A stretch of DNA of 34,168 bases, taken from IMG/VR virus record IMGVR_UViG_3300045996_000667, positions 91,546 through 125,713 of that record. The stretch is one strand, 5' to 3'. The notes below the pieces were generated by a model that did no database searches, was not told the origin of the DNA, and saw only the letters and a list, made by a program, of their open reading frames with translations. Source of the stretch: a virus. A program made the translations under genes and the position numbers. The first letter of the stretch is position 1. Each line of letters starts with the position of its first letter. Shown here one piece after another: positions 1 through 34,168 of this stretch.

Positions 1-473
1 ATATTCCAGGCCAGCGAGGCCTTACCGCAGTGGTGATGGTATTCCTTGCCGTCCACCTTGTTCGTGCCGGTAAACAGAAGGGCCTTCTCAACGATGTCGT
101 CCGAACCGATTTCGACGCGTCCACCGCCCGTGTATGAGCTGATCGACAGACCGCCGATGATGGCCATCGTGTCGAGGTCATACTGCTCAAGCGTGAACGA
201 GCACTTGCACGAACGGGCCATCGTGTATGAACCACGGCGCACCTGTTCGATACCGGTCATAACCGGCTTGACTTCCTTGGTGTATGTCAGGGTAACACGC
301 GAGCCACCGACGATGCCAAGGTCTGACCAGCCTGCCGGGTCAGCGCCGTCCAGCTTAGCAGCTGGGTTTGAGTAGGCGGTGTTGGAAGCCGCGTAGTAAA
401 CGCGCTCAGCGAGCACCGCTCGTGTCGTCGCACCAGACAGCGGTGTGCCCTGAGTCCATTTATTTGAAGGCAT
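1..473 (-). CDS. Probable major tail (tube) protein, partial
   Basis: The start codon is ATG at 473, with an AAAGGA ribosome binding site 8 bases upstream. The frame stays open for 157 codons to the left edge, so the C-terminus is outside the window. The protein begins MPSNKWTQGTPLSG and is rich in Gly, Thr and beta-forming residues, as expected of a tail tube or other virion protein. It contains a stretch with TYTKEVKPVMTG and a small Cys cluster (SCKCS). It is the last visible gene of the assembly operon, directly after the three connector-type genes, which is the usual place of the tail tube gene in long-tailed phages. The assignment rests on position and composition; no catalytic motif exists to confirm it. 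A generic virion structural protein is the alternative. Confidence 0.6.
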   Translation of the reverse strand, partial: MPSNKWTQGTPLSGATTRAVLAERVYYAASNTAYSNPAAKLDGADPAGWSDLGIVGGSRVTLTYTKEVKPVMTGIEQVRRGSYTMARSCKCSFTLEQYDLDTMAIIGGLSISSYTGGGRVEIGSDDIVEKALLFTGTNKVDGKEYHHHCGKASLAWN

Positions 474-531
474 TGCTAGAATCCTTTCGATGCGCTTATA
501 GCGCTATCAGGAATGTGATAAGTCCAGAGGG

Positions 532-954
532 TTACATCCGGACGTGACAGATATTGAACGTTGCGTTCAACTGGATCTGGTTCTCGTGAACTGGAACCAT
601 CTCGAATGTGATGTCGTCCCGGTCCCAGGATACGTAGCGTCCTGTCGCCACTGGAGAGTCTGGGTCAGCCTCGTAATCCAGTTCCGGCGTATACTGACGC
701 TCGATCAACTTGTCTCTTACTGCCTTGGCCCATCCCCAGGCGGTTCGTTCGTCGTCTGCAAGGATGTCCAAGCTGACTAGAATCTCCTCTGAGCTGCCAT
801 TCTCGGCAGCCTGGAAGATTGAGACGTTAAGGGCATTGCTCTGAAACAGGTGCGCGGTTGCGTCCGTGGCACTCTTGCGGAGCCAGTGGACTGACAGCGT
901 CCCAGATAGCTCCCCACTCAGGTAAGCAATGAATGAGTCTGTAGCAGAAATCAT
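532..954 (-). CDS. Putative tail terminator / tail completion protein
   Basis: A 140-residue protein starting at ATG 954, which overlaps the stop codon of the preceding gene as TAATG, so translation is coupled. It has no transmembrane segment or enzymatic motif. It begins MISATDSFIAYLSGELSG, has an alpha/beta composition, and includes a central segment (LVSLDILADDERTAWGW) that resembles the central strand-helix pattern of small tail terminator proteins. It lies between a connector-type gene and the putative tail tube gene, which is the standard place of the tail terminator or completion protein. The call is mainly from gene order; the sequence alone supports only a small conserved virion assembly protein. 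Confidence 0.5.
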   Translation of the reverse strand: MISATDSFIAYLSGELSGTLSVHWLRKSATDATAHLFQSNALNVSIFQAAENGSSEEILVSLDILADDERTAWGWAKAVRDKLIERQYTPELDYEADPDSPVATGRYVSWDRDDITFEMVPVHENQIQLNATFNICHVRM

Positions 955-1343
955 TAGGTGCCTTTAACGGCTCGAGCGACTACTTCCCAAGCGACCACCG
1001 TGCCGTCCAGCACCGAGGGCTTGTAGCTGATCATCTTGAGCACGTCTTCTCCGTAGACAATCAGTGATCCGCGCAGTGTCGCCTCTTCGACCGTTCCTGC
1101 CAGAGTGAGCTTGTAGTCACCCAACAGAAGTAGGCCGCCGCTATTAGCAATGTCCCACGCGTCAACCAAGGTTACGGCTGGCTGTGGGTCCAACTCCGTA
1201 TCGCTGTTAGACTTCGTCTGGCCAAGACCGAGAACTGTGTTCCCGCCTGACACTGACACGGTTCGGAGGTAAACCGTCTTATGAGTTGCTCCCAGTTTCT
1301 TGAGAGTCTTGGCAATCTTCGCCTGAAGAGCTGTTCCGTCCAT
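954..1343 (-). CDS. Putative head closure / neck protein
   Basis: A 129-residue protein starting at ATG 1343, which overlaps the upstream stop as TAATG. It opens with a basic helix (GTALQAKIAKTLKKLG) followed by a beta-rich domain, the layout seen in small head-closure and neck proteins that sit under the portal. No metal or nucleotide motif is visible. Its position between the adaptor-like gene and the tail terminator-like gene supports a role at the head-tail joint. The function is inferred from synteny; I do not recognise the family with certainty. Confidence 0.5.
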   Translation of the reverse strand: MDGTALQAKIAKTLKKLGATHKTVYLRTVSVSGGNTVLGLGQTKSNSDTELDPQPAVTLVDAWDIANSGGLLLLGDYKLTLAGTVEEATLRGSLIVYGEDVLKMISYKPSVLDGTVVAWEVVARAVKGT

Positions 1344-1897
1344 TAGGCACGCTGCATTCTGCGCGTCGGCCTAAGATACTCACGCATAAGTTCCAGCGCC
1401 AACGGAGCGATCATGCTGCCCTGACCTCTGAACTCTTGACGGACCCTAGCCTGTCCTGCCGCTGCTGACTCTTCCTTGACGCCTGTTAGCTGTGTTGCGA
1501 TAGTCGCTTCATCAACTGACAGAAGGTAAATAGCCTGCTCGCACTGCGCGTCCTTGACATTCTGTGGAATGAACGCTTCGTCATCCACGTCGATGTCAAT
1601 GTTCCTAGGGAACTGAAGACGCTGACCCACCATCTGCCGATGGATGGTGATGTCATGTCCTGCATACGAAACCAGCGCGTTTGGCATTGCGCCACTGCCG
1701 TATTCCGTATCTAGGACTCGCAGCGTGTCGAGGATCTGCGTAGCACGTTTCAGCGCCATCTCCTTCTGGGCAGATGACAGGCCGGACCAGGCCTCCTGTT
1801 TTGCCGTCAGGTAATGGCTATTAAAGAACGTGTTAGCCTCTGTTAGAGAGACATAACTGTCCGATGTGCTTCCACCGATCGTATCGATCAGAGCCAT
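1343..1897 (-). CDS. Head-tail connector / adaptor protein (DnaT-like phage family)
   Basis: A 184-residue protein with the recognisable opening GGSTSDSYVSLTEANTFFNS. This is typical of a widespread phage adaptor family often labelled 'putative DnaT-like ssDNA binding protein'. The rest is mostly helical (QKEMALKRATQILD, VKDAQCEQAIYLL), as in HK97 gp6-type adaptors that extend the portal ring. It starts at ATG 1897 and its stop overlaps the next start. The gene is second after the capsid gene, where an adaptor is expected. The ssDNA-binding label is historic and probably not its job here; connection of head to tail is the better reading. Confidence 0.7.
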   Translation of the reverse strand: MALIDTIGGSTSDSYVSLTEANTFFNSHYLTAKQEAWSGLSSAQKEMALKRATQILDTLRVLDTEYGSGAMPNALVSYAGHDITIHRQMVGQRLQFPRNIDIDVDDEAFIPQNVKDAQCEQAIYLLSVDEATIATQLTGVKEESAAAGQARVRQEFRGQGSMIAPLALELMREYLRPTRRMQRA

Positions 1898-1919
1898 GTG
1901 TATGCTGCCACTGCGGGTG

Positions 1920-2198
1920 TTAGATCAGTTCGGCTTCGACTAGGATGTTGTAGACCGTTTCAGGAACTTCAACCGACTTGCCGCGCTCGATCTGATAGTT
2001 GTAGCCGTTGACTCCGACAATCTCGTACTTCGGCTCGTTCTTCTTCGCCGGCGAGAGACGGATGGTGAACTTCTGTTGCGCTGCCAGCAAATCCTTCGTT
2101 GACTGGCGAACCTGCTGCATGAACCCCTCAGTGATCATCTGTGGAGTAACTGTCGACGGCTGCGCCGCTGTGTTTACGATCTGTTCAGACTTTGCCAT
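1920..2198 (-). CDS. Small protein downstream of capsid, function unknown
   Basis: A 92-residue protein starting at ATG 2198, preceded by CAAGGAGAG on its own strand, which is a good ribosome binding site. The N-terminal third is a low-complexity Gln/Thr-rich segment. The C-terminal half (YEIVGVNGYNYQIERGKSVEVPETVYNILVEAELI) reads as a small beta domain. In many phages a short protein ending in a similar 'vPe.Vy.iL.qa' motif follows the capsid gene. The product may be a minor head protein. It is separated from the capsid gene by a hairpin at 2217-2242, so its expression is probably below that of capsid. Confidence 0.65.
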   Translation of the reverse strand: MAKSEQIVNTAAQPSTVTPQMITEGFMQQVRQSTKDLLAAQQKFTIRLSPAKKNEPKYEIVGVNGYNYQIERGKSVEVPETVYNILVEAELI

Positions 2199-2216
2199 TG
2201 CTCTTTCAAGGAGAGA

Positions 2217-2242
2217 GGGGCTAGCCGTTGCCGACTAGCCCC
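2217..2242 (-). terminator. Hairpin after the capsid gene (partial terminator or processing site)
   Basis: A perfect 8-bp stem (GGGGCTAG at 2217-2224 with CTAGCCCC at 2235-2242) with a 10-base loop lies 10 bases after the capsid stop codon. On the minus strand it is followed by TCTCTCCTT, a weak U-rich tract. It probably gives partial termination or protects the capsid message, so that the capsid is made in excess of the connector proteins. Confidence 0.65.
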
Positions 2243-2252
2243 GTGTCAGTTA

Positions 2253-3218
2253 TTACGCCGACACCGCGTGCTCGATGCGAAGGATCGCTAGCTGCTGCAG
2301 GATCACTGCAGAGTAGTAGGCCTTCCAACCAGACGTTGCGCGCTGGTTGAGCGGGTCGTTCCCGTTCACGCCGAAGCCCTTGATGATGTTCTCGATTCCC
2401 ATCGGAGAAATCATTCCGTAGGCATCCGCGCCGAGGATGATTGACGCATGCACGTCGATGCCAGCCGCACCAGCACCAGTGAACACGTGTGAGTTGTTGC
2501 TCAGAACGAAGCGAACGTCGTCAAGAGCGCCGACTTCGAACGGTAGGGTTCCGCCCGCTGATGTGCCGTAGGCCTCAACCGGAACAAATCCAGAAGCCGC
2601 CTTCAGGTCATACAGCGCGCTCGGACCAACGATGCCCACGTAGGCCGCGTTGACCGGCTTGGTGCCAACACCAGTCGAAGCGTTCAGAATCGACGTGATC
2701 TTGTTCACCTTGTTCGCCTGCATTGTGCGAACGGCCTTGCGGATTTCCACCGCTGTCAGCACGTCGCCAGCCGCCACGGTGATACGTGACACGCGGCTGT
2801 TCGCATACATGACGTTGGTGCCGGCAACCAGCACGTTCTTCGTGATCTGGTCGAGTGAGTTCGCAGCCTGCTCGGCAAGCACCTGCGTGAACTCGGTCAG
2901 AACCGGGTCCGGAGCAGTGAAGTCCAGGATGTCTGAGATCTCAACCCACGCACCGTACTGAGCCGGTGTCGAGGTGAGCTGGCTCACCGTCATCGCTGAG
3001 TCGCTCGGTGTCACGCCTTCGGTAAGAGCCGAAGTAGTGGCCGCCAGCGAGTCGAAGCGACGGAAGTTGACGCCCTGACCCTCGTGAGAAGGCATCGGAC
3101 GAACCTGTCCGAAGTTCATCCACACCAGACGCGGAAGAAGCCGCGCTAGCAGATTTCGGTCGTACCATGTGCGAAGCTCAGGAGACAGTGTTCCTGTAGC
3201 TGTAGTCTGAGTAGCCAA
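2253..3218 (-). CDS. Major capsid protein, N4-gp56 family
   Basis: A 321-residue protein that I recognise as the N4-gp56-type HK97-fold major capsid protein. Marks of the family are SPELRTWYDRNLLARLLP near the N-terminus, the EGVTPSDSAMTVSQ segment, the long helix LTEFTQVLAEQAANSLDQ and the C-terminal segment around SGWKAYYSAVILQQ. The start is TTG at 3218: no ATG is available in frame, and a strong AAGGAG sits 8 bases upstream. The scaffold gene is just upstream and the connector genes follow. A dyad (3232-3251) and a hairpin frame the gene. It forms the hexamers and pentamers of the head. Confidence 0.9.
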   Translation of the reverse strand: MATQTTATGTLSPELRTWYDRNLLARLLPRLVWMNFGQVRPMPSHEGQGVNFRRFDSLAATTSALTEGVTPSDSAMTVSQLTSTPAQYGAWVEISDILDFTAPDPVLTEFTQVLAEQAANSLDQITKNVLVAGTNVMYANSRVSRITVAAGDVLTAVEIRKAVRTMQANKVNKITSILNASTGVGTKPVNAAYVGIVGPSALYDLKAASGFVPVEAYGTSAGGTLPFEVGALDDVRFVLSNNSHVFTGAGAAGIDVHASIILGADAYGMISPMGIENIIKGFGVNGNDPLNQRATSGWKAYYSAVILQQLAILRIEHAVSA

Positions 3219-3231
3219 TGCTGTAACTCCT

Positions 3232-3251
3232 TACACAAATGACTTGTGTAT
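3232..3251 (+). promoter_or_regulatory. Dyad operator-like site, copy 1 (upstream of capsid)
   Basis: The sequence is TACACA-AATGA-CTTGTGTAT, one of six sites matching YACACR-N5-CKWGTGTAT. It lies in the gap between scaffold stop and capsid start. On the plus strand it runs into a perfect TATAAT (3249-3254), but there is no -35 hexamer. On the minus strand it forms a short stem (TACACAA/TTGTGTA) just before the capsid ribosome binding site. It may be a repressor site or a translation-control hairpin. Confidence 0.6.
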
Positions 3252-3263
3252 AATGTGTGTGCT

Positions 3264-4049
3264 TTACCGCTGGCGTTCGTACTGCTTAGCGATAACTCTT
3301 TCCGACTCTGCCTTGATCTCGTCAAGGGTCATCTTGGTGTAATCCTTCGAATCAGTTCGGCCCGTATCGAGCTTTCTCTGCTCCGAAGCTCCAGATCCCC
3401 CTGCGACCTCAGTTGTCGGTGCCTTAACCGTCCACGGCTTCTGCTTGGCATATTCCGCGACGTATTCCTCGAGCGTCATGGGTTCAAGATTCGTGTTGAG
3501 CCTTGGGTGACCAGTCTCTGGATTCATGACCACGATGCGGTCGCCGTCAGCCTTTAGAAAAGGCTCCATCTGCGAGAACTCGGACATACGATCAAAGAAA
3601 TTGAACTTGTCCGAAACCGCGATGTACTTTTCCTTCAGCTTGGCCTTGCGGTTCTGCTCAGCGGTCTGAGCCTCACGCTTCTCGGCCTCGGCCTTGTCCC
3701 TCTTCAGTTGCTCAGCGATGTTCTTGAACTCTTCAAGCTGCGCCTTGATCTGGAGGACGTCGTTATTGACTTCCGCAACCGTCGTCTTCTTCTCTGGCTT
3801 GACTTCCGGCTGTGGAGGCGTTTCAGTGGTCTTTCCCGCTGACTCCTTCACAGCTTTCAACTCTGCTTCCAGAGCCTTCAGCTTCTCGGCCGCTTCCGCC
3901 GCCGCTTCCTTCTTTGCCTTATCGAAGGCCTTTGCGAAGGTGCCGTTGATTAGTTCGTCAAGCTTCTTCTGCTGTTCCGCCGTGAACTCAACTTTCGTTT
4001 CTTTCTTACCCTCGACCGCGCCGTTGTCGGTCTGCTCGTTTTCCGGCAT
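3264..4049 (-). CDS. Capsid scaffolding protein
   Basis: A 261-residue, highly charged protein. Residues 15-130 are rich in Lys, Glu and Ala with coiled-coil heptads (FTAEQQKKLDELING, AAEAAEKLKALEAELKAV, AEQLKRDKAEAEKREAQ), and the C-terminal part is less ordered (TLDEIKAESERVIAKQYERQ). This composition is typical of phage scaffolds that nucleate the procapsid shell and leave or are cleaved later. ATG 4049 is the start. The gene lies between portal and capsid, the classical scaffold position. No protease signature is seen, so scaffold removal must involve another factor or exit without cleavage. Confidence 0.85.
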   Translation of the reverse strand: MPENEQTDNGAVEGKKETKVEFTAEQQKKLDELINGTFAKAFDKAKKEAAAEAAEKLKALEAELKAVKESAGKTTETPPQPEVKPEKKTTVAEVNNDVLQIKAQLEEFKNIAEQLKRDKAEAEKREAQTAEQNRKAKLKEKYIAVSDKFNFFDRMSEFSQMEPFLKADGDRIVVMNPETGHPRLNTNLEPMTLEEYVAEYAKQKPWTVKAPTTEVAGGSGASEQRKLDTGRTDSKDYTKMTLDEIKAESERVIAKQYERQR

Positions 4050-4109
4050 TTGATTCAGTTCCTATCTAGTTCCACTTGCGTGGGCCGCGCTAACCGGCGC
4101 GTACGGGTT

Positions 4110-5834
4110 TTACTTATTTGACCTGCCACCCTTGGCGCGTCTGTTGGCGTCAGGTGCAGATTCTTTGGTAGCGGCCTTACTGCCTGAGGCAGCGCCGATC
4201 CGCTTGTCTGTGCCGAGTTGCTTCTGAGATTTGCCCTGTTGTAGGTTGGATGTGGATGGCACACCCATTTCAGCCTTGATATCGGCTGGCGTCTTGAACA
4301 GGTCCTTGATGTCCTGGTCAGTCAGCTTGTCAATCTCTGCGAAGATCTTCTCGACTGTCTGGTGAGGAATCTTGCTGTCAAACTCTCGAATGACTCGCTT
4401 CCATTCCTCTCGCACGAAGGTCGGTGTCGTCAGCTTCACAGAGTTAAAAATCTGTGACAGCTGGAGCAGTAGGTCTAGGAGATTAGTAATGGAGTAGTCG
4501 TCCTTGTAGGACACCTTTCCATCCTCCCATTCCTTGCCCTGCATCTTCGCCCAGAGCACCATCACATTCTTCTCAACCTGTTCCAGCATGTCTGCTGTCT
4601 TGTTGATGACAGGGATGGTTCTGGAGAACGACTGCTTCTGTGCGTCACCGCTGCCGGCGTTCTTCCCCTTGAAGAGGTCGGACATGATGTCCTGCGCGGC
4701 CTGCCGATACATTTCGGCTACTGTCTTCTCACGCTCAGACTGGAGGAACTCAGCGGGATCGACAGGTGGTGAGAGATAGTCCGGCTTAACCTTGGCGTCG
4801 TCCGGCACTTCCAGCACTGAGCCGGTGCCGATGTCGCCTTCTACCTGGTCCTTCGTAGGGACGATCGAGCGTCCAGGGAGGACGAGGATATTGAAGCACT
4901 GCCGATACAAGAACTCCCCAACCAGGCTTGTCAGGTTGAAGGCGTGATTGTTCTGGTAGGCAATATCCTGTAGGAAGGACTGTCCGATATCCTTGTTCGA
5001 CTTCAGCCTCTTAAAGTAGGCCGGAATGAACGGTACAACCTTCCACGGATGGTTAGAGGGCCTTTTACTGATAATGCGCGGGTCGCGAGGGTCGGTGACA
5101 TCAATCTCCGACACCACAAACTGCGACGGTGTCCACTCGGTATAGCGCTCAATCAGACGGGTTGACTGTCCATCGAAACGCGAGAATGTCTGGCAACGCT
5201 TCAGGTATAGGAAGTTTCCGCAGGTATCTGTCGTCCAGTCGTAAACCTCAAGAGGCCTTACGTTGATCAGATACGGCAGGTCTAGACCGATTTCAGTTGC
5301 TCTCTGGACCGAGACTTCCTCCGGTGCCAGATTCTCCGGTAGAGGCAGTTTGTCGACATGAACATACGTCATGCCAAAGATGCGAGCATCTTCGCCAACT
5401 GCCTGCATGAAGGCATTCAGTGAGGTCCCTGATCGGTCGCAGTTCGCTAGAAACTGCTCGAAGGCGTTCTTCAGAGCGCCTGGGGCCTCGCGCTCGACTC
5501 CTTGGCTGAAGATGTATTCAGGCACGAAGTCAACGAGCGGCTGACAGTAGTTCTGGTAGTGCGCCCTGTCTAGGCGGGCCTGATAGTCAGACGCATGCTC
5601 CCTGCGATGCTTATGAAGCGTATCAGTCCCAATATACTTAGGACCGCCCTCATAGCTTTTTAGTAGGAAGCGCCAGTGGTCAGCATTGTCAAGGTAGTCT
5701 TCGCACTGGGACTGGAGGCGAATAATCTCCTCGAGTTCCTTCTGGCGCCTAGCCTCTTCTGCCGTCTGCTGCTGCTGCGTCGGCACGCTTGGTGCCACAG
5801 TCTGGACAGTGTTGACGGTTGGAAGTGACTGCAT
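4110..5834 (-). CDS. Portal protein
   Basis: About 574 residues. The protein forms the dodecameric ring at the packaging vertex. It has a Gln-rich N-terminus, then features common to long portals: HKHRREHASDYQARLDRA near the start, the FVPEYIFSQG clip region, a WKVVPFIPAYFKRLK stretch, and a helical section with QDIMSDLFKGKNAGSG and DDYSITNLLDLLLQLSQIF. The C-terminus is basic (KGGRSNK). The start is uncertain: ATG 5834 has no close ribosome binding site, and a TTG two codons upstream (5840) is also possible. The strong GGAGG at 5867-5871 lies 32 bases upstream and serves another short frame. Context: directly after large terminase, before scaffold. Confidence 0.85.
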   Translation of the reverse strand: MQSLPTVNTVQTVAPSVPTQQQQTAEEARRQKELEEIIRLQSQCEDYLDNADHWRFLLKSYEGGPKYIGTDTLHKHRREHASDYQARLDRAHYQNYCQPLVDFVPEYIFSQGVEREAPGALKNAFEQFLANCDRSGTSLNAFMQAVGEDARIFGMTYVHVDKLPLPENLAPEEVSVQRATEIGLDLPYLINVRPLEVYDWTTDTCGNFLYLKRCQTFSRFDGQSTRLIERYTEWTPSQFVVSEIDVTDPRDPRIISKRPSNHPWKVVPFIPAYFKRLKSNKDIGQSFLQDIAYQNNHAFNLTSLVGEFLYRQCFNILVLPGRSIVPTKDQVEGDIGTGSVLEVPDDAKVKPDYLSPPVDPAEFLQSEREKTVAEMYRQAAQDIMSDLFKGKNAGSGDAQKQSFSRTIPVINKTADMLEQVEKNVMVLWAKMQGKEWEDGKVSYKDDYSITNLLDLLLQLSQIFNSVKLTTPTFVREEWKRVIREFDSKIPHQTVEKIFAEIDKLTDQDIKDLFKTPADIKAEMGVPSTSNLQQGKSQKQLGTDKRIGAASGSKAATKESAPDANRRAKGGRSNK

Positions 5835-5940
5835 AGACAATATCGCCTATAGTCATAGTGACAGCACCTCCTCGTAACTGGCAGGGGTGTGAGAGCTATG
5901 TCCTATTCTGTCAACCTATTAGATTGATAGTTCGTGAAAA

Positions 5941-7293
5941 CTAGACGCCGGCGACCTGCCTGGACTTATACACGAACGGCGCTTCGTGGCAGATCCAGTT
6001 AGCTAGCGCTAGCGAAATAACGCAGTCGTCGTGGTAGCCTTCCGGCGCACTAAACTGGAAACGACCCTGCGAGGTCATGGTGTAGCCGTACATCTGGAGC
6101 TCGTGGATGAGCGTCTCGGCTATCGCCCTGAACTGCGCCCTCGACTGGTTATCTGGCTTGGGGATAGAGATTTCCCCTCGTTCAAACGCGAACTGCAGTC
6201 TCTGGACGAGAGCGACCTTCTCGGCGTTGTTGCAGATGTTGTAGCCGACTATGTGCGGGTAGACACCCTTGATCAGGTCGAACGGCACGTCACCTACGCC
6301 AGTGCTATCAACGCATAGCAGGGCGTTATTCCACAATCGAGCGGCGATGATGGCCCTGTTGGTCATCACGTTCCAGTCGTCGCCGTTATAGCGCTCGATG
6401 TGGACAACAGCTTTGCTAGCCACGTCCATAACTGTCAGGACGGTGTAGTCTTCCTGCTTGGCCCAGTCTACGCCGATGACATAGTTGCGGCCGATGATAG
6501 GCTTTGGCAGGATCTCTGACCGCTGACAGGTCTTGAGATTTCTGAACACGAGTGCAGAGTCATCTAGGAACTCTGCCAGGTATTCCTGACGGAACTGCAG
6601 GTCTGTCAGGTTGCGCTGGGCCTCCTCGATAGCCTCTCTCGGGATATGAGGATTGCTACCTGTCGGGAGCTGGTAGCTCTTGTATTCTGGGTGTTTCTTG
6701 CGCAGGCCCTCGATCGCACCCTTGCCGTCCCAGCCCTTCATGAACTCATCGAAGAACCAGTTGCGGCCCTTGGGCGTCGAGATGATGCGGAGCTTGCCTC
6801 GAGTTCGGGTCAGCGTGGTCCAGACCGACACAAAGGAGTCGCGGCTCCAGTAGCCGGCTTCGTCAATAACGGCGGCGTGGACGGCTTCGCCTCGCAGGCT
6901 GTCAGGGTTGTCAGCCGAACGAAACTCGATCATCGAGTAGGGCGTGCCGTCTGACCGCAGGAGGGTGTAGACCATCTCGTTGCGGTTGACACGCACTCGG
7001 CCGGACGACATCGGCGGCAGCCAACGGCCCATGATGTTGAAAGCGATTCGCGCCTGACGGAGTGTCGGCGCTGCCCACCAGTTGAGGCTCTGGTAGTGGT
7101 TCCAGGCGTGTCTGAGCAGCCAGATACACAGGCCGAATGTCTTGCCTGTCTTGGTGCCGCAAGCTGCTACGACGATACGCGTCTGGTCGTCAACGAACTC
7201 CCGCTGCCTCGGGTGAAGCGGCGGGAGTGTTAGTTGGATGAGCTTCTGGCGCTTCTTGATAGCGTCTGAAGTCTTGTCAGGTAGGAAATACAA
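5941..7293 (-). CDS. terL: Terminase large subunit
   Basis: A 450-residue packaging motor. The ATPase domain shows a Walker A motif GTKTGKT (residues 46-52) and a Walker B segment AVIDEA with D144/E145, followed by a coupling-type motif (RIISTPKGRNW). The C-terminal nuclease domain has the first acidic residue in VIGVDWAKQ (D276), the second in LLCVDSTG (D329), and a late Asp pair in YHDDCVIS. All the expected RNase H-like metal positions are present, so both activities look intact. No ATG is available; TTG 7293 is the first start after an in-frame stop, and it lacks a clear ribosome binding site. A dyad site lies just upstream at 7304-7323. Confidence 0.93.
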   Translation of the reverse strand: MYFLPDKTSDAIKKRQKLIQLTLPPLHPRQREFVDDQTRIVVAACGTKTGKTFGLCIWLLRHAWNHYQSLNWWAAPTLRQARIAFNIMGRWLPPMSSGRVRVNRNEMVYTLLRSDGTPYSMIEFRSADNPDSLRGEAVHAAVIDEAGYWSRDSFVSVWTTLTRTRGKLRIISTPKGRNWFFDEFMKGWDGKGAIEGLRKKHPEYKSYQLPTGSNPHIPREAIEEAQRNLTDLQFRQEYLAEFLDDSALVFRNLKTCQRSEILPKPIIGRNYVIGVDWAKQEDYTVLTVMDVASKAVVHIERYNGDDWNVMTNRAIIAARLWNNALLCVDSTGVGDVPFDLIKGVYPHIVGYNICNNAEKVALVQRLQFAFERGEISIPKPDNQSRAQFRAIAETLIHELQMYGYTMTSQGRFQFSAPEGYHDDCVISLALANWICHEAPFVYKSRQVAGV

Positions 7294-7303
7294 TGAGTCT
7301 TAA

Positions 7304-7323
7304 CACACGTGTATCGTGTGTAT
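7304..7323 (+). promoter_or_regulatory. Dyad operator-like site, copy 2 (upstream of terL)
   Basis: The sequence is CACACG-TGTAT-CGTGTGTAT, matching the six-copy dyad. It fills the short gap between the terL start and the stop of the preceding gene. No good promoter hexamers exist at the right spacing on either strand, so it may act as a binding site for a repressor or as a transcription block. Confidence 0.55.
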
Positions 7324-7332
7324 CCGGCGGGA

Positions 7333-7683
7333 TTACGCCTTGAGCGCGGCGACCTTGATCGTGGCTCCAGTGACTGAGAACGTCACCGTCACGTTGCCTG
7401 TCGTAACGTCGTTGAAACGATCCGTCGAGAACGGACCGATGATACGCTCCTGGCCAGCTGGAACAGACACCGTCAGGTCGTGAGCCGAGTTGGCCACGCC
7501 GAAGCTGCACGGGTTGTTGCTGGTCGGACCTGACTTCACCGTCACGGTGCATGAGCCCGCGTCAGTGCTGCGAACGTGCAGGAAGGTCTTGCCATCGTTC
7601 GGGAATGTGTCCGACGCGCTCGCGTTGGCGTAGGTCGGAGCCGCGCCTGTGGTTGACGGGCGCTGGAGAGTTAGAAGTGCCAT
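7333..7683 (-). CDS. Small beta-rich protein, possible head decoration protein
   Basis: A 116-residue protein starting at ATG 7683, with no signal peptide or Cys cluster. Nearly all of it is Thr/Ser/Val-rich beta strand (CTVTVKSGPT, HDLTVSVPAGQERIIGPF, GNVTVTFSVTGATIKVAAL). The segment 'sVPAGqeriIGPFs..rFnd' recurs in small phage proteins that sit near head genes, so a decoration or cement role is plausible. The gene lies between terL and a small unknown gene. I cannot assign a function from sequence alone; a virion protein is the best guess. Confidence 0.55.
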   Translation of the reverse strand: MALLTLQRPSTTGAAPTYANASASDTFPNDGKTFLHVRSTDAGSCTVTVKSGPTSNNPCSFGVANSAHDLTVSVPAGQERIIGPFSTDRFNDVTTGNVTVTFSVTGATIKVAALKA

Positions 7684-7686
7684 GTG

Positions 7687-7902
7687 TTAGTTCCTATGCT
7701 TGTAAGTTAGTAGGTCAATGGCGGGCACCGTTGAAGGCAGTGAGTATCCCACAGCCTCGGCGGCCACCTGTATCTCATCAACAGTCAGTGCTACCGATCG
7801 CAAGACTGCGGCAAGCGTGATCTCCGCTGCTACCTTGGTATCGAACCCGGCGTCCTTTAGGTAGTCGAACACACACACTAGCCCCTCGTCTTCTTCCATC
7901 AT
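7687..7902 (-). CDS. Small hypothetical protein
   Basis: A 71-residue acidic protein. The open frame extends further upstream, but ATG 7902 is chosen because it overlaps the stop of the lipoprotein gene as ATGA, the coupling used throughout this operon. The sequence begins MMEEDEGLVCVFDYLKDAG and continues with helices (AAEITLAAVLRSVALTVDEIQ). No metal site, membrane segment or known motif is present. It was not recognised. Confidence 0.5.
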   Translation of the reverse strand: MMEEDEGLVCVFDYLKDAGFDTKVAAEITLAAVLRSVALTVDEIQVAAEAVGYSLPSTVPAIDLLTYKHRN

Positions 7903-8465
7903 CTCGAGGCTTCCAGAAGTGTCTCGACTGCTGCGTCGATCTGGGTTTGGTATTGCAGGATCGTCTGGGCAGGATCTGGCCACCACGACAGGTAGTAGTA
8001 GGCCGAACGCCAAGACACGAGTCCGATGCGAGCGCAGTAGCCTTCTCCTACTGCCTCTGCGAAGACCTGGTTCTTGCTGAAGTCTTCGTCTATTTCTGTG
8101 GGCTGAAAGTAGTGACCCAGCTCATGGGCGAACGTGTTCACCAGCGCGTTGGGTGACAGCCCAGAACGAAGCTCTATCAGGGCTGGCTTGCCTTTCCAGA
8201 ATCTTCCGTATATCGGCGCGTCTTTCTCATTCACCAATCCGTCAACAATGACGACTTTGATGTTGCGAGACTCTGCAAATTCTAGGAGTGCGTCGTAATA
8301 CGACTCGTGCGAGTCTCCGTCGATCTGGCCGCGCTGGAACGCCACAATGCCGTTGGCCTCTTGCATGACTCGAAAGCCACCAGCCAGCGTGAATGCACCG
8401 TGCGAGCCGCATCCGACCGCCAGGAGGAGGACCGGCAGGAGAAGCAACCTTTGCACAATGTGCAT
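7899..8465 (-). CDS. Lipoprotein with HExxH zinc-metallopeptidase motif
   Basis: A 188-residue protein. Residues 1-19 are a lipoprotein signal peptide: a basic start, a Leu-rich core and a lipobox ending L-A-V-G-C (C19), so the mature protein should be lipidated. The catalytic domain contains TFAHELGHYF (H114, E115, H118) and a downstream Glu in VFAEAVGEGYC (E137) as the likely third zinc ligand. This layout resembles ImmA/IrrE-type and related gluzincin domains. It sits between putative small and large terminase genes and is coupled to the next gene by ATGA. A lipoprotein is exported, so the substrate should be at the cell envelope, or the protein may act after infection. The family is not certain. 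Confidence 0.7.
   Translation of the reverse strand: MHIVQRLLLLPVLLLAVGCGSHGAFTLAGGFRVMQEANGIVAFQRGQIDGDSHESYYDALLEFAESRNIKVVIVDGLVNEKDAPIYGRFWKGKPALIELRSGLSPNALVNTFAHELGHYFQPTEIDEDFSKNQVFAEAVGEGYCARIGLVSWRSAYYYLSWWPDPAQTILQYQTQIDAAVETLLEASR
8451..8465. repeat. TTGCACANTGTGCAA palindrome, copy 1 (one mismatch)
   Basis: TTGCACA-A-TGTGCAT covers the first five codons of the lipoprotein gene, so a bound protein or RNA fold would hide its start codon. One of five copies in the window. Confidence 0.5.
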
Positions 8466-8965
8466 TACTCAGATTTACTTTCGTCCTTATGGACTCCGCA
8501 TTCGCCAGCCTCAGAGACTGTGGCTACCCACTTCTCCTCGTCGGCGTTCATGTCGGCCAGCTCCTTACGGACCAAGCCAACTTCCTGTAGAGCGTTCCAC
8601 TTGTGCTGAAGGAGCTTCAGCATCACTTCCGTGAACTTTGCCTCGTTCGTTCCGCCTGATTCAGTCTCGTCCAGCCCCCGTTTGGTAATGGACATCAGAT
8701 CGTCTAGGTCCTTGAAGTGCTTGGCAACGAAGAGCATTGCGTATTTGGGTGTCAGCCCTCCTACGTATGTCTCGATCACTCTGCGCTTGTCAGACCTGAC
8801 CTGCTGCTCACTGACCCTGAAAATTCTGGCAAGGTCTGGAACGCTGATCTTCTTCTCACCAATCTCATCGAGATACTTGAGCACACGCCGGCGCTCTGGC
8901 GCTTTGAGCTTGCGCTCGCCAGACTTCGCTACTTCCCAGAGATCTTCTGCTGTGATGCGTGCCAT
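8465..8965 (-). CDS. Putative terminase small subunit
   Basis: A 166-residue protein starting at ATG 8965. Residues 20-65 look like a helix-turn-helix (RRRVLKYLDEIGEKKISV, LARIFRVSEQQVRSDKRRVIETY), followed by a helical region (FKDLDDLMSITKRGLDE) and an acidic tail with two Cys residues. DNA-binding N-terminus, helical centre and charged C-terminus match small terminase architecture, and the gene heads the packaging operon. The distance from terL (three small genes between) is unusual. Another DNA-binding regulator is the alternative. Confidence 0.6.
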   Translation of the reverse strand: MARITAEDLWEVAKSGERKLKAPERRRVLKYLDEIGEKKISVPDLARIFRVSEQQVRSDKRRVIETYVGGLTPKYAMLFVAKHFKDLDDLMSITKRGLDETESGGTNEAKFTEVMLKLLQHKWNALQEVGLVRKELADMNADEEKWVATVSEAGECGVHKDESKSE

Positions 8966-8972
8966 TTAAGAT

Positions 8973-9047
8973 TGGGAACAGGGGCGGGATTCGAACCCGC
9001 GACCTTCTGGTTATGAGCCAGACGAGCTACCGCTGCTCCACCCTGCT
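8973..9047 (-). tRNA. Initiator-type tRNA-fMet (CAU)
   Basis: The minus strand folds into a full cloverleaf of 75 bases, with CCA encoded at the 3' end. The anticodon loop is CTCATAA (CAU). The D-arm carries A11:T24, a hallmark of bacterial initiator tRNAs, and the D-arm and anticodon loop closely match E. coli tRNA-fMet. Two of the three G:C pairs next to the anticodon loop are kept (T29:A41 replaces the third). Position 1:72 is a weak A:T pair where E. coli has the C:A mismatch. Discriminator base 73 is C. These marks favour an initiator over an elongator tRNA-Met. Confidence 0.85.
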
Positions 9048-9085
9048 ACGAAGGCCGAGTTGTTTAAGGGATGCTCGGCGTCACC

Positions 9086-9441
9086 CTATGACAGTCCCGC
9101 AGGCTGTCGAATTGAGCGAATGAAACACTCGACTTCTCTGTGGCAGTTGGCGCACAGAACTACGCATTTGAGTGCTTCTGATTTGGTTGCCTCCCATGAC
9201 CTAGTGAGGCCCTTGTAGGACAACCCAAACCCTTTTGACGATGAGTCCATGTGATGGAGGTCCAAAGCGTCTTCACACCTTGAATATCCGCACATGCTGC
9301 AAGAACGCCCCAGAAGGTCTAGGCACATCTGTCTCAGCTTGCGACGTCTCTTAGAGACTGCCTCGCTGACACATTTGGACAGCGATAGGAACCTTGTTTC
9401 TTGTATTCCTGCTCGCCGTGCTTCTTGCAAAACCTTCTCAT
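9086..9441 (-). pseudogene. HNH endonuclease gene, frameshifted
   Basis: The C-terminal frame (stop at 9086) has a clear HNH domain: paired Cys (CSMCGYSRC), LDLHHMD with the HH motif, FGLSYKGLTRSWE, and CVVLCANCHREVE. The family's usual N-terminus is found in another frame: ATG 9441 gives MRRFCKKHGEQEYKKQGSYR, then the frame ends at 9334. The two join if one A is added to the AAA at 9374-9376, restoring C-P-K-C. So a single base deletion, or a sequencing error in an A run, splits the gene. ATG 9441 starts 4 bases after the CCA of tRNA-Asn. HNH genes often sit in phage tRNA clusters as selfish endonucleases. Confidence 0.75.
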
Positions 9442-9445
9442 CGTC

Positions 9446-9520
9446 TGGCTGGGGCGGGAGGATTCGAACCTCCGGTAGGCAGGGTAACAACCTGCTGCAT
9501 TACCGCTTTGCTACACCCCA
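9446..9520 (-). tRNA. tRNA-Asn (GUU)
   Basis: A cloverleaf on the minus strand: acceptor TGGGGTG with CGCCCCA, anticodon stem GCAGG/CCTGC around the loop TTGTTAC (GUU), T-arm GGAGG-TTCGAAT-CCTCC, discriminator G and an encoded CCA. The first base T paired with A and discriminator G are usual for bacterial tRNA-Asn. Confidence 0.93.
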
Positions 9521-9527
9521 TCTGTTC

Positions 9528-9605
9528 TGGAGCGGCTGTCGGGATTCGAACCCGAACTCGCTGGGTGGAAGCCAGCTGTGCTTGGCCGTTAAACACTACG
9601 GCCGC
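9528..9605 (-). tRNA. tRNA-Gly (UCC)
   Basis: A cloverleaf on the minus strand: acceptor GCGGCCG with CAGCCGC (one C6:A67 mismatch), anticodon stem GCTGG/CCAGC around the loop CTTCCAC (UCC), T-arm TCGGG-TTCGAAT-CCCGA, discriminator T and an encoded CCA. The GCGG start and U73 are usual for tRNA-Gly. The D-loop is long (about 11 bases). Confidence 0.9.
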
Positions 9606-9785
9606 TCTGGCGCAACCTGGGAGAAGTTGTTAGGTGGCTAAACTGGCGTCTCACCACCTAACTGGCAGGATGAGATGCAGAATGGACCCAGGTTGGGCTA
9701 TCTTCAGGATAGCAACCTAAGCTAGGAAGGTTAGAGCTGGTAGGACTAAGTGCTTGGCGGGTAGTGGCTTACTTTGGTACAAAAC
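9606..9785. other. Non-coding stretch with two hairpins between repressor and tRNAs
   Basis: No convincing gene. Two inverted repeats stand out: GTTAGGTGG (9629-9637) with CCACCTAAC (9654-9662), a perfect 9-bp stem; and a bulged stem at 9690-9718 (AGGTT and GCTATC pairing with GATAGC and AACCT, loop TTCAG). The stretch must also hold the promoter for the tRNA genes if the repressor terminator at 9791-9808 works. It could encode a small RNA or be the remains of further tRNA-like genes. Confidence 0.5.
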
Positions 9786-9808
9786 AAAAAGGGAGGCCGA
9801 AGCCTCCC
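9786..9808 (-). terminator. Intrinsic terminator of the repressor gene
   Basis: On the minus strand: GGGAGGC, a TTCG tetraloop, GCCTCCC, then TTTTT. A perfect 7-bp GC-rich stem closed by the very stable UUCG loop and followed by a U run is a textbook intrinsic terminator. It lies 27 bases after the repressor stop codon. Confidence 0.92.
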
Positions 9809-9835
9809 TCTTGTTGCCGCCGACGTGAGTCGGAT

Positions 9836-10240
9836 TTACCTAACGTTGACCTGTTGCGGTACCGGTGGTGTTGAGCCAGCGAGGGCGTCGTTCTGGGCCT
9901 TGAACCCCAACGCGATCGCTGTGATCTGCTTCTTCTGCACATCTGTGAGGTCCGGCCAGATCCGACGAAGCTCGGTATCCGGTGGGGCGAGGACCTTCTT
10001 GAAGGCCGCGCCATACTTGCTCGACACCTTCTCAGAAACGAGTAGCTGTCCCATTTCGACAGGGTCCAAGTCGAGTGCTCGACAGAGGCGCTCGTGAAAG
10101 TCTTCGCCAATGTTCGTCTCGCCCTTGAGGACCTTGCGGACGTGCTCGTAGGAATAATCGGTAGCCGACGCCAGGTCGCGGGGCATCAGGCCTTTCTCGT
10201 CAAGCCGTTTGCGAACCATTCCAGCGTATGTCTGCTGCAC
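9836..10240 (-). CDS. XRE-family transcriptional repressor (no peptidase domain)
   Basis: A 134-residue protein. Residues 5-65 form a Cro/CI-type helix-turn-helix: VRKRLDEKGLMPRDLASATD, then YSYEHVRKVLKGETNIGED as the recognition region, then FHERLCRALDLDP. The C-terminal half is helical (DVQKKQITAIALGFKAQ) with a Pro/Gln tail; there is no S24 peptidase, so LexA-type self-cleavage is not expected. The start is GTG 10240, with GGGAG 7 bases upstream. It has its own promoter and terminator and sits where leftward and rightward transcription diverge, the place of an immunity or early/late switch gene. Its operators are unknown; nearby candidates are the dyad at 10301-10331 and the dispersed dyads described elsewhere. 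Confidence 0.85.
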   Translation of the reverse strand: MQQTYAGMVRKRLDEKGLMPRDLASATDYSYEHVRKVLKGETNIGEDFHERLCRALDLDPVEMGQLLVSEKVSSKYGAAFKKVLAPPDTELRRIWPDLTDVQKKQITAIALGFKAQNDALAGSTPPVPQQVNVR

Positions 10241-10259
10241 TATCGTTCTCCCTGCCGGT

Positions 10260-10289
10260 ATACTATGGGCTGTTGACCTGCCCTGTCAA
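10260..10289 (-). promoter_or_regulatory. Sigma70-type promoter of the repressor gene
   Basis: On the minus strand, TTGACA (10289-10284), an 18-base spacer, and TAGTAT (10265-10260). The predicted transcript start, about 10253, leaves a very short leader holding only the GGGAG ribosome binding site before GTG 10240. Confidence 0.7.
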
Positions 10290-10300
10290 TAAAAAAATGT

Positions 10301-10331
10301 ATTCTGTGTATTTCGTCTGCGAACACAGAAT
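10301..10331. promoter_or_regulatory. Inverted repeat in the divergent intergenic region, candidate operator
   Basis: ATTCTGTG (10301-10308) and CACAGAAT (10324-10331) are exact inverted repeats, with an inner TTCG/CGAA pair. The dyad lies just upstream of the repressor promoter, in the 260-base gap between the repressor and the rightward operon. That placement suits an autoregulatory operator or a hairpin in a rightward leader. The remainder of 10332-10500 is AT-richer than its surroundings; I could not fix a convincing rightward promoter in it. Confidence 0.5.
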
Positions 10332-10500
10332 GCACTACGCGTGCCAAACCACTGAATGCTCACAAAACAGGTGTTTTTGGCCATTTTTGGCTGGTAGCAA
10401 AATGACAGTGTTGGCGTTCCATTCACAGATTTTGGCAACTTGATACACCTAACGCGTTAGGGCAAGTTTTCGTAGACCCTCTGTTAACCTGCTTCTACGA

Positions 10501-11268
10501 ATGCCCAGACGTTTTTTTGGCCGTAAAAACAGGGGGAAAATCCCCGCCCGGAAGCGGAAATCGACACGAGGAAAGTTCAGATCCAAGGCACCAGCCTCAA
10601 TGCTCGTCTCCAAGGGCCGCATCGTTATGATGCTGCCTCGGCGCCTCAGGTCCCCGAACCAGCGTGGCAACTGGCGTTCCGACCACGGAGAGCGGCAGGC
10701 CTGGGCGCTCCTGATAGCTAAAGCCGAATCGACCGTCGATTTCAATGAGACGAAGGTCCTATACGGAGGCTCGATCAAGCCTGTCAACACTCGGATGAAG
10801 CTCGAGATTATGCGCCTCGCGCCCAATCAGCGCTACATGATGGACGAGGACAATCTGGCCGCATCGACCAAACGCCTGCAGGACTCCCTGAAGGAGGCCG
10901 GCTACATCGTTGACGACAACCGACGCTGGCTGGAAGGCCCAGTCGTCACTCAGGGTGTCAGCGATGACAAGTGCTATTGGGTGATCGTCACCCTGTCGGA
11001 AGCTGCTGAGCTTGCCGTCTACGACTTCCCCGTCATCTCGCCTCGCGTTGAGGCTGCCAGAAAACTGAAAGCTGCTACCAAACGATGGACGACAATACCA
11101 AGCGTGTCATGTGGTCAACCGGAGACAACGAACAGGAAACTCCGCTTGATTTCTTCGAAAGCCTCAAAGCTCGATTCAGCTTCTACATCGACGTCGCCGC
11201 CGTCAAAGCGAATGCGAAATGCTACTACTACTACGGCCCTGACAGCGAAGAAGCGAAAGACTGCCTGA
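10501..11268 (+). CDS. RusA-like Holliday junction resolvase
   Basis: The open frame gives 255 residues, but the family part is about residues 34-190. It reads GRIVMMLPRRLRSPNQRGNW (N-terminal strand and loop), then MMDEDNLAASTKRLQDSLKE and GYIVDDNRRW. The D-x-D-N-L and D-D motifs (D115, D117, D138, D139) match the acidic metal-binding triad of RusA nucleases, which cut Holliday junctions during phage replication. The first 33 residues are very basic and have no ribosome binding site, so translation may really begin at ATG 10600. The last 60 residues run out of frame over the methyltransferase gene and look non-natural, so the stop may have been lost by an indel near 11050-11070. Confidence 0.7.
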   Translation: MPRRFFGRKNRGKIPARKRKSTRGKFRSKAPASMLVSKGRIVMMLPRRLRSPNQRGNWRSDHGERQAWALLIAKAESTVDFNETKVLYGGSIKPVNTRMKLEIMRLAPNQRYMMDEDNLAASTKRLQDSLKEAGYIVDDNRRWLEGPVVTQGVSDDKCYWVIVTLSEAAELAVYDFPVISPRVEAARKLKAATKRWTTIPSVSCGQPETTNRKLRLISSKASKLDSASTSTSPPSKRMRNATTTTALTAKKRKTA

Positions 11269-11651
11269 CCGTCGACTGGCCGCGCCTAGCAAAGACTGGC
11301 ACGTGCTGGATGAATCCGCCCTACTCGGATGCTGAGCATCCGTGCAAGGCCGACCGCTCGAAGTGCAAGAAGAAGCGCTGCCAGAAGCGCGGCTATCACA
11401 TTGATCAGTACGTACCAGGCTGCTACGACTTCGTCAAGAAGGCTGCCGAGGAAGCTAGGAAGGGATCAGAGGTGGTATGCTTGCTAGCCGCCAGAACTGA
11501 CAATTCCTGGTGGCACGAGTTCGTCTACGACGCTGAGGCTCGGCGGTATCGGCCAGGAGTCTCCGTGGAGTTCATCCCGGGACGCCTGAAATTCAACGGT
11601 GCGAAGAACAGCGCGCCATTCCCCAGCGTCTTGGTCATTTTCCGGCCTTGA
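11085..11651 (+). CDS. Dam-like DNA N6-adenine methyltransferase
   Basis: A 188-residue protein of the phage Dam type (DNA N-6-adenine-methyltransferase). ETPLDFFESLKARFSFYIDV is the family's N-terminal signature, followed by the catalytic motif WMNPPYS (NPPY at 77-80), then a C-terminal beta-rich part ending FPSVLVIFRP. An insert just after NPPY carries five Cys (HPCKADRSKCKKKRCQKRGY), an unusual possible metal-binding loop. The start may be ATG 11085 or ATG 11109 (giving MWSTGDNEQETP), which looks closer to family norms. The product probably methylates phage DNA to escape restriction or to mark replicated strands. The gene overlaps the resolvase frame by up to 184 bases. Confidence 0.88.
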   Translation: MDDNTKRVMWSTGDNEQETPLDFFESLKARFSFYIDVAAVKANAKCYYYYGPDSEEAKDCLTVDWPRLAKTGTCWMNPPYSDAEHPCKADRSKCKKKRCQKRGYHIDQYVPGCYDFVKKAAEEARKGSEVVCLLAARTDNSWWHEFVYDAEARRYRPGVSVEFIPGRLKFNGAKNSAPFPSVLVIFRP

Positions 11652-11676
11652 CACACACAGTTAGCTTGTGTATTAT
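11648..11676 (+). promoter_or_regulatory. Strong sigma70-like promoter with dyad operator, copy 3
   Basis: TTGACA (11648-11653), exactly 17 bases, then TATTAT (11671-11676). The spacer and -10 contain CACACA-GTTAG-CTTGTGTAT (11654-11673), a copy of the six-site dyad, so a bound protein would block polymerase. The -35 overlaps the methyltransferase stop. Transcription would begin at about 11682-11683, at the ATG of the next gene, so the message may be leaderless. Confidence 0.85.
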
Positions 11677-11681
11677 TTGCA

Positions 11682-11915
11682 ATGAGTCACGACTACGACA
11701 CTGGCGAGTATTTCGTCCGTCAGTTTGAAACACAGAAGGTCACGGTGGAATTCGCCTCCTGCCACACCGAAGAGGGCTTCGAGCTGTCCATTCAGGACAA
11801 CGACGAGGAATCTTCATTCGGAGAGAGCTATATCAACCTGCGCAATCTCGTCAAGAGCGACATCGAGTCGCTGCACAACATCCTCGGTGACATCCTCAGC
11901 GGGCTGAATCGCTAA
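11682..11915 (+). CDS. Small acidic protein upstream of the sliding clamp
   Basis: A 77-residue acidic protein (MSHDYDTGEYFVRQFETQ) with a beta-rich middle (VTVEFASCHTEEGFELSIQD) and a helical end (VKSDIESLHNILGDILSGL). No known motif. ATG 11682 lies 6 bases after the -10 of a strong promoter, and no ribosome binding site fits between, so leaderless translation is possible. The stop overlaps the clamp start as TAATG, so the two are co-translated. A role in replication is suggested only by this coupling. Confidence 0.65.
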   Translation: MSHDYDTGEYFVRQFETQKVTVEFASCHTEEGFELSIQDNDEESSFGESYINLRNLVKSDIESLHNILGDILSGLNR

Positions 11916-13009
11916 TGGATCTGGTGGTCAATACCAAGGGGCTTGTCACAGAGCTGTCGTTCATCACGTCTGCGTTCAGGTCCAAGGACATCGGCCACCG
12001 GCCAGAAGTACTACTCACTGGCGGCGTCGGTCGTCTCGAGATGACGTTCGATGATGGCCGAACGCTCCTCAAGTCCAGCATCCCAGCTGAAGCCAACTTT
12101 GAAAGCTTGCACACTGTGCAACTGTTCTCGGACGTCCTGCTCGACTACCTGAAGCTGGTCAAGGACAAAGAGATTCGCCTAATGGCTGGTGATCGCAACA
12201 CGTCGGTCTGGCACGACGAGGGTTCGGTGGTTGTGCCGAACAAGCTCTACATCCAGCACCCGCGCGATATTCTCGACCAGGAAGTGGCCAGCGTCAGCGT
12301 GCCACGTGAGGCCATGTCAGCGCTGCTCTCCGCTGGAGCCTTCGCTGCCGTCAAGAGTACTCAGCCTCGCCTCGGCGGAACGCTCCTACAGACTCGGCCA
12401 GACCTTGTCAGAATGGTCGCCACCACGGGCTACGTCATCGCGGAAGTCAGTCAGACCCATCCCGTCGTCGCCACCCAAGACATCGTCATCCCGCCGATGG
12501 CTTTCGAGCAGCTCCGGAAGCTGGTAAAGGACGCGGACGGTGAGGCCGTCACCCTCCAGCGCCGGGAGAAGAACTTCGTCGCCTCGTGCGGTAGTCGCTA
12601 CTTTGCCATGGGCGTGGCCAATGGGCCATTCCCTATGAGCTATGAGAAGTTCTTTCCGGTTGACCCCGCTCACAAGATTGTCTTCGATGCGCCCATGCTG
12701 TCAGAGGCCATCAGTCGAGCGCTCGCCGTCTCCACCTCGAAGGAGCCGACTGTCGACCTGACCTTCGCAGGCACGGACATCACTGTGACGTCTGGCAACG
12801 GCTCTGAGACGCTGGCAGGAATCGCAGGCAATGCCAACCTGGCCTTCACGGTCAACGGGCAGTACCTGAAGGGCGTGCTGGACAACTCGCCGGCGCCGCA
12901 GATCGAAATGAAGGCCAATGACCCGCTGATGCCTCTGGAGTTCACGCCAGAATGGCCAGACGGACAGGCCCGCTACATCGTCACCACTATAAGGAAGACC
13001 AATGCTTAA
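11915..13009 (+). CDS. dnaN: DNA polymerase III beta subunit-like sliding clamp
   Basis: A 364-residue protein with the length and three-domain strand/helix rhythm of bacterial beta clamps. Recognisable parts are VVPNKLYIQHPRDILDQEV, the central IPPMAFEQLRKLVKDADGE, NFVASCGSRYFAMGVANGPF with the GPFPMSYEKFFP segment resembling the clamp's 'G.FPdy..viP', and the C-terminal PLEFTPEWPDG followed by YIVTTIRKTNA, where the family ends in 'p.r/m'. The clamp is a dimeric ring that holds the polymerase on DNA. No polymerase is in this window, so the clamp either serves a phage polymerase encoded elsewhere or substitutes for the host clamp. Start TAATG-coupled to the small upstream gene. Confidence 0.8.
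   Translation: MDLVVNTKGLVTELSFITSAFRSKDIGHRPEVLLTGGVGRLEMTFDDGRTLLKSSIPAEANFESLHTVQLFSDVLLDYLKLVKDKEIRLMAGDRNTSVWHDEGSVVVPNKLYIQHPRDILDQEVASVSVPREAMSALLSAGAFAAVKSTQPRLGGTLLQTRPDLVRMVATTGYVIAEVSQTHPVVATQDIVIPPMAFEQLRKLVKDADGEAVTLQRREKNFVASCGSRYFAMGVANGPFPMSYEKFFPVDPAHKIVFDAPMLSEAISRALAVSTSKEPTVDLTFAGTDITVTSGNGSETLAGIAGNANLAFTVNGQYLKGVLDNSPAPQIEMKANDPLMPLEFTPEWPDGQARYIVTTIRKTNA
12107..12121. repeat. TTGCACANTGTGCAA palindrome, copy 2 (perfect)
   Basis: TTGCACA-C-TGTGCAA inside the clamp gene. A perfect 15-bp palindrome, identical in both arms to the one upstream of the ribonucleotide reductase at 23713-23727. Confidence 0.6.
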
Positions 13010-13253
13010 AGAGGCAGAGTACCTGCAGCACATCAGGGATGCTCACGCGGCGCTGTCGCGGGCTGTCTTGATTGTTCAGGAGGAGCAGACGGACGAACAG
13101 TCTGTTGCAGAGGAACTGGGATATCGGTCAGCTCGGCTCGAGATTGCGCTGGACATCATCGAGATGGAGATCCCAGAGGTTCAGCAGGCCGAGGAACTGG
13201 CAGTTGTCGAGGCGTTGGCTGGGCACTGGCGCGGAGAGGTGAAGTCTGTATGA
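13002..13253 (+). CDS. Small helical protein, function unknown
   Basis: An 83-residue, strongly acidic and helical protein (MLKEAEYLQHIRDAHAALSR, EELGYRSARLEIALDIIEMEI). It overlaps the end of the clamp gene by 8 bases and the dUTPase start by ATGA. No motif is recognised. Its place between the clamp and dUTPase suggests a replication accessory role, but nothing in the sequence proves it. Confidence 0.65.
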   Translation: MLKEAEYLQHIRDAHAALSRAVLIVQEEQTDEQSVAEELGYRSARLEIALDIIEMEIPEVQQAEELAVVEALAGHWRGEVKSV

Positions 13254-13801
13254 GCACTGGCGACCTCATGCCGCCTACGTACTGGACGTACTGCATGACT
13301 TGCGGACACCATCATCAGATTGGTTCTGTGTGTCCAACGCTAACGCTAGCGTTCAAGAACGTACTAAAGCCTCGTCAGGCTGAGATTACTGTCCTACCTG
13401 GCGGAACGCTGCCAGAGAGAGGCACGAAGAACAGCATCGGCTTCGACCTGTCAGCCTCGCAGGACATGATCATCGAGAACAGGCAGCATAAGCTTGTCCC
13501 TACTGGCCTGATTATCAAGCCGCCGCAGGGCTACTGGCTAATGCTCGCCGCTCGCAGCAGCCTGATCAAGCGAGGCCTGATCCTTGCCAACGGCATCGGC
13601 GTGGTCGACCCTGACTACTGCGGCCCCGAGGACGAGGTTCGAATCTCCCTCTACAACGTGACAGACGCCTGGTCTTACATCAAGAAGGGTGACAGGCTGG
13701 CACAGGGGATGTTCCTGCCAATTCCTGACAGCTTTGAGTGGCTGCAGAAGGAGCTGCCAGAAGGTGACAGCCGGGGCGGGTTTGGGAGCACTGGCCAGTG
13801 A
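13250..13801 (+). CDS. dut: dUTPase with N-terminal Cys-rich extension
   Basis: A 183-residue trimeric-type dUTPase, which hydrolyses dUTP to dUMP and pyrophosphate. All five motifs are present in order: GFDLSA (64-69), ARSSL (101-105), NGIGVVDPDYCG (114-125, with the catalytic Asp in VVDPDY), GDRLAQ (147-152) and the C-terminal RGGFGSTG (175-182). Residues 10-30 form an extra segment, YCMTCGHHHQIGSVCP, which could bind zinc and is not part of the usual family. The start at ATG 13250 overlaps the previous stop as ATGA. The enzyme keeps uracil out of phage DNA and supplies dUMP for dTTP synthesis. Confidence 0.95.
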   Translation: MSTGDLMPPTYWTYCMTCGHHHQIGSVCPTLTLAFKNVLKPRQAEITVLPGGTLPERGTKNSIGFDLSASQDMIIENRQHKLVPTGLIIKPPQGYWLMLAARSSLIKRGLILANGIGVVDPDYCGPEDEVRISLYNVTDAWSYIKKGDRLAQGMFLPIPDSFEWLQKELPEGDSRGGFGSTGQ

Positions 13802-13929
13802 AGATCTTGCTCTGGCAGTTGTTCCACATTCACAGGTGGGAGGGTTGGCTGGACGCCGACACTGACAGATCTATCAATCAGTACCGTCGTTGCACAAAGT
13901 GCAATGTCCGGCAGTGGAGGGTTGGATGA
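13798..13929 (+). CDS. Tiny CxxC protein (43 residues)
   Basis: A frame starting at GTG 13798, which overlaps the dUTPase stop, and ending in ATGA overlap with the next gene. The product begins MKILLWQLFHIHRWEGW and ends with YRRCTKCNVRQW, a half zinc-ribbon (CTKC). GGGAG lies 10 bases upstream of GTG. Coupled overlaps at both ends support a real gene. One copy of the TTGCAC/GTGCAA palindrome lies over the CTKC codons. Function unknown. Confidence 0.6.
   Translation: MKILLWQLFHIHRWEGWLDADTDRSINQYRRCTKCNVRQWRVG
13890..13904. repeat. TTGCAC-N3-GTGCAA palindrome, copy 3
   Basis: TTGCAC-AAA-GTGCAA: both six-base arms match the TTGCACANTGTGCAA repeat, with a changed centre. It lies inside the 43-residue gene. 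Confidence 0.45.
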
Positions 13930-14123
13930 GATACCGCATTCGCACCAACGGCTCGACGTTCGAACCGCAGTGGTCCCGTTTCGGCATTGTCTGGACGCCG
14001 TTCAGTGTCCAGACTGGGGCCGAGACGATGGGCGTATGGCAATCCAGAAGCCAAGCCGAGGCGCAGGCCTACATCGACAGAGAGAAGGAAAATGATCGCC
14101 GCAGACAGTGGAGAACCATCTAA
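13926..14123 (+). CDS. Small hypothetical protein
   Basis: A 65-residue protein starting at ATG 13926, chosen because GGAGG lies 5 bases upstream and the start overlaps the previous stop as ATGA. It begins MRYRIRTNGSTFEPQWSR, contains a WTPF..Q turn and ends with an acidic/basic helix (SQAEAQAYIDREKENDRRRQW). It looks like a small beta-hairpin plus helix protein. No family recognised. Confidence 0.65.
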   Translation: MRYRIRTNGSTFEPQWSRFGIVWTPFSVQTGAETMGVWQSRSQAEAQAYIDREKENDRRRQWRTI

Positions 14124-14376
14124 CACGGCCAGGTTAATTAACGCGGCCAAGATAGCAGGCATGATGATGACGCAGTTCCTACTCATCACTGTCAACTATC
14201 GGATGGTGGCTCAGGGGTCGTACCTAGGGACGGCGGTCAGCGAGGTGGGTATCCTGCTTCTAGGCTGGACGCTGATTCGAAAGGTGTCGCAGTCTGACCG
14301 CTGGCAGGATCGGGTAGGGTACGTAACAGGTGGGCTGGCAGGCTCGATGCTGGGCCTGCTCTTAACAGGTGCCTAA
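14092..14376 (+). CDS. Small membrane protein
   Basis: A 94-residue protein starting at ATG 14092 with AAGGA upstream. It has about three hydrophobic segments: around IAGMMMTQFLLITVNY, SEVGILLLGWTLI, and VGYVTGGLAGSMLGLLL. This size and topology would fit a holin or another inner membrane protein, but no lysis genes are adjacent, so holin is not assigned. It overlaps the preceding and following genes in the same operon. Confidence 0.65.
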   Translation: MIAADSGEPSNTARLINAAKIAGMMMTQFLLITVNYRMVAQGSYLGTAVSEVGILLLGWTLIRKVSQSDRWQDRVGYVTGGLAGSMLGLLLTGA

Positions 14377-14612
14377 TGAAGTGCAAGAAGCATCCGCGCT
14401 ATCAGGGTAAACGCCATCCCAAGGTCATCTGTGTACCTTGCTGGGCGTTCTTCTTTGCGGAGGAGACTAGGCGGGGCTGGGTGACGATGGCCAAGCAGGA
14501 GCTTGAGCGCATCAAAGCCAGCAATGGAGGCAAGGACCGTCCGACCTATAAGTGTACTAAGCCTCACCACAACTCTGATGTTTGCTACGGCTGCGATCCT
14601 TGGTATTGCTGA
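14376..14612 (+). CDS. Small zinc-finger-like protein
   Basis: A 78-residue basic protein. The start MKCKKHPRYQGKRHPKV followed by VPCW is a pattern I know from many phage proteins of unknown function (Cys-Lys-Lys-His-Pro..., then CxxCW). A second Cys cluster (CTKPHHNSDVCYGCDPWYC) ends the protein, so two metal sites are likely. It is the last gene of this rightward operon, before the converging terminators. Function unknown; nucleic-acid binding is plausible. Confidence 0.7.
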   Translation: MKCKKHPRYQGKRHPKVICVPCWAFFFAEETRRGWVTMAKQELERIKASNGGKDRPTYKCTKPHHNSDVCYGCDPWYC

Positions 14613-14614
14613 TA

Positions 14615-14684
14615 GTTCTGATAGATCCTAATAGACCTATCAGAACCAAACGCGATTTTTAAAACGCTTCGGCCCCGAGGGGCC
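14615..14684. terminator. Convergent terminator region with two hairpins
   Basis: Two stems separate the converging operons. GTTCTGATAG (14615-14624) pairs perfectly with CTATCAGAAC (14637-14646) and is followed by a T run at 14656-14660, serving the plus strand. GGCCCC (14671-14676) pairs with GGGGCC (14679-14684); on the minus strand it is followed by GAAGCGTTTT, serving the virion operon. The AT-rich bases between form a third near-palindrome. Confidence 0.8.
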
Positions 14685-14689
14685 TACGC

Positions 14690-14968
14690 TTACAGCTGAG
14701 TAACGTTAAGCGTAAATGAGCGCTCGATAATCTTGTCGCCAACAGTGGTAATCCTATTGGTAATCTCATAGGACTGACCGGCTGTCCCGCCTGACAGCAT
14801 GACCGACGTAGCGTTCTCGCTGAAGACAGAGTTCACCGCAACAATTCCAGTCGGCACATCCCACGTGCTTGTCACAATAGTGTCCCCAGACAGGAGACGA
14901 CTCCAGTTGATCGTGTAGTCGAGCCTGTCTGAGGGATCCTGATTCTTGGTTCCTAGGCTAGCTGCCAT
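14690..14968 (-). CDS. Small virion-type protein (Ig/beta domain)
   Basis: A 92-residue beta-rich protein. The pattern 'DPSDRLDYTINWSRLLSGDT... STWDVPTGI... LSGGTAGQSYEITNRITT... RSFTLNV' is one I know as a widespread small phage structural protein family found near head, tail or fibre genes. It likely forms an immunoglobulin-like fold. It follows the 964-residue fibre-like protein in the same operon and ends right before the terminator. Exact location in the virion unknown. Confidence 0.7.
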   Translation of the reverse strand: MAASLGTKNQDPSDRLDYTINWSRLLSGDTIVTSTWDVPTGIVAVNSVFSENATSVMLSGGTAGQSYEITNRITTVGDKIIERSFTLNVTQL

Positions 14969-14970
14969 CT

Positions 14971-17865
14971 TTACACCGTAAACTTGCGGCTGTTACCGGC
15001 CGCCTTGATAGTCCTGGTCTGTCCCTGAGCCGCAAATGTGCGATGCTTTGGCGCACTATAGAACTCGGTGATTGGGGTAATCAGATCCGCCGTGACCGTC
15101 GCCCTCACTGTGGCGTTGCCGGTGACGAGAATCTCGGTTGTCAGGCTGGCAGTAGCCGAAGCCGAAGCCGTTGCGAGGGACGCTGGCGCAATCCGCGTGG
15201 TAATTGCTACGCTGACTGTCGCCGTTCCACCACACGCCGATGCGATCGGCTTGGCCGTTGTCAGGTCAACGCTGCAGGCTGTCGAGCCTAGGCATGCCGC
15301 CTCGAGCGACGAACCAGCCGACAACTGGGCTGCAACCGTGCAGTTACCACTCGCCGTCGAGTTCAGCGTTATCTGAGTTGTCAGGGCGCAGTTAACTGCC
15401 GCCGCTGTCGGGACCGTGGCCGCTGGCGTAACCTGAGTGGTCAGCGTGGCGTTCAGCGTTCCCGTCGCCGTAGCCGATGCTCCCGCTACTATCTGCGTGC
15501 TCAGGACAGCGTTAACAGTCGCTGTCATCTCCGACTGAGACGTCAGAGCGCCTGGGACAAGCAGAGTGGCACCGACCGTCGCCGTTCCAACTGGCGAGGC
15601 GGCCATCTGAATCTGAGTGGCCAGCGCTGCATTGAGAGTCGCTGTCGCAGAGGCTGTCGCCGCTGACGTAATCTGGGTGGACAGAGCCGCATTGACAGCC
15701 GCTGTTCCAGAGATGCCAGACGCGAGGCTAATCTGCGTGTTGAGCGTGGTCGGGTTGACCGTGCCAGTCAGGCTAACCGCGCTGGCAACTGGAATAGCCG
15801 TTGTCAGGCTGGCAGTGGCCGTAGCCGTGCCAGTAAATACCACCTCGCCAAGGTTGGTGATTGCCGGCGCTACCCTGATGGTAAAGAACTGACGACGCGA
15901 GGCGTGGATGCCAACCCTGTTACGATCCGTGATGAAAGTCGGATACAGGGTGTTGCCGGTCCACGACTCGACCGGGACATCGACCTCGACCCCGAACATC
16001 TGCTGTCCAGGAATCTGGTGAGCGTTGGTCCGACGACGGCTGATCGTGTCTGGGAAGACAGCGTCGAAGAACGTCGGCGCAGCTGGAGGCGTATCTGAGG
16101 GAAGATAAGCAACAACCGTCGACTGCTGACGCCTTGAAGTTGGATTACGCCTGTCCAGTATGAACTGCGGATAGAGCGTATTGCCTGTCCACGACTCGAC
16201 AGGAACCTCAATCTCCACCCCGAACATCTGCTGTCCAGGCTGTGGTGCCGTCACCCTGCGGCGAGGAACCATGTCTGGGTAAGTCGCATCCCAGCCCGTG
16301 ATTACCGCAGGAGCCGCTGGCGGAACCCTAACAGGTCCGACCAGGCTGACATACTGAATCCTTTTCTCAGGCATGATAATGCTCGCCTGAGACTGAGAGA
16401 CAACGCCAGTGATATACAGGCTAGCCTCTACCGAGGCCGTGAGGCTTGGGGCTGAGACTAGCGTGATTGACGTGTTCAGAGCCGCCGCTGCCGTGGCTGT
16501 GAGGCTCGGAGATGTGGCTAGCTCGATACCCGTGCTGAGAGCACCAGACACCGTGGCCGTGAGGCTTGGCGTGGTTGCTAGCGTGATCGCCGTGCTCAGA
16601 TTGCTAGACGCCGTGGCGGTTAGGCTTGGCGTTGCGACTAGCGGGATCGACGTGCTGAGAGAGGCCGAGACGCTGGCCGTGGCAGATGTCGATGCAACGA
16701 GCTCAGCAACAGACGTCTGCAGTCTGCCAACGTAGCCGCTTGTGACAGACGGATGCCTGCTATCGCGCCTACGAATGATGTCAGGGTATTCCGGCTGCCA
16801 GTTCGTTGTCAGCGTGCTTGCTGATGGGACGACGACAGGTCCGACTACCGACTGATACTGAACGACCTTGGCAGCACTGATAACGCCACTATTGCTCGGC
16901 GCGTCAGCATCTGCAGGCGTCGGAGGTGCTGGCTGTGGGAACGGAGCGACAGTGAAGCCGACAGGAATGTTAACCCTGCCTGGAATCCTGTCAACGTATG
17001 TCGGTTTCCACTTGTCAACACTATTCGTATCGACAGGCGGAACAACCACCGGAGCCGTAATCGACTGGTACTGAAGCTGTGTATATCTTAGGGTTGACGT
17101 GCCCTCACCGCGCGCAGCAGCGTCTGCAGGAGGAGCTGACGCCAGCATCGGCGTGAACGCCAGAGCGCCGGCCATAATAGCCGTTGACAGCGTTCGCTTC
17201 GCCAGAGGCTGATAGTCGACGCCCTCTGGCGGAGCTGTTGGCCCTAGGAACTGGATATCGTTAGCAAACTCGAGCCACGGGTTCAGCGTGGTTCCAGTGT
17301 CCGTATTGTTCTCGCCAAGGTCGCCACCAGCGCCGTCACCTCCCCATCGGATCGAGGCGTTGTGGCCCTGTGTGCCGCCAGCGGCTGCAGGCGTGCCAGT
17401 GACGCTGATCTCGACCACCAGGCGGTCCCCATCTGAGCAGGACACCGTATTGCTAAGGGTGCTGCTAAGGAACCTGTTAGTGAGAGCAGTAGCAATCTCA
17501 GTGGCATGGGTCGTCTTAGACCGAATAGTGCCAACAGCACTGCTTCCGGCCTCGTTGACGATGCCCATCCAGATCTGGACGTTTAGGTTGTTGCTGTTAT
17601 TCGACTCTAGGCACTGGAGAGCGAACTTAAAGACGTCCCCAGATGTGAAGGTCTGAGCCTTGAGAGGGTCCGAAATAAACTGGACGTGTAGCGCATCGCC
17701 GGCGACAAGGTGGTCGGCGGCGTCAGGGGTTACGGCTTCGGTGGTAAGAGTCGTTCCAGTGGCCAGCAGCAGCTGCCGCCTCGTCGTTGAGGCGTGCGAA
17801 TACGACTGCGTAGCCGGGGAAACGGTTGCCGCGCCGGACGATGGGAAGCGAAAACGAGTCGCCAC
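14971..17865 (-). CDS. Large repeat-rich virion protein, probable fibre
   Basis: A 964-residue protein. Residues 1-210 form a beta-sandwich-like domain (lectin or carbohydrate-binding in look). The middle holds repeated modules of the type 'YQSVVGPVVVPP... W.P.YPD...RR', including two nearly identical copies with PGQQMFGVE and VPVESWTGNTLYP. Between and after them run degenerate 20-residue repeats (LSTSIPLVATPSLTATA and so on); in the DNA the repeats at 16441-16680 have an exact 60-base period. Such Ser/Thr/Ala repeats are typical of fibre shafts or adhesins. It follows another putative virion protein and precedes a small Ig-like one. Host receptor binding is plausible; the evidence is composition and context. 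Confidence 0.65.
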   Translation of the reverse strand: MATRFRFPSSGAATVSPATQSYSHASTTRRQLLLATGTTLTTEAVTPDAADHLVAGDALHVQFISDPLKAQTFTSGDVFKFALQCLESNNSNNLNVQIWMGIVNEAGSSAVGTIRSKTTHATEIATALTNRFLSSTLSNTVSCSDGDRLVVEISVTGTPAAAGGTQGHNASIRWGGDGAGGDLGENNTDTGTTLNPWLEFANDIQFLGPTAPPEGVDYQPLAKRTLSTAIMAGALAFTPMLASAPPADAAARGEGTSTLRYTQLQYQSITAPVVVPPVDTNSVDKWKPTYVDRIPGRVNIPVGFTVAPFPQPAPPTPADADAPSNSGVISAAKVVQYQSVVGPVVVPSASTLTTNWQPEYPDIIRRRDSRHPSVTSGYVGRLQTSVAELVASTSATASVSASLSTSIPLVATPSLTATASSNLSTAITLATTPSLTATVSGALSTGIELATSPSLTATAAAALNTSITLVSAPSLTASVEASLYITGVVSQSQASIIMPEKRIQYVSLVGPVRVPPAAPAVITGWDATYPDMVPRRRVTAPQPGQQMFGVEIEVPVESWTGNTLYPQFILDRRNPTSRRQQSTVVAYLPSDTPPAAPTFFDAVFPDTISRRRTNAHQIPGQQMFGVEVDVPVESWTGNTLYPTFITDRNRVGIHASRRQFFTIRVAPAITNLGEVVFTGTATATASLTTAIPVASAVSLTGTVNPTTLNTQISLASGISGTAAVNAALSTQITSAATASATATLNAALATQIQMAASPVGTATVGATLLVPGALTSQSEMTATVNAVLSTQIVAGASATATGTLNATLTTQVTPAATVPTAAAVNCALTTQITLNSTASGNCTVAAQLSAGSSLEAACLGSTACSVDLTTAKPIASACGGTATVSVAITTRIAPASLATASASATASLTTEILVTGNATVRATVTADLITPITEFYSAPKHRTFAAQGQTRTIKAAGNSRKFTV

Positions 17866-17866
17866 C

Positions 17867-18658
17867 TTATCCTACCGATGAACCTGGATCAAAACCTGAA
17901 GGGATGATTACTACCTGCGGGCCGCGAACGACCTGAACTCGTGGAAGCCACGCCAATGACGGGCCAGCGCCGCCGCCTGATCCTGTGTCTTCGTTGAGCG
18001 CGAATGCGAACTCTATGGCGATGGTTGTGCCGCTCCAAGCTGCGCCTGAACCGTTACCCCAGTTCGTGTTGACCGTTCCGCCTGTGCCAGCCCATGAGGC
18101 GATACCCATGTAGAACCCACCCAATCCACTGTCCTCGTCGTGGGCAGTGGTCGGAGAGTTGGCACCGACGTTGGCCATGGTCTTGTTGTCAACGACGGCA
18201 ATCGACATGACAATGTCTGTCAAGTCGGTAGGCACGCCTGTCGACAGACTGGTTAATGCCGCATTTTCAGTGGCTAGAATGGTGTCGTTCGGAGTCGTCT
18301 GGTTGTTATCGTTAACAACAATGAATCCGACAGCCCAGTGACGGTTGTTGAACGCTGGCGCAGACGAGATCGTGAAGGAGGCCAAGCCTCCAGTGCCGGT
18401 AGGATTAGTAACCCTAAAGAGTCCTACATACGGGCCAGTGATCGTGTTGCGCTTAACTTCCTGGGCCGAGATATCAACGCCGTTCCAAGTGGCAGTGATA
18501 ACCCTAGCGGACGAGTCGCCCTGGTCATCGAACGCGGCCACAATGTATAGCGTCTGACGGTCAGCGTCAGTAATGTTAGCCTGAGCAAGCGTGCCAGTGA
18601 TTGCTGTGGCAGTAACTGCAGAAACGACGATATCTGCGAGCGCAATAGTCTGAGCCAT
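17867..18658 (-). CDS. Virion protein, putative tail fibre component
   Basis: A 263-residue protein starting at ATG 18658. It is a single beta-rich domain with an alternating pattern (ARVITATWNGVDISAQEV, GPYVGLFRVTNPTGTGGLASFTI, DIVMSIAVVDNK), close in style to domain 1 of phage and bacterial adhesin proteins. Residues 225-263 are Gly/Pro-rich, ending VVIIPSGFDPGSSVG, and resemble the 'VVGPVVVP' linkers of the 964-residue neighbour. A shared module suggests the two proteins act in one fibre. No catalytic residues recognised. Confidence 0.6.
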   Translation of the reverse strand: MAQTIALADIVVSAVTATAITGTLAQANITDADRQTLYIVAAFDDQGDSSARVITATWNGVDISAQEVKRNTITGPYVGLFRVTNPTGTGGLASFTISSAPAFNNRHWAVGFIVVNDNNQTTPNDTILATENAALTSLSTGVPTDLTDIVMSIAVVDNKTMANVGANSPTTAHDEDSGLGGFYMGIASWAGTGGTVNTNWGNGSGAAWSGTTIAIEFAFALNEDTGSGGGAGPSLAWLPRVQVVRGPQVVIIPSGFDPGSSVG

Positions 18659-18667
18659 TTATCCCTT

Positions 18668-18687
18668 TACACGCAATCCTAGTGTAT
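18668..18687 (+). promoter_or_regulatory. Dyad operator-like site, copy 4 (virion operon)
   Basis: TACACG-CAATC-CTAGTGTAT, matching the six-copy dyad with the same spacing. It lies in the 31-base gap between two virion genes. No promoter hexamers with standard spacing are visible on either strand. The site is weaker than the others. Confidence 0.5.
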
Positions 18688-18689
18688 TG

Positions 18690-20351
18690 TTACTGACGCG
18701 CGTGACCGCGTGGGTCAGCACTGGAAGGACCATAATTCGTCAGGTTTGAACCCTGCAATAGTCCAGTCGATGTGCTGACGATAGAGCCATCCGCTAGGCC
18801 CTGTAGAACAGTGGCAGCGATGGATATTGTCGAGAAGTTGACAACTCCTGAGCAGGTTATGCGCTGTGGACAGGACCCGCCAGACCCGCCAGTGTTGGCA
18901 ATGACGTCTCTGACGAACGAGTAGAGGTCGCCAGTGTCAGCACCGTTAACCTGAACTCGGCCTTGGTAGGTATTCCTGTAGGAGTAGAACGGTCCTACCG
19001 TGGCGTTGCTGGCTCCGAAGTCGTTGTAGATTGCAGCGTAACCTCCAGCGGCCAAGGCATTATTGAAGAGCACCTCGCCGCGAACCTGCACGTTTACCTC
19101 GTGCTGACTGCCGCCGATACACGGCACCTGAACAGGCAGTCCTGAACAGTTGTTGTTGATGATCGAGAAGTCCTGAATGTCGGCCTTCATCGAGAACATC
19201 GCGTCCGCTTCTCCAGTGTAGGAGTGAACGTTCGTTACATCGTTATTGATGTAGACAGGCTCGATTTGCGCGTATGCCTTGACAAAGTTAAAAGACGACC
19301 CGTACTGAATGTCTGTGGCAACGTTGTTGGCTACGATGTCGTGATACGACTCTGATCCTACCTGCGAGACATACATGATGTAGGCAGTGTTGGAGCTGTC
19401 CACGCCTGGTCCACCGCCGGTCAGCAGGTTGCGCCAGATCACAGAGCCATAGCGGCTGGTGCGCTCTGTCTCGCCCATGCACTTGCCGCCGCAGTCCTGA
19501 TGCCTAATGCCTTCGACCCAGATGTTCTGACCTCGCAGATACATCAAGTTAGGAGGATTGCCAGGATTGTGGTCGTCGTAGTCGAGCGTTGGCATCGTGT
19601 CGCCTGGGTAGGCAATCAGGATGACTGGCTCACCACGATCTTCGCGAAGCTGTGCTTCCGTCCCGTCCTGTAGAGGAAACGACGTCCAGTTGTAGGTGTT
19701 GCCACCACCAGGCGTCTGGTCGCGCAGGTAGACGACCGCACGAGCGCAAGGATCCAATGGATCTTCCTTAAGCTTGGCCATCGTGCGATAGGGACTCAAC
19801 AGTGAGCCTGTGCCGCTATCGCTGCCGGTGTCAGCGTCTAGGAAGCAGAATCCGTCTGGTCCGATCGTTGTGGAGACGGTAATGCTCCACGTCTGCTGGT
19901 CGGTATCGCCGTCAGCGTCAGTGCATGTCGCGGTAATATTGCTGGCACTGGCTGTAGGATTTGGCCAGTTAATGAAGCCAGCCTCGTTAGCAGACCCGTT
20001 TACCGTGCTAGATGCAGTAATTGTCATCCCTGACGGGGCGTTAGTCAGGGAGAAGGTATACGGGTACTGTCCTCCTCGGCATACAACAGGAATCCTGTAC
20101 TGCAGGCCGTTATAGGCTCTATAGATCCTGTTACTGGCTTGATGGCGTGGCGTGGTTCCGGCGGTGCCAGTAGGCGTAGGGAGGACCATCTTGAGGGTAG
20201 TGTGGTCCCCGTAATCCTGCGGGTCAGTACCGCCACCGCCTCCCTGCTGCTGGGAGCCAGTACCGGTAAGACGGCCGCCTGAGATGAACTGACCTGCAGC
20301 TAGCAAATTCGCTGCGCAGGCTATTGCTAGGACTGAGATCAGTAGCTTCAT
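18690..20351 (-). CDS. Secreted-type beta-helix virion protein, possible depolymerase
   Basis: A 553-residue protein. The start at ATG 20351 is chosen because it overlaps the previous stop as ATGA and gives a clean Sec signal peptide: a basic start, then LLISVLAIACAANLLAAG. A Gly-rich linker follows, then an Ig-like domain (YPYTFSLTNAPSGMTITASS), then a region beginning FCFLDADTGSDSGTGSLLSPYRTM, which is the usual entry into a right-handed parallel beta-helix of the pectate-lyase type. The rest shows the Asn-rich turns of such folds. Phage beta-helices often bind or cut host polysaccharide. A signal peptide on a virion protein is unusual. No catalytic residues can be fixed. Confidence 0.65.
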   Translation of the reverse strand: MKLLISVLAIACAANLLAAGQFISGGRLTGTGSQQQGGGGGTDPQDYGDHTTLKMVLPTPTGTAGTTPRHQASNRIYRAYNGLQYRIPVVCRGGQYPYTFSLTNAPSGMTITASSTVNGSANEAGFINWPNPTASASNITATCTDADGDTDQQTWSITVSTTIGPDGFCFLDADTGSDSGTGSLLSPYRTMAKLKEDPLDPCARAVVYLRDQTPGGGNTYNWTSFPLQDGTEAQLREDRGEPVILIAYPGDTMPTLDYDDHNPGNPPNLMYLRGQNIWVEGIRHQDCGGKCMGETERTSRYGSVIWRNLLTGGGPGVDSSNTAYIMYVSQVGSESYHDIVANNVATDIQYGSSFNFVKAYAQIEPVYINNDVTNVHSYTGEADAMFSMKADIQDFSIINNNCSGLPVQVPCIGGSQHEVNVQVRGEVLFNNALAAGGYAAIYNDFGASNATVGPFYSYRNTYQGRVQVNGADTGDLYSFVRDVIANTGGSGGSCPQRITCSGVVNFSTISIAATVLQGLADGSIVSTSTGLLQGSNLTNYGPSSADPRGHARQ

Positions 20352-20650
20352 GCTATTCCTATTCGATCCAGCAGTCGCCGGCGCGACTCTTGGGCTTCGA
20401 TTCTCTTCTCGAGGGGCGTGCAGCGGCCGTCTTCGTAGCAGTGAAGACAGATGGCTCGCATACAGCATCGGCAGGCCGCGCCCATTTCCTCTTTGTCTGG
20501 AAGGTTGACGCCTTGAGGAACTAGATAGACTGTTTGGGCTGACCCAGGCTTGACAAAAACTATCGCGTTACAGTGACCACAAGTGATGGTGTCGCGTTCG
20601 ATTGTGTGCGCCTGACTTGTGATGATTAGATACCCTTGCGGACGAAGCAT
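20348..20650 (-). CDS. Small zinc-ribbon protein of virion operon
   Basis: A 100-residue protein. Cys pairs occur as TCGHC, CRCCMRAICLHC and GRCTPLEKRIE. The pattern (CxxC, then CxxCxxxICxxCxxxGxCxPxE) is familiar from many phage proteins of unknown function located among tail genes. At least two zinc sites are likely. Start ATG 20650 overlaps the stop of the preceding gene (TAATG), and the stop overlaps the next start (ATGA). Confidence 0.7.
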   Translation of the reverse strand: MLRPQGYLIITSQAHTIERDTITCGHCNAIVFVKPGSAQTVYLVPQGVNLPDKEEMGAACRCCMRAICLHCYEDGRCTPLEKRIEAQESRRRLLDRIGIA

Positions 20651-20838
20651 TACTCACCAATTTCGACGGCATCGACTGGTAGGCAATAGGCAGGAGTGAG
20701 CTCCATCCCACGCCGCGCGAGGATCGCAAAGCGTGTGTTTTCCACTTCTGTAGCGTGGCGCTTCGCGTCCTCGGCAGTGCCGTCTGTTGAAACCAGGACG
20801 TGACGCCCATCGCTGAGCGTCACCCGGTAGAGGGGCAT
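20650..20838 (-). CDS. Small hypothetical protein
   Basis: A 62-residue protein with a compact beta-alpha-beta look: MPLYRVTLSDGRHVLVSTD, AEDAKRHATEVENTR, then TPAYCLPVDAVEIGE. Start and stop overlap its neighbours (TAATG at both ends), supporting a real gene. No family is recognised with confidence; similar short proteins accompany tail genes in many phages. Confidence 0.65.
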   Translation of the reverse strand: MPLYRVTLSDGRHVLVSTDGTAEDAKRHATEVENTRFAILARRGMELTPAYCLPVDAVEIGE

Positions 20839-21299
20839 TACTGCTCCTCGAAGTGAACCGTCATCGTCGCAAGCGGGGTGCCTGTGTTGATGGTCGGTGT
20901 GCGGAACCCGATCGAGTGGTTAGCCGTGGCCGGAATCACTAGCTCGCCACCAGGTGCAGCAACCCATCGGAAGCTCGCGCGCTGGTTAAGAGCCACTGAC
21001 AGAAGCGGAACGGTCGCGTAGTTCGTTGGCTCGGCGGTGTAATTCTCGAGCGCCGCTGTCAGCGCAGCCGCATCAGCAGGATCGAGTGGGGCAGGAGTCA
21101 CTGACGTCGCTGTGCCCTGGCCTGTGGCGTCAACGCGGGTAGCTGTGAACAGAATCGCAGCGTCAGCAGGCGTAGCCTCTGAGCCGAAGATAAGGTCGTA
21201 CAGCTTCGCGCGGCGCACAGTTGTGGCGTTGCAACGAATGGCTCCTAGCGTAGTCGCTGAGCCGAGAGTGTCCTGCAGTTCAACTGCATACTTTGCCAT
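20838..21299 (-). CDS. Virion-associated protein
   Basis: A 153-residue protein. It opens MAKYAVELQDTLGSATTLGA, then RRAKLYDLIFGSEATPADAA, and has a beta-rich C-terminus (GFRTPTINTGTPLATMTVHF). I know this style from phage proteins encoded next to fibre genes ('...KlYDl.fGs...PaDna...'), with virion location assumed. Start ATG 21299 lies in the context ACACATG, shared with three other virion genes. It is the second gene of this leftward operon. Function unknown. Confidence 0.65.
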   Translation of the reverse strand: MAKYAVELQDTLGSATTLGAIRCNATTVRRAKLYDLIFGSEATPADAAILFTATRVDATGQGTATSVTPAPLDPADAAALTAALENYTAEPTNYATVPLLSVALNQRASFRWVAAPGGELVIPATANHSIGFRTPTINTGTPLATMTVHFEEQ

Positions 21300-21391
21300 G
21301 TGTACTGTCTCCTAAAAGGTGGGACCGAAATTTGATGCGCAGTGTGAGGCCCGTCCACCACGCAATTGGAGTGGAAGTAAGAAGACGAGCC

Positions 21392-21997
21392 TTATGCGAA
21401 GGTGATGTCCAGTGCTCCGATGGAGATGGACGGCCCAGGATCGCCGTTGTTGACTGTCTTGTTCTGGGCGAGTGCTCCCCAGACCATGAGGTTGCCGCCG
21501 GTGGCGCGGTCGAATACTCCGACGCCGGTAATAGTTCCCCAGTTGGCCGAAGGGGTTGGGAAGTTGATGGCTGCCGCGTTGTCGGTCAAGCCGTCGGTGC
21601 CGCTAGTACCAGTCCAGTTCGAATCCGAAGGATCCACCTGAACGCGGGCATAGCTGCCACCAGACACTTCCGTGCCTGCACCAGCCGCTTCAGAGCCGGT
21701 CGAAGGGTTAGTGGTGAAAAGGCCGATGTAGACTGGACGCTTCGGTAGCCCCTGCTTCAGCGTTAGCCACGTCACGGCGCCATCTGTGGTGGTCTGGCCG
21801 AGAGACGTGTTGAACGCTGGCGGCGCACCGGCCGTGGTGCCACCTGTAATGCATTCGTAAACTGAGAGGTCGGACGTTCCCAGCATGACTCTGTCGCCCG
21901 CGCTATAAGCTGTCGAGTTCGCTCGCACGGTAACAGTTGAGGTGCGGAAGAGCGCTTTGCGAACCTCTACCTCCAAGTAGTCGGACATATTTGACAT
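21392..21997 (-). CDS. Virion protein, possible tail fibre or decoration
   Basis: A 201-residue protein starting at ATG 21997 with AAGGA 9 bases upstream. Residues 20-80 hold an 'APPAFNTSLGQTTTDGAVTW' carbohydrate-binding-like module (the 'G.tttDG.vtW' repeat common in fibres). Residues 85-201 hold the phage module 'YIGLFTTNPS...GTEVSGGSYARVQV ... GVFD...GGNLMVWGAL', found in many fibre or decoration proteins. It is the first gene of the leftward virion operon at a divergent gap. Confidence 0.7.
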   Translation of the reverse strand: MSNMSDYLEVEVRKALFRTSTVTVRANSTAYSAGDRVMLGTSDLSVYECITGGTTAGAPPAFNTSLGQTTTDGAVTWLTLKQGLPKRPVYIGLFTTNPSTGSEAAGAGTEVSGGSYARVQVDPSDSNWTGTSGTDGLTDNAAAINFPTPSANWGTITGVGVFDRATGGNLMVWGALAQNKTVNNGDPGPSISIGALDITFA

Positions 21998-22044
21998 GTG
22001 TGCTTGTTCCTTTTTTCTGACGAAATCTAGCGGCGGGAAAAGCC

Positions 22045-22073
22045 TTGACAGGCGAGCCGATCCCTGATACTCT
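22045..22073 (+). promoter_or_regulatory. Putative promoter of rightward accessory operon
   Basis: TTGACA (22045-22050), 17 bases, then TACTCT (22068-22073; weak -10, with TGATACT overlapping). It lies in the divergent gap between the virion operon and the nucleotidyltransferase gene, 70 bases before ATG 22144. No copy of the dyad site is present here. Confidence 0.55.
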
Positions 22074-22143
22074 TAGTATGGAGTGGCGCGGTTTTACGAA
22101 GGGCACACGTGATACACAAGCACTACGTGCAGAAGGAGTTGCG

Positions 22144-22983
22144 ATGCCAGAAACTGAAAAGTCTCGTCAGATAGCCGAACCGAACATTATCCTAAGAGTC
22201 GAGGTTGGTTCGACTGTCCACGGCGTCAGCCTCGAGGGAACCGACGACCGTGACGAGATGGGTGTGTGCCTTGAACCGCCGCACTACGTGGTCGGCCTCG
22301 GCTCCTTCGACCACTGGCAGTACCGGACAGCGCTGGAAAGGATGAAGGCAGCCCGAGAGGCCGGACAGGTCTTCCCACCTGACTACACACCTCGGTCAGA
22401 GCCTGGCGACCTTGACCTGATTGTCTATAGCCTGCGCAAGTGGGTCAGGATGGCTCTTAAGGGCAACCCGTCTGCCATGATGCTCCTCTTCTCACCAAAG
22501 TGCATCCACATCGATAAGTTCGGTGAGGAGCTGAGAAAGCTGGCACCCGCGTTCGCCTCTAAGAAGGTTGGCAAGGCGTATCTAGGGTATATGACCCAAC
22601 AGAAGGAGCGCCTGCTCGGCAAGCGTGGTCAGAGGGATGTCACGCGCAGGGAGCTGATCGACAAGTATGGCTTCGACACGAAGTACGCCTACCATGTCCT
22701 GCGCCTCGGCTATCAGGGCACTGAGTACATGGTGACAGGCTCTCTCGACCTGCCATTGGCTGACCATATCCGTCAGCACCTTCTCGATGTCAGGACTGGC
22801 AAGGTTACGCTGGTGAAGGTCGTGCAGGAGGCTGACGCCATCGAGAATCAATTGGAACTGCTGCTCGATGCCAGCCCGCTGCCAGACGAGCCACACACTG
22901 CCATCGTTGACCAGTTTGTCCAGGATGCCTACGCTGAGCACTGGGGCTGGTACCCTGATGCCGCTGTCAGGAACATGCGATGA
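22144..22983 (+). CDS. Predicted nucleotidyltransferase (polymerase beta superfamily)
   Basis: A 279-residue protein. ATG 22144 is chosen because AAGGAG lies 5 bases upstream; the open frame extends further without a better start. The N-terminus carries a nucleotidyltransferase signature: VGSTVHGVSL (GS at 22-23) followed by GTDDRDEMGV with the paired Asp at 35 and 37. The later part is helical (RKWVRMALKGNPSAMMLLF, YLGYMTQQKERLLGKRG, DTKYAYHVLRLGYQGTEYM), as in the RlaP-type family that phages often carry. Substrate is unknown; nucleotide transfer to RNA ends is one possibility. It heads the rightward accessory operon. Confidence 0.8.
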   Translation: MPETEKSRQIAEPNIILRVEVGSTVHGVSLEGTDDRDEMGVCLEPPHYVVGLGSFDHWQYRTALERMKAAREAGQVFPPDYTPRSEPGDLDLIVYSLRKWVRMALKGNPSAMMLLFSPKCIHIDKFGEELRKLAPAFASKKVGKAYLGYMTQQKERLLGKRGQRDVTRRELIDKYGFDTKYAYHVLRLGYQGTEYMVTGSLDLPLADHIRQHLLDVRTGKVTLVKVVQEADAIENQLELLLDASPLPDEPHTAIVDQFVQDAYAEHWGWYPDAAVRNMR

Positions 22984-23165
22984 CTGACAAGAACCTAGAG
23001 TTCTTCGCTGCTCTTGAATGCTACTACCCTCTCCAACAGCCGTGCAAGTCCTGCTATAAGCCAGGCTATGGCCACTACAGCATAAGCAGGATATGCGTCT
23101 CGTGTTATCACGCTAACGTGATACATCGCGTAGAAGAATGCGATATCTGCGGATGGAAACTCTAG
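22980..23165 (+). CDS. EFF-type mini zinc-ribbon protein 1
   Basis: A 61-residue protein starting ATGA-coupled at 22980. It begins MTDKNLEFFAALE, then has three CxxC pairs: CKSC (22-25), CVSC (39-42) and CDIC (54-57), the last two following the motif CVSCYH. It is the closest relative of the next gene, with the same spacing of Cys pairs and an identical 20-base DNA stretch. It belongs to the family described in the findings. Function unknown; size and Cys pairs suggest a metal-bound adaptor or nucleic-acid-binding protein. Confidence 0.75.
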   Translation: MTDKNLEFFAALECYYPLQQPCKSCYKPGYGHYSISRICVSCYHANVIHRVEECDICGWKL

Positions 23166-23291
23166 ACAAGAACGCAGAGTTCTTTATAGCGCTGCACGAC
23201 TTCCCGCGCCTAAAATTTCCGTGCTACAACTGCCACCAGCACGGGAATACTCATTGGGTCTGGGATGCCCAATGCGTCTCGTGTTATCACG
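23093..23291 (+). repeat. Pair of identical 20-base direct repeats
   Basis: Bases 23093-23112 and 23272-23291 are identical and encode the CVSCYH part of two neighbouring mini zinc-ribbon genes. Their 179-base spacing equals about one gene length, which marks a recent tandem duplication. Confidence 0.8.
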
Positions 23292-23347
23292 ACATAATGC
23301 GATCAGTCGGGGCTACGCAATGTCTAATATGCCTAGTGAGCCTGTAG
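23153..23347 (+). CDS. EFF-type mini zinc-ribbon protein 2
   Basis: A 64-residue protein. Start ATG 23153 overlaps the end of gene 1 by 13 bases; an upstream ATG at 23138 is also possible. The start METLDKNAEFFIALHDF mirrors TDKNLEFFAALE of gene 1, and the Cys pairs CYNC, CVSCYH and CLIC fall at the same spacing. It is a tandem paralogue of gene 1. Function unknown. Confidence 0.7.
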   Translation: METLDKNAEFFIALHDFPRLKFPCYNCHQHGNTHWVWDAQCVSCYHDIMRSVGATQCLICLVSL

Positions 23348-23577
23348 ACGAGTTCTGGGACGCGGTCGGGGCCACGTGGGCGAAGCTGCAATGCGGCCGA
23401 TGCGCTGGCGTGACGCCGTGGCGAATCACTGGAAATCCTTCTGGCTACGCCTTCGACTGCGCCTGTACCGTCTGCGGCCAATTTGGAATCTGGCCAAAAG
23501 AGCTATGGAAGATCATGGTAGAGAACGACTTGGACGATGTCGGTGTTGCGAGGCTTATGCTTAAAGATAGACTGTAG
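23320..23577 (+). CDS. EFW-type mini zinc-ribbon protein 3
   Basis: An 85-residue protein starting at ATG 23320 (overlapping gene 2). It begins MSNMPSEPVDEFWDAVG, then CGRC and CACTVCG, then a helical tail (ELWKIMVENDLDDVGVARLM) absent from genes 1 and 2. The N-terminal EFW motif links it to the family; sequence similarity outside motif and Cys pairs is low. Last gene before the ribonucleotide reductase promoter. Confidence 0.7.
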   Translation: MSNMPSEPVDEFWDAVGATWAKLQCGRCAGVTPWRITGNPSGYAFDCACTVCGQFGIWPKELWKIMVENDLDDVGVARLMLKDRL

Positions 23578-23584
23578 AAAGGCC

Positions 23585-23613
23585 TTGACATACACAGTTT
23601 CCTTGTGTATAGT
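23585..23613 (+). promoter_or_regulatory. Strong sigma70-like promoter with dyad operator, copy 5 (nrdJ)
   Basis: TTGACA (23585-23590), 17 bases, then TATAGT (23608-23613). The spacer holds TACACA-GTTTC-CTTGTGTAT (23591-23610), the most symmetric copy: ATACACA and TGTGTAT are exact inverted repeats. It starts a leader of about 120 bases before the ribonucleotide reductase start. Confidence 0.85.
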
Positions 23614-23672
23614 GTGTGCATCCTGATTTTCATGTGGTCAGGACGAGTGGTTAATGCTGCCACTGCACGCTT

Positions 23673-23714
23673 GGGCGGTAGGAAGGCCGAATCCTGCCGC
23701 CCTTCTTTATCTTT
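23673..23714 (+). terminator. Terminator-like hairpin in the nrdJ leader (possible attenuator)
   Basis: GGGCGGTAGGA (23673-23683) pairs with TCCTGCCGCCC (23692-23702) over 11 bp with one G:U pair, then TTCTTTATCTTT. The stem is strong and the tract U-rich, so it can act as an intrinsic terminator between the promoter at 23585 and the reductase. A leader that ends in a terminator before a B12-dependent enzyme suggests regulated readthrough, but the leader does not match the cobalamin riboswitch in order. Confidence 0.6.
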
Positions 23715-23727
23715 GCACATTGTGCAA
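23713..23727. repeat. TTGCACANTGTGCAA palindrome, copy 4 (perfect)
   Basis: TTGCACA-T-TGTGCAA, a perfect palindrome 14 bases before the reductase start codon, where a bound protein or hairpin would block translation or transcription. It overlaps the end of the terminator tract. Confidence 0.6.
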
Positions 23728-23741
23728 CCGGACTCGTATTC

Positions 23742-25721
23742 GTGATCATAGACCTGAAGCCTGAACAGCGGTTCTCGCTTTCTGCCAATTTCCTAGAAGA
23801 ATTCAAAACCAAGCAGCCGGACTGGGGTCCGGTCGGACTTATTACCTACAAGCGCACCTACGCCCGCCCTCTGCCAGATGGCCGATCTGAAGATTGGTGG
23901 CAGACCTGTAAGCGAGTGGTCGAAGGTGTCTACACTATCCAGCACTGGCACTGTGACCGCCTGAATCTCGAGTGGAAGCCTCGCAAGGCTCAAGCCTCGG
24001 CTCAGGAGATGTACCGCCTGATGTTCGACATGAAGTTCCTCCCGCCTGGCCGTGGCCTATGGATGATGGGAACTGACTACGTCTACCAGAATGGCGGGGC
24101 TGCCCTCAATAACTGCGCCTTCACCACCACTGAGCACATCGCTCAGGACTTCGCAGAACCGTTCTGCTTCCTGATGGACATGTCCATGCTCGGCGTCGGC
24201 GTCGGCGGCGACACGATGGGCAGCGGAACGTTCGTCGTAGCTAAGCCTCGTGAGAGTCAGGACACGCTCACCTACGTCATCGCAGACACGCGCGAGGGCT
24301 GGGTGGACTCCGTCCGAATGCTCCTGAAGGCCTTTGACGGCGATCGGATGCCGATCTTCGACTACAGCCAGATTCGTCCGCTCGGAGCGCCAATCAAGGG
24401 CTTCGGTGGCACAGCTGCTGGCCCTGAGCCGCTGCGGCGTTGTCACGAGATGCTGACAGCGTTGCTCACCCGACGCATCGGTCACGCTATCACCACGGCT
24501 GACATCGTTGACATCTTCAACATCATTGGCGTCTGCGTCGTCGCCGGCAACGTTCGCCGGTCAGCCGAGGTCATGCTCGGTGAGCTGGACGATCAGGAGT
24601 TCCTGAACGTTAAGAACCCTGACAAGTTCCAGGCAGAACTGATGTCGCATCGCTGGATGTCGAACAACTCAGTCACTGTCAACGTTGGCAGCGACTACAG
24701 GACGGTGGCAGGCCTCACAGCCAAGAACGGCGAGCCTGGCTACCTCTGGATGGACACGTGCAAGGCCTACGGGCGCCTGCAGGACCCGCCAGATTGGAAG
24801 GACAAGCGCGCCGTTGGCTCCAATCCATGTCTCGAGCAGACGCTTGAGAACTACGAACTGTGCTGTCTTGTCGAGACGTTCCCGTCGCGTCACGACTCCT
24901 ACGAGGAATACCAGCGCACTCTGAAGTTCGCCTACCTCTACGCCAAGACGGTTACGCTGATCCCGACGCACAACAAGAAGACCAACCGCGTCATGATGCG
25001 CAACCGCCGCATCGGCTGTTCGCAGTCTGGAATCATCCAGTCCATGGCGAAGCACGGTCGACGCAAGCACCTCAACTGGTCGGACGATGGCTATCGCTAC
25101 ATCCAGCACATGGACGAGGTCTACTCGGACTGGCTGGCCATCCCTCGCAGCATCAAGACCACGTCTGTCAAGCCGTCAGGCACGGTCAGCCTCCTACCAG
25201 GAGTGACACCAGGTATTCACTACGAGCACGCTGAGTACTACTTCAGGACTATCAGGATTGCCAAGATCAGCCCGCTGATCGCCCCGCTCCAAGAAGCTGG
25301 CTACCCGATAGAGGACGACAAGTATGACAGCAGCTCTTACGTCGTCTACTTCCCTATCAAGGCTCAACACTTTGACAGGGCCAAGAGCGATGTCAGCATG
25401 TGGGAGCAGCTCGAGAACGCGGCCGCCATGCAGTACTACTGGGCTGATAATCAGGTCAGTATCACCGTTACGTTCAAGCCTGAAGAGGCCAAGGACATTC
25501 AGCGAGCGCTGGAGATGTATGAGTCGCGCCTCAAGAGCGTGTCCTTCCTACCAGCCGAGGATCATGGCTACGTGCAGGCTCCTTATCAGACGCTTTCCCA
25601 GGAAGTGTACGAATTCTGGTCAAGTCGACTGAAGCCGCTGGTTCTGACCGACAACGTCCACGAGACGGAAGACAAGTTCTGTGACGGCGACAAGTGCGTG
25701 TTGCCGGGAGGACAACAGTGA
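23742..25721 (+). CDS. nrdJ: Adenosylcobalamin-dependent (class II) ribonucleoside-triphosphate reductase
   Basis: A 659-residue monomeric class II reductase, which converts ribonucleotides to deoxyribonucleotides using a B12-derived radical. Visible active-site parts: LNNCAF with C125 (redox pair), NPCLE at 361-365 with radical Cys 363 and E365, YELCCLVE with C374/C375 as the partner, and the C-terminal CDGDKC (C647, C652) that passes electrons. FLPPGRGLWMMG and KPSGTVSLLPGVTPGIHYEH are family signatures. It is shorter than the Lactobacillus enzyme (739 residues). The start is GTG 23742; no clear ribosome binding site precedes it. Needs host B12. Part of nucleotide supply with dUTPase. Confidence 0.95.
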   Translation: MIIDLKPEQRFSLSANFLEEFKTKQPDWGPVGLITYKRTYARPLPDGRSEDWWQTCKRVVEGVYTIQHWHCDRLNLEWKPRKAQASAQEMYRLMFDMKFLPPGRGLWMMGTDYVYQNGGAALNNCAFTTTEHIAQDFAEPFCFLMDMSMLGVGVGGDTMGSGTFVVAKPRESQDTLTYVIADTREGWVDSVRMLLKAFDGDRMPIFDYSQIRPLGAPIKGFGGTAAGPEPLRRCHEMLTALLTRRIGHAITTADIVDIFNIIGVCVVAGNVRRSAEVMLGELDDQEFLNVKNPDKFQAELMSHRWMSNNSVTVNVGSDYRTVAGLTAKNGEPGYLWMDTCKAYGRLQDPPDWKDKRAVGSNPCLEQTLENYELCCLVETFPSRHDSYEEYQRTLKFAYLYAKTVTLIPTHNKKTNRVMMRNRRIGCSQSGIIQSMAKHGRRKHLNWSDDGYRYIQHMDEVYSDWLAIPRSIKTTSVKPSGTVSLLPGVTPGIHYEHAEYYFRTIRIAKISPLIAPLQEAGYPIEDDKYDSSSYVVYFPIKAQHFDRAKSDVSMWEQLENAAAMQYYWADNQVSITVTFKPEEAKDIQRALEMYESRLKSVSFLPAEDHGYVQAPYQTLSQEVYEFWSSRLKPLVLTDNVHETEDKFCDGDKCVLPGGQQ

Positions 25722-25903
25722 CAACGGCTGACTGGGCTTCGCTTCTGTCAGGCCTGCTCTGCCTGATGTTTGCTGCCATCTTTACGTTTCAAGATCCTAG
25801 GCTCTCATGGCTCTGCTATTCGGCGGGCATGTGGTGCTGCCAGGTCGCCTTAGCCGAAGTTCAGATAGAACACGAGAAACACAACAGTGAAACAACATCC
25901 TGA
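25718..25903 (+). CDS. Small membrane protein
   Basis: A 61-residue protein starting at GTG 25718, with GGAGG 7 bases upstream and overlap with the reductase stop. Residues 5-50 hold two hydrophobic helices (WASLLSGLLCLMFAAIFTF and LCYSAGMWCCQVALAEV) joined by a short loop, so it should sit in the inner membrane as a hairpin. The C-terminus is charged. No family recognised. Confidence 0.65.
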   Translation: MTTADWASLLSGLLCLMFAAIFTFQDPRLSWLCYSAGMWCCQVALAEVQIEHEKHNSETTS

Positions 25904-26189
25904 CGAAGACCGTTGGCCTTGGCCGACTGATATTACATTCCAGATTCGCCAACATCCCGGCAGCAAGGACCACATCTATGTCGGATACGAGGCGGTCTGG
26001 TACGGCGAGCTGAGGACCAAGTGGGTCAAGCTTTACGCACCATGGCGGTCACGGCTCGACAACGAGCTTCTCGTCGGCGTGCTAATCAATCTAACAGAGG
26101 ATGCCAGGACTATGCACAAGTCGCTGACCCTCAACAACGAGGACGGAAATAGTGGAACAGCAAGCGCAGAACCAGACGCCGCAGTTTAG
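25887..26189 (+). CDS. Small hypothetical protein
   Basis: A 100-residue protein starting at GTG 25887 inside the end of the previous gene. The N-terminal 65 residues (RWPWPTDITFQIRQHPGSKD, HIYVGYEAVWYGEL, WVKLYAPWRSRLDNELLVGV) form a beta-rich domain followed by a helix; the C-terminus is low complexity. Not recognised. Confidence 0.6.
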   Translation: MKQHPDEDRWPWPTDITFQIRQHPGSKDHIYVGYEAVWYGELRTKWVKLYAPWRSRLDNELLVGVLINLTEDARTMHKSLTLNNEDGNSGTASAEPDAAV

Positions 26190-26400
26190 CGTCGACATCG
26201 TGGCAACCGGCATCCTGATCACCATTCCAGAGGGAGTGCAGATCATGGCTGGCGACGTCAGGAACGTGCTGGAATCGGTCAGGGACATCATGGTGACCTA
26301 CGCCACCCTGCAGATCGAGGAAAAGGCTCTAGAAGCTGCGGATGCTGCGGAAGCTGCAGCGCACGCTGACGCGATCGCTCGAAACCCCAGCGCAGAGTGA
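26152..26400 (+). CDS. Small hypothetical protein with Ala-rich helix
   Basis: An 82-residue protein starting at GTG 26152, overlapping the previous gene. The middle has beta strands (FSVDIVATGILITIPEGVQI), the second half is one long Ala/Glu-rich helix (LQIEEKALEAADAAEAAAHA). No known family. It may form an oligomer through the helix. Confidence 0.6.
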   Translation: MEQQAQNQTPQFSVDIVATGILITIPEGVQIMAGDVRNVLESVRDIMVTYATLQIEEKALEAADAAEAAAHADAIARNPSAE

Positions 26401-26401
26401 A

Positions 26402-26875
26402 GTGAAGAATCTGTACAGCCAACTGAGGCTGGTCCCGCTGACGCTCAGGGAAGCTAACGCTTTCGTTGAGCAATTTCACCGCCACCACAAGCCGTCTCGA
26501 GGGCACAAGTTCTCGATCGGCGCGGTGGTTGGTGATGATCAGCTCGTCGGCGCTGTTATTGTTGGCAGACCGGTAGCTCGTGCGGTAAACTGGAAGGAAG
26601 TCGCAGAAGTCAACAGGCTGGTAACCGATGGCACGCCGCATGTGTGCTCCATGCTCTATGCGGCAGCCGCTCGTGCGTGCAGAGCTATGGGCTACCACAA
26701 GATACACACGTATATTTTGCAATCTGAACCTGGCACTAGCCTGAAAGCTGCTGGGTGGCACAAAGAGGGCGATACAGTCGGCGGGGACTGGAATTGCCCA
26801 GGACGTAAGGGTCCTCGCAGAACTGATCAACCTATGGAGCCCAAGCAACGCTGGGCAAAGGTGCTTAACCCATGA
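26402..26875 (+). CDS. XF1762-family protein (GNAT-like fold)
   Basis: A 157-residue protein I recognise as the XF1762 family found in phages and mobile elements. Marks: LTLREANAFVEQFHRHHKP, then HKFSIGAVVGDDQLVGAVIVG with GRPVAR, then EVNRLVTDGTPHVCSMLYAA, then MGYHKIHTYILQSEPGTSL. The fold resembles a GNAT acyltransferase, but the biochemical role is unknown. GTG 26402 is chosen as start because it follows the upstream stop by one base; a longer frame to 26342 is also open. The stop overlaps the next start as ATGA. Confidence 0.8.
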   Translation: MKNLYSQLRLVPLTLREANAFVEQFHRHHKPSRGHKFSIGAVVGDDQLVGAVIVGRPVARAVNWKEVAEVNRLVTDGTPHVCSMLYAAAARACRAMGYHKIHTYILQSEPGTSLKAAGWHKEGDTVGGDWNCPGRKGPRRTDQPMEPKQRWAKVLNP

Positions 26876-27027
26876 GCGAATGGCATAACTGCTACGTATG
26901 CGACGAAGACTGCACGTGCGGCGCACACTTCCAGAGTGATTGCGCGGGCTGCGGTGCCTGCAACGATAGCTTCGGGTACGACGACTACGACGACGACGAC
27001 TACGACGACTACGACGAGCGGTGGTAG
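26872..27027 (+). CDS. Tiny Cys-rich protein with acidic Asp/Tyr tail
   Basis: A 51-residue protein, ATGA-coupled at 26872. The N-terminal 33 residues hold nine Cys (CYVCDEDCTCG, CAGCGACN), enough for two zinc sites. The last 18 residues are almost only Asp and Tyr (FGYDDYDDDDYDDYDERW). The DNA of the tail is a GAC/TAC triplet repeat. An acidic tail of this kind can mimic DNA or bind basic proteins. Function unknown. Confidence 0.6.
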   Translation: MSEWHNCYVCDEDCTCGAHFQSDCAGCGACNDSFGYDDYDDDDYDDYDERW

Positions 27028-27222
27028 ATGAAGTTCGAACTCAACGAGCGCGAACAGGAAACCGCCAAGAAGTGGCGTCATCCCTGCTGGCCCAAGAAAC
27101 AAGCCAAAGCGCACAATCCTGAGTACACCTTCGGCAACGGCAGCGGCATAGGCCGTCACGTATACATTCGCTGCATGCAGTGCGGCGTCACAAAAGACAT
27201 CACAGATTACGAGAGCTGGTAA
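27028..27222 (+). CDS. Small phage protein with GSGIG motif
   Basis: A 64-residue protein starting directly after the previous stop. Residues 31-64 read PEYTFGNGSGIGRHVYIRC then QCGVTKDITDYESW. The pattern 'fG.GSGIG..vyv.C..Cg..kdITdy..W' is one I know from many phage proteins of unknown function. A Cys pair (CMQC) and C20 may bind zinc. Couples to the next gene as TAATG. Confidence 0.75.
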   Translation: MKFELNEREQETAKKWRHPCWPKKQAKAHNPEYTFGNGSGIGRHVYIRCMQCGVTKDITDYESW

Positions 27223-28025
27223 TGATCGTCCTCTATCACGGTTCGTGTCCAGACGGCTTCGGGGCCGCTTGGGCTGCACACATGTTCAATGAAGCTGCTG
27301 TGCTCATGCCTGTCATGCACGGTCAGGACCCACCCACCCTGCCCTACGGTGCTAAGGTGTACATGCTGGACTTCTCCTACAAGCGGCCAGTCATGGAGAA
27401 GCTGGCAGCGATGGTCGACCTGACCGTCATTGACCATCACAAGACAGCGCAAGCAGAACTGGCAGGTTTCCCGAACTGCACGTTCGACATGACCAAGTCC
27501 GGCGCTGTCCTCGCCTACGAGCACTTCTTCCCAGGCTGCCGCCTGCCAATCCTGCTCGAATACATTCAGGATCGAGACATCTGGCAGTGGAAGATGCCTG
27601 ATAGCACTGCCGTGTGCGCCTACATCGACTCATACGAGTGGACGATCGGCAACTTCAACTTCCTGCAGTATCAGATTGCCAGCCACTTCCGTGACGTCGT
27701 GACGGCGGGCAACGCTATCCTGCGCTATCAGGAACAGCAGACACGACAGGGCGCTAGGAATGCCATCTTTACCAACGTTGGCGGCCACCTAGTGCCTGTG
27801 GTCAACGCTGCCATGGGTTCTCAGGTCGCCATGAGGCTCTGTGAGCTCCATCCAGAGGCCAAGTTCGCCTGCTACTACTTCGACAGGCCGGACGGGAAGC
27901 GCCAGTGGGGCCTGCGCTCCAATAACGGCTTCGACGTGTCGGAGATTGCCAAGGCCTACGGAGGCGGCGGGCACGCAGCAGCTGCCGGCTTCGAAACCAG
28001 CACACCGAGTTTTCTAGATGTTTAG
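27222..28025 (+). CDS. DHH-family phosphoesterase (NrnA/oligoribonuclease-like)
   Basis: A 267-residue protein. ATG 27222 overlaps the upstream stop. Metal and catalytic motifs: YHGSCPDGFGAAW (H6, D11), MLDFSYK (D50), VIDHHKT (DHH at 71-73) and the C-terminal DHHA1 motif YGGGGHAAAAGF (247-257). The first motif reads HGSCPDG where many relatives have HxDxDG, so one Asp is missing. The family breaks short RNA or cyclic and linear dinucleotides to nucleotides. In a phage, this could recycle RNA or remove dinucleotide signals of host defence; the sequence does not decide which. Confidence 0.85.
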   Translation: MIVLYHGSCPDGFGAAWAAHMFNEAAVLMPVMHGQDPPTLPYGAKVYMLDFSYKRPVMEKLAAMVDLTVIDHHKTAQAELAGFPNCTFDMTKSGAVLAYEHFFPGCRLPILLEYIQDRDIWQWKMPDSTAVCAYIDSYEWTIGNFNFLQYQIASHFRDVVTAGNAILRYQEQQTRQGARNAIFTNVGGHLVPVVNAAMGSQVAMRLCELHPEAKFACYYFDRPDGKRQWGLRSNNGFDVSEIAKAYGGGGHAAAAGFETSTPSFLDV

Positions 28026-28275
28026 ACGAGACAAATATTTTTTTCTCGGCGGGAACGAAAAACACCTCAGTATCACGATCTGGAGACTCGAGTGGACCTT
28101 CTTTGACTGGACTCTATCCTGGCGAACCAAGGAACAGGCATTCGAGTCATGGAAGGCTTTGTTCTCCCTGCGTTGCACAATGTGCAGAGCATGGACGCTC
28201 GGCTGCGGTGAGCACCGCTTCTGCGGGCTGTGCGAGCCGTGCAAGGTGAGCGTAGAGGGCGACATCAATGACTGA
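28018..28275 (+). CDS. Small zinc-ribbon protein
   Basis: An 85-residue protein starting at ATG 28018 inside the end of the DHH gene. The N-terminal half is Phe/Trp-rich (KHLSITIWRLEWTFFDWTL), the C-terminal half has Cys pairs CTMC, CGEHRFCGLCEPC. It lacks the EFF motif of the mini family. Couples to the next gene by overlap. Function unknown. No clear ribosome binding site. Confidence 0.6.
   Translation: MFRRDKYFFLGGNEKHLSITIWRLEWTFFDWTLSWRTKEQAFESWKALFSLRCTMCRAWTLGCGEHRFCGLCEPCKVSVEGDIND
28173..28187. repeat. TTGCACANTGTGCAA palindrome, copy 5 (one mismatch)
   Basis: TTGCACA-A-TGTGCAG, inside the 85-residue zinc-ribbon gene over the CTMC codons. Confidence 0.45.
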
Positions 28276-28669
28276 CCTGCCGAAGTTCAATCTCTGGCTG
28301 GACGACGTCCGCGATCCAAGCATGTTCGGCTGCATTGGCTGGTACTGGGTCAAGACTGTCGAAGAGGCCAAGGAACAGATCCTGTCAGGCCGAGTAGCGC
28401 ATGCCAGCCTTGACCATGACCTCGGAGCCTGCCCAACCTGCCTAGACGGCAAGACTGAAATCGAGTGGATGGAGGCCAACAACTGGCAGTCCATGCCAAA
28501 CTGCAACCACTTCGGGACCGGCTACGACTTTTGCCTGTGGATGGCAGAAACTGGCAACTGGCCAGAGCATAAACCAACTGTTCATTCTGCTAACCCTGTC
28601 GGCCGCGACAGGATGCGCGGAGTGATTGACAGGTATTTCCCAAAGGATAACAGCAATGATGACAACTGA
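28268..28669 (+). CDS. cREC-like receiver domain protein (cyclic-phosphate processing)
   Basis: A 133-residue protein. LWLDDVRDP (D12, D13), ASLDHDLG (D49, D51) and HSANPVGRDRM (106-116) are the marks of the phage family called cyclic-phosphate processing receiver domain (cREC_REC). A CPTC (55-58) and a further Cys may add a zinc site. The fold is a receiver, but the family is thought to act on nucleotide cyclic phosphates; this is a computational prediction in the literature, not known for this protein. It follows the DHH phosphoesterase. Confidence 0.75.
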   Translation: MTDLPKFNLWLDDVRDPSMFGCIGWYWVKTVEEAKEQILSGRVAHASLDHDLGACPTCLDGKTEIEWMEANNWQSMPNCNHFGTGYDFCLWMAETGNWPEHKPTVHSANPVGRDRMRGVIDRYFPKDNSNDDN

Positions 28670-28769
28670 CGGCTGGGTGCCCAGCCCTGACAACGACTAC
28701 AAGACTGAACTGGTCAACAAACCGCCTGTTCCCAATCCGGACGAGCCTGAGACGCCTGAAGGCGAATGA
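28656..28769 (+). CDS. Tiny Pro/Glu-rich protein (37 residues)
   Basis: Starts at ATG 28656, overlapping the previous stop, and ends in ATGA overlap with the next gene. It begins MMTTDGWVPSPDNDYKTEL and ends with repeated Pro/Glu/Asn. No fold is expected. Overlaps at both ends support translation, but the small size and composition leave doubt. Confidence 0.5.
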   Translation: MMTTDGWVPSPDNDYKTELVNKPPVPNPDEPETPEGE

Positions 28770-28915
28770 GCTACCGGGTAGCCAACAGCACCATCGTCCA
28801 AGGATGGACCATTCGATGCGGCGTTTGCGGCTTCAGGGGGCCGTATAACGCCACTGAGTGGTGGCACCACCTTATGCGAAAGTGCCGAGAGGCCATGAAG
28901 GGCAGGATGTATTGA
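28766..28915 (+). CDS. Tiny zinc-finger protein (49 residues)
   Basis: Starts ATGA-coupled at 28766. The sequence VQGWTIRCGVCGFRGPYN, then WWHHLMRKC, gives Cys-Cys, two His and Cys, a classic small zinc finger. It ends in a basic helix. Last gene before the next promoter; function unknown. Confidence 0.6.
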   Translation: MSYRVANSTIVQGWTIRCGVCGFRGPYNATEWWHHLMRKCREAMKGRMY

Positions 28916-28961
28916 GGATAACCTCCAGATACCCTGCCCGTAGACAGCCAGAAAAAAGTTC

Positions 28962-28989
28962 TTGACCTCGTGCGTGGGCGCCCTATACT
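28962..28989 (+). promoter_or_regulatory. Sigma70-like promoter of the AT-hook-like gene
   Basis: TTGACC (28962-28967), 16 bases, TATACT (28984-28989), then AAGGAG (28998-29003) and ATG 29014. It does not carry the dyad operator, so this gene may be under different control from its neighbours. Confidence 0.75.
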
Positions 28990-29013
28990 CAGATCGCAAG
29001 GAGCTAACAGCAC

Positions 29014-29499
29014 ATGGCAAGAACCTACCGTCAGCGTGGAACCAATCAGCAGTATCCCAGCATCGGCGGCATCAACCTCATGAGCTACGCCAAGGCGCAG
29101 GTCATGGACCAGATCACCAGGCTGCAGGCCGAACTCGACGGCCCGCTGCGCAACGTGGAACTGCCGCCGCACTACTCGCCGGTCAACATTCCTGTCCTCA
29201 AGCCGATTCGCTCGGGAGCGGCTCCGGTCGAGCGTCCCGGTCGAGCGAAGCCCCAGATGAGCGCCGCTGCTCGCAAGCGCATCTCCGAGGCTCAGAAGAA
29301 GCGCTGGGCAGCCCGCAACGCTGCTCATGCCGCAGTGGTCAATCAGGCCGCTGGAGGCACGGATGAGGCACAAGCCGCCGAGACAGGCGGCACAGAGGCC
29401 GTAGCCGAGACTGCGGCCCCTGACGCCGCTCCGAAGCGCGGTCGCCAGCGTGGGGCAGCAAAGGGCGCAAAGCGCGGGCGCAAACCCGCTCAGGCCTAA
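29014..29499 (+). CDS. Basic AT-hook-like DNA-binding protein
   Basis: A 161-residue protein with its own promoter, strong ribosome binding site and terminator. Residues 15-50 are helical (IGGINLMSYAKAQVMDQI, RLQAELDG). Residues 85-105 hold the motif KPQMSAAARKRISEAQKKRW, which recurs in bacterial and phage nucleic-acid-binding proteins. The tail is Ala-rich and ends with KRGRQRG and KRGRKP, close to AT-hook cores. The isolated, well-expressed gene suggests a nucleoid or packaging role, or binding of host DNA. Inference from composition. Confidence 0.65.
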   Translation: MARTYRQRGTNQQYPSIGGINLMSYAKAQVMDQITRLQAELDGPLRNVELPPHYSPVNIPVLKPIRSGAAPVERPGRAKPQMSAAARKRISEAQKKRWAARNAAHAAVVNQAAGGTDEAQAAETGGTEAVAETAAPDAAPKRGRQRGAAKGAKRGRKPAQA

Positions 29500-29504
29500 C
29501 AAAC

Positions 29505-29534
29505 AAGGCCGATCATCGCGAGGTGGTCGGCCTT
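29505..29534 (+). terminator. Intrinsic terminator of the AT-hook-like gene
   Basis: AAGGCCGA (29505-29512) pairs perfectly with TCGGCCTT (29527-29534), followed by TACTTTTG. Located 5 bases after the stop codon and just before the next promoter. Confidence 0.85.
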
Positions 29535-29544
29535 TACTTTTGCC

Positions 29545-29573
29545 TTGACACACACAGAAACCTTGTGTATCGT
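29545..29573 (+). promoter_or_regulatory. Strong sigma70-like promoter with dyad operator, copy 6 (NAD operon)
   Basis: TTGACA (29545-29550), 17 bases, then TATCGT (29568-29573). The spacer holds CACACA-GAAAC-CTTGTGTAT (29551-29570), the third promoter-embedded dyad. It drives the operon that ends with the NAD salvage genes and zinc-ribbon proteins. Ribosome binding site AAAGGA precedes ATG 29607. Confidence 0.85.
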
Positions 29574-29606
29574 GTTCGTAGTACCAATTCTGAAAGGATT
29601 CCTTTA

Positions 29607-29792
29607 ATGGAAGACGTCGAACTTGACGTAGTCGTCCGACTGCGTGCAAATCCCAACACCATGATCAGCCCTGACGCCATCGGACAGGTGATTGGAGAGT
29701 CCATCAACGATCTGTACAAGCGCCGCCACGTCGAAGCTGCCGTAATCTGCGAAGAGGTTGACATCGACGGTGAGGCAGTCTGGGTTAGGTAA
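29607..29792 (+). CDS. Small hypothetical protein, first gene of NAD operon
   Basis: A 61-residue protein. ATG 29607 is used because of AAAGGA upstream; the frame is open further 5' but runs through the promoter. It reads EDVELDVVVRLRANPNTM, then DAIGQVIGESINDLYKRR, then a beta end (AAVICEEVDIDGEAVWVR), a small alpha/beta domain. It ends TAATG-coupled. Not recognised. Confidence 0.65.
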   Translation: MEDVELDVVVRLRANPNTMISPDAIGQVIGESINDLYKRRHVEAAVICEEVDIDGEAVWVR

Positions 29793-29953
29793 TGAGCATC
29801 ATCCGCCCTGATCGCATCAGAAACGTCACAAAGCACGATCTGGCAAAAATTGCCAAGCTGCTCACGCTTGTCGAGCACAACGCCGCCGACATCGCCGTCC
29901 AGCTCGAGGCTCGCAAGTACATCGACATGCTGCGAGAGATGTTCGAAGAATGA
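29792..29953 (+). CDS. Small helical protein (53 residues)
   Basis: Starts TAATG-coupled at 29792 and ends ATGA-coupled to the next gene. MSIIRPDRIRNVTKHDLAKI, then AKLLTLVEHNAADIAVQL, then a third helix ending EMFEE. A three-helix mini protein with no known motif. Tight coupling at both ends supports translation. Confidence 0.6.
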   Translation: MSIIRPDRIRNVTKHDLAKIAKLLTLVEHNAADIAVQLEARKYIDMLREMFEE

Positions 29954-30312
29954 TAGGCCTCCTGTTTGTAATACTGCTTGCCCTAGTGTACCTGTCCATC
30001 GTTGCAGATAGGCACACATCGAAGCTTGGCGAGCGAGTCAAAGACGTCGAGGCCACTAACAAGCGCATATTAGAGGCTATCCAACTGCAAGTCGCTCTGA
30101 ACGCTGACACCGAAAAGCGATTCAAGAACGTCGAAGCCAAGGGTGATACGGCGCAGCGCTCCATCTCTAGACTGGCCACCAACGTCAATGATTCCCTGTC
30201 AGTGGCTCAGCACAATGACGCAGAACTGCTAGCAGCTATCAAGCAACTGGCAGAAAAGACAGCTGAGCACTCGCTCCTCCTCATTCCGGAGAAAAAGATT
30301 GGCCATGCTTAA
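29950..30312 (+). CDS. Membrane-anchored coiled-coil protein
   Basis: A 120-residue protein. Residues 2-20 (IGLLFVILLALVYLSIVAD) are a single transmembrane anchor with no cleavage site. The rest is a long helix with heptads (LGERVKDVEATNKRILEAIQ, LLAAIKQLAEKTAEHS). The topology (N-terminal anchor, coiled coil) is like that of i-spanins or small phage membrane proteins, but no o-spanin partner is next to it. Overlaps the NadM start by 8 bases. Function unknown. Confidence 0.7.
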   Translation: MIGLLFVILLALVYLSIVADRHTSKLGERVKDVEATNKRILEAIQLQVALNADTEKRFKNVEAKGDTAQRSISRLATNVNDSLSVAQHNDAELLAAIKQLAEKTAEHSLLLIPEKKIGHA

Positions 30313-31195
30313 CGGCGTAGGCGTGATTATCGCCAGGTTTCAAGTCCCAGAGCTGACGTCGAATCACAAGGCACTGATCAAGCACGTCTCAAGCCGACAC
30401 GACGACGTTCTGGTGCTTCTCGGATGCGGCGCTCCAAGCAAGCGAAACCCGTTGCCGTTCCGTCTCCGCGAACAGATGGTGAACGAGCAGGGTTTAGCCA
30501 TTACCGTGCTGCCCATTCAAGACGGGCCTAGCGACGAGGAGTGGTCCCAGCGTGTCGACGGCATCATCTCAACGATCTACCCGTTTCGGTCTGTCACCAT
30601 CTACGGTGGCCCAGGAAGCTTCATCCCTCACTACAAGGGGCACTTTACGACTGAGGAAGTTGCCAGCTTCGATGGCGAGAGCGGGAATGAACTGCGCCAC
30701 GAAGTCCTCGAAAGCCAAGGCTACGGACAGGACTTCCGCCGTGGCGTGATCTGGTCACAGATGGCGCGCTTTGACAGGGCCTATCCGGTCGTTGACATCG
30801 CTATCTACGACCGTGATGCTGACGCCTTTCTGATGGCGCGCAAGCCTGTCGAAGCCAATACAACAGGGTATCGATTCATAGGAGGGTTCGTTGACCCGCG
30901 TGACTCTAGCCTTGAAGATGCGGCGATCAGAGAGACGAAAGAAGAGACAGGAGCTACGATTTCTGCTCCTACATATATTGGCAGCGTCAGGATCGATGAC
31001 TGGCGCTATCGCGGCTCAGGCGACGGGATTATCTCGTCAGTCTTCCTAGCAGACTTCGTTCCGACGCTTGATCGTGTCAAACCCAACGACGACATCATCA
31101 CGTTGAGGTGGGTTCCTAGGTGCAACCTGACCTATGAGGTCCTGCCGGTGCATGAGGGCGTTGCCAACCTCGTTCTGGAGAAGTTCCGCCGATGA
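30305..31195 (+). CDS. nadM: Bifunctional NMN adenylyltransferase / Nudix hydrolase (NadM-like)
   Basis: A 296-residue protein; ATG 30305 gives the usual start (GVGVIIARFQVPEL). Residues 4-170 are the adenylyltransferase that joins NMN and ATP to NAD+. The expected HxGH site reads T18-S-N-H21, so the first His and the Gly are changed, which could reduce activity. Residues 175-290 are a Nudix domain: FIGGFVDPRDSSLEDAAIRE then ETKEETGA, with the RExxEE core intact. The Nudix part typically cleaves ADP-ribose or related compounds. It is ATGA-coupled to the nicotinamide phosphoribosyltransferase gene; the pair rebuilds NAD+ from nicotinamide. Confidence 0.88.
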   Translation: MLNGVGVIIARFQVPELTSNHKALIKHVSSRHDDVLVLLGCGAPSKRNPLPFRLREQMVNEQGLAITVLPIQDGPSDEEWSQRVDGIISTIYPFRSVTIYGGPGSFIPHYKGHFTTEEVASFDGESGNELRHEVLESQGYGQDFRRGVIWSQMARFDRAYPVVDIAIYDRDADAFLMARKPVEANTTGYRFIGGFVDPRDSSLEDAAIRETKEETGATISAPTYIGSVRIDDWRYRGSGDGIISSVFLADFVPTLDRVKPNDDIITLRWVPRCNLTYEVLPVHEGVANLVLEKFRR

Positions 31196-32589
31196 TGTTC
31201 TCGTTTCCTGAGAAGACGGACAGCTACAAGGTATCGCACTACCGGCAGTACCCGCCTGGGACGACCTGCGTCTACTCGTACTTCGAGTCTCGCGGCGGCG
31301 TTTACCCTGACACGACCTTCTTTGGTCTGCAGGGAATGCTCAAGGACCACTTCGTCGGCCAGGTCCTTACACAGCCTGACATCGATGAGGCCGCTGACCT
31401 GTACGGTGAGCATTTCGGAGATCCTAACCTGTTTAACAGGGCTGGTTTCGAGCACATCGTGAACGACCACGGCGGCCATCTCCCGCTGTCCATCAGGGCC
31501 GTTCCTGAGGGCACGACAGTGCCTGTTAGCAATGTCCTGATGACAGTCGAGAACACCTGTCCGAAGTGCTACTGGCTGACCAACTTCGCAGAGACGCTGC
31601 TCGTCCAGAACTGGTACCCGACGACTGTCGCCACCCAGAGCCGACACCTGAAAAAGCTGATCCACAAGTGGCTGGTCCGCAATGGCACTCCTGAAGAGAT
31701 CGGCTTCAAGCTGCACGACTTCGGATTCCGAGGTGTCTCGAGCGTTGAGAGCGCGGCGATCGGCGGCGCTGCCCACCTTGTCAACTTCCTCGGAACCGAC
31801 ACCGTCGTAGCCCTCCGCTACCTGCGTCGGCGTTACGGCATCCGATGCGCTGGCTTCTCAGTGCCGGCGGCTGAGCACTCGACAATCACGTCTTGGGGCC
31901 GCGAGTTCGAAGCGCAGGCCTGCGACAACATGCTGGTGCAGTACCCGAAGGGCATCGTGGCTGTCGTCTCGGACTCCTATGACGTCTTTAACGCCTGCGA
32001 CAATATCTGGGGTGGCTCCCTCGTTAAGCGCGTCATGGCGAGGCCAGGAGTACTCGTCGTGAGGCCTGACAGCGGAACCCCAGAGGAAGTGGTCAGTCGA
32101 TGCGTCCACAGCTTCTACAACAACCCGCAAGTCGGCGGAACCGTGAATCAAAAGGGTTCCAAGGTGATATCGCCCAAGGTTCGGATCATTCAAGGCGACG
32201 GAGTCGACGGCGGTGCAATCGACGGGATCTACAGCCGCCTGCATTCAGAGGGCTTCTCGTCAGACAACGTCGGTTACGGGATGGGCGGCGCGCTGCTTCA
32301 GAAGCTGGACCGGGACACCCAGAAGTTCGCGTTCAAGTGCAGCCAGGTCGCCGGCCACTTCGGCTCCAGGGACGTCTACAAGGACCCCATCACCGACAGC
32401 GGCAAGCGCTCGAAGCGCGGGCGCCTAGCCCTGCGCAAGGGCATGTTGCATGAAGGCTTCTGGACGGACTCCCAGCAGAACAACCTGCTCAGAGATCGCG
32501 GTTCTGACCAGTTGGTAGAAGTGTTCAGGGATGGCCAGCTGCTAGTCGATGACAGCTTTGACAAGATCCGTGAACGCGCAGCCATCTGA
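31192..32589 (+). CDS. nadV: Nicotinamide phosphoribosyltransferase (NadV)
   Basis: A 465-residue enzyme that makes NMN from nicotinamide and PRPP. Family marks: MFSFPEKTDSYKVSHYRQYP at the start, YFESRGG, LHDFGFRGVSSVESAAIGG, VPAAEHSTITSWG with the phosphorylated-type His 229 (human H247), VVSDSYDVFNACDNIWGG, VVRPDSGTPEEVV for PRPP, and GDGVDGG. All are present and the length is typical, so the enzyme looks active. With the upstream NadM-like gene it forms the two-step NARP2-type pathway known from phages that resist NAD-depleting defence. ATGA overlap couples the two. Confidence 0.95.
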   Translation: MMFSFPEKTDSYKVSHYRQYPPGTTCVYSYFESRGGVYPDTTFFGLQGMLKDHFVGQVLTQPDIDEAADLYGEHFGDPNLFNRAGFEHIVNDHGGHLPLSIRAVPEGTTVPVSNVLMTVENTCPKCYWLTNFAETLLVQNWYPTTVATQSRHLKKLIHKWLVRNGTPEEIGFKLHDFGFRGVSSVESAAIGGAAHLVNFLGTDTVVALRYLRRRYGIRCAGFSVPAAEHSTITSWGREFEAQACDNMLVQYPKGIVAVVSDSYDVFNACDNIWGGSLVKRVMARPGVLVVRPDSGTPEEVVSRCVHSFYNNPQVGGTVNQKGSKVISPKVRIIQGDGVDGGAIDGIYSRLHSEGFSSDNVGYGMGGALLQKLDRDTQKFAFKCSQVAGHFGSRDVYKDPITDSGKRSKRGRLALRKGMLHEGFWTDSQQNNLLRDRGSDQLVEVFRDGQLLVDDSFDKIRERAAI

Positions 32590-32800
32590 CGAGTTCTTTG
32601 CAGCCCTGATACCAGGCCTAGGCTGTTCATACTGCCGCGACACCAAAATCTGGCCATACGCCTCAACAATGACGTCATGGGGCCGCCGATGGGCCTGTTC
32701 AAGATGTCTCCGGACTGTCAGGAACACCAACAATTTTATCAGTCTGGACAACGCTGTCCTTAAGTTTAAAGACGATGCCAAAGCCGGACAATTCGAATAG
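32570..32800 (+). CDS. EFF-type mini zinc-ribbon protein 4
   Basis: A 76-residue protein; start GTG 32570 (or ATG 32549) overlaps the end of nadV. It begins MNAQPSDEFFAALIPGLG, followed by CSYC and later CSRC. The central part is basic and Trp-rich (MTSWGRRWACSRCLRTV). Belongs to the EFF/EFW family. Function unknown. Confidence 0.65.
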   Translation: MNAQPSDEFFAALIPGLGCSYCRDTKIWPYASTMTSWGRRWACSRCLRTVRNTNNFISLDNAVLKFKDDAKAGQFE

Positions 32801-33014
32801 AACCTACCTCGAATGCCCATGCTGTGGGTGCGAGGGAGCTGAGTCAGACGCTGACGGCCTGTTCAACGACGGCCAGGAACTCATCTGCGGATGCCCTGGC
32901 TGGGTGACAGCCGATGGAGACGGCGATGAAAGCTGGGCGTGGATCAATACCGGCGACGAGCCGTGCCAGCAATGCGAGGGCGAGTGTCAGACGAATTCTG
33001 GGACGAACTCCTAA
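32775..33014 (+). CDS. Acidic zinc-ribbon protein without EFF motif
   Basis: A 79-residue protein. Cys pairs: CPCCGC, CGC, CQQCEGEC. It is rich in Asp, Glu and Gly (GAESDADGLFNDGQ, TADGDGDESW). It overlaps both neighbours. It lacks the N-terminal signature of the mini family but sits inside the cluster. Function unknown. Confidence 0.6.
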   Translation: MPKPDNSNRTYLECPCCGCEGAESDADGLFNDGQELICGCPGWVTADGDGDESWAWINTGDEPCQQCEGECQTNSGTNS

Positions 33015-33226
33015 GTCTAAAGATCTGGTGCGCCAGATGTAATAGGCAGACCAAGCACCTTCCAAGCCAGTTACCAACACTCTCGCCATACAGGGATTAC
33101 GAACGGTACGACTGCTCTAACTGCAACTGCACGTGGGTACTGGTAAAAGGTGAAGAGGTTCTGCATCAGAACACGGGCTGGAGACACAGCATCGACTTCG
33201 GGCACGACATCAATTGGGGCGAGTAA
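32984..33226 (+). CDS. EFW-type mini zinc-ribbon protein 5
   Basis: An 80-residue protein starting at GTG 32984 (GAGGG upstream), overlapping the previous gene. It begins VSDEFWDELLSLKIW, then CARC and CSNCNC, then a C-terminal region ending DINWGE. The EFW motif and Cys spacing place it in the mini family. It couples to the peptidase gene as TAATG. Confidence 0.65.
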   Translation: MSDEFWDELLSLKIWCARCNRQTKHLPSQLPTLSPYRDYERYDCSNCNCTWVLVKGEEVLHQNTGWRHSIDFGHDINWGE

Positions 33227-33519
33227 TGAACTGGGACTACCACAAGCAGCGCCTACTGGACGGCAAGACCACGTCATTTCGGCCTAAGGGCAACAGCATG
33301 GCTCCTCGCATCCTGTCCGGCCAGCTCGTCGTCCTCGAGCCTGCGCACGAGACGTACATCGAGGTTGGCGACGTAGTCTTCTGCAAGGTCGGTGGCAACT
33401 TCTATGTCCACCTTGTCAAGGCTATCCAGGATGGCAGGTTCCTCATAGCCAACAACAGAGGCCACATCAACGGCTGGACAAAGGCCGTCTATGGCAAGCT
33501 GAAACTCCTAATGCCATGA
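33226..33519 (+). CDS. Stand-alone S24/S26-type peptidase domain
   Basis: A 97-residue protein; ATG 33226 overlaps the upstream stop as TAATG. It consists of only the peptidase fold shared by LexA, UmuD and signal peptidase I: RPKGNSMAPRI (nucleophile S24), then LVVLEPAHETYIEVGDVVFC, then YVHLVKAI with the candidate general base K65 (41 residues from S24), then FLIANNRGHINGW. No helix-turn-helix or transmembrane segment is attached. Possible roles: cleaving or mimicking a repressor, or an antirepressor. The sequence does not say which. Confidence 0.75.
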   Translation: MNWDYHKQRLLDGKTTSFRPKGNSMAPRILSGQLVVLEPAHETYIEVGDVVFCKVGGNFYVHLVKAIQDGRFLIANNRGHINGWTKAVYGKLKLLMP

Positions 33520-33920
33520 AAGTGCTCTGTTGCGGTAGCAGAAACTGGAGCCTGAGGACGCCTATCCAAAGGGCCCTGTCAAACCTGAAGAACTATGATG
33601 GAGGCGATGATCGTGACCTGTTCTTCCAGTCGCTGGACATCACTCACATCGAGATAGTGCATGGCAACGCTCTCGGCGCTGATTCGCTCTGCGACTACTA
33701 CGCGCGAAAACTAGGCTACCTCGTTCACCGCCACTCGGCAGACTGGAAAAAGCACGGCAAGGCTGCCGGTCCTATCAGGAACCAGGAAATGCTTGATAAG
33801 CATCCTGACATCTGCCTTGTGCTGGCATTCTCTTGGAATCTGTCAGAAAGCAAAGGCACGGCTGACATGGTTCGCAGGGCCACGAAGAAAGGCATCCCTG
33901 TCAAGGTTATCAGTGGCTGA
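33516..33920 (+). CDS. SLOG-fold protein (YspA-like, DUF2493 type)
   Basis: A 134-residue protein of the SLOG superfamily: VLCCGSRNW (7-11), IVHGNALGADSLCDYYARKL (G-x-A-x-G-A-D at 50-56), SADWKKHGKAAGPIRNQEM and SKGTADMVRRATKKGIPV. SLOG domains bind nucleotide-derived ligands, including NAD-related compounds in Thoeris-type systems. Here it stands alone, two genes downstream of the zinc-ribbon cluster after nadV. Ligand sensing or sequestration is a hypothesis. ATGA-coupled at its start. Confidence 0.82.
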   Translation: MKVLCCGSRNWSLRTPIQRALSNLKNYDGGDDRDLFFQSLDITHIEIVHGNALGADSLCDYYARKLGYLVHRHSADWKKHGKAAGPIRNQEMLDKHPDICLVLAFSWNLSESKGTADMVRRATKKGIPVKVISG

Positions 33921-34125
33921 CAACGACGAGTTCTTCTTCAGCCTCATAGAATCAATTGGTGGATGCCAGATAGTGGAAGCATATTGCCCGCGCTGCAAGG
34001 CCATGGGGGATCACGACAAGAAGCTCTACGGAGAGCCTCTTAGGTGTGCATACCTTTGCCGCCGCTGTGGGCTTCTAGAAGACTTGCCAAACTCGAAATT
34101 CCTAACATATGGACAGTTCTACTAG
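33913..34125 (+). CDS. EFF-type mini zinc-ribbon protein 6
   Basis: A 70-residue protein starting at GTG 33913, overlapping the SLOG stop by 8 bases. It begins MADNDEFFFSLIESIGG, followed by CPRC and CAYLCRRC. It belongs to the mini family. Overlaps the next gene at its C-terminus. Confidence 0.65.
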   Translation: MADNDEFFFSLIESIGGCQIVEAYCPRCKAMGDHDKKLYGEPLRCAYLCRRCGLLEDLPNSKFLTYGQFY

Positions 34126-34168
34126 TTCCGAGGAATTCTTCGGCGCATTGGCGATTAGGCTGAACGTC
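34109..34168 (+). CDS. EFF-type mini zinc-ribbon protein 7, partial
   Basis: ATG 34109 opens inside the previous gene and the frame runs off the window after 20 codons. It reads MDSSTSSEEFFGALAIRLNV. The EEFFGAL signature matches the family start, so the cluster continues beyond the window. The Cys pairs are not yet visible. Confidence 0.55.
   Translation, partial: MDSSTSSEEFFGALAIRLNV

Follow-up and report, generated by a model that had tools for sequence, protein, structure and literature searches.

A predicted NARP2-type NAD+ salvage pair and a nearby SLOG gene in an uncultured phage

Results

Gene organization of the locus

The evidence on this phage comes from one contig of an uncultured virus (IMG/VR record IMGVR_UViG_3300045996_000667), and the window referred to below is the whole stretch analysed, 34,168 nucleotides long. 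On its plus strand, an open reading frame for a NadM-type protein of 296 aa, predicted to be a bifunctional NMN adenylyltransferase/Nudix hydrolase, runs from the ATG at 30305 to a stop codon ending at 31195. It is followed by nadV (31192–32589, plus strand; 465 aa), and the two genes share an ATGA overlap at 31192–31195, in agreement with the coupling reported by the first-pass annotation. A gene for a SLOG protein of the YAcAr family (33516–33920, plus strand; 134 aa) starts 926 bases after the nadV stop codon.

Three small zinc-ribbon-type ORFs and one S24 ORF, all on the plus strand, occupy the interval: a zinc-ribbon protein of the EEFF type (described in the last section) at 32570–32800, whose GTG start overlaps the nadV stop codon and which has no match in Pfam or PHROG; a Cys-rich, zinc-ribbon-like ORF without the EEFF motif (32775–33014); a second EEFF-type protein, recognized by motif scan (SDEFWDEL; 32984–33226); and a protein with an S24-type peptidase domain (33226–33519; PF00717, E = 2e-8). 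On the other side, a further EEFF-type gene, seen in the sequence and by motif scan (33913–34125, plus strand), overlaps the SLOG stop codon by 8 nt. Hence the zinc ribbons annotated earlier beside SLOG are present, together with the S24-type protein, while no cREC-like protein was found in the interval between NadV and SLOG. The coupling partners of SLOG are the S24 ORF, through ATGA, and the EEFF zinc-ribbon gene, not NadV.

Since the intervening genes lie on the same strand and mostly overlap, and the consensus scan gave only a single weak terminator-like match on the plus strand between NadV and SLOG (32746–32759), the genes from NadM through SLOG likely form one operon. Thus, of the earlier statement that SLOG lies about 900 bases downstream in the same operon, the distance holds, and the shared operon is suggested by the gene layout. 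The upstream border is likely marked by a terminator-like hairpin of 13 pairs (29505–29534, plus strand) followed by a sigma-70-like promoter match (TTGACA-17-TATCGT; 29545–29573), both found by consensus scan only.

The NadV and NadM-type proteins

The product of nadV is, judging by its sequence, a true nicotinamide phosphoribosyltransferase. It scores 545 bits against NF006629 (cut-off 405; E = 1e-163), matches phrog_448 (E = 1.7e-144) and aligns to solved NAMPTs (E = 1e-136), and in that alignment the NAMPT catalytic motifs HDFGFRG, GTDT, AAEHST, VSDSYD and RPDSG are retained, so the active site is intact, as had been noted before. NadV, SLOG and the S24 protein had no counterpart in PADLOC.

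In the NadM-type protein, the Nudix domain matches PF00293 above the cut-off (E = 7.5e-14), and the N-domain matches the cytidylyltransferase family phrog_395 (E = 5.6e-6). The AlphaFold2 model (pLDDT 95) predicts the full two-domain fold with high confidence; its six best PDB folds are all chains of solved bifunctional NadM proteins (2R5W, 2QJT, 2QJO), which are NMNAT/ADPRPases, and the profile match to 2QJT (E = 2.5e-26) spans both domains, as does that to 2QJO. The protein shares the NMNAT–Nudix architecture and fold with these bacterial enzymes (2QJO; 2QJT and 2R5W from Francisella), but is only 16–20% identical to them over the fold alignment, has a variant HxGH motif and carries PG where both solved proteins have K-D. 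Its score against the NCBIfam NadM equivalogs (PRK05379) is 48 bits, the cut-off being 397. It is related by fold to bifunctional NadM, and lies outside the PRK05379 equivalogs.

By sequence comparison the adenylyltransferase site is atypical. The motif reads TSNH where HxGH is expected, with T occurring in eight of the 66 relatives and N being unique; YGGPGSF stands for the YG[SG]RDSF of nearly all relatives (PG for R-D); and in SGNELR, N replaces T/S. The three conserved arginines and the second histidine (R11, R55, R131 and H21) are kept. Enzymes with TxGH exist, such as PPAT, where T takes the place of the first His. The Nudix box REUxEExG is present as RETKEETG with the catalytic RExxEE intact, and since the nearest solved relatives are NMNAT/ADP-ribose pyrophosphatases, an action of this domain on ADP-ribose is plausible. 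For this domain PADLOC returned just one weak unnamed candidate. No other Nudix gene was found in the whole record.

Linkage of NadM and NadV in relatives

In 63 of 66 dereplicated sequence clusters of NadM relatives, a gene of the NadV/NAPRTase family was present in the 8-kb flanks. Thus, the pair appears to be a real NARP2-type unit, and the earlier assignment to this class is supported by the fold, the NadV family and the conserved linkage. The other neighbours include NADAR (4), Macro (3), PRPP synthetase (2), ADP-ribosylglycohydrolase and NAD synthase, all of which belong to NAD/ADP-ribose biology; Macro and NADAR genes were sought in the whole record of this phage, and none was found.

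The NARP2 of Vibrio phage KVP40 is similar in that its NadV is 42% identical to ours and its NatV belongs to the same superfamily as our NadM-Nudix protein (profile E about 1e-7 per domain), but natV and nadV of KVP40 are about 43 kb apart, whereas here the pair is adjacent and ATGA-coupled. A YAcAr SLOG gene of KVP40 lies 3.8 kb from natV; since six genes separate the two and nadV is 43 kb distant, this was not counted as linkage. The NadM subfamily of this phage was found in only five annotated phage records, four of them from uncultured phages, with a single isolate so far.

The SLOG protein and its relatives

The assignment of SLOG to the YAcAr family is based on PF10686 (41.9 bits, gathering cut-off 28.2) and phrog_289 (E = 1e-27), and its AlphaFold2 model (pLDDT 91) has a Rossmannoid fold. 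Among solved structures, Cam1 (CARF) and DprA match this fold best, the latter having the highest TM-scores (0.68–0.71). ThsA is absent from the 50 best solved folds, and neither ThsA nor a STALD-type SLOG is nearest. We therefore rejected a Thoeris-type identity: SLOG shares its superfamily with the SLOG of ThsA, but is a standalone protein of the YAcAr family, and the comparison with Thoeris made in the first-pass annotation is not specifically supported.

SLOG genes were sought with the window SLOG alone and with an alignment of the SLOGs of the triads as queries. In 11 distinct lineages of uncultured phages, SLOG is situated between NadM and NadV (a NadM-SLOG-NadV triad), the overlap of NadM and SLOG being mostly 4 bases. 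A YpsA-type SLOG also lies between the two genes in three loci (L058–L060), and another SLOG directly 3' of NadV in one (L050). We found no description of the triad in the literature consulted on the subject.

This phage has a different arrangement, with SLOG beyond NadV and in another clade; shared ancestry with the triad clade is rejected by the tree, where the branch with the window SLOG, supported at 99/96, excludes the triad SLOGs. Thus, SLOG genes have joined such loci more than once.

Discussion

We consider that NadM-NadV of this phage is a NARP2-type NAD+ salvage unit with the predicted activities and an anti-defence role (probability about 0.7). The published function of NARP2-type pairs is that of Osterman et al. 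2024, as cited in PMC12774641. NadV would convert nicotinamide and PRPP to NMN, which the N-domain of the NadM-like protein would adenylate to NAD+, while the Nudix domain may hydrolyse ADP-ribose or trim NAD+. In this way the phage could maintain NAD+ when nicotinamide and ADP-ribose are set free by NADase-based host defences such as TIR and SIR2; the SLOG protein downstream may bind, or possibly cleave, a nucleotide. The general idea is not new, since the proposal that NadM/NadV act against NAD+ depletion, and viral SLOG and Nudix proteins against ADP-ribose signals, was made by Iyer et al. 2022 (PMC9503650).

As regards SLOG, the favoured explanation, at somewhat better than even odds, is that it is unrelated to the pair: an accessory gene widespread among phages and frequently annotated as DprA-like, it would lie by chance in a hypervariable zinc-ribbon array beside nadV and act on DNA or another nucleotide. 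It matches 859 phage records, 421 of them Mycobacterium phages, and the four neighbourhoods examined among these records contain no annotated NAD genes. Its coupling to genes other than NadV and the DprA-like fold point the same way, as do the two haplotypes of the region, which differ both in gene content and in the SLOG sequence. Against it, other lineages repeatedly have SLOG genes within their NadM-NadV loci.

Alternatively, SLOG could be a working third component that acts on an ADP-ribose immune signal, cyclic or linear, by binding or cleaving it, the pair then turning the product and nicotinamide into NAD+. The triads, the loci with YpsA-type SLOG and with SLOG after NadV, the repeated joining implied by the separate clade of the window SLOG and the ADP-ribose-processing neighbours of NadM relatives are consistent with this, as are the SLOG prediction (PMC9503650) and the precedent of RyDEP, whose gene is inserted in a NARP1 operon of a mycobacteriophage (PMC13232231). 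In both cases an extra nucleotide-signal gene would have entered a phage NAD+ reconstitution operon, but RyDEP is a RyR-domain glycosidase, and SLOG here is near a NARP2-type pair, being truly inside it only in other lineages; it is the triad that parallels the RyDEP insertion. However, NadV was found within 8 kb in none of 24 loci of the closest viral SLOG relatives, only two of the 79 loci in the NadV-based set contain SLOG, and in the seven relatives outside the triad lineage with a YAcAr match elsewhere in the record, none is beside NadM. Random placement in a 125-kb genome would, by our estimate, bring SLOG within 1 kb of NadV in about 2% of cases and within 5 kb in about 8%. We hold this role possible, though not probable.

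As SLOG lies in a variable zinc-ribbon array and its relatives are without nadV neighbours, the link to the pair is weak in this phage, and a service of SLOG to the NAD+ unit is no more than possible. The co-occurrence of SLOG with nadV in relatives, named as a check in the first-pass annotation, fails for the SLOG lineage of this phage, but is seen for a separate SLOG clade elsewhere. More doubtful still is a broader version, in which immune signals of the ADP-ribose type are cleaved or captured by the SLOGs encoded within or beside phage NadM-NadV loci, and these SLOGs thereby supply NAD+ resynthesis. Such a three-part NARP2, disarming the signal and mending the damage, would have been assembled more than once, this phage having a looser independent version.

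Least likely, in our opinion, is that adenylyltransferase activity has been lost from the NadM-like protein, which would then serve as a Nudix hydrolase of ADP-ribose/NAD(H), host NadD or NadR completing NAD+ from the NMN made by NadV: the several departures at near-invariant N-domain positions beside an intact Nudix box, and the many phages with NadV without NadM (NadV being the most widespread of these enzymes; PMC9503650), would fit, but the kept arginines and second histidine, the T for the first His in other relatives and the confidently predicted two-domain fold argue against it.

NAD+-depleting defences are widespread, and phages respond by rebuilding NAD+. If the proposed role is true, what RyDEP does for NARP1 by destroying the signal would be done for NARP2 by a SLOG translationally coupled inside the operon that rebuilds NAD+, and the triad would give a directly testable function for YAcAr SLOGs, whose role is only predicted. 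Predicted NAD+ salvage is also common among large uncultured phages, by way of a NadM subfamily so far known from one isolate.

Zinc-ribbon genes with a common N-terminal motif

The EEFF members scanned gave no match of weight in Pfam or PHROG, and one member used as a query found no convincing phage homologue. No genes of this type were found in 4 Mb of comparison viral DNA, where the DNA pattern gave single matches only and no array. In this phage, about 34 genes have a common N-terminal EEFFxAL motif followed by divergent zinc ribbons, and SLOG sits inside an array of such small zinc-ribbon genes.

NadM-NadV pair and its gene neighbourhood

The record comprises 125,713 bases of an uncultured virus, and in the window, its last 34 kb, we found phage genes for portal, terminase large subunit, major head protein, ribonucleotide reductase and DHH phosphoesterase. 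Downstream of a terminator-like hairpin (29505-29534, plus strand) and the promoter-like match following it (29545-29573, plus strand) lies a tightly packed plus-strand gene set with many overlaps: a gene at 29950-30312, the NadM-like gene (30305-31195), the NadV gene (31192-32589), zinc-ribbon genes, a gene for an S24-type protein (33226-33519), the SLOG gene (33516-33920) and a further zinc-ribbon gene (33913-34125). An ATGA overlap joins NadM to NadV, as the first-pass annotation had stated, and likewise the S24 ORF to SLOG; the NadM-NadV pair is putatively co-transcribed.

NadV belongs to the NAMPT-type enzymes (NF006629, 545 bits; 42% identity to KVP40 NadV). It matches solved NAMPTs at 1e-136 and retains their catalytic motifs, in agreement with the intact active site claimed earlier. 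In the NadM-like protein, the Nudix domain is clear and the nucleotidyltransferase domain is weakly recognised. The six best solved chains for its AlphaFold model (pLDDT 95, 61 sequences) in Foldseek are bifunctional NMN adenylyltransferase/ADP-ribose pyrophosphatases (2R5W, 2QJT, 2QJO), and the family profile aligns across both domains of these proteins. Relatives are encoded in 171 viral-contig matches; the best 80 of them, pooled with the window copy and those of five annotated phage records, formed 66 clusters at 90% identity, and a NadV/NAPRTase-family gene was observed in the flanks of 63 clusters. So consistent a linkage strongly indicates that the N-domain acts on NMN or NaMN.

This copy has an unusual adenylyltransferase site, a point absent from the first-pass annotation. 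At the HxGH-like motif, where the family has H in 57/66 and T in 8/66, with the second H in 59/66, the window protein reads TSNH. The near-universal YG[SG]RDSF (R in 63/66, D in 64/66; K-D at the R-D position in both solved bifunctional NadM proteins) is YGGPGSF, partly common only to the divergent L087, and SGTxxR is SGNELR. Yet R11, R55, R131 and H21, which we take to correspond to ATP-binding residues of archaeal NMNAT, are retained. NMN adenylyltransferase activity is therefore likely, though not certain. The NadM-Nudix relative L087 (7986-8894), in which the R of the R-D pair and the SGTxxR motif are missing as well, is possibly a degenerate adenylyltransferase.

Reportedly, NAD+ reconstitution was studied experimentally by Osterman et al. 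in 2024 (cited in PMC12774641). In the most likely mechanism for the putative anti-defence role of the pair, a host NADase would free nicotinamide, NadV would convert it to NMN and NadM would convert NMN to NAD+, while the Nudix domain would split ADP-ribose. Iyer et al. 2022 (PMC9503650) proposed that NadM/NadV counter NAD+ depletion and that viral SLOG and Nudix domains act against ADP-ribose signals, reported NadV in every NadM phage, and noted NADAR neighbours. A NARP1 operon with an inserted signal-degrading glycosidase, which feeds NAD+ synthesis, has also been described (PMC13232231). In the literature searched we found no description of a SLOG within a NadM-NadV operon, although this does not prove that none exists.

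SLOG genes in NadM-NadV loci of other phages

Collapsing loci at 95% NadM identity left 11 lineages in which NadM and NadV flank a YAcAr SLOG, all these SLOGs belonging to a single clade. This compact NadM-SLOG-NadV order, the triad, is seen in uncultured phages (L035-L040 except L038, L051, L054-L056, L061, L076, L086, L092, L094, L206, L217, L220). SLOG and the end of NadM share 4 nt in eight of the lineages, and in most lineages NadV starts within about 40 nt after SLOG. A YpsA-type SLOG occupies the place between the two genes in one further lineage (L058-L060), and in another (L050) a SLOG follows NadV at a distance of 16 nt.

Other genes between or just after the pair in the relatives (L010-L094) encode NADAR (n = 4), Macro (n = 3), nucleoside deoxyribosyltransferase-like proteins (n = 3), PRPP synthetase (n = 2), ADP-ribosylglycohydrolase and NAD synthase; NADAR, Macro, ADP-ribosylglycohydrolase, PRPP synthetase and NAD synthase fit an ADP-ribose/NAD+ theme. 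Glutamate-synthase-like domains (n = 4) in the same neighbourhoods were unexpected. KVP40 itself carries a YAcAr SLOG (L327:1818-2189, KVP40.0155), which is separated from the downstream natV by 3.8 kb and six genes.

Position of the window SLOG

The window SLOG is a YAcAr SLOG (AF2 pLDDT 91) and a predicted nucleotide binder. By E-value its nearest solved folds are Cam1 (CARF domain) and DprA, the latter being top in TM-score; ThsA is absent from the best 50. In the tree, a 99/96-supported branch separates it from the triad SLOGs, so its proximity to NadM and NadV arose independently. Co-occurrence of SLOG with nadV in relatives, the check proposed in the first-pass annotation, holds for other SLOGs, within NadM-NadV loci of other lineages, but not for the window SLOG: none of its 24 closest viral-contig relatives has NadV within 8 kb. 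In the NadV-based set a SLOG lies within 8 kb in 2 of 79 loci. Among the phage records matching it (n = 859, of these 421 Mycobacterium phages), the four neighbourhoods examined contained no annotated NAD genes.

Chance could account for the closeness of SLOG and NadV in this phage, as seven relatives outside the triad lineage have their YAcAr match at another place in the record, away from NadM; by our own estimate, chance proximity is expected in roughly 2-8% of cases for one SLOG in 125 kb. A partnership of the window SLOG with the NAD+ pair is possible, with a probability of about 0.3.

Zinc-ribbon array and haplotypes

The window SLOG sits within an array of small genes combining a common N-terminal (S/A/N)(E/D)EFFxAL motif with divergent zinc ribbons. 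There are about 34 such EEFF genes in this genome, many of them tandem and overlapping: at 32570-32800, 32984-33226, 33913-34125 and about 22960-23350 in the window, at record bases 120-8800 (L002, the record start), and in loci L003, L004 and L007. Over half of them fall in the record's first 9 kb; because the two record ends overlap, this stretch carries on from the end of the window. The pattern was not found in 4.0 Mb of comparison viral loci, and the members scanned had no substantial Pfam or PHROG match. The motif looks like a common tag, for interaction or targeting, carried by a gene family whose expansion is lineage-specific.

Window positions 32789-34168 overlap L002 1-1567, the two record ends being two haplotypes of one region, which makes a circular or permuted genome probable. 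The haplotypes are nearly identical for about 186 bases, followed by a replaced segment and then by 62-100% identity per 100 bases, and one of the two carries an additional EEFF gene along with a SLOG that has diverged. It is thus probably precisely the SLOG and zinc-ribbon genes that vary between strains. The region is fast-changing and neighbours there need not be partners, which weakens the SLOG link. Adjoining the array is a minus-strand ORF (L002:1922-3037) that, by eye, is tyrosine-recombinase-like.
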